A stretch of DNA of 38,171 bases, taken from a virus. The notes under the pieces were generated by a model. That model was not told where the DNA came from. It did not search any database and saw only the letters and a list, made by a program, of their open reading frames with translations. Below are positions 1 to 38,171 of this stretch, piece after piece. The DNA lies in IMG/VR virus record IMGVR_UViG_3300007517_000168, positions 1 through 38,171 of that record. The stretch is one strand, 5' to 3'. The first letter of the stretch is position 1, and the number at the start of each line of letters is the position of its first letter. The position numbers and the translations under genes were made by a program.

Positions 1-107
1 CTTCCTCAGTCGGCTCAGATTTCTTAGATAGAATCACGTAGGGGCATTGCCTATCGTTGTTCTCAGCGCATTCTCAGAGGGCTTTTTTCGAGCAAAACAG
101 CTAAAAT

Positions 108-308
108 ATGAACATGAAGCACCAAGACCTTCTCGTTGCAGTTTCCCACGCTATCATTGCCCACGATGCCTCTTTGATGATGACCTTGACAAAACTCTTG
201 GGTCTATTGCCTGATCGGGACATCGTAAAACTCTGGAGCGAGGTTTCAGCTATACTGAAGCCACACGAAATCAACTGGTATAGGAACCACCTAAGCGACC
301 ATGCGTAA
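108..308 (+). CDS. Small hypothetical protein, 66 aa
   Basis: No family is recognised. The predicted protein is largely helical, with a hydrophobic first half and a Trp-containing C-terminal part. Its stop region overlaps the start of the next plus-strand gene by 8 bp, as translationally coupled phage genes do. This supports both being real. Two in-frame ATG codons lie two codons apart at the start, so the exact start is uncertain. No clear Shine-Dalgarno sequence is seen. The pair runs head-on into the leftward sigma-factor operon. Confidence 0.5.
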   Translation: MNMKHQDLLVAVSHAIIAHDASLMMTLTKLLGLLPDRDIVKLWSEVSAILKPHEINWYRNHLSDHA

Positions 309-498
309 ATACAAAGTAGAGATTGCTTGCACGTTTGACAGATTGTACGAAGTAGGGGAGATCATAGAGCTCCCCGATAGTTCAGCGAGTTCCTTGGCTT
401 CCTTTGGTTGCTTGTCTGAACTTGACGCTGATACCAAGAAGCTCGACTCTAAGGGCAAGAAGATCGAACTGACCACGACTAAGCCAACTGTCGATTGA
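301..498 (+). CDS. Small hypothetical protein, 65 aa, SH3-like phage accessory type
   Basis: The first ~40 residues follow a pattern common in small phage structural or accessory proteins: a basic beta-strand start, a YEVGEIIEL turn, then an alanine/serine helix before a hydrophobic strand. The last 25 residues are charged and low in complexity. The gene overlaps the preceding one by 8 bp. Its last 117 bp overlap the 3' end of the sigma-factor gene on the opposite strand. Function is not assigned; the fold comment is inference from residue pattern. Confidence 0.5.
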   Translation: MRKYKVEIACTFDRLYEVGEIIELPDSSASSLASFGCLSELDADTKKLDSKGKKIELTTTKPTVD

Positions 499-1179
499 GG
501 AACCACTAGGTCTTTTAATCTCCAGTTCACCAAATTCGACCAGTTCTCCATTCTCGTAATAGAAGGAAGACTGGTCGATATTTTCTATCACCCCTGTCTT
601 CATTGCCCCACAGTTTTCCACGGCTTGAACGGCAAGGTCAATGTCTGCCACGTCAACTCCTAGAGCTTCGGCGGTCTTCTTCTTTGATCCACTAACCCTG
701 TCTGTTTTGATGGCTTTGAAATACAACTCATAGAAATTCCTAGGGACTTTGACGGCTTGCCCCTTATCCCTGATGTAGTGGAGAAGCCTGCCCTTGAGTT
801 GGTGGGTGGCAAAGGTGGAGAACTTAATACCTCTGTCTGGGTTGAATCTGTCAGCCGCTAAGGTCAATGCTAGAAAAGCCTGCTGCTCCATGTCGAGATA
901 AGGGAAAGGACAGAGGGGATGTTGAGCTACTTGGTGAGCCGCTTTCCTCCCCAGATTAAGATTATTGACAACCAAGGAATCCCTAGCCTTCTGAGTCAGC
1001 CTAGAAATTATCGGGGTCACACAGAAACTGGGACGATTGAAATGGCTGTGTTCATCCCAGTCTTTTGCCAAGGAAAGAAGGCTGTCCTTGAACTCATTGG
1101 GAATACGGATTACCGTAGTCGGTTGAGACTGCCATTGAGAATGGTGTCCCTTCAGGAGCTTGCTATTACGATTAGACAT
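382..1179 (-). CDS. Phage-encoded sigma-70-family factor without a recognisable region 4
   Basis: This 265-residue protein would direct RNA polymerase to specific promoters. Residues ~92-147 match sigma region 2: a DMEQQAFLALTLAADRF helix, then NPDRGIKFSTFA, an HYIRDKG element and a KVPRNF end, most like the SigB/SigF/SigG group. Residues ~149-205 could be region 3. A normal factor ends in a region-4 helix-turn-helix that reads the -35 box. The tail here (205-265) shows none, and other frames of the tail did not restore one. Residues ~20-45 form a short strand-helix segment (VIRIPNEF) of the type seen in RHH-like proteins. It is the last gene of a leftward operon with a kinase and two receivers, 34 nt after the receiver stop. 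The 3' end overlaps a plus-strand gene by 117 bp. Confidence 0.82.
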   Translation of the reverse strand: MSNRNSKLLKGHHSQWQSQPTTVIRIPNEFKDSLLSLAKDWDEHSHFNRPSFCVTPIISRLTQKARDSLVVNNLNLGRKAAHQVAQHPLCPFPYLDMEQQAFLALTLAADRFNPDRGIKFSTFATHQLKGRLLHYIRDKGQAVKVPRNFYELYFKAIKTDRVSGSKKKTAEALGVDVADIDLAVQAVENCGAMKTGVIENIDQSSFYYENGELVEFGELEIKRPSGSSIDSWLSRGQFDLLALRVELLGISVKFRQATKGSQGTR

Positions 1180-1213
1180 ACTAAGCCCGTCAAATGGTTG
1201 TTACAACCTCATC

Positions 1214-1816
1214 CTAGCCTATTACGCTTAATTTGTCTCGGACATACTGAAGCAACTTAATCAGCCCGTCTATCTGCAAAGTTACCAATAGGCTAAGGAA
1301 TCCGAGAATCCAAGGGTTCAATTTTAGCCACGAGATGAACTGGCTGATAGTCACTGAATTAACACTGAGATTCGTTGGCTTCTCATCGATCTGTTTTATC
1401 CTCTCCTTCAATTGCTTAAGAAGGGAAGCATTCTCTGCGATAGCTAACACGGTTGTAACATCCGGTGCAGAGCCTACTCCCGGCAAGATTAGTCCCTGAG
1501 TGCTGAGGTTGTACGGGAGGTCTCCATCGGTTCCTTGAGACTCATCGGGGAACATTGACATCGAGTAGATCACTGCGATGTTGTTGCCCACCTCCTTGAG
1601 CCTCATCCGCAGACTGGCGATGTTATGTTGGGGGTCAACTCCCGGCATCCTCAAGTCTAGGAAGACAAGCCAGATATCAGGGAAGTTGTCAATGGCGGTG
1701 TGGGCTTGTTCCATAGTCTCGCAACAAATGACGTGGCTAGACTTGGCTCTCTCGATTCTGTGGCTGAGAGCTTCTAGGTTGGAAGCAGTGTCATCAATGA
1801 TTAGTATAGAGGGCAT
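1214..1816 (-). CDS. Receiver-domain protein with C-terminal membrane segment
   Basis: Residues 1-125 form a CheY-like receiver. The acidic pair is D8/D9 and the predicted phospho-acceptor is D54, in a FLDLRMPG context. A helical linker follows at ~126-150. A strongly hydrophobic stretch at ~167-190 (WILGFLSLLVTLQ) looks like one transmembrane or membrane-associated helix, followed by an amphipathic end. There is no DNA-binding output domain. The start overlaps the end of the preceding response regulator by 16 bp, so translation is probably coupled. A receiver tied to the membrane next to a sigma gene could sequester or release a partner on phosphorylation; that role is inference. Confidence 0.75.
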   Translation of the reverse strand: MPSILIIDDTASNLEALSHRIERAKSSHVICCETMEQAHTAIDNFPDIWLVFLDLRMPGVDPQHNIASLRMRLKEVGNNIAVIYSMSMFPDESQGTDGDLPYNLSTQGLILPGVGSAPDVTTVLAIAENASLLKQLKERIKQIDEKPTNLSVNSVTISQFISWLKLNPWILGFLSLLVTLQIDGLIKLLQYVRDKLSVIG

Positions 1817-2208
1817 GGTAGTAGGGAGTGTTCGAGAAAATAAGAGAGGGTAGCTTTGAGTGATGTCTTTAGTTTCTTTACCCCTGATTTGTGGATGTAA
1901 GCGTTGGCTCCTAAGAGATAGGCTTTTGCCACGTCAGAGTTCTCACTGGAAGAGGACAAGACGATGATGGGTGTGTAGATGCCCGGACGGACCAACTCCA
2001 GTATTTCAAACCCGGTCATTAAGGGCAGGCTCAAGTCAAGGAGAATCAGATCAAATGGTCGCTCCCTGAGATTACGCCAAGCCTTCCTGCCATCGGTTAT
2101 GAATTCGGGATAGGCGACTATACCACTGGAAGCACTGAACTCTTCGATTATCCAGCGAATGATCGTCTGCATATTTGCGTCGTCTTCAATGACTAATACG
2201 TTTACCAT
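1801..2208 (-). CDS. Single-domain CheY-like response regulator
   Basis: The 135-residue protein is a stand-alone receiver domain. Acidic residues D9/D10, the phospho-acceptor D58 (in LLDLSLP), a serine switch position near S85 and the conserved K107 are all present. No output domain follows. It should take phosphate from the kinase encoded just upstream, whose 3' end it overlaps by 23 bp. It could act as a phosphate relay or bind another protein such as the sigma factor or the membrane receiver. The family assignment is secure; the partner is inferred from operon position. Confidence 0.88.
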   Translation of the reverse strand: MVNVLVIEDDANMQTIIRWIIEEFSASSGIVAYPEFITDGRKAWRNLRERPFDLILLDLSLPLMTGFEILELVRPGIYTPIIVLSSSSENSDVAKAYLLGANAYIHKSGVKKLKTSLKATLSYFLEHSLLPCPLY

Positions 2209-3136
2209 CTCTAGGAATCCTAACTATAATTTTAGTGCCTTCGCCTTCGATGCTTGAAACCGAGATGTCGCCACTGTGTTGTTGTACGACCCGCTTCGCT
2301 ATAGCTAGACCCAACCCTGACCCTGAATATTGATCTGTAGAATGCAACCTGTATCTAGGCTCAAAGACCCTCTCAATGAACTCTTCGGGAATCCCAATGC
2401 CATTATCCTCGACAGTCATTGTTACGTGGGGAATGTCGTAGATATCCTCGGTGGCAATGGTCGCCTTGACAATCGGAGAGTGCCCTTCATACTTTGGTTG
2501 GAACTTAATGGCATTGCCCAGTAGGTTCAGAGTTACTTGAGCTAATCGGGCTTTGTCTCCGATGACATACTGCCCATTGCCTTCAATGATTATCTTAGTG
2601 TTCTCAGGGATTGAGGGGGAGAGTCTTTCCACTGACAGGGTGACTAATTCACTAAGTACCACAGGTTGAGCCACTGTCCGACTTGCTCCGATTAGCAGGG
2701 AACTATGCTCAAGGAGTTCAATGAGATCAGTGATTGCCTTGCCTGTTTTCTGCTCCCAGCCAAGGCATTGTATTTCAGTGAAAAAGCTGATAGCGGTAAT
2801 ATGCGTCATAGCATCATGTCGGAGAACTGTTCTACTGAATTCCTCTTGGCTTAGTTTGTCCTCGATAATCTTTGAGATGTCAGTGTAAAGAAGGATAAGT
2901 TCCCCCTCTCCTTTCTTAACGAGGATTTGCCAATGAGTCCCATTGAGACATTGCTCCACTGTCATCTCAGGCTGGGACGAAGTAAGGCATCGATCAATCC
3001 AGCGTTCCTTGAATACTTCGCCGACTATGTAACCCAGTTCAAGGAACCGAGGACTTGCCATGACAACAATGGCATCATCGTTAATCACGGCACAAGGGAT
3101 AGGCAGAGTCGGAAATAGGGGTGAGTGTTTTGACAT
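2186..3136 (-). CDS. Soluble PAS-like sensor histidine kinase
   Basis: Residues ~10-90 look like a PAS-type sensor. The dimerisation/phosphotransfer helix carries the predicted phospho-histidine H107 (TVLRHDAMTH). An HATPase domain follows, with an N box (NLLGNAIKF, ~204-212), a G1 box (DNGIGIP, ~244-250) and a G2 box (GSGLGLAIAK, ~272-281). No transmembrane segment is present, so it should sense a cytoplasmic cue. The start has a GGGGAAAATA motif 15 nt upstream, shared with the virion genes, and the first copy of the ~195-bp repeat beyond it. It heads a four-gene operon: kinase, regulator, membrane receiver, sigma. The signal sensed is unknown. Confidence 0.9.
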   Translation of the reverse strand: MSKHSPLFPTLPIPCAVINDDAIVVMASPRFLELGYIVGEVFKERWIDRCLTSSQPEMTVEQCLNGTHWQILVKKGEGELILLYTDISKIIEDKLSQEEFSRTVLRHDAMTHITAISFFTEIQCLGWEQKTGKAITDLIELLEHSSLLIGASRTVAQPVVLSELVTLSVERLSPSIPENTKIIIEGNGQYVIGDKARLAQVTLNLLGNAIKFQPKYEGHSPIVKATIATEDIYDIPHVTMTVEDNGIGIPEEFIERVFEPRYRLHSTDQYSGSGLGLAIAKRVVQQHSGDISVSSIEGEGTKIIVRIPRDGKRISH

Positions 3137-3151
3137 TTGTTGTCTTTTTTC

Positions 3152-3161
3152 TATTTTCCCC
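3152..3161 (-). promoter_or_regulatory. GGGGAAAATA late-type motif upstream of the kinase-sigma operon
   Basis: On the minus strand GGGGAAAATA ends 15 nt before the kinase ATG. The companion TGGCTCTC lies about 40 nt further upstream, inside the edge of repeat copy 1. The same motif precedes eleven other genes here, most of them virion genes. It resembles the -10 element of SigF-type promoters (GGnrAnAnTR). Confidence 0.6.
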
Positions 3162-3203
3162 GAATGTTCATTTCAGGGAAAAGGCAGACCGGAATCGGAG
3201 TAG

Positions 3204-3396
3204 GAGAGCCAGTAATCGGACGAGAAAATGTAATCGGCAGCGAAATGGCTGAAGCCCTTGTTCAGTAAGGTCTAAGCCCGTCCACGAGAATCCCAAAACT
3301 ATACAGATAATAAGGCTTCTCATGGACGCTAATATAGAGGGTTTTATTAAGAAAGTCTCTCTAATAAATAAGCCCTTTTTATATACACTGGCTCTC
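3204..3396 (+). repeat. ~195-bp intergenic repeat, copy 1 (direct)
   Basis: Both ends are a perfect 10-bp inverted pair, GAGAGCCAGT and ACTGGCTCTC. Inside are two TAATCGG heptamers (3213-3237) and a long inverted repeat GTCCACGAGAA (3280-3290) with TTCTCATGGAC (3317-3327). Copies 2 and 3 at 13078-13276 and 27978-28175 share this order. The right end of this copy has diverged and overlaps the 3' end of the 64-aa gene at 3347-3541. No target-site duplication is seen, and flanking bases (GGAGTAG) are also shared with copy 3. Confidence 0.85.
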
Positions 3397-3541
3397 TAAT
3401 CTTGATCCATTCTTTATTAATTAATACTTCGGTTTGAAACGGGAATATTCCTCGTAGGTTATCCGGCTTGAAACCGGACAACCCTTCTCGATCAAGTAAT
3501 CGGTTCCTGTTTGAAACAGGAGTCGGTTTTGATTCTGACAC
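3347..3541 (-). CDS. Small hypothetical protein downstream of terminase, 64 aa
   Basis: The frame opens with GTG immediately after the TerL stop codon at 3545, so translation by read-on ribosomes is likely. The product is basic, with no recognised family. Its last ~16 codons lie inside repeat copy 1 (3204-3396). In copies 2 and 3 the equivalent sequence has a stop soon after the GAGAGCCAGTA end, so this extended C-terminus is specific to copy 1. It may be a genuine small gene or a chance frame. Confidence 0.4.
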   Translation of the reverse strand: MSESKPTPVSNRNRLLDREGLSGFKPDNLRGIFPFQTEVLINKEWIKIREPVYIKRAYLLERLS

Positions 3542-3544
3542 AGG

Positions 3545-4933
3545 TTAATAATGGTAAGTACCCACTCTTGCTCTAGGTGTCGCCGTGGTTAACTCTGCAA
3601 AGGCTCCCGTAGATGCGTCAACGGGATCAATGACTCCCATTGGAAATGAGTTAAGACAATCTAGGTATCTGTCGTTCCAGTTGGCTCTGACCAGCAAGAC
3701 ATTGCCACTCATTGATTCCCTAGCAAAGGGTCTCGCTCTGGTTACTTTGTCTCCCAAGGGTTTCACTGCCCCAACATCGTAACCACCGAGCAATATCTTG
3801 ATATGGGCTTCGTCTCGCTTCCCTGCTGAGCCACCCTCAAGTTCCCAGCGCACCTTAGTCCACTGCCCATCTCTGGCTGCCGTGTAGTGGAGAAGTTTAT
3901 CTCCTTCTGTCGGGCTGACCTGTTCCATGATCACATCGAGAACCCACCACTTGTTATCAACGAATCTCATCTTGACTCCAGCAGTGAAACAAGCCTTGGC
4001 ATTCACAGCCGCAGCCGTTGCCGCTAAGTCCCAGAATCTCACCGTCACACCACCTTCGGGAGCAGAATCAACGATAGGGAACCAAGTTCTGTTGAAGACA
4101 ATCCCTGCACCTCCCTGAGATGGGATACAGTCAAGCTCCTGTCCGGCTCCAGTCCCGTAGTATTCGTAAGTGGTTTTAATCCAGTCCTGCTCTATTTCGG
4201 CAGAGTAAGGTTTGCCAGAGACTTTCTGAATCTGCCTGAACAGTCCTTCGTCCACAGCAGCCAAGAAAGGTATCTCGTGATAGGAATAATTCTTCTTGCC
4301 TTCCTTGATTTCATTGACAAGCTCATAGAAGCGGCTCTCTACGCCGAAGTGGGTGGAAATGATACTCACCTGCCCTCCCCACATTAAGAGGGCTAGGGCG
4401 GCATCTATAAGCTCCTGTAGTGAATCATGGTGAGCAGCCTCGTCGATGATAACCCTGCCCTTCTTTCCTCGGAGGTTCGTTGGTCTCGAAGAAAGAGCCA
4501 CGATTTCATTGCCAGAGGACAATCTGATTCTGAAAGTAATAATATCCTTGTCTGCATCACGGACAACTGACTCATCCCATCGAGTCCCTATGACCTGCCA
4601 TCGCTTGATCCACCAGCCACAGTCAACAATGAACTGCCTTGCCATGTCCAAGTTGTAGCCAATGTAATACGTTGATTGCCCGTTACGACGCATTCCCTTA
4701 TTGACTGACTTTGCCGCTTCCGCCCATGACAACCCAATCCGCCTAGACTTCAGGCATACCTTCACTGGAGAATCGTCCTGACTCCATCTCTTCTGGTATG
4801 GGAGGAAAATCCCCTTCGATTCCGAGGTCTTCTCGCTCAATGTGGTCAGCGAACTCGTCGGAGACACCTCCATCGGAATCGCCTTCAGACTGGAGTTGCT
4901 TAGATGCGGAATGTGAAACAAGGTTGTATCCAT
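3545..4933 (-). CDS. terL: Terminase large subunit (Mu gp28-like packaging ATPase/nuclease)
   Basis: The protein is the motor that packages phage DNA into proheads and cuts it. A degenerate Walker A reads KSRRIGLSWAEA (~62-73). Walker B is VIIDEA (~161-166), followed by a coupling motif STHFG (~193-197). The C-terminal half starts its nuclease fold at FWDLAATAA (acidic residue D302). This set is typical of Mu-type terminases, and 462 residues is close to the family norm. The drawn start would overlap TerS by 190 bp. Conserved-looking sequence begins near residue 42 (IFLPYQKRW), so a later start (M21 at 4873 or a TTG near residue 32) is quite possible. Confidence 0.9.
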   Translation of the reverse strand: MDTTLFHIPHLSNSSLKAIPMEVSPTSSLTTLSEKTSESKGIFLPYQKRWSQDDSPVKVCLKSRRIGLSWAEAAKSVNKGMRRNGQSTYYIGYNLDMARQFIVDCGWWIKRWQVIGTRWDESVVRDADKDIITFRIRLSSGNEIVALSSRPTNLRGKKGRVIIDEAAHHDSLQELIDAALALLMWGGQVSIISTHFGVESRFYELVNEIKEGKKNYSYHEIPFLAAVDEGLFRQIQKVSGKPYSAEIEQDWIKTTYEYYGTGAGQELDCIPSQGGAGIVFNRTWFPIVDSAPEGGVTVRFWDLAATAAAVNAKACFTAGVKMRFVDNKWWVLDVIMEQVSPTEGDKLLHYTAARDGQWTKVRWELEGGSAGKRDEAHIKILLGGYDVGAVKPLGDKVTRARPFARESMSGNVLLVRANWNDRYLDCLNSFPMGVIDPVDASTGAFAELTTATPRARVGTYHY

Positions 4934-5453
4934 AAGCCTTTACCAAGAGAATAGCTCTGTTAATGTCGTAGTAATCCGCAGAGATAGCGGTGCGTTCTCC
5001 TTTGATTGCTAGGTCTGCAATCTTCATCCAGTCGAGCATTATCTTAGCCACTTTCCCTATCTCGTCGATATCCCCGTTATCTTGGAGTCCTTCGAGCTTG
5101 TCCTCCAACACCCCGATAATCTCGCTGGCAAACCCTCTCCCCCTAGCAAAGACTCCCTCGTGTTCCTTGAGTAGGGTATCCCACTTCTCAACCAAGGCAG
5201 CAGCATTCCCCGTTAATTCAATGCCTAGGGCTTGGTTAACTGTATCAGGGGCTATCAATGACGCTTCCTTGTAACCATCGGCAGAGGTGTCCCTGAACTT
5301 CTTAGCCTCAGCCCATTTATTGTCAGTTCTCCATCGAGACAACGTGCCTTCAGGGATGCCTATCTTTTTTGCGATGAGTGAGAGGCTGTTGTTCTCTTCA
5401 ACGAACAGACACCTAGCCCTCTCTTTTAGCCTATCGGATTTGTCTCTATTCAT
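4743..5453 (-). CDS. terS: Terminase small subunit (HTH DNA-recognition protein)
   Basis: The 236-residue protein has an N-terminal helix-turn-helix at ~19-45 (SLIAKKIGIPEGTLSRWR), as in terminase small subunits that bind the packaging site. The middle is helical, fitting an oligomerisation region, and the C-terminus is acidic. It lies directly upstream of the large subunit and overlaps it extensively. The ATG follows a short tandem ATTTTTATTC repeat (minus-strand leader) with no strong Shine-Dalgarno. A degenerate GGGGATAATA lies 60 nt upstream. Confidence 0.75.
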   Translation of the reverse strand: MNRDKSDRLKERARCLFVEENNSLSLIAKKIGIPEGTLSRWRTDNKWAEAKKFRDTSADGYKEASLIAPDTVNQALGIELTGNAAALVEKWDTLLKEHEGVFARGRGFASEIIGVLEDKLEGLQDNGDIDEIGKVAKIMLDWMKIADLAIKGERTAISADYYDINRAILLVKAYGYNLVSHSASKQLQSEGDSDGGVSDEFADHIEREDLGIEGDFPPIPEEMESGRFSSEGMPEV

Positions 5454-5693
5454 TTTTATTCATTTTTATTCAGTTGTCTGAATATTTTCGATTGCCATTC
5501 AGTTCGTTAATTCTATTATCCCCGAAACTCAATGACCTCTAGGCTTACGAAGAAATGAATATTATTCATCCTCTGATTCTCCCCGGACACAAAGAAAGCC
5601 TAAGAGTTCCCCTGAACAGTTAGACTTTCTTCTGGCTCTCCGATTATCTTGACACCCGAAGAGAAGAGAGCCAAGTAGAAAGAGGGAAGGATT
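5454..5693. promoter_or_regulatory. Intergenic region between CyRepA1 and TerS with paired octamers
   Basis: This 240-bp gap holds the late-motif octamer twice in inverted orientation: TGGCTCTC at 5633-5640 and GAGAGCCA at 5666-5673. They could form a stem around a 25-nt loop downstream of the CyRepA1 stop. Nearer TerS is GGGGATAATA (minus strand, 5514-5523), one base off the GGGGAANATA motif. It may hold the terminase promoter and the end of the replication transcript. No gene was seen in it. Confidence 0.4.
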
Positions 5694-8600
5694 TTAGATA
5701 GTAGGTATCGCCTCTAAGTACTGTACAAACTCATCAGAGATGATATCCTCAGAGACTTTCCAAGACCGCCCCTTGGCTAACGAGGAGAACCCGTTGCGAG
5801 TGATATCGAATACATTGAAGTCTCCGTACTTGTCAGGGTAAAGGAACACGTACTTCCCTCCCTGATAATCTAGGATGTCATAGATTTTCGGTGTCTCTCT
5901 GTCATCTACCTCTGTAATAGTCGGCACGGGCTGTCTCTCCTGTACTGCTACGTTTGTACCTTTAACTTCTTTCAACGGCTCCTGACCTTCGCTTACAGGG
6001 GCTGGCAAAGGAATATCCTTGAGTTCCATTCTCTCCTGCTCAACTACCACGTCGCCCTGAGCAAACTGAGAATTGACTTCCCGCTCCCATTCAGCCCTAG
6101 TTTTAGCATTAGCCGCTTCAACTGTCTTTGTATCTTTAACTTTAGGCACTGTAGATTCCTCTTTGATTTCTTCGTCCTTTCTGTACTTGGTTGCAATGGC
6201 AGCCATCTTAGTTGAGGTGATACTGAAGAGCAAGGCTAGAGAATCATGGGTGAGTCCCACCAAGTATCTTCGGTTATTCCCGTTACCTTGTGCGGCAAGT
6301 TTCGTTCCGACTGTCTTCAACAACTCAGAGAGAACACGCATCGGAGTCTTATTGTTAGCTTCGACACCTAGGATATTCTTGAGTCTAGCTCTGACAGGCT
6401 TGCTCTTTACCAAAGCAGCGAACTCTAGGAATAACTCATCGCCCTCAGAGATAATCCCTGAGCCAATGAATTTATCTAGTAGTAAATCCTTGCGGAGCTT
6501 GGTCTTGGCAAAGTTTCCTTCTAAGCAATCAACGATATGCTTCTGAGACTGTTCGTACCTACTTAGCCTAACCTTGGTGCGAATAGCCTCGTCTTCGATT
6601 CCTAGGAGTCTAGTCCGTGCTATCGAAGCTCCTCTTAGTTCCTTCTCTTTGGCTAAGAAATCTGCCAGATTTTCCACATCCCAGATGTAGGTCTTTTCCA
6701 GTCCGGGGAAAGCATTGAGGATTCCGAATCGTCTCAAGGAAGCTCGTTGTTCTTCGGTAAGAGACAAAGCAGAGTCAAGTTGTTCAGCTTCTCCTACGGT
6801 AATATCGGGAGCTTCAATGATTGCCAAAGCTGCTTCCTCGTGGTTATCTCTGCTGGCTCTTTGCATAAATTCAGAGAGGGCTGAGTCAGAGCAAGCATCT
6901 GTAACAGTCATATTGTATCCTTGGCTCTCTAGGGTTTGGCGGAGACACTTGCCAGTGTTCTTGTACTCGTAGTTTCTGGCGACAGAGATATCTGCATCGT
7001 AGCGTCCAAGACTCGATGCGTTGTACTCATTGAACTTCCGGGTGAGTAATTCAAGGGCTGAGGAAGAATCCATTCCTTCAGTGTCAGCTTTGATTAGTTG
7101 AATCTGGGCTTCTAGAATCTCCCCAACTTCGCCACCTATCGCCGACTTCCAGCTAACCGACTTAGTGCAGTACACAAAGAAGTTCTTAGCCGCTCTGTAT
7201 CTCCGTAACATCTGAGCCGCTAGGTTCGACTCAATGACTCCGTAGAAGCAGAAAAAGGCTGTCTCAACTTCCTTGTTCAAGAAGCTAACTCCAGACTGTA
7301 ACGCTGGAGTGTAAATAATTACATCGAAGAACTCTTCACCGCCAGAGGTCACATAGAACTGGTTAACCTTAGTGCTATTGTTCTCCCCAGTAATGGTTAA
7401 GACCTTGAACTTAGGATTCACTGACAATACCAGTTTGTGCAGTTTCTTCGCTGAGTTGAGCGAGTCAGTGCCGATGGGTACGGCTTCGGTAGGCGGTTTA
7501 GCGAGTAGGTAGTCTCGAATCTTGCGTTGGAAGCCAGAAGCAGCGTGACCGATATAAAGCTGGACTGAGCGTTCCTCATTCCCAGAAAATTGATTGTCCA
7601 TAGCGTGAAAACTCTCTCCACAGTCTCGAAGTTCCTTGAGTAGTCTCAAGTTAGTGTCGTTGAGGAAACCGTCTAAGGCGATAACAAATCCGGCTCCTTT
7701 CAATACTTCTGAATATACACCCATGACGCCAGTTCTCCTATCACGGAGAGTGGAAGATTTTACGAGGTGAGACTGGGTTCCCGTTACTTCATCTAAGATG
7801 ATTAAGGTTCTGGGGAGGATTGACTTCAGCTTGGCTGGGGACAGTCTCAGGAAAGAATCAACGCAGAGTACTAAGCCTCCGGGGACTCCTAAGAGGTCAT
7901 TGGTCACAACGTCGTGGATATGGGTTGCTCCGATGTCTTGGGCTAACTGGCGACCTAGTGCATTAGTGGATAGTGGAGCAACTACATAGTCGATAACTCC
8001 TGCTTCTTTAAGTAGGATGATCAGAGCCTTTAGGGAGTAGCTTTTGCCAGTGCCTAACCCTGAACGCAAAGCAACCAAAGTAATCAGTGAAGCTCTTAGG
8101 GATTCAAGGTTCTTGCTAGTCTCAGCAGAATTGTCTCCATTGTTGATGGCTTGACGGAGTTCCTTCATCTCAGTCAGGGGCTGAAGTACAGGGGCGATGT
8201 CACGGCTAAAATCAATGAATCCTTGGCTGTCGAATTCATGGGTAGGGGTAAACTTCGTCTTCAATTGCTGCCATAGTTCCCACTGCCTAGTTTCCGCAGG
8301 ATTCAGTGGTTGTGATTCTATGGAGCCGGATGACTTTTTTACGGGAGCCTCGCTAAACTCGACATTGATTACTTTCTTAGCCTTGTCTGTCTTCGAGGGC
8401 ATAGGGATTCTCTTCTTTGCAATTCTGGTTCTAGCTTCGTCAGAAGGTGCGTATTCCACTGCCATCTCTTTGTACTCTGAGGGTGTCAGCATTAGCAATT
8501 TAACGTCTAGAGATATCTCGTCAATATCTCCATCCTTCTTATCTAATTGTCCCCAGAATGCAACCTCAACTTTTAAGCCCAGTTCTTCTAACATGGCTAA

Positions 8601-9431
8601 GGTTGAGATATCTCTGTTGGCAACGTGCTGATTCTTGAGTCCACCAGCATCAGGAAAGAAAGTTACCGAGGAGATTTTCTTGAGGGCGATAGTTCTTTTT
8701 AATTCAGTGAGGGAGTTGGCAAAGTGTCCTGAAGCTGCACCGATAACCGAGAGTCCCCTGTCTTGGGAGAGCTTAAGGGGCTTGACTCCTGTGCCTTCAA
8801 CTAGACCCCAGTTGTCTCCGTTTAAGAAGATAGAAAGAGGGGAGCCACCTTCTAGATTCTTGCTTCTGCCTTCGCTAGACAACCAAGCATAGCGACCATC
8901 GCCAGTGGCTACATCGAAGCGAATCTGCAATCCGGTAATCAGTCCTTCGACGTTTCTCAACGGACAAAGGAAGCCAGAATCACGATTCATCAGCTTATTG
9001 GGTTGGTTAGCTCTGCCGGGGAGTAGTTCTGGAAGGTCAAAAGGCAATGCTTGGTAAGGAGTCACTGAGCGGAACATGGTACTCTCAATGGCTTCTAGGG
9101 TCAATCCCTTAGATAGCAATGTATCTCTGTGACCTTCGTTGAGGCTGAGATTATTGAGGATTTTCTTGTACCAGAAGTCCCTGTCAACTGGGGCTAATGT
9201 TGGTGGCTCGGCTGTTACAACGGGTTCAGCGAACTTTCTAGGGGCTGGAGCTTCATCTGTCGCTGTTAAGAAGCGTGTCCAAAGCCCATCGGAGGTCTTG
9301 CCACGGTTCAGATATCCTTCAACTTCTCCTTCTTCTTTGCGGCACAGTACACCTTTGTCGGTAGTTTTGCACCCAGAGATAGAATTACAGATTGGGCAGG
9401 GATTTTTCTTGGAACTTGCTAGGAATTTCAT
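5694..9431 (-). CDS. CyRepA1-family plasmid replication protein (Toprim-like plus helicase)
   Basis: This 1245-residue protein should initiate plasmid-type replication. A zinc finger sits at C12, C15, C21 and C30. Residues ~150-310 look like the DUF3854 Toprim-type region: an EGTGVKPL acidic loop, a GxxSGHFANS segment, and acidic residues in FFPDAGG and GDIDE. A P-loop helicase follows, with Walker A RSGLGTGKS at ~456-464 and Walker B LIILDE at ~543-548. The C-terminal ~600 residues are helical and charged. This architecture matches the cyanobacterial CyRepA1 family, which points to the host group and to an extrachromosomal life style. Its leader has a predicted antisense RNA on the other strand, and an RHH repressor-like gene lies just upstream. 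Confidence 0.85.
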   Translation of the reverse strand: MKFLASSKKNPCPICNSISGCKTTDKGVLCRKEEGEVEGYLNRGKTSDGLWTRFLTATDEAPAPRKFAEPVVTAEPPTLAPVDRDFWYKKILNNLSLNEGHRDTLLSKGLTLEAIESTMFRSVTPYQALPFDLPELLPGRANQPNKLMNRDSGFLCPLRNVEGLITGLQIRFDVATGDGRYAWLSSEGRSKNLEGGSPLSIFLNGDNWGLVEGTGVKPLKLSQDRGLSVIGAASGHFANSLTELKRTIALKKISSVTFFPDAGGLKNQHVANRDISTLAMLEELGLKVEVAFWGQLDKKDGDIDEISLDVKLLMLTPSEYKEMAVEYAPSDEARTRIAKKRIPMPSKTDKAKKVINVEFSEAPVKKSSGSIESQPLNPAETRQWELWQQLKTKFTPTHEFDSQGFIDFSRDIAPVLQPLTEMKELRQAINNGDNSAETSKNLESLRASLITLVALRSGLGTGKSYSLKALIILLKEAGVIDYVVAPLSTNALGRQLAQDIGATHIHDVVTNDLLGVPGGLVLCVDSFLRLSPAKLKSILPRTLIILDEVTGTQSHLVKSSTLRDRRTGVMGVYSEVLKGAGFVIALDGFLNDTNLRLLKELRDCGESFHAMDNQFSGNEERSVQLYIGHAASGFQRKIRDYLLAKPPTEAVPIGTDSLNSAKKLHKLVLSVNPKFKVLTITGENNSTKVNQFYVTSGGEEFFDVIIYTPALQSGVSFLNKEVETAFFCFYGVIESNLAAQMLRRYRAAKNFFVYCTKSVSWKSAIGGEVGEILEAQIQLIKADTEGMDSSSALELLTRKFNEYNASSLGRYDADISVARNYEYKNTGKCLRQTLESQGYNMTVTDACSDSALSEFMQRASRDNHEEAALAIIEAPDITVGEAEQLDSALSLTEEQRASLRRFGILNAFPGLEKTYIWDVENLADFLAKEKELRGASIARTRLLGIEDEAIRTKVRLSRYEQSQKHIVDCLEGNFAKTKLRKDLLLDKFIGSGIISEGDELFLEFAALVKSKPVRARLKNILGVEANNKTPMRVLSELLKTVGTKLAAQGNGNNRRYLVGLTHDSLALLFSITSTKMAAIATKYRKDEEIKEESTVPKVKDTKTVEAANAKTRAEWEREVNSQFAQGDVVVEQERMELKDIPLPAPVSEGQEPLKEVKGTNVAVQERQPVPTITEVDDRETPKIYDILDYQGGKYVFLYPDKYGDFNVFDITRNGFSSLAKGRSWKVSEDIISDEFVQYLEAIPTI

Positions 9432-9433
9432 GT

Positions 9434-9439
9434 TATAAT
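9434..9439 (+). promoter_or_regulatory. Extended -10 promoter for a predicted antisense RNA
   Basis: TGTTATAAT on the plus strand is a perfect TATAAT preceded by the TGn extension, 3 nt beyond the CyRepA1 start codon on the opposite strand. A weak TTGGAA lies 19 nt upstream (9409-9414). Transcription would begin near 9446 and meet the terminator at 9466-9497. Confidence 0.5.
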
Positions 9440-9445
9440 CAGGGG

Positions 9446-9497
9446 ATAAGTTTGACTACTTGGTTGGGGATTCTGCGAGGAGTCCCCTATTTTTTTT
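9446..9497 (+). ncRNA. Predicted ~52-nt antisense RNA to the CyRepA1 leader
   Basis: No protein gene on the plus strand explains a promoter and terminator here. Together they define a short RNA fully complementary to the leader of the CyRepA1 mRNA, which lies just upstream of that gene's ATG. Many plasmids limit replication with such counter-transcribed RNAs. The end consists of an 8-bp stem with a TGCGAG loop and eight T residues. The RNA is predicted, not shown. Confidence 0.5.
9466..9497 (+). terminator. Intrinsic terminator, plus strand
   Basis: GGGGATTC (9466-9473) pairs with GAGTCCCC (9480-9487) around a TGCGAG loop, followed after TA by eight T residues. It points right, opposite to both flanking genes, so it best fits the end of the predicted antisense RNA. 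Confidence 0.7.
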
Positions 9498-9507
9498 GAC
9501 TAAATCT

Positions 9508-9536
9508 ATGATAGCTAGATTTCTCGGAAGATGCAA
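9508..9536 (-). promoter_or_regulatory. Sigma70-like promoter of CyRepA1
   Basis: On the minus strand TTGCAT (9531-9536) and TATCAT (9508-9513) are 17 bp apart. Transcription would start near 9501, leaving a leader of about 70 nt. The predicted antisense RNA covers most of it, ending just at the sense start. Confidence 0.5.
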
Positions 9537-9579
9537 TGGCTGAACCCCACTAATGGAGTCCTGTTGAGCAATTAAGGCA

Positions 9580-9951
9580 TTAACTTTCGACATCCTTTGG
9601 TAGTAATCCTCTTTTAATTAACTCAGCACGGGTTGATTCACGGATTAGATCAGCCTTGTCTCTGGAGGACATCCGTTCTAGAGCCTGAGTGGAATCCTTT
9701 TCAAACCGGATACTGATAGGGGAAGATGACGTATTCTTGCCTCTATTAAAGAGGGAGTTGCCTTTTCGCTTCTGCTTCAGAACTCCGTTCCTTATGAAAG
9801 GTGCGCTCAAGGTCTCTCCAGAGAAGTCAGAGATGGAAACATCTTCTGGGATGGAGTTGCTCAACGGGAAGTCTCTGTAGGTTCTGCGAGAGGGCTTAGG
9901 TAGCTCTGGTACGGATTGGGTTTCTTCAGTGCTGGAATCTAATGGGTTCAT
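9580..9951 (-). CDS. Ribbon-helix-helix protein, likely replication or copy repressor
   Basis: The 123-residue protein has a basic, Ser/Pro-rich N-terminal half. Residues ~78-117 look like a CopG/RHH DNA-binding unit: a strand SISIRFEKDS, then a helix-turn-helix-like RDKADLIRESTRAELIKRG. The start at 9951 is chosen over an upstream ATG at 9999 because AGGAGA lies 8 nt before it and a promoter-like TGCTATACT lies at 9979-9984, inside the longer version. It is encoded just upstream of and in the same direction as CyRepA1, the usual place for a plasmid copy-control repressor. That role is inferred from position and fold. Confidence 0.65.
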   Translation of the reverse strand: MNPLDSSTEETQSVPELPKPSRRTYRDFPLSNSIPEDVSISDFSGETLSAPFIRNGVLKQKRKGNSLFNRGKNTSSSPISIRFEKDSTQALERMSSRDKADLIRESTRAELIKRGLLPKDVES

Positions 9952-9978
9952 CGTGGTCTCCTGTTGTTGTATTCTAAT

Positions 9979-9984
9979 AGTATA
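9979..9984 (-). promoter_or_regulatory. Extended -10 promoter for the RHH gene
   Basis: The minus strand reads TGCTATACT, an extended -10 element, about 28 nt before the RHH ATG. AGGAGA follows in the short leader. A -35 box is not convincing. The nearest TTGTGC is at a 19-bp spacing. Confidence 0.45.
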
Positions 9985-10045
9985 GCATAAAGAAAACAAT
10001 AAAGCACAAATAAAGATAGGAAAGCCAGATATAGCTGAGGTGGCA

Positions 10046-10078
10046 ATAAAAAAGTACCCAACCTTTCGGTCAAGTACT
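10046..10078 (-). terminator. Intrinsic terminator of the two-paralogue operon
   Basis: On the minus strand an 11-bp stem (AGTACTTGACC with GGTTGGGTACT, three wobble pairs) closes a GAAA tetraloop and runs directly into six T residues. It lies ~65 nt after the stop of the gene ending at 10145 and separates that operon from the RHH-CyRepA1 unit. Confidence 0.75.
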
Positions 10079-10109
10079 CCGTGGATATCGCCGATTTCAG
10101 GGGATTCTA

Positions 10110-10131
10110 CATTCCTCAGATGTGAGGTATG
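10110..10131. promoter_or_regulatory. Short inverted repeat after the 10145 gene
   Basis: CATTCCTCA and TGAGGTATG pair at 8 of 9 positions around a GATG loop. There is no T run, so it may be an operator or an accessory hairpin rather than a terminator. Confidence 0.35.
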
Positions 10132-10144
10132 TAAAATCTGCCCA

Positions 10145-10774
10145 CTAGTCCTCTGTCCACTCTTCGAGTTGTGCCAGCTTATTTCTTACTCTCTCTCCTA
10201 ATAGTTGCAGTGAAGTCTCCATGTCTGGAGGCTTGCCGTAGTAACCCCTATATAATGTCTCGTGATCAATCATGTCTCTGAGTTCCCCTGAAACAAGGTC
10301 TCGCAGTAACTCACCCCAGCTATACCAGAGATCGTACTTCTTCTCGTCTTGCTTCCAGAACTCCTCGTGTTCAGAGACTCCTTCGAGATCGTCGAACTCA
10401 CCTTCCCACATTCCCGGCTCACCACCTAGGGGCATCTCCAGATTGATTCCGGTTGCATTCCAGATAAGAGTTTCATAATGCGAAATCTGGAACAGTTCTC
10501 GGTTTGTGTAATCTGTCTTGGTTCGGTCGTAGAGTTCATCCCTGAGCTTTTTCCAAGATGGGTGGAACTGCATTCTAAAGCGAGAGGAGAGTAGTCCTTG
10601 TAACCTTCGTGGCGAGATTATAGAGACAGACTGGGAGATTCCGGGAAGCTGGACATCAACGGTGTTTTCTAGTTCCAGTTCTTTAGTCCACTCGATTTGG
10701 TACATTCCGTTCTTGCCAGTGTGTTGAATCTCTTCGGCTTCTTTCATTGATATTATCTTTCGAGTTGATGGCAT
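10145..10774 (-). CDS. Paralogue B of a tandem pair, unknown function, 209 aa
   Basis: No known family is recognised. It aligns along nearly its whole length with the next upstream gene (10833-11558). Shared landmarks in order are IEWT-LELxNTV-V-LPG, SRFxMxFHPSWxKLRD, a YNxxI--AxGxNxEMP segment, a WEG-containing acidic loop, a xxEFWxxDxxxYxLWxxW segment and a xKPPxM near the end. The protein is acidic, Trp-rich and has no membrane segment. It follows its paralogue in the same direction and ends at a strong terminator. Its location beside replication genes suggests an accessory or establishment role, but nothing in the sequence proves it. Confidence 0.7.
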   Translation of the reverse strand: MPSTRKIISMKEAEEIQHTGKNGMYQIEWTKELELENTVDVQLPGISQSVSIISPRRLQGLLSSRFRMQFHPSWKKLRDELYDRTKTDYTNRELFQISHYETLIWNATGINLEMPLGGEPGMWEGEFDDLEGVSEHEEFWKQDEKKYDLWYSWGELLRDLVSGELRDMIDHETLYRGYYGKPPDMETSLQLLGERVRNKLAQLEEWTED

Positions 10775-10832
10775 TCTTTTAGTCCTGAGTTGTTCGTTAA
10801 TTGTTTTTTCTGTCGGGGAAGGCGCAATAGAG

Positions 10833-11558
10833 TTAGCTGCCGACTCTCTTGCTAATCATTCTGCCCAGTCTTCCTAAAGCGAGTTGCATTGTTGGAGGCT
10901 TCTGTTGGAATCCCCTCCCAGCCACTTCATCTTGAAGCAGGAGCATAAGCTCTTTCTTGACCATCTTGTCGAACTCGTTACTCCAGTTAACCCAGAGTTC
11001 ATAGTCAGCGTTGTCTTCAACCCAGAACTCGTAGTGATCATGGTCTCCACATTGAGTGTCGTCGCCTTCCCAGAGCCCTGCTCCGCAACCATTGGGCATT
11101 TCAAAGTTAACCCCGATTGCTTCGTGCAAGATAGCGTTGTATTGCTGGATCAAGAATAACTGCTTGTGGGAGTAGTCCACGGAGTCGGGGCTATACAGGG
11201 AATCTCTGAGCTTTTGCCAAGAGGGATGGAACGCCATCTTGAATCGAGAGGGGAAGACCTTGTTAATTGCTCTGGCTGAGATTACGCTCACTGGCTTATT
11301 GAAGCCGGGAAGTTTCACCTCTACAGTATTAGCCAGTTCCAATGCTTCTGTCCATTCAATCCTGTAATTGCCTTCTGAGCCTCTACGAGCTATTTGTGTC
11401 GCTTTCTGGATTGAAACTAATGTCCATTGCTCAAAGCAGCAGTCATCTGAACTCTGGTGGGTTGATCTTCCTACTGTAGAATCTAGTACCCTGCCTAGTG
11501 CTTGATAAGACAAGTCACGGTCGGCACTGAAGTTACTTTTGTTTTGCTGAAATGCCAT
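10833..11558 (-). CDS. Paralogue A of a tandem pair, unknown function, 241 aa
   Basis: This is the longer member of the pair with 10145-10774 and has an extra ~45 N-terminal residues rich in Ser and Gln. From residue ~47 the two share the ordered motifs IEWTxxLELxNTV, FHPSWxKLRDxLY, NxEMP and WEG. The similarity implies one ancestral gene duplicated in place. The acidic loop here has a Cys and two His (CGDHDHYEF) that the paralogue lacks. The start is supported by GGAG 8-9 nt upstream. The gene is divergent from the plus-strand pair at 11737. Confidence 0.7.
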   Translation of the reverse strand: MAFQQNKSNFSADRDLSYQALGRVLDSTVGRSTHQSSDDCCFEQWTLVSIQKATQIARRGSEGNYRIEWTEALELANTVEVKLPGFNKPVSVISARAINKVFPSRFKMAFHPSWQKLRDSLYSPDSVDYSHKQLFLIQQYNAILHEAIGVNFEMPNGCGAGLWEGDDTQCGDHDHYEFWVEDNADYELWVNWSNEFDKMVKKELMLLLQDEVAGRGFQQKPPTMQLALGRLGRMISKRVGS

Positions 11559-11606
11559 GAGAAACTCCGTTTGTTTTGTTAGTTGGCTTTTTCTTTGTTG
11601 GGACGA

Positions 11607-11626
11607 AGCCTACTCCCAGTCGGGCT
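11607..11626. promoter_or_regulatory. Inverted repeat in the divergent 11559-11736 region
   Basis: AGCC-ACT and AGT-GGCT pair around a CCC loop, between two divergent transcription units. It could be an operator for either. It carries no useful T tract on either strand. Confidence 0.3.
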
Positions 11627-11672
11627 TGTGCCCTTTTGCTACCAGTCGATTTGAAGTTATGTTGCTTCCTCT

Positions 11673-11682
11673 GGGGAAGATA
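11673..11682 (+). promoter_or_regulatory. GGGGAAGATA late-type motif upstream of 11737
   Basis: The motif lies 54 nt before the ATG at 11737, the longest gap of the set, and has no TGGCTCTC companion. A TACAAT sequence 15 nt downstream could be an alternative sigma70 -10 element. Confidence 0.4.
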
Positions 11683-11736
11683 GTCTTAGAGCTACAATAG
11701 ATTAAGTTAGTTATATTGAATAATTTGAGAGGCTTC

Positions 11737-12102
11737 ATGCCCAACATTTCTTTTTCTTCCAATGGAGCCGTCTTCACGATATCTGCCCCTGCCTTGGTTT
11801 CCCGACTCCCTGAGATTAGCCGGATTGCCCTAGAGGAAGGATACTCTGCTGAAAAGTTTATCAAGTTCGACTTCATCAGGAAAGGGCAGAACGGCTCAGG
11901 AATCTTTTTTATCTCGAAGCCAAAGAACAATCAACATTCGGCTTTTTGTTATTTCTATTCCGCCGATAGCAGGGGTCGGGATTATCCGGCGGAAATCAAG
12001 GACTTCGTGGCAACCTCTTATTCGACTAGGACAACCCAGTTAGAGGAGTTGATCACACAGATGTTCAGGGGCATGGAACGATTTAACAAAGGGAGAAAAT
12101 AA
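11737..12102 (+). CDS. Paralogue 1 of an unknown tandem pair, 121 aa
   Basis: The ATG at 11737 is preferred to a TTG seven codons earlier because GAGAGG sits just upstream. The N-terminus (SFSSNGAVF, then LVSRLPEI) matches that of the next gene (TFLSNGASF, LVREHPEI), so the two are probably diverged duplicates. The rest is mixed alpha/beta with no known motif. Its stop overlaps the next ATG by one base, so they are co-translated. Function is unknown. A GGGGAAGATA motif upstream may place it with the virion regulon. Confidence 0.65.
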   Translation: MPNISFSSNGAVFTISAPALVSRLPEISRIALEEGYSAEKFIKFDFIRKGQNGSGIFFISKPKNNQHSAFCYFYSADSRGRDYPAEIKDFVATSYSTRTTQLEELITQMFRGMERFNKGRK

Positions 12103-12473
12103 TGAGACGGACGTTTCTTAGTAATGGGGCATCGTTCTGCGTTGAGGATACCAAACTGGTCAGGGAGCATCCAGAGATTTGGAATTTACTAGATGATGTC
12201 AAAGCCACTGCCGATTACTGCGCTGAGGTAGTAATGGAATGGGGGCAGATGAAGATACTGGGTGTTTGCCTTATAGACATGACTGAAGGCTCGGAGTCAG
12301 CAAATATGGTGTTCTTTTCTCTGGACGAGAATGGGAAGCCTTGTGAGCGGATGATAGCGATGTATGTTGCAGACAGGTACATTGGGAACTCCCTGTTCTA
12401 CAACGAAGCGGTCGAGGGTGTCTCTAAGATAATGCTCAGGGATTTAGCGAGGATGAGTGCGGGGCAGCTCTAG
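12102..12473 (+). CDS. Paralogue 2 of an unknown tandem pair, 123 aa
   Basis: It shares the SNGAxF-LVxxxPEI start with the preceding gene and then diverges. The middle contains an alternating hydrophobic strand pattern (ILGVCLIDM, ANMVFFSLD) suggesting a small beta-sheet domain. No catalytic motif is recognised. The gene ends 4 bp inside the end of the leftward gene at 12470, a tight convergent junction. Confidence 0.65.
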   Translation: MRRTFLSNGASFCVEDTKLVREHPEIWNLLDDVKATADYCAEVVMEWGQMKILGVCLIDMTEGSESANMVFFSLDENGKPCERMIAMYVADRYIGNSLFYNEAVEGVSKIMLRDLARMSAGQL

Positions 12474-12967
12474 GGTAGGAGTTGGTTCAGACCCCAGATT
12501 ACTTGGACGAGACCGTGAGCCTCGATAGCAAGCTCCTTGATTATTTCGAGGAGCTTCTCTGTGACTCTCTGAACTTTCAGGGGGATATCAGCCCTAGAGA
12601 TAATCAGGAAGGCGACCCAAGCAAATTGGAGAGCCACTAACAGGGCGAAGCTGGCGAGAGGGGCGACGTACTTGTTCACGTAACTAAATTCATCAGCGAG
12701 AGCCTTGAGTCCTGCCTCTGGGCGGAAGGGGCTAGAGGAGACTTCTTCAGGAACTGTGGTAGTTATTTTACCCGCTCCTGATATTTCTAGGAGTCCCTGA
12801 GACACTCCGCTCAATACAATGGGTTCAACGTCAGGGGCTACAACTTCTATTGCGTTCAACTCGGCTAGGGCAGCAGCGAGAACTTCGGTCTTCAAGCTCA
12901 ATTTGGGAATGATGGAGCCATTGGCTTGGAACTGGCGGAGAGCGTCTTTGATTTCAGTGCGGTTCAT
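12470..12967 (-). CDS. Membrane-anchored protein with SAP-like N-terminus, 165 aa
   Basis: The ATG at 12967 is chosen because AGAGGA lies about 10 nt upstream; a longer frame to 13030 lacks this. Residues 1-38 resemble a small helix-extended-helix (SAP/Rho-N-like) module, EIKDALRQFQANG, then a basic LSLKTEVLAAAL helix. A linker follows. One strong transmembrane helix lies at ~103-125 (ASFALLVALQFAWVAFLII), then an amphipathic helix. The layout, a soluble head on a membrane stem, resembles the membrane receiver encoded at 1214-1816 only in its tail. Roles in lysis or in membrane tethering of DNA are both possible; neither is shown. Confidence 0.6.
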   Translation of the reverse strand: MNRTEIKDALRQFQANGSIIPKLSLKTEVLAAALAELNAIEVVAPDVEPIVLSGVSQGLLEISGAGKITTTVPEEVSSSPFRPEAGLKALADEFSYVNKYVAPLASFALLVALQFAWVAFLIISRADIPLKVQRVTEKLLEIIKELAIEAHGLVQVIWGLNQLLP

Positions 12968-13077
12968 TGGTGGTTTCCTCTTTGTGGTTATGTCCCCATT
13001 GTAGCGCAAGGAAAACAAGAGCGTATCCACCTAGGGGTAGGTCTTTATGATTAGACTGTAAGGCAATATTAAGAATA

Positions 13078-13276
13078 GAGAGCCAGTATAGAAAAGGGTA
13101 ATGTCTGTATTATAGAGAGGCTTTTTATGTAAGAAAAACACTCTATATTAGCGTCCATGAGAAGCCTTGTTGTCTATATAGTTTTGGCATTCTCGTGGAC
13201 GGGCTTAGACCCTGCTGAATAAGGGTTTCAGCCATTTACCCGCCGATTACATTTTCTCGTCCGATTACTGGCTTTC
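13078..13276 (-). repeat. ~195-bp intergenic repeat, copy 2 (inverted)
   Basis: This copy is inverted relative to copies 1 and 3. Its ends are GAGAGCCAGT (13078-13087) and ACTGGCTTTC (13267-13276, one change). The internal inverted repeat is GTCCATGAGAA (13153-13163) with TTCTCGTGGAC (13190-13200). Identity with copy 3 continues past the end into AGAATAGAGAGCC. It separates the divergent genes at 12967 (leftward) and 13333 (rightward). Confidence 0.85.
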
Positions 13277-13309
13277 TGAGTCCATTGTCTTTCCGGGATT
13301 CCGAGGGTT

Positions 13310-13319
13310 GGGGAAGATA
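13310..13319 (+). promoter_or_regulatory. GGGGAAGATA late-type motif upstream of 13333
   Basis: The motif lies 13 nt before the ATG. A TGGCTTTC variant of the companion octamer is 33 nt upstream, at the edge of repeat copy 2. Confidence 0.55.
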
Positions 13320-13332
13320 AAAAGAAAGCCCT

Positions 13333-13998
13333 ATGCCTTCAACTAGCGACGGAACCATCAATCGACTCAACCGCAGCTTTAAGTATGTCGGAGTCACAAT
13401 GCACATGGCACTCTTTGATTTGACCCTGTATTCTGCGACAATCACTGCGACAGTCGTGGGAAACATAATCAACTCCGCCGCTCATGGACTAGCCAATGGC
13501 GTAAGAGTCAGACTGACCTCAACAGGAAACCTACCCAATCCGTTAAGCACTGGGGTCGACTACTTTGTTATTGGAACCACAGCAGGAACTTACCAGTTAG
13601 CCCTAGCTAGAGGTGGTTCTGCTATTGCCTTAATCACAGCCGGAACAGGAACAATCACTGCCTCGGAACAAATCCCTAACGTCACCGACTCTCTGCCAGT
13701 GTGGGCTAGGTTGGAAGTTGACTACAGAGGATCAGCACGACAAGTCGTTTCCTTCTCAGCAGCCTCCCCAGTACTGGTAGGCACTGGCTGGGGCTATCCA
13801 CCAGTCGTCTGTCGGTTCAGTCCCACGACTGCCTCTGTTAACTATCGCCTAATGGGAATCATCATGGACGGCAATGCAACCCGTGGAAATACCACGGGCT
13901 ACATCGACTTCTTCACTGACTATCAGTTCTCGATTACCATCGGCAACGGAAGCAATGCCGACTTCGTTTATTCCCCAGTCTTCACGACCGGGATATAA
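13333..13998 (+). CDS. Phage virion protein, probable tail/fibre domain
   Basis: The 221-residue protein is rich in Thr, Ser, Gly and Ala with alternating beta-strands. Residues ~48-100 (HGLANGVRVRLTSTG, then DYFVIGTTAGTYQLA) form a small beta domain often found in phage tail and fibre proteins. There is no signal peptide or enzyme motif. It is a single-gene unit with its own GGGGAAGATA motif 13 nt upstream and converges on the gene ending at 13982, overlapping it by 17 bp. The exact place in the particle is unknown. Confidence 0.6.
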   Translation: MPSTSDGTINRLNRSFKYVGVTMHMALFDLTLYSATITATVVGNIINSAAHGLANGVRVRLTSTGNLPNPLSTGVDYFVIGTTAGTYQLALARGGSAIALITAGTGTITASEQIPNVTDSLPVWARLEVDYRGSARQVVSFSAASPVLVGTGWGYPPVVCRFSPTTASVNYRLMGIIMDGNATRGNTTGYIDFFTDYQFSITIGNGSNADFVYSPVFTTGI

Positions 13999-14200
13999 CA
14001 GGGAATTTAACTAGCGTATTATAATGAGTGCCCTGTCCGGGATTTATGACAGGGTACACTTCTTCCTCGCACAAGGGATTCGTTAGCCTGATGATAGGCT
14101 CATCAGTGTGGACTAATAGTATTCCGCAAAAAATCCCCTGAGCAGAGATGTCACAGGAGATAGCGAAAACTTCCCCGCCTTCAAGACAAGGATAATTCAT
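13982..14200 (-). CDS. Small hypothetical protein, 72 aa, coupled to the tail tube gene
   Basis: The ATG overlaps the stop of the upstream gene (TAATG), so it is translationally coupled to the probable tail tube protein. Four Cys residues are spread over a mixed hydrophobic sequence. No family is recognised. It overlaps the end of the convergent virion gene at 13998 by 17 bp. Confidence 0.5.
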   Translation of the reverse strand: MNYPCLEGGEVFAISCDISAQGIFCGILLVHTDEPIIRLTNPLCEEEVYPVINPGQGTHYNTLVKFPVISRS

Positions 14201-14889
14201 TAGGGAGCCAATAGAGGGGGAGTATCTTCGACTGCTCCAGAAATCGTCAGTTCGACATCTGCTGTCACAAAATCAGCAGCCGCACTGGAGACACTGGCAT
14301 CAGCTAAGACAGCCTTCCCAAGAATGATCCTACCTCTGGAGTAATCAACACTAGGAGCCTCATATTCTAACATTGCCCAAACCGTGTCTTGGGCAAAAAA
14401 AGCCTCGTGGCAAATCTTCAGTCCGGGGTTTGAGTGATGGAGAAATCCAGGAGCCGCAATACTAGCTGAGATTTCAGTAGTCACGGTTTGTTTGAACCCA
14501 CCAGTATTCAATGTGGAGATGTCAGAGGTTGCAGCGGAGGCTGTATAGTCGACTGAGGAACGATCAAAGATTTCAGGGGGAAACTGAGCGGCGGCAGCGA
14601 CAGCAATGGCAGACTCCACAGGGGTTACGACTAAAGTAGTCGCACCGCTTAGAGCGGTCTCTGCAAGTTTGACAACAATTTCTTTTCCATTGACAGCCCT
14701 GAATAATAACCAGTTACCTTTATCAATTTGTTGAGTAATTCCAGATACCGCTAGAGACGTGGCAAGACGGGCGGCAGCAGTTGTGACTGTGACGGTAGCA
14801 ATAGTAGTGGAAGGCTTTATCTCTCCCAAGCATACTCGGATGATAGAACGCCAACCCTTTCTTGGTACGTGCGAGGCAATTATTCCCAT
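14200..14889 (-). CDS. Probable major tail (tube) protein
   Basis: The 229-residue Ala/Thr/Val-rich protein contains a segment at ~40-95 that alternates strands around GNWLLFRAVNGKEIVVKL and GATTLVVTP. This is a fold pattern common in tail tube and related phage structural proteins. It has no Cys-rich or catalytic feature. AGGAGA lies just before the ATG, and GGGGAAAATA lies 23 nt upstream. Neighbours are small head-tail or tail genes on the same strand, which fits a tail gene. A capsid or decoration role cannot be excluded. Confidence 0.5.
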   Translation of the reverse strand: MGIIASHVPRKGWRSIIRVCLGEIKPSTTIATVTVTTAAARLATSLAVSGITQQIDKGNWLLFRAVNGKEIVVKLAETALSGATTLVVTPVESAIAVAAAAQFPPEIFDRSSVDYTASAATSDISTLNTGGFKQTVTTEISASIAAPGFLHHSNPGLKICHEAFFAQDTVWAMLEYEAPSVDYSRGRIILGKAVLADASVSSAAADFVTADVELTISGAVEDTPPLLAP

Positions 14890-14912
14890 AAAAGGTCTCC
14901 TGTGATTTCTTC

Positions 14913-14922
14913 TATTTTCCCC
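14913..14922 (-). promoter_or_regulatory. GGGGAAAATA late-type motif upstream of 14889
   Basis: The motif sits 23 nt before the ATG, in the short gap after the preceding gene stop. There is no TGGCTCTC companion. It would add a promoter inside the 16201-13982 gene run, boosting the presumed abundant tail protein. Confidence 0.5.
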
Positions 14923-14926
14923 AAAT

Positions 14927-15325
14927 TTATCGGCGATCTAACTTGCCGACGTAGCCACTACCACGATGGAGCCCCAAGACGGTACGGAACTCATTAAGGA
15001 TGGAAAGGTCTGGAGTCTCGCCCATAATCTTGCCTAGCCTGCCAATCGCCGCAGCCTGCGAAGCTAGTATCCCAGCGACCTTCTGTTTCTGATCGAACAG
15101 AAGTACATCAACAGAGATTAGACCGAAGTTCACAGACCCTGATTCTTCAGCTAGGGTTGTCTCCAAGGAGTCTAGATTAGCGATCAGAGCCCTTACCTCA
15201 GACATCGCATGGATCGAGGTATCAGAGAGGAACCCTAGCCTACTTGTTACGGCTGGAATCCTCTCAATACCTAAGTTGAGGTGGCTACCAATCTGCCAAG
15301 CTAACTCGTTTATTAATTCTTCCAC
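14927..15325 (-). CDS. Hypothetical phage protein, 132 aa
   Basis: No family is recognised. The protein is mostly helical (ELINELAWQIGSHLNLG, then heptad-like LIANLDSLETTLAEE), so it may oligomerise. It starts 13 bp inside the end of the upstream gene and ends just before the tail-tube motif. Its position between head-tail and tail genes suggests a virion assembly or tail completion role. Confidence 0.55.
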   Translation of the reverse strand: MEELINELAWQIGSHLNLGIERIPAVTSRLGFLSDTSIHAMSEVRALIANLDSLETTLAEESGSVNFGLISVDVLLFDQKQKVAGILASQAAAIGRLGKIMGETPDLSILNEFRTVLGLHRGSGYVGKLDRR

Positions 15326-15726
15326 CGAATTACTCCTTGGATTTTATTAATTATATTGATACCCATTGCTTCTATATATGGATTAGCGATAGAGGGTTCC
15401 AGTGTGAACTCCCCAGCCTTCCTCCCCCACTGAACAGTAGCCTTGGCATTCGGTGTTATCGTAGCTGGCAAAGATAGCGGTGAAACCAGATACCCAGAGA
15501 CGGCTGTTACAAAGGCATCTGAGCCAGCCAAGGGAGTTAAGCCCTGCCCAGTTTTACCCTTACCTTTCCTACCCCCGCCACTAGCCTCAGAGAGTACCGC
15601 AGTTATTATCAATGGCTCCTTGAGAATCAGTGGGTTGCCCTTTGAATCAGAACCGCTCGTCACTGAGTCAACAGTGAAGGTCAATATCGCATTGGCAAAA
15701 TTAGTAAAGGGGGAACGGGCTGGCAT
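15313..15726 (-). CDS. Hypothetical phage structural protein, 137 aa
   Basis: The protein is beta-rich with a flexible basic Gly loop (GGGRKGKGKTGQG) near its middle, as in small head-tail connector or tail proteins. It ends in a hydrophobic strand and a Trp-Lys tail. The start is 4 bp after the stop of the upstream gene and its end overlaps the next by 13 bp, so it belongs to the leftward virion operon headed at 16201. Function is not assigned. Confidence 0.55.
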   Translation of the reverse strand: MPARSPFTNFANAILTFTVDSVTSGSDSKGNPLILKEPLIITAVLSEASGGGRKGKGKTGQGLTPLAGSDAFVTAVSGYLVSPLSLPATITPNAKATVQWGRKAGEFTLEPSIANPYIEAMGINIINKIQGVIRWKN

Positions 15727-15730
15727 ATTG

Positions 15731-16201
15731 TTAGGCGATGTTTTCTATTTCTACAGCAGTAAATGAGACTTGAAAGAATCTTCCGGCAGCACTCAACTCA
15801 GGAGGGCTTAGTAAGACAGAGAAGGCAGCGAAGTAAGCAACGAGTCCATCGGTAACAATGGGGACATCCCCAGGTGCTATTGCCCTGGTCGTCGGTGCAA
15901 GTTCAACGAATCTCTCTGTTCTATCAACGAGTGTTATTCCCAGTGGTTGTCGGAGTCTCCTCTTTCTGTCCTGCACTAGGAACATCCCCTTTATCAGTTC
16001 AGCCTCAGTCTCCGTCATTAGAGCCGTGACTTCCCATGAATACTTGGGGCGATGCAGAACTCCCCTAGCTGTCGCTGCCCCTACCACAGTGTACTCCACG
16101 CTAGTTGGTGCATTGATGACTTGGGCTCGAAGGCTGGTGATTAGCCCTACCTTGAGTAGCCATGTATCTAAGCTCAATTCAATGGAGCGGGGCTTGGACA
16201 T
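15731..16201 (-). CDS. Hypothetical virion protein heading a leftward operon, 156 aa
   Basis: Alternating strands, an Ala-rich middle and a final strand VSFTAVEIENI suggest a beta-sandwich tail-type structural protein. No enzyme motif is present. It is first in the tightly packed operon 16201-13982. Its ATG is only 10 nt from a GGGGAATATA motif, with TGGCTCTC 13 nt further up, in a divergent control region shared with the gene at 16336. Confidence 0.55.
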   Translation of the reverse strand: MSKPRSIELSLDTWLLKVGLITSLRAQVINAPTSVEYTVVGAATARGVLHRPKYSWEVTALMTETEAELIKGMFLVQDRKRRLRQPLGITLVDRTERFVELAPTTRAIAPGDVPIVTDGLVAYFAAFSVLLSPPELSAAGRFFQVSFTAVEIENIA

Positions 16202-16211
16202 CTTTTTGTTT

Positions 16212-16221
16212 TATATTCCCC
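16212..16221 (-). promoter_or_regulatory. GGGGAATATA late-type motif, leftward arm
   Basis: The motif is 10 nt before the ATG at 16201. TGGCTCTC (plus-strand GAGAGCCA, 16235-16242) lies 13 nt upstream of it. It mirrors the rightward arm at 16296, giving a symmetric divergent promoter. Confidence 0.6.
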
Positions 16222-16295
16222 AGAACCGGAACCAGAGAGCCAAATGAATGTGCCAACCTTGCCTTCTGTCTGGCTCTCTTGTTTCTGAATCCGTG

Positions 16296-16305
16296 GGGGA
16301 ATATA
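16296..16305 (+). promoter_or_regulatory. GGGGAATATA late-type motif, rightward arm
   Basis: TGGCTCTC (16271-16278) is 17 nt upstream. The motif is 12 nt before an ATG at 16318 and 30 nt before the ATG at 16336. The two octamers of this region could also pair as an 8- to 9-bp stem. Confidence 0.6.
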
Positions 16306-16335
16306 GGTAAGAAGTATATGATAACGAGGTCAACC

Positions 16336-16605
16336 ATGAATAGACAAGAGCTTATAGCTATCTCCCGCTACCAACAGAAGAGTGCCTACCAACAGAGTGA
16401 TACCGCTCAAAGGGCAGCCTCGATGAACCCAGCCCTCACAGGTGTCGCTGCTGGCACAGACCCATCAACTGGTCGGCAAATTCTCAAGACATCTGACGGT
16501 GGAACTATCCAAGGGACTTCGATAGCGAAGTCTCCACTTAGTCCGGGTGCTGTTGTCCCAGCGACATTATCAGGGTCAGCCGGAGTAGTTCTAGATTCTT
16601 TTTAA
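16336..16605 (+). CDS. Stand-alone copy of a virion N-terminal module, 89 aa
   Basis: The sequence aligns from its first residues with the N-terminus of the 922-residue protein at 25153-27921. Shared elements are the QQKxAY motif near residue 15, a DPxTGxxI stretch, a DGG, and a GxxVxAT near residue 70. The larger protein continues far beyond, while this one stops. The start at 16336 has GAGG 7-8 nt upstream and matches the start of the homologue; an in-frame ATG at 16318 is an alternative. It might be a separate head or tail peptide, or a competitor of the large protein. Confidence 0.65.
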   Translation: MNRQELIAISRYQQKSAYQQSDTAQRAASMNPALTGVAAGTDPSTGRQILKTSDGGTIQGTSIAKSPLSPGAVVPATLSGSAGVVLDSF

Positions 16606-16613
16606 CGTTTACC

Positions 16614-16642
16614 TTGACAAACCTAGAGAAGCGTAGTAGGAT
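16614..16642 (+). promoter_or_regulatory. Sigma70-type promoter of the ParM operon
   Basis: TTGACA (16614-16619) and TAGGAT (16637-16642) are 17 bp apart. The ~100-nt leader ends with AACTGGAGCTTCTC just before the ATG. The gene at 28301 has the same leader end, and its GTAGCAAC block after the -10 also corresponds. Confidence 0.75.
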
Positions 16643-16751
16643 AGTAGCAACAGGAAAACAAGTGACTCTTTACCCTCTCCGACCCCAGAGAACCTGAAAG
16701 CGGCTAAAGAGACACTAACTAACCTGATTAACTAAAACTGGAGCTTCTCTA

Positions 16752-17720
16752 ATGAAAACTAACACTGAATTTGTCCCCGAAGTTTGCGTAGATGCCGGGA
16801 ACCGAGCAATCAAATGGGCTAAGAGAAACGGAGCCACCTGCTGCATCCCCAGCTTCATTAAGCAAATCAAGTCTTTTGAATCTGTTCCCACTAAACTAGA
16901 TAACCAGTCCGTTCTAATCCAAAGAGGCAGCACAGCCCACATCATCGGCAAGTCCGCCCGAATCAACGGCACTCCAGTCTATCAAGCATCTAAGACCAAG
17001 TTAGCCTCCCTATTAGTCCTTACCGCTATCGAGCCAATCAAGGGTTCCTCGGTTCCTCTCCGTGTAGGCAAGCTCAAAGTCTGCCTCCCTGATACCAGAG
17101 AAGCCACAGCCGTCGCTGACCTCCAAGGATTAGTCGGTGAGCAAGAGTTCATCCGTAACGGTCAAAGCATCAAGCTAATCGTTGACGAGGTTGCAATCAT
17201 CGAAGAAGGGCAAGGCGAGTTCGCTTACTGCCAAACTCACGGAATGTTCGATTATCCTCAGAGACTCAACGGAGTTCTTTCTCTAGGTGGTGGAGACGTT
17301 CTAGGTCGCTTGTTTGACCCCGAAGGAAACGTTCTGAGAGATGCTGACATCCGGTTGCCCGGAACTTACAACTTGGCGAATGCCATTGCTTCTTACATAG
17401 CCGTTGAACTAGGGTCGAGCCCAGACCTCTCCTTGATTATGGACGGCATCGCAGACAACAGCTTCTTCTACGGCACGATGGGAATCAACTTCAGTACTGC
17501 CTATTCTGAATGTCGTTTAAACTGGCTTACTTCGATCAAGGCAAAGATGAAGGAGAAGTGGGGAGCTTATGCTTCAGACCTCGGACAGATTGTAGTGACA
17601 GGCGGTTCCGCTCCTCTGGTTAGCGAGTTGTACTCTGGTAATCAGAACGCTAGATACAAAGAAAGCCCTAATCCTCAGTTCATCGGAGTATTGGGAATGC
17701 AACTAATCAAGGGGGAATAG
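16752..17720 (+). CDS. parM: ParM/StbA-like actin-family plasmid segregation protein
   Basis: The 322-residue protein has the actin ATPase signatures in order: phosphate-1 CVDAGNRAIKWA (~12-23), a phosphate-2-like VLSLGGGDVLGRL (~175-187), and an adenosine motif IVVTGGSAPLV (~284-294). Such proteins polymerise to push or pull plasmid copies apart. The length fits plasmid ParM. The next gene starts on the following base and is a small DNA-binding-type protein, the usual ParR partner. A sigma70 promoter lies upstream and the virion motif is absent, fitting constitutive maintenance expression. Confidence 0.82.
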   Translation: MKTNTEFVPEVCVDAGNRAIKWAKRNGATCCIPSFIKQIKSFESVPTKLDNQSVLIQRGSTAHIIGKSARINGTPVYQASKTKLASLLVLTAIEPIKGSSVPLRVGKLKVCLPDTREATAVADLQGLVGEQEFIRNGQSIKLIVDEVAIIEEGQGEFAYCQTHGMFDYPQRLNGVLSLGGGDVLGRLFDPEGNVLRDADIRLPGTYNLANAIASYIAVELGSSPDLSLIMDGIADNSFFYGTMGINFSTAYSECRLNWLTSIKAKMKEKWGAYASDLGQIVVTGGSAPLVSELYSGNQNARYKESPNPQFIGVLGMQLIKGE

Positions 17721-17993
17721 ATGTCTCGGAACCAATACAGAATCACTGTAAAATCTTCTGACATTCCCCTTATTGAGGAAATCTGCGACAGGACAGGATT
17801 GGACGCTCAGAACGTTCTCTCCCTGTTCTTGAAGAAAGGACTCAACATATCGGGGGACACACCAAGTCCCCCAGTGGCTCCCAGAACCTTCGAGGCAGTC
17901 CACGTTGACCGAGCAACTCCCTTCATCCCGAAGGAACCAGCCAAACCTCAACTGGCAACTGGAAACGAACCTCCCTCATTTGAATTCGATTAA
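17721..17993 (+). CDS. ParR-like ribbon-helix-helix adaptor
   Basis: The 90-residue product begins with a strand YRITVKSS and two helices (IPLIEEICDRTG, AQNVLSLFLKKGL) at ~6-45, a plausible RHH DNA-binding unit. A Pro-rich acidic tail follows, in the place where ParR proteins contact ParM. It abuts the ParM stop codon with no gap. It would bind a centromere-like site; the CTACAG repeats downstream of the operon are a candidate. The fold is inferred from pattern only. Confidence 0.6.
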   Translation: MSRNQYRITVKSSDIPLIEEICDRTGLDAQNVLSLFLKKGLNISGDTPSPPVAPRTFEAVHVDRATPFIPKEPAKPQLATGNEPPSFEFD

Positions 17994-18016
17994 ACCCAAC
18001 ACGAAAGGACACTCTC

Positions 18017-18196
18017 ATGGCAAGCAAGAATCTTAAGACCGACGACCAATTGAGCAGAGAAGCAGATAAACCACAGGTAACGAAGATACTCAGAAACCCT
18101 GAGACTCTAAAATACGAAGCCTATCAATGCGACGAAGTAGTGGTTTCTAACTCAGACTTAAAGACGGTACTCAACTCAGTCAGGACAGGAGGCTAA
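18017..18196 (+). CDS. Small hypothetical protein, 59 aa, in the ParM operon
   Basis: An ATG at 18017 with AAGGA 6-10 nt upstream opens a frame ending at TAA 18194-18196, two bases before the next ATG. The product is charged and soluble (MASKNLKTDD start, VVVSNSDLKTVLNSVRTGG end) with no known motif. Spacing and ribosome-binding site support it as a real operon member. Confidence 0.65.
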   Translation: MASKNLKTDDQLSREADKPQVTKILRNPETLKYEAYQCDEVVVSNSDLKTVLNSVRTGG

Positions 18197-18197
18197 G

Positions 18198-18659
18198 ATG
18201 CAAATCCCCAAGTTTCGCCCGTGGTGTTATGGAATCTTCGGTTCTTATATCATTGCGGGTCTGGGGACTGTACTAATGCTGCACATGGCTCTAAGCAACG
18301 CTGCCAGAACCCGCAGTACTCAGAGCCAGTCCCAGCCCGAAGTAACACGAGCCCAGTCAGAGAAAAGCAACGAAGGCTTCGGAGAGATTACAACGAGTGG
18401 CGGGGAAGTGTGGGGGATAGTCAAGTTGTGGGGATATTCGGACAACCCATCAACCGTTCCCAATACCGACCTAGCCACGATCAACCAAGCCCTAGCTAAG
18501 AACTACCCAGTCGTGCTACTACAAAGCCACGAAGCTCAAGGAGTCAAACCAGTATTAGGCTGGAGGCTAGAACTAGGTTCTAACGAGCCAAAGAGAAACA
18601 CTCCACCATTCACAGCGAAATACCCCGAAATATTCCAAACCCAAGCAGGCACAAAATAA
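18198..18659 (+). CDS. Single-pass membrane protein in the ParM operon, 153 aa
   Basis: One transmembrane helix lies at ~11-33 (CYGIFGSYIIAGLGTVLMLHMAL) after a short basic start. A Ser/Gln-rich linker (~38-55) leads to a compact domain of ~90 residues that should face the outside, or the cytoplasm if inverted. No enzyme motif is seen. The stop overlaps the next ATG by one base. It is likely a membrane partner of the ATPase encoded two genes on. Confidence 0.6.
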   Translation: MQIPKFRPWCYGIFGSYIIAGLGTVLMLHMALSNAARTRSTQSQSQPEVTRAQSEKSNEGFGEITTSGGEVWGIVKLWGYSDNPSTVPNTDLATINQALAKNYPVVLLQSHEAQGVKPVLGWRLELGSNEPKRNTPPFTAKYPEIFQTQAGTK

Positions 18660-19279
18660 TGTCACGAGATATCACCGATGAAGTTACATTCTCAAAGTCC
18701 GACTTTACTACTGCGAAGAAGCAGGGACAACATGCTGAGAAGGCAGGGGTACATTCTTCTCACTGGGCTGATACCGTAGTCAAGTGGATTCTGTTCATCC
18801 CCATGTTTTTCGTCAACCTTATCATCTCTTTCTGCAACTTCGTAGTGATACAGAGTGGGGCAACTATCGCCTCTGTAGTTCTCTGGATTTGGGCTATGTG
18901 GCTCTGTGCAAGTTTCTACCACACCCTGTTATTCTCAAGCCTCTTACCCATAGTTTCACAGTGGTCTCTCAGCTTCTCCCTGAATACTTGGCTTCAAATA
19001 CTAGCAGCCTTCTCTATCGGCATACTGGTCGAAGTGGCTCAATCGAAAGGCTGGAAGGTTCTACTCAGGACTATGGCAGTAGGCGACAAGCCTAGAGGGT
19101 ATTGGTACGGATGGGAATTGGTTTGGGTAGCCCTCACAGCGATGGAAACCGCTATCTTCCTCAATCTGTCTCATTCCAAAGGGTTCTCATTATTATCTTT
19201 GATAGAATTAGTCATCGCTCTGTTTGGAGCCAAGGCTGCTGAAGAGTTCGCAACAATCGCAAAAAAAGGGAGCAAGTAA
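18659..19279 (+). CDS. Polytopic membrane protein in the ParM operon, 206 aa
   Basis: A soluble N-terminus of ~40 residues is followed by about four to five hydrophobic helices: ~43-65, 68-90, ~95-125, then ~150-170 and ~178-195. The last ends near a basic KKGSK tail. No known transporter motif is present. It lies between a single-pass membrane protein and an FtsK/TraD-like ATPase, with the next start on the following base. This fits a membrane platform for that motor, but the role is inferred. Confidence 0.6.
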   Translation: MSRDITDEVTFSKSDFTTAKKQGQHAEKAGVHSSHWADTVVKWILFIPMFFVNLIISFCNFVVIQSGATIASVVLWIWAMWLCASFYHTLLFSSLLPIVSQWSLSFSLNTWLQILAAFSIGILVEVAQSKGWKVLLRTMAVGDKPRGYWYGWELVWVALTAMETAIFLNLSHSKGFSLLSLIELVIALFGAKAAEEFATIAKKGSK

Positions 19280-21082
19280 ATGAGCAAGTTACAAGTAGCT
19301 TTAGACAAAAGAGACGAGATGGCTGAAACCTACAGAGAGAATCTCCCAGCCAGATATGCAAGCGTTATCGGTTTTGTATCCTCGATGTTAGTCATTATCC
19401 CCTCCGGGGGAATAGGAGCCCTCTTCGCCCTCTCAGCCGCAGGGAACTTAGTTAGCCTAATCTCATTGATTGTCACAGAAGGCAAAGAACTCGGAGCAAG
19501 CCCAAGGATAAGCCCATTGCGCTCAGTCGATGAGACTGACTACTGTGCCAACGCTCTAAAAGGCGAAGTCAAGCACCTCCTAGAAATTGTTTCCACCTTT
19601 GGAGAGGAAGAGTGCTTAGACTTAGAATACAGGAACCCTTCAGAGTTCGAGTCTTTACTCGCTGACTGGAGGAGCTACGAGAACGAACGGTTCCAAGCAT
19701 CGATCAATCAGTCGCTCCCCGCATCAGCCGTAGCAGAGTTCAAGTTCTCCTCAATCGAAAGGATGCGTATCTTTTACTTTGGCTCCGCTATCATCGATCC
19801 AGACAGGGAATGCCCAGCAATCCCTCAGCCCATCTATAGCAGACCCACGGGAGGCACACCCGCTCCTAGCAACAGTCGAAGCAGAGGCAATGGACAGACT
19901 ATCAATATCAATCCTCCCGCATCGTCTGGCAGAGGCAACCTAAGTCAACAGAGGGACTTCTCCGCTCCCGAAGAAGAAGACTACGAACCCGTAGATTGTA
20001 GCTCCACTCTCGCTGTTGGTTCTCAACGCAGATTCGTAGAGCCCAACTACTACGAGTCGGCAGTCGAAGCCGATTTGCCACCTGTCGAGGACTTAGCCAG
20101 AGTGATTGCCGAGAGCAATCGGAACGTGATGATTGTAGCTCAGTCTCAAGCTGGCAAAACTACATTGCTAGTTGAAAGCATCCGCCACTTCTCACGGCTG
20201 GGATATATGGTAACTCTCTTTGATGGCAAGGCTGACCCACGGCTAACGGAGAACACAACTTATGTCTCTATTAATATGGCATCTTTAGTCTCGGACTTCC
20301 AGAGAAGGATTGCAGGTTTCGGGACAATGCTAGAGACACGGATGAATCAAGTGAAGGGTGGTTACGCAGCCTCGAACTTCACGCCCGTACTGGTAGTCTT
20401 CGAGGAATACAATGTCATCAGAGCTTTGCTGAGAAGGAACACTGAGGCATTGGCAGAATTGGACTCCTTCGTCTATTCGTTAATCTGTCAAGGACTTGCC
20501 TATAGAATGCGGATGATCATAACTACTCACAGTAGCCGTCTAGCAGCCTTGGGCATTGATGGCTGCATCGCCGACAACCTATCTTTCGTTTCTCTGGGAA
20601 GAGATCAAGCCTACGAATCAATCGAGGATTGTCTCAAGTATCAGATAGACAGTACCAACACAAGGGATCGACTAAGAGCCAAGCTAACCAATATCGAGGG
20701 AACCGAAATCCAAGAAACTCTAGCCTTAACTACTCTAGGGAAGACACGGATCGTCCGACTCCCTATAGTCGAGAAGTCCTTCCCAATGGCTGCACAGAAT
20801 CCCCCGTCAACTCTGGAGTCCCTAGAACAGGCTTACGACAATAGCCCCGATGAACTGGACAATGAACAGAACATCGAACTCCTAGACGAAGAGAGTTTGA
20901 GTATCCTGAACTTTGCTAGGAAGAACTCAGAGACAATCACCGCCCGTCTCGTTCAACAAAAAATAGTAAAGTTCAAGACCACTGACTCCGAAATAGTCCG
21001 AGACATCTTCGTTGAGTTAGCTGAGGCAGGGTTCGGCGTAACTGTAGGTGAAGGGAAAAGACTCGGTTTCCAAGCCCATTAA
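19280..21082 (+). CDS. FtsK/TraD-like membrane DNA-motor ATPase, 600 aa
   Basis: Residues ~27-65 contain two hydrophobic helices, so the protein is membrane-anchored. A disordered Pro/Ser/Gly linker (~185-235) leads to a P-loop domain with Walker A AQSQAGKTT (~287-295) and Walker B VLVVFEE (~370-376). A TTHSSR motif (sensor-like) lies near 415-420. The last ~65 residues look like a winged helix (ARLVQQKIVKFKTTDSEIVRDIF). This is the layout of DNA-translocating FtsK/VirD4-type ATPases. Encoded last in the ParM operon, it may move or anchor plasmid DNA at the membrane. No relaxase is seen in the window, so conjugation is only one option. Confidence 0.75.
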   Translation: MSKLQVALDKRDEMAETYRENLPARYASVIGFVSSMLVIIPSGGIGALFALSAAGNLVSLISLIVTEGKELGASPRISPLRSVDETDYCANALKGEVKHLLEIVSTFGEEECLDLEYRNPSEFESLLADWRSYENERFQASINQSLPASAVAEFKFSSIERMRIFYFGSAIIDPDRECPAIPQPIYSRPTGGTPAPSNSRSRGNGQTININPPASSGRGNLSQQRDFSAPEEEDYEPVDCSSTLAVGSQRRFVEPNYYESAVEADLPPVEDLARVIAESNRNVMIVAQSQAGKTTLLVESIRHFSRLGYMVTLFDGKADPRLTENTTYVSINMASLVSDFQRRIAGFGTMLETRMNQVKGGYAASNFTPVLVVFEEYNVIRALLRRNTEALAELDSFVYSLICQGLAYRMRMIITTHSSRLAALGIDGCIADNLSFVSLGRDQAYESIEDCLKYQIDSTNTRDRLRAKLTNIEGTEIQETLALTTLGKTRIVRLPIVEKSFPMAAQNPPSTLESLEQAYDNSPDELDNEQNIELLDEESLSILNFARKNSETITARLVQQKIVKFKTTDSEIVRDIFVELAEAGFGVTVGEGKRLGFQAH

Positions 21083-21089
21083 GACCAAT

Positions 21090-21376
21090 CTACAGTCATC
21101 TACAGCCATCTACAGCCATCTACTATATAACACTGAAAGCCTAGAATCCTTTGATATCTAGGCTTTCAGTGTTATTGGCGTAAATCTACAATAATCTACA
21201 GGACTTCTACAGTTCCTTCTAGGGCTTCTACAGTTATCAACAGCTATCTACAGGACTTCTACAGTTCCTTCTAGGGCTTCTACAGTTATCAACAGCTATC
21301 TACAGGACTTCTACAGTTCCTTCTAGGGCTTCTATAGTTATCAACAGCTATCTACAGGACTTCTACAGTTCCTTCT
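21090..21376. repeat. CTACAG iteron cluster (10-bp and 52-bp periodic)
   Basis: About thirteen CTACAG hexamers occur here. The first three (from 21090) are spaced exactly 10 bp apart. From ~21195 they belong to a 52-bp unit, with GGACTTCTACAG starting at 21201, 21253, 21305 and 21357; the last unit is partial, ending near 21376. Variant CAACAG sites occur once per unit. Such iterons mark plasmid origins or centromere-like partition sites. They directly follow the ParM-RHH-FtsK operon and contain no gene. Confidence 0.85.
21127..21175. repeat. Perfect 19-bp inverted repeat with 11-nt loop
   Basis: ATAACACTGAAAGCCTAGA (21127-21145) is exactly complementary to 21157-21175. It lies 45 bp after the ATPase stop and between two blocks of CTACAG iterons. 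Only a weak T content follows, so a terminator role is possible but unusual. It could instead be an origin or recombination hairpin. Confidence 0.8.
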
Positions 21377-21524
21377 GGCTCTCTACGGCTGCCTCTTATC
21401 TACTTCTAGGATAGACTGGACTCATTAGGCTACATAGACTACTGAAGGCTCAATAGGTTGAGTGATGGGGCTAATTAGGCTAAGTTAGACTCAGACAAGA
21501 GAAGAGAGCCAAGAACAGGTGGGG
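21377..21524. promoter_or_regulatory. Gene-free stretch bounded by inverted TGGCTCTC octamers
   Basis: TGGCTCTC (21376-21383) and GAGAGCCA (21504-21511) face each other across ~120 bp that contain repeated TTAGGCTA and AGACT-like words but no open frame. The right octamer is just past the end of the leftward virion operon, as at 5666 beyond CyRepA1, so these copies may mark transcript ends rather than starts. Confidence 0.35.
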
Positions 21525-21911
21525 TTAGTCGTCCCCGTCGAAGTATTCAAAGGTAATGGTCACTGTTTCTATCTCAGCGAACCCGGTGCTAGGAAAAACC
21601 CTAGGAGATACCCTGATTCTATTGAAGAGCGGAGACAACTTCTTGATAGCCTCAAGGGTATCATTGACTGGATTGAACTGGCGGATCAAGCATTCGCCTT
21701 CGTAGTTTAGAATGCCCCTGCCTAGGTATTGAGTCCTCTCAATTTTGGTCGCTGGAATAATCACGACTTCCAAGCCTTCCACAGTAGCCCCTGCTGGCGG
21801 GAATTGCTTAGTGTCGATTGATATGGCTGGCAGAGTGTCGCCATTCGGCAAAGTGTAAGTTCCCGTAATCTGCAAGTCTAGTATCTTGGTTCTCAAAGCG
21901 ATCCAGTTCAT
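21525..21911 (-). CDS. Probable tail terminator-like protein, 128 aa
   Basis: The protein begins with a short helix (ALRTKILDLQ), has a beta-rich centre with IIPATKIERTQYLG, then a helix (DTLEAIKKLSPLF) and a final pair of strands ETVTITFEYFD. The size and alternation resemble phage tail terminator proteins that cap the tail tube. It is last in the leftward operon scaffold to tail completion and overlaps the gp10-like gene by 4 bp. Assignment is by pattern and order only. Confidence 0.45.
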   Translation of the reverse strand: MNWIALRTKILDLQITGTYTLPNGDTLPAISIDTKQFPPAGATVEGLEVVIIPATKIERTQYLGRGILNYEGECLIRQFNPVNDTLEAIKKLSPLFNRIRVSPRVFPSTGFAEIETVTITFEYFDGDD

Positions 21912-22252
21912 AAGTCTTTCCTGATTCGGTTGGCAATGTCTCTAGCGAAATTCGTATCTCCTGTGGAAGTAGTGATTCGGTTGAGGGTTTCCCTTGTCCA
22001 AGGACGACCTTTGACGAGACTCCCATCAGCCCGACTATAGCCCTCGTGAACAGAGGTGGCGTAATCTACCCCCCAAGTAAAGAGGACAACCGAGCCATTG
22101 ACAACGGCAGTCTGAGAATCACGAAGTTTCCCTGTGTCCACAATGTCACCATTGACAATGGATTCACGGAACTTTCCACCGACCTCACTGGCAAGGGTAG
22201 GCAGCGCTCCTTTGATGAGTTGGATCAGTTTAGCCGACTTTAACTTAACCAT
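21908..22252 (-). CDS. HK97 gp10-like head-tail/tail completion protein
   Basis: The 114-residue protein carries the usual family features in order: an N-terminal amphipathic helix, VDTGKLRDSQ (~38-47), a WGVDYATSVHEGY segment (~60-72), then a GRPWTRETL stretch before a C-terminal helix. Proteins of this type complete the head-tail joint. It overlaps the next gene by 4 bp and follows an Ig-like protein. Confidence 0.7.
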   Translation of the reverse strand: MVKLKSAKLIQLIKGALPTLASEVGGKFRESIVNGDIVDTGKLRDSQTAVVNGSVVLFTWGVDYATSVHEGYSRADGSLVKGRPWTRETLNRITTSTGDTNFARDIANRIRKDL

Positions 22253-22254
22253 AG

Positions 22255-22632
22255 TTAGGTTCCTCTGATTACATCTGGCTGGAAGATTAGAATGTCTTCC
22301 TCTAGTGTCTTGATTTTGCCGTTGATATTCAGTTGCACCCCATAGAGCAATGTAGTGGGCACGTCAGGCAGTGCGCTCGACTCAGCCCCGGCAATCTCGA
22401 AGGTAGCTTCCAAAGTGTTGTTCGTTACTACAACGACCATATCGGCGACACTCTTGCTTACCACTGCTAGGGCATCTGTGTCACTGAGACTCCGCTTAAC
22501 CATGAAGCGAACCGTAGTTCCTGCTAAGTTGTTCCCCTGGACTATCAGCTTGCAGGAGTGATCATCTCCCCGACTAAGGACGAGCCCCTTGGCGGAGTAG
22601 TCATTGATAGAAAACCGATGAAACACTTTCAT
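22255..22632 (-). CDS. Ig-fold phage structural protein (BppU-N-like), 125 aa
   Basis: Alternating strands DHSCKLIVQG, TTVRFMVKR, LEATFEIAG and LLYGVQLNI match the small beta-sandwich seen at the N-terminus of baseplate upper proteins and many phage add-on domains. It is preceded by AAGGTGA, a fair ribosome-binding site, 8-9 nt before the ATG, and ends 2 bp before the gp10-like gene start. It may decorate the head or joint, since it follows the scaffold gene. Confidence 0.55.
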   Translation of the reverse strand: MKVFHRFSINDYSAKGLVLSRGDDHSCKLIVQGNNLAGTTVRFMVKRSLSDTDALAVVSKSVADMVVVVTNNTLEATFEIAGAESSALPDVPTTLLYGVQLNINGKIKTLEEDILIFQPDVIRGT

Positions 22633-22649
22633 GGAAAATCACCTTGTAA

Positions 22650-23435
22650 TTATTGACGGATACGAGCGGTTCCCTTGGCAATGGCTGACAGGTCGGCTTT
22701 ACCCTTTCTAGCAGATTCAGCAGAATAGACACGCTGGGTGGAACTGCCGGGAGCTTGACGTGGATTCATACCAGAACCACCCGCCGCTCTCTCAGGCTCA
22801 AACAAGAACCCAGAGTTGCCCATCTTTAGTTCCAACAACTTTTCTTGGAGATGCTTAGACTTTCCTTCGGTATTGAGTTCTACGTTGCCAGAGGTATCCA
22901 TGACTTCAATGGAGCCATCTTCGTTAACACGGAGTCTAGGCTTCAGGTAGCTCAGGGCGATATCAACGGGAGCAGCAGTTTCAGATTGCAACTCTCCTGA
23001 TATGATCGGGCGCATTCCGCCTTGGGCATAGAAAGCCTTTTCAAAAGCAGTACTCAACAGAACATCGTTGTATCTGTCTTGGAATGTCTTAGCTTTCTTT
23101 GTCGCAGTCTCGATCTCTACGTCTTTTCTACGCTTCAGTTCCTCCCAGTTGTTCTTCTTGGAGAGGTCTTCTTCTTGTCTCTTTCGGTCAGATTCAAGGA
23201 GAGCCTCGTATCTAGCGGGGTCAATAGCCTTATAGGTGTCCAGTTGTGCTTCGAGTTCAGCAGCCCTCTTAGCTGAAGCCTTTTCTCTTTGGCTGGCTTG
23301 CTCTCTTTCGGAACGCTCCTTTCTTAGTGCCCCTAGGAGTTGGTTGGGGTCTTTGCTCTCTGCGCTGGAATCGGTTGTTACAGTAGTATCTGTGCTTAAG
23401 TCTTCAGAGGTGGAGAGGTTGTTAGGGTCAGGCAT
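22650..23435 (-). CDS. Phage scaffold/capsid assembly protein
   Basis: The 261-residue protein has an acidic Ser/Thr N-terminus, a long charged coiled-coil region (~30-130: RKERSEREQASQREKASAK, then KRRKDVEIETATKKAKTFQ), a short folded part (YAQGGMRP...), and a Gly/Gln-rich basic tail. This is the typical pattern of tailed-phage scaffolds. The portal gene is divergent next door, which fits. No major capsid gene follows immediately downstream, unlike in most phages. Control comes from the interlocked motif region 23454-23491. Confidence 0.75.
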   Translation of the reverse strand: MPDPNNLSTSEDLSTDTTVTTDSSAESKDPNQLLGALRKERSEREQASQREKASAKRAAELEAQLDTYKAIDPARYEALLESDRKRQEEDLSKKNNWEELKRRKDVEIETATKKAKTFQDRYNDVLLSTAFEKAFYAQGGMRPIISGELQSETAAPVDIALSYLKPRLRVNEDGSIEVMDTSGNVELNTEGKSKHLQEKLLELKMGNSGFLFEPERAAGGSGMNPRQAPGSSTQRVYSAESARKGKADLSAIAKGTARIRQ

Positions 23436-23453
23436 AGGAAGGCTCCTAATGAT

Positions 23454-23463
23454 GGGGAAAATA
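23454..23463 (+). promoter_or_regulatory. GGGGAAAATA late-type motif for the portal gene
   Basis: The rightward copy is 28 nt before the portal ATG. Its mirror image at 23482-23491 faces left, so the two motifs form a 10-bp inverted repeat and their transcripts would overlap. Confidence 0.55.
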
Positions 23464-23481
23464 GGATTAATAACTTATAGA

Positions 23482-23491
23482 TATTTTCCCC
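23482..23491 (-). promoter_or_regulatory. GGGGAAAATA late-type motif for the scaffold gene
   Basis: The leftward copy lies 46 nt before the scaffold ATG and directly abuts the portal ATG on the other strand. If it is a core promoter, occupancy by RNA polymerase would exclude the portal promoter. Confidence 0.55.
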
Positions 23492-24889
23492 ATGATCCCA
23501 CAGTTAGCGAAAACACTGTTCCGAAAAGACAACGACGATAAGAATTCGCCCGATTTTATATGCGAAGATTACCGGAGAATGGAACCCAAACTTACCTTCG
23601 TGGCTGACATGTGGGAAGGTAGGAATCTATGGACTGGATTGGGCTCGGAACCTTTCGACCTAGCCAAGTCAGATATGTATTTGCCAAGAGAAAAAAACGA
23701 GCCAGAAGGTAGTTATCGTAATCGACTGCGGCGAAGTTATTTCTCAAGGAGATTCAGGCAAGCCATTGAGAACTTCTGTGGATACCTGTCCAGGTTCTCA
23801 ACGCAGAAAGAGACACCCTTGACTCTCCAAGAGAACATAGGCGACGTTGACCTCAGAGGGAACTCTCTGGCAATGTTTCTCCAAGGATGCAACGAGGCAG
23901 CCCTGAGAGACGAGAGATGCTTCGTTCTCGTTGAGTTTCCTAGGGCGGGAGAGTTTGCCAGTTTTGCAGAAGAACGTAGTGCTGGACTTCGCCCTTACTT
24001 GGTACGCATAGATGCAAGGAATGTTATCAACTGGGTAATGATCGAAGACAGGTTGGAACAGGTGACTATCCGTGAGTCCGTGGAAGTCAGAGACGGTAAT
24101 TTTGGCACAAAGATTCTAACAAGATTCAAAGTCCTTTACCCCGGCTACTACGAAGTCTATGAACAAGATGAAGACGGGAATACGTTCTTGATTGAGCCCG
24201 GAGCTATCGAGACTGGCTCGGCTGAGATTCCGTTAATGTCATGGAGCCTAACAGGAGACGTGGAGTTTTTCACTGGTGATCCACCCCTTTATGATTTGGC
24301 TGAGTTGAATCTAAAGCTCTACCAGAAAGTCTCTGAGAAAGACGAGATCATGCACAGATGCAATATGCCAATCCTGCAACTAACTGAGAAGTACCCAAGC
24401 ACATCACCGGATGGGCAGAACCCTAGCTTGGCTTTGACTCCCAGTGAGTGCTTGTGGAACTTAGAAGCCAAGTTCATTGAACCTACAGGGGCAGCCTTGA
24501 AGTTGACCTTGGCTGATATCGAAGCCTTGGAGTCCGAGATAACAGAGAGAACCTTGAGCTTCTTGCCAACTACGACATCTAGGACAGCTACGGAAGTCCA
24601 ACTCCAAGCAGCTTCGAGCCAAGCAGGATTAACTAACTGGGCAAGAAGGATCGAGACCAATGTTCACAAGATTATTGATCTGTGGACAGCCTGGACTGGC
24701 GAAGAACCCAGTGGCGGAATCAACGTTGTCGATGAACTAATCAAGGAACGAATGACCGAAGCACAAGCCAAGTTCCTAATGGAGTTGGCTGGCAGTGGGA
24801 TCATAACTAACGAGGAACTTCTAGCCCAGCTAAGGGATGGTGGCATCCTTCCAGAGAGTCTATTTAGATCAAGAGTCGGGGATGACTGA
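23492..24889 (+). CDS. Portal protein (DUF4055-like)
   Basis: The 465-residue protein resembles DUF4055 portals. A helical N-terminus is followed by AIENFCGYLSRF at ~91-102, a beta-rich middle, the conserved DLAELNLKLYQKVSEKDEIMH helix (~271-291), then a RTATEVQLQAAS segment, and a C-terminal helical wing with TEAQAKFLMELAGSG. Portals form the ring through which DNA enters. The adjacent divergent gene is the scaffold. It overlaps the convergent gene at 24869 by 21 bp. Confidence 0.78.
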   Translation: MIPQLAKTLFRKDNDDKNSPDFICEDYRRMEPKLTFVADMWEGRNLWTGLGSEPFDLAKSDMYLPREKNEPEGSYRNRLRRSYFSRRFRQAIENFCGYLSRFSTQKETPLTLQENIGDVDLRGNSLAMFLQGCNEAALRDERCFVLVEFPRAGEFASFAEERSAGLRPYLVRIDARNVINWVMIEDRLEQVTIRESVEVRDGNFGTKILTRFKVLYPGYYEVYEQDEDGNTFLIEPGAIETGSAEIPLMSWSLTGDVEFFTGDPPLYDLAELNLKLYQKVSEKDEIMHRCNMPILQLTEKYPSTSPDGQNPSLALTPSECLWNLEAKFIEPTGAALKLTLADIEALESEITERTLSFLPTTTSRTATEVQLQAASSQAGLTNWARRIETNVHKIIDLWTAWTGEEPSGGINVVDELIKERMTEAQAKFLMELAGSGIITNEELLAQLRDGGILPESLFRSRVGDD

Positions 24890-25150
24890 TGGGAGCGCAG
24901 ATACGGCAATAGGTCTCCCGTCAACCTTAAAGGCTTTCCCCATGTACTTAATTTCAGTAGCCCCCAGTGAACAACTGCCGGGGTTGGTTATCTGTGTGGC
25001 TCCGATTTCGATGCCCTCAACATCGCCTCCACCAATGGCTGAGATGAAGTTTTCATCGTCAATGTCTTGTTCCCAATCGACAGAGTAGGCTATGCCTTTG
25101 TACAAGTTGTAATTGTTCTTGCCTCGAAACGTGGTACTACAGTCTTCCAT
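24869..25150 (-). CDS. Small hypothetical virion-operon protein, 93 aa
   Basis: The ATG starts 2 bp after the stop of the 922-residue protein, so the two are coupled. The product is acidic and Gly/Ile-rich with two Cys and no known motif. Its 3' end overlaps the portal gene by 21 bp in a convergent arrangement. Confidence 0.55.
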   Translation of the reverse strand: MEDCSTTFRGKNNYNLYKGIAYSVDWEQDIDDENFISAIGGGDVEGIEIGATQITNPGSCSLGATEIKYMGKAFKVDGRPIAVSALPSVIPDS

Positions 25151-25152
25151 AA

Positions 25153-27921
25153 TTACCTAAATGATGGTTGAGCGATTGCGTTGTGAATATAGACGACTCC
25201 CGTCCTTTGGTCGGTCCCATCGGAGATAGTGTATCTCAGTTTTGCTGTGTATGCCCCGTGAGGTCGACCAGTTCTGACGTAGTTATCAGCCCAGACCGCA
25301 GTGAAAGCCGCAGCGTCAAACCCAGTGAAGCTCCCTAGGGGATTGAAACCCCAAGCACTGCCTAGTCGAGCGGGTGTAGGCAAGAGGGCTCCGCCGGGAA
25401 CCAGTATAACACCGTCCTCAACACCTACGGATTCAAACTCCACATTGACCAGAGTTCGGGTTCTCCCTTCCATAACTTGGGGGATATTGCCCCACGCATC
25501 ACCAGCCCCGATATTAAGGGTCTGGGGAGGTAAGTTAATTTGTTGTACCATGTTTCCCCGGAACTCATAGAGCAGGTTCGGGGTAATCATTGACGCATTG
25601 AGTGTAATGGTATTGCTTGCAGTACTGGCTCCATCATCTATTGTGTAGTTGAAAACAATCGTGTACAAGTTAGTGGAATCGCCCTTATAGACAAAGGTTA
25701 GAGCATCGGTATCCCAACTCAATACAGAGCCAGAACCACCCGCCGTCACAGAGGCAAAAGTAATGTTTGTCAGCTTCGGAATCAGAGCCGGATCGGAACC
25801 CTGAATGAACGGGGAGAGGTTGAACGTGTGGTTCGTAGTGGAGACGCCGAATCTCGTGGTCGGGATGTCGAACTTCGCAGGTTTAGCTTGGGCAGGATCG
25901 ATCGGGTTGTAGTCGTGCGCCCATATCTTTTGCCAGTCGTCCTGATTGGAAGTGACCTCTTCTGGGTTAGTGAACTTCTCTGGCTCTGAAAGAGTCATCG
26001 TCTCCCTGTCTAACTCCCAAGTGGTAATCGTACACCAAGGACGGTTCTTAAGCTCTAGGGCTTTGTACCCGTATTCCTTGGAAGCCTTGACGGTCACAAA
26101 GATTTTCTCTGGTGTGCTGCTCAGGTAAGCCTCATAAGGATCGTCCTTGTTCAACTCGGTGATCTTGATCGGAGTCTCGGAGATTCCACCCAGCCAGAAT
26201 ACGATTATCGCTTTCCCCGGCTTCTTTGTACTCTTGTTCCGAGGGGACAGCCAAAAGGGAAGGTTCTGTCCAAGGGTTGTGTAGGCTTCCCTTCCTTGAT
26301 CGTTGCCAGAGTCTCTATTCGGATGAGTCCAAGGAACGTAGGCTGCTCTGAACGCTGCCTTGTCCACGATATTGTCGTCCTCTGGGCTTAGGAATTCGGC
26401 TACTCTAGCGAGACTGGCGGTTCCCGATCTGTAAATGAAGCCATCCTCACGGAAGGTCGAATTCGGGAGTAGGTCAATAACTACGTTCCCTTTGAACTCT
26501 GGGTTGAGCTTACTACCCTCCCAGTGTAATAGATACCCATGAGCCTCATCTTTTACCCCTACAGCATCGGAAGGAGGAGCAATGAACCCCAACTGCATCA
26601 ACCTGTCCCCTTCCCCTTGGTAAGTGTAGCCTGGTCCAGATGCGTTAGACCCCGGCTCATGCGAAAAGCGGGTCACTCCGTCCATGACAGACCAACTACC
26701 GAGGGTTGGCAGGAGGTTTGGCAATGGCATCCTGATTTTACCGTCAGGATGCTCTATGGCACTTGAGAGTCCATGAGCATACATAGATACAGATGGACTT
26801 ACTGGGTTTGGAGCGTTGAGCTTGCTTACTGTGAATGTTTTATTGGCTGAATCGCCATAGACCCAAGGAACCCACTCAACTTGGAGGGACACTCCGGTTG
26901 TCGGTAGAATTATATCTTGACATACCCTTTGCACGATGCCTTTTCGGGTCTCGGAGAATGGGCAAATGTAACTTCCACTAAGGTGGGGGAGAATCATAGA
27001 TGCGTCTGCACCTGCTAAGAGATCAGCCGCAGCCGTCGCAAAAATGTCCCCCCGCCAGAAGGTGATGCCATACGCTAAACTCATCCCCAGTGTAGGATGC
27101 TTGATGGCAGTTGCTCCGGTTATAGCTACCTCATTGTTCAGAGCTACAGCTTGGGCGTACTGAGTATCCAAAAAGGAATGAACACCCGGATCGCTCCAAA
27201 AAGTGGCGGGATACCCGTCCATCCTGAAGATCACAGAAACCCCCGCCCTTAACAACTCGATAATCGTTGAGTTAATGAAAGAGATGGGATGTACCTTGTC
27301 TCCAGCCTGAAGGAACGGGACAAACGGATCGCCGAACTCTGATACCCTCACTACGCAGACGACGACATCAGCGATATCTTTGCGCCCGTCAAGGATATCG
27401 TAGAGAGGAGTCCACCTGAGTTCTACCGCCTCTCCTAACAGATTCCCCGGCTCTTTCTCCCCTGAGCCATCGCACACTGCCTGAAAGCCTGTCTGCCCTC
27501 TTACCGTGACTTTCTTGTAAGTAGTGCAGCGACATTCAACTGGCTCTTCCTTGTTGTCATCGCTAATATATAGAATAGCCATGCTGCCGGAGTCTAATTC
27601 CTTGGCGGGTTTCCTAGTCCTGCCTCCTTGTTCGTCTTCGACATTCTCTGGACGATCAGGGGCATTGAGCCAGTCGATAGCAGTAGTACCACCGGGAGCT
27701 TCGGTAGCCCTAACGAATGTTCCCTTAGGATGCCCACACTTGAAAATCCTTTGAGCCGTAGCAGAACCACCATCCGGCAGGGCGACAATATCTAACCCAG
27801 TGCCGGGATCAATGGCATCGAGTCTCGCCGAAGTCATTGGAGGCTCTTGGGAGAGAGAGTCTGTGTATGCTTGCTTCTGCTGGTGTCGAAGAATGGCTAG
27901 TTGCTCTTCTCTGCTCGTCAT
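25153..27921 (-). CDS. Large virion protein with shared N-terminal module, 922 aa
   Basis: The start at 27921 is chosen over a frame reaching 28059, because GGGGAATATA lies 15 nt upstream and the N-terminus then matches the 89-aa protein at 16336. Residues 1-~80 are that shared module (QQKQAY, DPGTG, DGG). The middle ~350 residues include a Cys-containing stretch (VECRCTTYK) and an aromatic-rich domain. The last ~250 residues look like Ig/cadherin-type beta modules (SVTAGGSGSVLSWD; FNYTIDDGASTAS). No enzyme motif was found. It is most likely a tail, baseplate or receptor-facing protein. Confidence 0.6.
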   Translation of the reverse strand: MTSREEQLAILRHQQKQAYTDSLSQEPPMTSARLDAIDPGTGLDIVALPDGGSATAQRIFKCGHPKGTFVRATEAPGGTTAIDWLNAPDRPENVEDEQGGRTRKPAKELDSGSMAILYISDDNKEEPVECRCTTYKKVTVRGQTGFQAVCDGSGEKEPGNLLGEAVELRWTPLYDILDGRKDIADVVVCVVRVSEFGDPFVPFLQAGDKVHPISFINSTIIELLRAGVSVIFRMDGYPATFWSDPGVHSFLDTQYAQAVALNNEVAITGATAIKHPTLGMSLAYGITFWRGDIFATAAADLLAGADASMILPHLSGSYICPFSETRKGIVQRVCQDIILPTTGVSLQVEWVPWVYGDSANKTFTVSKLNAPNPVSPSVSMYAHGLSSAIEHPDGKIRMPLPNLLPTLGSWSVMDGVTRFSHEPGSNASGPGYTYQGEGDRLMQLGFIAPPSDAVGVKDEAHGYLLHWEGSKLNPEFKGNVVIDLLPNSTFREDGFIYRSGTASLARVAEFLSPEDDNIVDKAAFRAAYVPWTHPNRDSGNDQGREAYTTLGQNLPFWLSPRNKSTKKPGKAIIVFWLGGISETPIKITELNKDDPYEAYLSSTPEKIFVTVKASKEYGYKALELKNRPWCTITTWELDRETMTLSEPEKFTNPEEVTSNQDDWQKIWAHDYNPIDPAQAKPAKFDIPTTRFGVSTTNHTFNLSPFIQGSDPALIPKLTNITFASVTAGGSGSVLSWDTDALTFVYKGDSTNLYTIVFNYTIDDGASTASNTITLNASMITPNLLYEFRGNMVQQINLPPQTLNIGAGDAWGNIPQVMEGRTRTLVNVEFESVGVEDGVILVPGGALLPTPARLGSAWGFNPLGSFTGFDAAAFTAVWADNYVRTGRPHGAYTAKLRYTISDGTDQRTGVVYIHNAIAQPSFR

Positions 27922-27936
27922 AAACTTCTTTAGTTT

Positions 27937-27946
27937 TATATTCCCC
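27937..27946 (-). promoter_or_regulatory. GGGGAATATA late-type motif upstream of 27921
   Basis: The motif is 15 nt before the ATG. TGGCTCTC at the edge of repeat copy 3 lies 31 nt upstream. This supports 27921 over 28059 as the true start. Confidence 0.6.
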
Positions 27947-27977
27947 AATAAGAAATCGGGGAGAGGAAATGGAGTAG

Positions 27978-28175
27978 GAGAGCCAGTAATCGGACGAGAA
28001 AATGTAATCGGCGGGTAAATGGCTGAAACCCTTGTCCAATAGGGTCTAAGCCCGTCCACGAGAATCCCAAAACTATACAGAGAATAAGGCTTCTCATGGA
28101 CGCTAATATAGAGTACTTTCTTGAGTAAAAAGCCTCTCTATAATACAGACATTACCCCTTTCTATACTGGCTCTC
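27978..28175 (+). repeat. ~195-bp intergenic repeat, copy 3 (direct)
   Basis: The ends are GAGAGCCAGT (27978-27987) and ACTGGCTCTC (28166-28175). The internal inverted repeat is GTCCACGAGAA (28054-28064) with TTCTCATGGAC (28091-28101). Two TAATCGG words lie near the left end. The right half is closest to copy 2, with TATTCTTAATATT continuing beyond the end. It separates divergent genes at 27921 and 28301. Confidence 0.85.
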
Positions 28176-28264
28176 TATTCTTAATATTTATCCTAATTAC
28201 GGGTTCGAGATCGTTGAGTGCGAAGATGCCTCTCAGGATAGATGTTATTCGTTTACGTTATTGT

Positions 28265-28270
28265 TAGAAT
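28265..28270 (+). promoter_or_regulatory. Possible -10 (TAGAAT) of the 28301 gene
   Basis: TAGAAT lies 30 nt before the ATG and is followed by a GTAGCAAC block also seen after the ParM -10. No good -35 is present at 17 bp, so an activator may be needed. The leader ends with AACTGGAGCTTCTC, as for ParM. Confidence 0.45.
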
Positions 28271-28300
28271 CGTAGCAACAACGTAACTGGAGCTTCTCAA

Positions 28301-28549
28301 ATGTCTAGCCAAACCACTTCTTCTCTCGCCGATGCCTACGCCGAATTCATTAATTCCTCTGCTAATCGTGGTTCGATCCAGACTACCGAAACTGGTAGGG
28401 ATATCTGCGTCAGAATCGAAAAGCTACCTCCCGGACAGATAGACGCTTTCCAAGCTACCTTAGAAGGCAAGGGCTCCCGTGAAACCATTGGATTCCCTGA
28501 CTGTCAATCTATGGGGAACTGGTTGAACCACTATCTAGGGCAACACTAG
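28301..28549 (+). CDS. Small hypothetical protein co-regulated with ParM, 82 aa
   Basis: GGAG about 8 nt upstream supports the ATG. The protein has a Ser/Thr-rich first third, a strand ICVRIEKL, a helix (GQIDAFQATLEG) and a final WLNHYLGQ helix. No family is recognised. Its leader matches that of ParM, which suggests expression with the maintenance genes rather than the virion genes. The end overlaps the tail chaperone extension at 28509 by 41 bp. Confidence 0.6.
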   Translation: MSSQTTSSLADAYAEFINSSANRGSIQTTETGRDICVRIEKLPPGQIDAFQATLEGKGSRETIGFPDCQSMGNWLNHYLGQH

Positions 28550-28979
28550 CCTTCTTCTCTGGGGCTGCCAATCTGAGCAAGTCCCAGTCTAGTGCGTCTC
28601 GACCCCAAGCAGGCATTTTCGGTTTTAACTCAATGGCTAACGCAGCAACCTCTGGATCGACAATCTCCAGAGCCTTCATCCGATTCAATTTCTTCTCCCA
28701 CGGATTAACCATGTCGTAATAATCCTGTGGCTTCTTCCATCCGGCAGCCCCAGCAATAAAGACCCCTAGGGTAGCAAGGGGGGAATGGTTAGCGCTCAAG
28801 GCTTGCATCTCAGCCTCTCGCAATTCCTTGAGTGCTTTTTCTATTAAATGCAAAGGACAACTGGCAAAGTTTGCGGCACTGAAGGTATCGCAGTTAGGGT
28901 AGCCATGTTGAATCTGTAGGAAGACACTGCCCCAATCTACTTCTTCTCCGCTTCCACCTTCACCTCTTTTTTTTTCTCG
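28509..28979 (-). CDS. Tail chaperone extension (GT-like), read by -1 frameshift
   Basis: This frame has no ATG near its start. It is open from just after a stop at 28980-28982, through the A9 run at 28967-28975, to 28509. It begins as EKKRGEGGSGEEVDWGSVFL and includes a well-formed domain (NCDTFSAANFASCPLHLIEKA). It can only be translated fully if ribosomes shift by -1 from the gene at 28937-29326, giving a fusion of about 272 residues. This copies the lambda gpG/gpGT arrangement. A TTG at 28853 could start a shorter form but would lose the conserved-looking first part. Confidence 0.72.
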   Translation of the reverse strand, partial: REKKRGEGGSGEEVDWGSVFLQIQHGYPNCDTFSAANFASCPLHLIEKALKELREAEMQALSANHSPLATLGVFIAGAAGWKKPQDYYDMVNPWEKKLNRMKALEIVDPEVAALAIELKPKMPAWGRDALDWDLLRLAAPEKKASVALDSGSTSSP

Positions 28980-29326
28980 TCAGGAACCGACTCTACCCAT
29001 CGAGCTTGCTCTTTCAAGAAGAAGTCGAGGATGTCCATCATCATTGATTCAGTCATAGGATGTCCTTGAATATCCATGATCTCTTCGTCTGTGGTCTTCT
29101 CGTCGAGCTTGAATCTAAACCTCAGCAGCGCACACACTAGCGAGAGAGAGTACTGGGTCATCGTAGCAGTCTCGTTCTGTAGGGTCAGGTTCAGTGCAGC
29201 CCACACTTGGAACTCTTGCCAAGTCAGGGAGCCGTACCGGGGAATCTCAATAGAGATACCCATAGAGTCGGTGATTTTCTCAGTCCTCTGTAGGATTCCA
29301 GAGACAATAAAGGGGAGCTTAGACAT
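28937..29326 (-). CDS. Tail assembly chaperone (G-like), 129 aa
   Basis: The start is the ATG at 29326. A TTG at 29368 lies across the GGGGAAGATA motif and is unlikely. The protein is mainly helical and ends in a charged Lys/Glu tail encoded across an A9 run. Such proteins bind the tape measure during tail assembly, and its position beside the tape measure gene supports this. Here it follows the tape measure instead of preceding it. A fraction of ribosomes should shift at the A9 run into the overlapping -1 frame. Confidence 0.72.
   Translation of the reverse strand: MSKLPFIVSGILQRTEKITDSMGISIEIPRYGSLTWQEFQVWAALNLTLQNETATMTQYSLSLVCALLRFRFKLDEKTTDEEIMDIQGHPMTESMMMDILDFFLKEQARWVESVPDEKKKEVKVEAEKK
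28967..28975 (-). other. A9 slippery site for programmed -1 frameshifting
   Basis: On the minus strand the zero frame reads GAG AAA AAA AAA GAG. The heptamer A AAA AAA lets both tRNAs re-pair after slipping back one base. The -1 frame is open from here to 28509 and has no start codon of its own before the TTG at 28853. Confidence 0.72.
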
Positions 29327-29356
29327 ACTGTTACAGGGGATGAAGTTTTCTATAAC

Positions 29357-29366
29357 TATCTTCCCC
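29357..29366 (-). promoter_or_regulatory. GGGGAAGATA late-type motif upstream of tail chaperone
   Basis: The motif is 30 nt before the ATG at 29326. TGGCTCTC (plus-strand GAGAGCCA, 29379-29386) lies 12 nt upstream, the tightest pairing in the window. It gives the chaperones a promoter separate from the tape measure. Confidence 0.6.
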
Positions 29367-29397
29367 AATACGGAATTAGAGAGCCAAATAGAAGGTT

Positions 29398-32300
29398 TTA
29401 CCCCCGCTTCCTGTTCGTGCTACCCGCCACAGTCAAGTAGTCAGACATGGGAGTTGCTGTCGAGATGTTGATGTTCTTAGGTTCCTTCAATGCCCCTGAC
29501 ACGTTACTGTTGAGGTTCTTCATCTCTGCGAGTAGTTCCAGTAGTCCATTCTCTCCGCCGAAGTCAGCCTTGTTTCGCTGCTCCATAGACAGACCACCCG
29601 ACCGACTGGCGTTGGCAAGATTAACGATGTCACCCATGCCCATGTCTTGGAGTGCTTGGAGGAAGAACTTGTTGTTGCCTTGGATTCCCAGAGCAGCTTG
29701 GGCAAACTCTTTCTCTGTAGCACCAGACTTCTGCAATGCAGCGAGTTTTTCAGAGGCATCACGGCTCTTCTCAATGTCCTCTCCGAAGAGATTCATGGAG
29801 CGAACCACTTTACCCTCACCGCCGCCACCACCACCCCCAGCCCCAGCCCCAGCACCACCGCCTGGTCCCTTGCTAGAGCCTGGTCCATGATTTTCTATGC
29901 TAGTAACTTGGGGTGCTCCACCACCGCCACCGCCACCACCGCCACTGGCAGGAGCAGCAGATTCGGTCTTCTGTTCAGCTTGGTGAGCCGCAGCTTCTCT
30001 TTGGGCAGTCTGCTGGGTCTCCAGGGTTTGTCGCTGATAACCCGCAAGTTCCTTTTGCCTCTCAATGGCTTTCTCGGATTCCTTGACATTCTCTGATCGC
30101 AAGTCCCTAGATTTAGTCAATAAATCAATCTCATCTTGGGTAGCACCTAGGACGATTGCCTTGGACAATGCAATCTGTGCCTCGTTCTCTGCTATCCGTG
30201 CAGATCGAAGTTCTCTCTCAGCTTCCAAGGCTTGCATCTGAATGCTGAGTTCCAGCATCTGCATAGCGTGGGCTTGCTCTCTTTCCATCGTGCCTGCCTT
30301 GAACGCAGCAATCTCAGTCTCTGATGCTCCCTTCTCTATCATCCGTTGAAGTGCCAAGTCGTCTTGGGCTTTAACCAAGCCATCCCTAGCACTTAACAAC
30401 GCTTGCTCTGCATTCAGGGCTGTGAGTTTCGACGCTATCATTCCTTGCTCTTGTTGGATGTTCCCAACGAGTTTCGCCGATATCACGTCGATAGCAGCGA
30501 TCTCTTCATCCTTGGCTCGTTTTCTCGCTGCCCGTTCATTATCAATCCGTTGAAGATTGAGGTCGGCTCGACTTTGTTGTAGGGTTATTAACTGGCTCTC
30601 TGCATCTTTCTCTGTAATCGTATTATTAGCCCTAAGTGTCTTAACTTGGTTGATTTTTTGTATCACCAAGTCGTAGTTACCTATGGTCTGCCTCGCTTGA
30701 GCCTCAGCAATCTGGGACTCCGCTTGGGTGTCAGTGAGTCCGCCTCCCAGTTGCTTGCTACGAATACTAGAAGTCTCCTCGGTCAAACTCATTGACAAGG
30801 CAGCCTCAGCCTTCTTATTAGCCCTCTCGATATTTTCTAGAATCTTTTTCCTAGCAGCTTCCTGAGAGGATATTCTTGCTTCTGTAATCCCTAGCTCCAA
30901 GGACGCTAACTTCTGAGTGATTTGTAGTTCCTCAGAGGCAGCCTTCTCCTTGTCAATTAGCCCTGCGGCAGACATGGCTTTGAGTCGGGATAACTTCTCC
31001 TGCTCCATACCCAACTGTTGAGTAGCAGAGTTCTCCTTAATCTTAGCTATCCGGGAAGCAGCTTCGGTTTCGTCGATAGCCCCAGACAATACACCCTTCT
31101 TAACTTCATTGGTTGCATTGCTCTCGGCGATCTGAGCCTTGGCTTGTTCCTCTTTTTGTCGGAAAGCCTCAGCTTCTACAGCCTTTGTCTTGGAGTCTTT
31201 ACCAGCGTCCTCCCTATTGAGTCCCTTCGGAGCCGACGACCCTGCCGACCCTTTGGGACTGCCCTTGCCAACCTCTTTTGACATCTCGCTATTCTGGGCT
31301 CCAATGGCAGCTATCTTCTTGTCCAATTCAGCAGCTTCCGCCGGAGAAGTGGAAGCCAGAGCTTTAATTGCTAACAACTCAGCAATTTTCTTCTTATTGA
31401 GTTCTATCCTTGCATTGAGGAACTCAGCTTCCTTAGCCATGATGATAGCGTAGCCTTCTTCCTCGCTAATAGCTCCACTTGCCACTTGCCCTGCTACCTC
31501 GGCTTTCACCTTGGATAATATAGCCTTCTCCTCTTCGTTGAGGGCAGCAGAGGCTCCCTTGACCGCACTGGTTCCGTCTAATGTCGCCTTGGTGGAATTC
31601 TCAACGGCAGCTATGCGATCAGTGAACGTTGACTTGCTCTTCTCTAATACTGCAATCTGAGCTTTGACCGAAGCGGTTTGAGCCTCGCCCACAGGCTTAG
31701 AGTTTTTCAGGGCAGCGATGGACTGGTCAATAGCCTTGACTTGCTCCTTGCTCTTAGCTACGAAAGATTCCTTCTGGGCAGCACTGAGTTCCCCGATCTT
31801 CGTGGCATCTCCTTGAGCCATACTGTAGCCAAGGAGTAGTTTAGTTCCTTGCTCAGTTATCTGGTTGACCTTCTCTTGGAGTTTGCCAGTTTGCTCAACT
31901 ACTATCTGATTCTCTCTCTGCTTATTGGTTAGCACTAGCCCGTCCCCGCCTCCGAGGTCAGAGGTGGCATCAACCTTCGCTTGGGCTGCTGCTGCTGTTT
32001 GTCGAGTGGCTTCTGCCCTGAGATTAGTTGAAGCACCTGCGGCTCCTTCGGTAATTGACTTTCCACCGGGAATCAAGTTAAGGATAGGAGCAGCCGACTG
32101 AATCATTCCATTAATCTTCTCAAGGAATCCAGCGAAGACCCCAGTGATCTGAGCGTCCATCTCCTTGATGATGATCAGTATCTGGTTTATCACATCTTGG
32201 ATAACCTCGATTGGACCACCCTCTTTCAATGACTGACCAATGCCATCAAAGATTCCCTGTAGGTTTTCGGCTGAGAAGAGATTAGCTCCTTCAGCGTTCA

Positions 32301-34245
32301 TCTCTGCTAATTTGCTAGTTACAGCACCAACCTCGCCGTTAGCCAGCTTCAACTGATCCAGGGTCTCGCCTAGAGCTACTGTGGAAGCACTGATAGCATT
32401 GCCTTCCTCGCTATTGCCTAGTCCTAACTGGAGTCCTCTCCAAGCCTCGCTAAGTGCGTAAGCGGCTCCCACTGCTAAGGCTGCTACGGCTGCAAGTTTA
32501 GCCATGCTCCCTAAAGCGGCAACAGAACTAGCCGTGAAGCTAGACATACTTGCCACACTTGCCTTCCCGAACAAGGTGATCGAACCAGTGGCACTAGCAC
32601 TGCCAATACTGAAGCTACCTACTGCTTGGCTGGCTTTTAAGAATAGAGCTTGAGCTTGACCTGCTCCTTGGACAAGTTTGCCACCGATGTCTAGAGTATT
32701 GACAACAGCTAGAGAAGCTACTAGAGCGGCTGCGGCTGTGGCTGCCCCTGCAAAGCCTATCGCAGCAGTCTGCATTGGGGCAGGGAGTCCCAAGAAAGCA
32801 TTGACTACCGTAGTAGCTGACGTTGCCAGCGTTGTCAGCAGAGGAGCCAGTGATTCCCCTACTTTCAACTGCAATGTTTCCAGAGAACCACTAAGCATCG
32901 TCAGGGAGCCGTCTAGTCCTCCGAGTAACTTGGCAGCCATTTCTTGAGCGGCAACTCCACCAGCAGCAGCACTAGAAACCTTACTTCTGGCTTCATCGAT
33001 CTTGGCTTGGTTCGTGGCTAGTAGTCCCAAGATAGCTGGGGCAGCCTCGGTTCCGAAGATGTCCTTAGTGATCTGCGCTCGGTCTTCAGTTGCAACCCCA
33101 GCAAGTGCATTCCTGAATTCAGGAATGAGGTCAATGAAGTTCCTCATGTTCCCTTCAGAGTCTCTAACGGAAATGCCTAGTTTTCCTAGGGCTTCACCAC
33201 CGACCTTACTGGGTGCAGCCAGACTCAGCATCGAAGTCTTCAGTGCAGTACCCGCAGATTCGGCTGAGAACCCTGCGCTCCTCAATAGCCCGAATGAGAC
33301 TGATAAGGTTTCTAAATCCTGATTATTCTCTTTGAATACTCCCCCAGCTTTTGAGAAGGCTTGGAGCATGTCTGTAGCATTTGCAGCCGTGGCACTCGAT
33401 GTCGCAGAAACTACGTTAGCGATATCCTTGGCACTTCTTTGAAAGACATTGCTACCAACACCGATAATCGTGGCAGCTTCCTCAACTCCGATACCAGCAG
33501 CTTCAGAAAGAGATACTAGCCCTCCTAGTTCCTTAGTGGTGTCGGCGGCTGAGAAACCCAGCTTAGACAACTCCACGGCAGCCCTTGCTACTTCTGGGGC
33601 TGTCTTCGTTGTATTCTTGGCTAACTCTAGGGCTACTCCGCTTAGTTTAGAGACCTCGCTGGCACTAGCACCGGACACGGCTGCGAAAGAATTTAGCCCC
33701 TTCTCGAATGATTGGAATAGTTTAACTCCGCCAGTGGCATAACCAGCGACGGCTGCGAAGGCTTGCTTAGAGGCTTCGGCGATTAATCCATAACCCGCTA
33801 CTGAAGCACCGATATCCGAAGCTGAAGGAGAAACTGGGATTACACCGGGGATGGACTGTGCGGCTCCGGGAGACGAGGGAGACGGCGACTGTCCACTACC
33901 GGGGGACTTGGTTCCTACCTTTGCGAACCTAGCCTCTAAGTCCTTTAATTTTACTTCTAGGTCTGCGAACCTCTTGACAGCAGCATCAACACCTTGGCTA
34001 CTTGACTTGTCTAGTCCAGCAAAGGCTAACCGTGCAGCGTCTCCGAGTGCCTTGAATGCAGTGGCTCCATTGTTAGCAGAGAGGGCTAACTTCCCTACGG
34101 CTGCCTCCACGCCTTGAGAGCCCCCAAAACTTCCGAATGCTTTCGAGGCTACGTTAAGTCTAGACTCTAATTTCTTTAGGTCTCTGTCTAGTGCGCTGGT
34201 ATCTAAACCTACACCTATTTGAAGCGTTCCAAGGGAAGCAACCAT
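29398..34245 (-). CDS. Tail tape measure protein (TP901-type), 1615 aa
   Basis: The protein sets tail length and is packed inside the tail. A TP901-type core at ~165-430 includes FEKGLNSFAAVSGAS, EAATIIGVGSNVFQRSA and the FGLLRSAGFSAESAGTALKT segment. Two hydrophobic stretches (~490-515 and ~582-600) could help DNA entry through the host membrane. The following ~900 residues are long Ala/Glu/Lys helices with repeated KxxAxxxE patterns, then two Gly-rich linkers near the end. At about 0.15 nm per residue the tail would be near 240 nm, siphovirus-like. GGGGAAAATA lies 15 nt before the ATG. Confidence 0.92.
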   Translation of the reverse strand: MVASLGTLQIGVGLDTSALDRDLKKLESRLNVASKAFGSFGGSQGVEAAVGKLALSANNGATAFKALGDAARLAFAGLDKSSSQGVDAAVKRFADLEVKLKDLEARFAKVGTKSPGSGQSPSPSSPGAAQSIPGVIPVSPSASDIGASVAGYGLIAEASKQAFAAVAGYATGGVKLFQSFEKGLNSFAAVSGASASEVSKLSGVALELAKNTTKTAPEVARAAVELSKLGFSAADTTKELGGLVSLSEAAGIGVEEAATIIGVGSNVFQRSAKDIANVVSATSSATAANATDMLQAFSKAGGVFKENNQDLETLSVSFGLLRSAGFSAESAGTALKTSMLSLAAPSKVGGEALGKLGISVRDSEGNMRNFIDLIPEFRNALAGVATEDRAQITKDIFGTEAAPAILGLLATNQAKIDEARSKVSSAAAGGVAAQEMAAKLLGGLDGSLTMLSGSLETLQLKVGESLAPLLTTLATSATTVVNAFLGLPAPMQTAAIGFAGAATAAAALVASLAVVNTLDIGGKLVQGAGQAQALFLKASQAVGSFSIGSASATGSITLFGKASVASMSSFTASSVAALGSMAKLAAVAALAVGAAYALSEAWRGLQLGLGNSEEGNAISASTVALGETLDQLKLANGEVGAVTSKLAEMNAEGANLFSAENLQGIFDGIGQSLKEGGPIEVIQDVINQILIIIKEMDAQITGVFAGFLEKINGMIQSAAPILNLIPGGKSITEGAAGASTNLRAEATRQTAAAAQAKVDATSDLGGGDGLVLTNKQRENQIVVEQTGKLQEKVNQITEQGTKLLLGYSMAQGDATKIGELSAAQKESFVAKSKEQVKAIDQSIAALKNSKPVGEAQTASVKAQIAVLEKSKSTFTDRIAAVENSTKATLDGTSAVKGASAALNEEEKAILSKVKAEVAGQVASGAISEEEGYAIIMAKEAEFLNARIELNKKKIAELLAIKALASTSPAEAAELDKKIAAIGAQNSEMSKEVGKGSPKGSAGSSAPKGLNREDAGKDSKTKAVEAEAFRQKEEQAKAQIAESNATNEVKKGVLSGAIDETEAASRIAKIKENSATQQLGMEQEKLSRLKAMSAAGLIDKEKAASEELQITQKLASLELGITEARISSQEAARKKILENIERANKKAEAALSMSLTEETSSIRSKQLGGGLTDTQAESQIAEAQARQTIGNYDLVIQKINQVKTLRANNTITEKDAESQLITLQQSRADLNLQRIDNERAARKRAKDEEIAAIDVISAKLVGNIQQEQGMIASKLTALNAEQALLSARDGLVKAQDDLALQRMIEKGASETEIAAFKAGTMEREQAHAMQMLELSIQMQALEAERELRSARIAENEAQIALSKAIVLGATQDEIDLLTKSRDLRSENVKESEKAIERQKELAGYQRQTLETQQTAQREAAAHQAEQKTESAAPASGGGGGGGGGAPQVTSIENHGPGSSKGPGGGAGAGAGGGGGGGEGKVVRSMNLFGEDIEKSRDASEKLAALQKSGATEKEFAQAALGIQGNNKFFLQALQDMGMGDIVNLANASRSGGLSMEQRNKADFGGENGLLELLAEMKNLNSNVSGALKEPKNINISTATPMSDYLTVAGSTNRKRG

Positions 34246-34260
34246 AGTCCTTGTTTCTTA

Positions 34261-34270
34261 TATTTTCCCC
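34261..34270 (-). promoter_or_regulatory. GGGGAAAATA late-type motif upstream of tape measure
   Basis: The motif is 15 nt before the ATG, with TGGCTCTC (34291-34298 on the opposite strand as GAGAGCCA) 20 nt upstream. It is half of a compact divergent promoter with the motif at 34330. Confidence 0.6.
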
Positions 34271-34329
34271 GAAAAAGAGGGGCAAGATAGGAGAGCCAAG
34301 GGAAGGTTTAGGGTTTTGGCTACTTAGTC

Positions 34330-34339
34330 GGGGAAAATA
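34330..34339 (+). promoter_or_regulatory. GGGGAAAATA late-type motif upstream of 34350
   Basis: The motif is 10 nt before the ATG. Upstream is TTGGCTAC, a partial form of the companion octamer. The distance to the start codon leaves almost no leader. Confidence 0.55.
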
Positions 34340-34349
34340 ATATAAAAAG

Positions 34350-36956
34350 ATGGTTCTAGGAACATTCGGCTTAGTCTCTCAGACTTCGATGAACTTCTCT
34401 GTCGGCGATGGGTTCAAGGTTTTCGTGGGAGACTTGGACATAACTCCTGCCGTTCAAGGACTGAATCTGAAGAGACCTATGACAGAGATTATGACTCCCC
34501 AATCTTGGACTGGCTCTCTAACTCTTTCTACTCTTCTTGATCCGGCTCTAGTTCTCGAATCCCTAGACGATCTGCTCAATCCGACTCGGTGGGCTAGGGG
34601 ACAGTTCCCAGTCACTGTTACTCTCAGGAATACCCTGTTTGCCACGTTGAGGATCATGGAGTATTTCTATGATGAAGACTCAATGACTGGCGAAGCTGAA
34701 CTGGGCGACATACTGACCCTCGTTGATTTTCGTTCACCTGCTGAGGACTATTCCCAGAACTTCAAACCATGTGCGCCAGTGACAATCCAAGAGATCGTGC
34801 AGACTGGGTTAAAGGCTGCCGGGGTCACTTCTTATCAAATCCAAGTTCCCGGCTCCGTACCTGTCCCACCAGATAAGCCGTCTGGGAGTTGGATTCAGTG
34901 GATTCAAGGTTATCTAGGAGAACGGGGATACTGGTTGTACGTCGATCCCAGTGAGGTAGTCAGGGTTGAGAAATATCCGATGACTCATTCACCGTCTCTT
35001 AGGAGACACAGGAATCTGGTTGAGAGCTTCAAGAGGGAACGTTCTCCCGATTATCCCCCAGAGAAGCTGACCATCACAGCTACTGGGCAGAAGTTCAATA
35101 GCTGTGACGGTGAACCCGAAGGTGTCCCTGATATCTCTGAAGAGTTTGGCAGCCTCTCTAGTGAGGATGGTGGTGGCGCAGATAATGTACTGCTATCACG
35201 GACTACTACTGTATTGGTCAAGAAACCTCTCTTCGGGCAGGAGCAATCTGGGAGCGATGGGCAGGCTGAGGTTCGGAGGACTAAGGTGGAACAAGCATTG
35301 GGCGCAGTGTTTCCTAAGACAGAGGAAGGCAACACCACGCTTGTAACAACCGTCGTCACTGTCACGAAGAAAAAATACAATAACAAAAGGTTCCTAGAAG
35401 CTGAGGAGACAGTCGTTGATAAATTACTTGGCTTGTGCTTGCCCGAAGCCTTTGAAGGGGATAAGCAATTAATACCGGGAGCAGAGAAAACTCTGGTTAC
35501 TTACTCGGAGTTAAACCCCGGAATCTCAGTGCAGTCAGGGTTAGGCGGAGGCATCACTGTCGTTAGACCGGGAATGCCGGGGTCGGGAATCTTGGTCTAT
35601 AAGAAGACTGAGTACTCGACCTTGTTTGCCAGTGGAACCAAAGCCACCAAGTTAGAGGGGGGAGGTACTAAGTCTGGACAGATTAGGTGGGAACAAAATA
35701 TTAATACTCTAACGACAGAGGAATGGCAGACTCCTTCTGGAACCTTCTCAGCTATCGGTGGCGATGGAGTTCCAGCAGATGAATGTCCTTGCAATGAGGC
35801 TAGGTACGTCAAGAGAGTATCGAAGCGGACTCAGACGGTTTCCTCTGCAAAGACCGTCAAAGTCCAAAGCAAGGCTTACACAGAAGACGAGAACTACTAC
35901 AGCTTTAGTGGACTTGTTGCGTCTAGTCGAGACTCAACGAGCCAGAACAATACAACCTTTCCTAATTGGGACAAGATAGACTCCGAGTGCCCAGTGTGCC
36001 AGATTGCACTGAAGGAGAGTACTGGGTTTGCCCAAGTGTCTTTCACTGCCTTTAGAGAGAGGGAATCAGTGATTTCTGCGAGTACATTGAATACTTCGGC
36101 AGAATGTCAATCCTTGGCAAAGCTAATGGGGGGACTTGCCCATCAACGTTACCGTCAGCGATTGATAACGATGCCAATGGCGACTGAGTACCTAACGAAC
36201 AATAAGCCATTCACTGTTGCCGATATCCACAACGGAAGGTTCGTCTTAGATGCCCCAGCCGTTGTCGTCACCGAAAACGAGATGTCGGTTTCATGGACTG
36301 GAAACTATGTAGGGGCTGTCGCTCCAGTCGAGCCAAATAAGAGGCTACCAATCTGGATTCCCACTACAGGGGAAACTGGGGGAACCTTGACTTCCATGAA
36401 TTACCCTGAGCCAGTCGTAGTTCCTCAAGGACAATACTTCACGCTACCTGTTCTAGGAGCGGGGGGAACCTTCCCTTATTCCTACGTTTTCACTGGTCTC
36501 CCCGTAGGTATGGGGGTCTCTGGACAGGTGGTTAACATTAATCCCACCACGAATTACCCACCGATTATCACTGGGGTTCCTACGACACCCGGAGACCACG
36601 TTGTCTCGGTTCAGGTAACGGATTTTTGTGGGGTTGTCTCTACTAGTTTCCTAACTATTACTGTGGCTCCTCCGGCTTCGGCTGTGTCAACGCTTACCAA
36701 CAAAACCGAGGTGACTCAGTTTATCTTCGACATGACAACGTTGACTCCGCTCCCAGAGAGTCCTGTGGTGACGAATCCATTGGTACTCAACGTGGTCTTC
36801 GCTTCGGACTTCTCGGTGGGTAGTCCTAGTGTCAGACTGAATGTAGTTGAAGGTGGAGTTGTATTGTCTAGCCGGAATCTACCAGTCAGGAATAATGTGA
36901 TAACTACAGAGATTCTGTCTCCTAGGTTGGCTCTCAACTCAGTCTCTAGCAACTAG
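34350..36956 (+). CDS. Tail/baseplate hub-like virion protein, 868 aa
   Basis: The first ~230 residues are a beta-rich tail-type domain with FKVFVGDLDITPAV and WTGSLTLSTLLDP, then a DILTLVDFRSP segment, in the style of hub or distal tail proteins that sit beneath the tape measure. A long beta-rich middle carries two Cys pairs (CPCNEA and CPVC). Near residues ~690-775 is an Ig/He_PIG-like domain (YFTLPVLGAGGTFPYSYVFTG; LPVGMGVSG; DHVVSVQVTD). It is divergent from the tape measure and ends 4 bp into the convergent fibre gene. The exact tail position is not certain. Confidence 0.65.
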   Translation: MVLGTFGLVSQTSMNFSVGDGFKVFVGDLDITPAVQGLNLKRPMTEIMTPQSWTGSLTLSTLLDPALVLESLDDLLNPTRWARGQFPVTVTLRNTLFATLRIMEYFYDEDSMTGEAELGDILTLVDFRSPAEDYSQNFKPCAPVTIQEIVQTGLKAAGVTSYQIQVPGSVPVPPDKPSGSWIQWIQGYLGERGYWLYVDPSEVVRVEKYPMTHSPSLRRHRNLVESFKRERSPDYPPEKLTITATGQKFNSCDGEPEGVPDISEEFGSLSSEDGGGADNVLLSRTTTVLVKKPLFGQEQSGSDGQAEVRRTKVEQALGAVFPKTEEGNTTLVTTVVTVTKKKYNNKRFLEAEETVVDKLLGLCLPEAFEGDKQLIPGAEKTLVTYSELNPGISVQSGLGGGITVVRPGMPGSGILVYKKTEYSTLFASGTKATKLEGGGTKSGQIRWEQNINTLTTEEWQTPSGTFSAIGGDGVPADECPCNEARYVKRVSKRTQTVSSAKTVKVQSKAYTEDENYYSFSGLVASSRDSTSQNNTTFPNWDKIDSECPVCQIALKESTGFAQVSFTAFRERESVISASTLNTSAECQSLAKLMGGLAHQRYRQRLITMPMATEYLTNNKPFTVADIHNGRFVLDAPAVVVTENEMSVSWTGNYVGAVAPVEPNKRLPIWIPTTGETGGTLTSMNYPEPVVVPQGQYFTLPVLGAGGTFPYSYVFTGLPVGMGVSGQVVNINPTTNYPPIITGVPTTPGDHVVSVQVTDFCGVVSTSFLTITVAPPASAVSTLTNKTEVTQFIFDMTTLTPLPESPVVTNPLVLNVVFASDFSVGSPSVRLNVVEGGVVLSSRNLPVRNNVITTEILSPRLALNSVSSN

Positions 36957-37840
36957 ACAGGAGTTGGACAAATCCCCTGCTGATTGCCGGGGACTCTAGG
37001 GAGTGCGGGGACTTCGCCGATTGAGATGGGTGAGAATGGGTTGTAGGCAGGAACTACGATGTGAACTGCTAGGGCGATGATGGGTGACAGCGTTCCTGAG
37101 AAGGTGGCTGCCCCTGAGATTAACCCAGTCCCTAGGGTCATCGAACCGCCTTGGGCGAACTGACCAGTTAACTGAGCCGACCCGGAACTCAAAGCTCCCT
37201 CTAGGTTTCCACCTTGAGAGAACTGTCCAGACAGTTGAGCCGAGCCAGAGATTAGATTCCCCTCTAGCCTCGTCCCTTCGGAGAACTCACCAGTTAGGGA
37301 ACTAGAGCCAGATGATAGATTTCCTTGGATCGCAGTTCCGGGGACTATGTTCCCTGATAACAAAGAAGGCAGCGAGGCTAAGTTACCCAAGAGGACAGGG
37401 TGAACCGTCATCTCGCCTGAGAGAATAGCTGGCTCTGATTGAATCAGTGCTGAACTTAGGGAGCCTGTTAACGTTGCATCCCCTGATGTCAGAGTCCCGG
37501 ACAGGTTGAGTCCCGAAGAGAGTTCCCCAGATAGCTGAGAGTTCCCTGAGGTCAATGCCCCTGATAGGTTGAGACCCCAAGATAGCTCACCGGATAGCTG
37601 AGAGCCACCAGAGATTAGCCCAGCCCCACCTTCTAGTCGAGGGCTTACTATTTGCCCTGTTAACGTTGCGTTCCCTGATACCAAGGAACCAGATAAACCT
37701 ACTCCCGTTTGCAATCCACCCGACAACGAAGCAGAGCTTGATATAAGCCCTGCCCCATTGGTTAGCGATGCCTGATCATCCAACCACCAATTCTCAAAGG
37801 GGTCAAGTCCTAGGCTGAACGGAGAGGAGAAGTTAAACAT
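36953..37840 (-). CDS. Repetitive fibre-like protein with ~21-residue repeats
   Basis: Residues ~25-235 consist of about ten near-repeats following the pattern L-x-G-x-L-x-S-G-x-A-x-L-(S/T)-G-x-(F/L)-(S/A). Examples are GNLISGSAQLSGQFSQGGN and GALSSGSAQLTGQFAQGGS. Regular spacing of small and leucine residues suggests a beta-solenoid or trimeric fibre shaft. The last ~45 residues are Pro-rich with a conserved-looking NPFSPISIGEVPALP stretch. It starts 3 bp after the upstream gene ends. It is likely a tail fibre or spike. Such repeats can expand or contract. Confidence 0.6.
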   Translation of the reverse strand: MFNFSSPFSLGLDPFENWWLDDQASLTNGAGLISSSASLSGGLQTGVGLSGSLVSGNATLTGQIVSPRLEGGAGLISGGSQLSGELSWGLNLSGALTSGNSQLSGELSSGLNLSGTLTSGDATLTGSLSSALIQSEPAILSGEMTVHPVLLGNLASLPSLLSGNIVPGTAIQGNLSSGSSSLTGEFSEGTRLEGNLISGSAQLSGQFSQGGNLEGALSSGSAQLTGQFAQGGSMTLGTGLISGAATFSGTLSPIIALAVHIVVPAYNPFSPISIGEVPALPRVPGNQQGICPTPV

Positions 37841-37843
37841 CTA

Positions 37844-38171
37844 CTAAACGGGTGCGCTGTAGGTTATGGGAGCCCCTGAGAGAGCAATCGGGGCTCCGTT
37901 AGTAATACTAGTAGTTGGAAGGGAAACGATAGCTCCAGTCCCGGCAGGGTTCGTGATGTCTCCGATAAGACAGACTACGTTGTTTCGATTAGTGAACCTA
38001 CCTTGGGCTGCTACTCCTGTGGCTACAGCGATGCCTACTTGGGAAGCGTTGAGTGTCATGCTCCCCGATGCTGGCGTGGCAAAGGACGAAGCAGACAACG
38101 GGATTTCTACTAAGAGAACATTCGCTGCACTAAACACGGCTAATCGAGGAAGGGCGACAGTCGTGCCAAAG
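37844..38171 (-). CDS. Partial virion protein, 5' end beyond the window
   Basis: The frame stays open to the right edge. A GTG at 38137 is the only candidate start inside, but the codons before it (TTVALPRLAVFSA) read like continuous protein, so the true start is probably outside. The visible part is Ala/Thr/Gly/Ser-rich and beta-like, with an RFTNRNNVVCLIGDI segment. It precedes the repetitive fibre gene in the same direction, so it is likely another fibre or tail component. Confidence 0.5.
   Translation of the reverse strand, partial: FGTTVALPRLAVFSAANVLLVEIPLSASSFATPASGSMTLNASQVGIAVATGVAAQGRFTNRNNVVCLIGDITNPAGTGAIVSLPTTSITNGAPIALSGAPITYSAPV

Follow-up and report, generated by a model that had tools for sequence, protein, structure and literature searches.

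A predicted SigF-type late sigma factor without domain 4 and its candidate promoters in a virus record that also encodes a histidine kinase and two receivers

What might a virus control with a histidine kinase, two receiver proteins, and a sigma factor encoded in a single operon? We examined this question in a linear virus record of 38,171 bp that lacks end repeats; it was analyzed over its whole length and is referred to below as the window. On its minus strand, from position 3136 down to 382, the genes for a soluble histidine kinase, two receivers, and a sigma factor follow one another, preceded by the terminase genes:

3545 to 5453, minus strand: TerL (3545 to 4933) and TerS (4743 to 5453), conserved upstream neighbors of the sigma gene in related phages
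2186 to 3136, minus strand: HK, soluble histidine kinase (HATPase_c, 1.3e-27; candidate H-box LRHDAMTHI; N, G1, and G2 boxes readable)
1801 to 2208, minus strand: RR1, stand-alone receiver (Response_reg, 1.2e-18; DD, LLDLSLP, and K present)
1214 to 1816, minus strand: RR2, divergent receiver (Response_reg, 1.9e-5, below the Pfam gathering score)
382 to 1179, minus strand: sigma factor of the SigF type with domains 2 and 3 and without domain 4 (Sigma70_r2, 2.6e-8)

The ATPase boxes of the kinase are intact, and no part of the protein is strongly hydrophobic; its hydropathy peak of 1.40 indicates a soluble protein, in agreement with an earlier note on this DNA, which had also correctly listed two receivers. 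RR1 is a canonical stand-alone receiver, RR2 has apparently lost the conserved Lys and ends in a hydrophobic helix (residues 168 to 189, hydropathy peak 1.78), and no known output domain was found in either. The description of the four genes as overlapping holds for HK and RR1 (23 nt) and for RR1 and RR2 (16 nt) but not for RR2 and the sigma gene, which are 34 nt apart. In the terminator scan, no minus-strand hit falls within the operon.

The replication protein of the window scores 216 bits against CyRepA1 (curated cut-off, 200), its tblastn matches, as listed by genus, are on cyanobacterial plasmids, and the best matches of the portal protein are from cyanophages; the host is therefore very probably a cyanobacterium. 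Virion and packaging genes include those for TerL, portal, scaffold, tape measure, and major tail protein. No major capsid gene was recognized in the window, although scaffold and portal are present, and it may lie beyond the ends of the fragment. There is also a ParM/actin-like match (2.3e-5, below the cut-off). The window is probably part of a cyanobacterial siphovirus genome, and this virus probably persists as a plasmid as well; a switch from plasmid to lytic phage, as the earlier note had proposed, is plausible and would fit the CyRepA1, ParM-like, and virion genes. Tandem repeats of 52 bp at 21184 to 21376 adjoin an FtsK-like gene and could be iterons of an origin or a centromere. No virion genes are annotated on the Crinalium and Nostoc plasmids that carry a related CyRepA1.

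The best family for the sigma factor is cyanobacterial SigF (PRK07408, 7.7e-22), with TIGR02980 also matching (6e-12), both far below the cut-off for full-length members; among PDB profiles, Bacillus SigF (1l0o_C) matches best. An AlphaFold model built with 24 aligned sequences is confident for domains 2 and 3 (residues 61 to 194), with a pLDDT of about 90 across most of domain 3 (residues 147 to 194), and aligns with the sigma subunits of holoenzymes over residues 61 to 196 only. The Pfam region 3 model has no match in this protein. Past residue 194, AlphaFold predicts no domain 4 but a single low-confidence helix (residues 235 to 247). Likewise, Pfam region 4 does not match the window sigma but does match a few of the 24 relatives in the alignment; the apparent loss of region 4 is common among the relatives. 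These results agree with the earlier reading of a sigma factor that has region 2 and no visible region 4, and the structure prediction suggested there for residues 148 to 265 yielded domain 3, then the helix, and no region 4. Sequence and model together identify this protein as a domain 4-less sigma factor of the SigB/SigF kind. The codons for its last 38 residues lie antisense to a convergent open reading frame (301 to 498, plus strand). A close orthologue was not found.

Single-protein scans with the sigma factor, the replication protein, and TerL found no relatives, and relatives were recovered with a portal profile. A related sigma is encoded in 10 of 12 portal relatives. Of 68 sigma loci in which terL could be detected, 54 have the sigma gene directly behind it (end of terL at most 1.5 kb upstream, mostly at most 120 nt, on the same strand). 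The same order is seen in S-CBS2 and has been described for P-SS2 (PMC2784084). In the window, TerS and TerL stand directly before the operon, with a GGGGAAAATA promoter, HK, RR1, and RR2 between TerL and the sigma gene; most simply, a signaling cassette would have entered a terL-sigma slot of ancient origin. The kinase and the receivers are encoded in none of the approximately 160 loci retrieved through portal or sigma, so this part is so far unique to the present record, and operon adjacency is what suggests gating of the sigma. The exact phrase “phage-encoded histidine kinase” returned no precedent in literature that lay mostly outside subscription journals, and broader wording yielded little there.

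Two side observations concern the sigma genes of the relatives. A C-terminal QxxLF is found in 28 of 74 sigmas, compared with about 3 of 854 other long open reading frames in the same loci, the tally with the sigmas included being 31 of 882; its carriers are the domain 4-less sigmas of S-CBS2-like cyanophages (loci L130 to L186, e.g., L132, L144, and L166). This end resembles the bacterial beta-clamp-binding motif, QL[SD]LF. The C terminus of T4 gp55 binds the clamp (PMC2988020), and together these data suggest clamp-coupled late transcription in cyanosiphoviruses, outside the T4-like phages, as a testable idea. In the window sigma, the candidate clamp-binding stretch, FDLL following Q237, is weak and falls inside the low-confidence helix. 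Further, TGGTANACT, which resembles the GGTAA of SigF, occurs about 30 nt upstream of the sigma gene and also before other genes (e.g., in L187 of S-CBS2, at 34468 on the plus strand, in L105 of G006, and in sigma loci), with 40 forward versus 2 reverse copies in the 74 sigma loci.

The strongest 10-mer pattern upstream of genes, both in the window and in the related record G001, is GGGGAANATA, whose exact copies read GGGGAAAATA, GGGGAAGATA, or GGGGAATATA. The sites are as follows:

3152 to 3161, minus strand: GGGGAAAATA, promoter element of the kinase-sigma operon
5514 to 5523, minus strand: GGGGATAATA, the 13th site, differing at one position and located before TerS
11673 to 11682, plus strand: GGGGAAGATA, upstream of an unknown gene (11737 to 12102, plus)
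13310 to 13319, plus strand: GGGGAAGATA, upstream of 13333 to 13998, plus (weak tail fiber-like match)
14913 to 14922, minus strand: GGGGAAAATA, upstream of the major tail protein gene (14200 to 14889, minus)
16212 to 16221, minus strand: GGGGAATATA, upstream of 15731 to 16201, minus; only 10 nt from motif end to ATG
16296 to 16305, plus strand: GGGGAATATA, upstream of 16318 to 16605, plus
23454 to 23463, plus strand: GGGGAAAATA, upstream of the portal gene
23482 to 23491, minus strand: GGGGAAAATA, upstream of the scaffold gene; forms a symmetric divergent pair with the preceding site, identical in G001
27937 to 27946, minus strand: GGGGAATATA, upstream of a large probable tail gene (25153 to 27921, minus)
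29357 to 29366, minus strand: GGGGAAGATA, upstream of 28937 to 29326, minus, the downstream neighbor of the tape measure gene
34261 to 34270, minus strand: GGGGAAAATA, upstream of the tape measure gene
34330 to 34339, plus strand: GGGGAAAATA, upstream of 34350 to 36956, plus (probable tail protein)

There are 12 exact copies, and 26 copies with at most one mismatch, compared with 8.6 ± 2.8 (maximum, 16) in shuffled sequences. All 12 exact copies are wholly intergenic, where intergenic DNA makes up 8.9% of the window, and every one of them is followed by a same-strand ATG 10 to 54 nt downstream (expected for 13.5% of random positions; counted for open reading frames of at least 75 codons on the strand of the motif). 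The motif heads virion-type operons (portal, scaffold, major tail protein, tape measure, and probable tail genes), operons without assigned function (including those starting at 11737 and 16318, plus strand), and the kinase-sigma operon, which therefore does share the motif of the virion genes, as had been claimed. It is not found before the rep, ParM-like, or FtsK-like genes or their operons.

In G001, whose portal is 91% identical, all 6 sites that allow comparison are conserved, and the symmetric pair of promoters separating portal from scaffold is unchanged over its 38 bp. Among the 22 related records searched, GGGGAANATA is absent or sporadic in 19, and three have 2 to 6 copies, with a systematic-looking distribution only in G001 (6 copies), the others having been counted without positions. 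Distant relatives carrying similar sigmas do not use this motif, and de novo searches for upstream motifs in G002, G004, G005, G014 to G017, and G020 gave nothing convincing. Besides G001, a scan for the symmetric pair hit two unrelated viral contigs; another 25 matches in genome contigs look like chance and were set aside. The predicted starts of the divergent pair (23454 to 23491) almost coincide.

Over the 13 sites, no -35 column or shifted hexamer rises above shuffles, as expected for a sigma factor without domain 4. Cyanobacterial SigF (Synechocystis), which autoregulates, recognizes TAGGC at -32 and GGTAA at -12 (PMC2758279). The window element has GGAA in the register of this GGTAA, with no -32 partner: TAGGC was not found at a fixed place upstream of the motif. 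The fit to the Bacillus subtilis SigF consensus, GGnrAnAnTR, that the earlier note had pointed out applies to the GGGGAAAATA copies but not to the GGGGAAGATA and GGGGAATATA copies, because the consensus requires A at position 7; with cyanobacterial SigF as the closest family, the latter is the better yardstick. An A-rich stretch follows the motif, with A in 12 of 13 sites at motif position +15 and in 11 of 13 at +16, where a start 6 to 7 nt past the element would fall. What looked like a very strong start-like signal weakened when the local A-rich leader was taken as the background (per-column p of about 0.01 and 0.05), so that the evidence for a start there is modest. If this reading is right, the virion mRNAs from the 16221 (minus) and 34330 (plus) sites would have leaders of merely 4 to 5 nt.

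Two other kinds of repeats were noted around these promoters. There are 20 copies of TGGCTCTC on both strands of the window, often as inverted pairs, and intergenic ones (e.g., 16241, minus; 16272, plus; 29385, minus; and 34297, minus) often lie 12 to 42 nt upstream of the promoter motif; this range of distances led us to reject TGGCTCTC as a -35 element, and it is possibly a regulator site. The other, about 230 bp long, contains a GTCCATGAGA/TCTCGTGGAC hairpin and has GGCTCTC ends facing outward; it is located upstream of three motif promoters (copies at 3190 to 3406, minus; 27954 to 28188, minus; and 13065 to 13300, plus), and one copy has an orthologous position in G001 (L103, 7616 to 7874).

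The explanation that we favor, with a probability of about 0.7, is that of a late sigma factor, GGGGAANATA promoters, and a kinase and receivers that time the onset. A SigF-type sigma that has lost domain 4 would bind the host core RNA polymerase and direct it to a single extended -10/-12 element, GGGGAANATA, and the A-rich start region, with no -35 element. Given that these promoters head the virion operons and that of the sigma itself, active sigma would amplify its own synthesis and turn on particle production. HK, RR1, and RR2, located between terL and the sigma gene, would set when the sigma acts; for example, the membrane-prone RR2 could serve as a docking or anti-sigma partner switched by the kinase. 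The parts of this scheme differ in strength. The sequence gives good support to a phage late sigma whose promoters lack a -35 element, and we consider it quite probable that this sigma reads GGGGAANATA and controls both the virion genes and itself. The earlier claim of such control is likely to be right, since a domain 4-less sigma of the SigB/SigF kind, the absence of a -35 element, and a motif limited to virion-type operons, some unknown ones, and the sigma's own all point to late-gene control with autoregulation.

Alternatively, a host sigma (SigF or a different group 3 factor) could read the motif, or another phage protein could activate it, with the phage sigma acting elsewhere. The GGTAA at -12 of host SigF (PMC2758279) is in line with this, and TGGCTCTC, upstream of several promoters at variable distance, could bind an activator; yet TAGGC is missing at a fixed -32 position and, apart from the operon of the sigma itself, the motif heads only probable virion genes; we consider this option improbable. 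Still less can be said for an RNA-level element of the 5′ leader, acting on translation or stability rather than as a promoter. The short distance to the start codons is what such an element would call for, but this distance varies widely while the A-rich downstream register is fixed to the motif, transcribed motifs of the 23454/23491 pair would fall in each other's leader, and Rfam gives no match; we regard it as very improbable.

The closest competitor grants that the sigma reads late promoters but gives the kinase and receivers a different job, for instance rewiring host signaling, and sees them as late genes that are merely co-expressed. No relative examined has them near the sigma, sigma-only control behind terL is the rule in the clade, both receivers lack output domains, and the promoter motif of the kinase is common to other late genes. 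Against it, HK, RR1, and RR2 sit exactly between terL and the sigma gene that ends the operon, and the tight overlaps suggest one unit. We rate this competitor at little short of an even chance. Phosphorylation gating of the sigma by the kinase and receivers, suggested by operon layout, is tentative and somewhat less probable than its competitor. As the kinase and receivers share the operon of the sigma, a signal may nevertheless decide the onset of particle making. The full version of the favored explanation, with a virus-encoded phosphorelay of kinase, receiver, and membrane-associated receiver gating a domain 4-less late sigma, so that passage from plasmid to virion becomes an input-sensitive, self-amplifying switch, appears rather unlikely; if true, the virus would carry a two-component switch of its own with which to leave the plasmid state.

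Post-translational control of sigma factors by kinases or receivers is found in SpoIIAB/RsbW partner switching, PhyR-NepR-EcfG, and RssB-sigmaS. Compared with these, the window has a two-component kinase and stand-alone receivers, and no PhyR-like sigma-mimic or anti-sigma domain was recognized in it. Cyanobacterial SigF shares the GG-A-rich -12 element with the window but needs TAGGC at -32, whereas the window has no fixed -32/-35 element and its sigma no domain 4. T4 late promoters, too, consist of a -10 element alone, followed by AT-rich DNA, and they occur in both orientations (PMC2988020). As is predicted for the window sigma, T4 gp55 lacks domain 4 and serves -10-only promoters before virion genes; however, it resembles sigma factors only distantly, depends on gp33 and the gp45 clamp, and reads a TATA box as its promoter. 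In the window, a minimal two-domain sigma would be paired with a promoter lacking a -35 element, and this outside the T4 family. The nearest counterparts are the group 3 (SigF-like) sigmas of P-SS2 and S-CBS2, located in the same slot behind terS-terL (PMC2784084), with a SigF-type domain 2 in common and a related portal; unlike in the window, no kinase or receivers are interposed, and the upstream regions carry TGGTANACT rather than GGGGAANATA. Such cyanosiphovirus sigmas have been noted since P-SS2 (2009), where they were said probably to serve a regulon then unidentified (PMC2784084); for one of them, the window gives a concrete, testable regulon and promoter.
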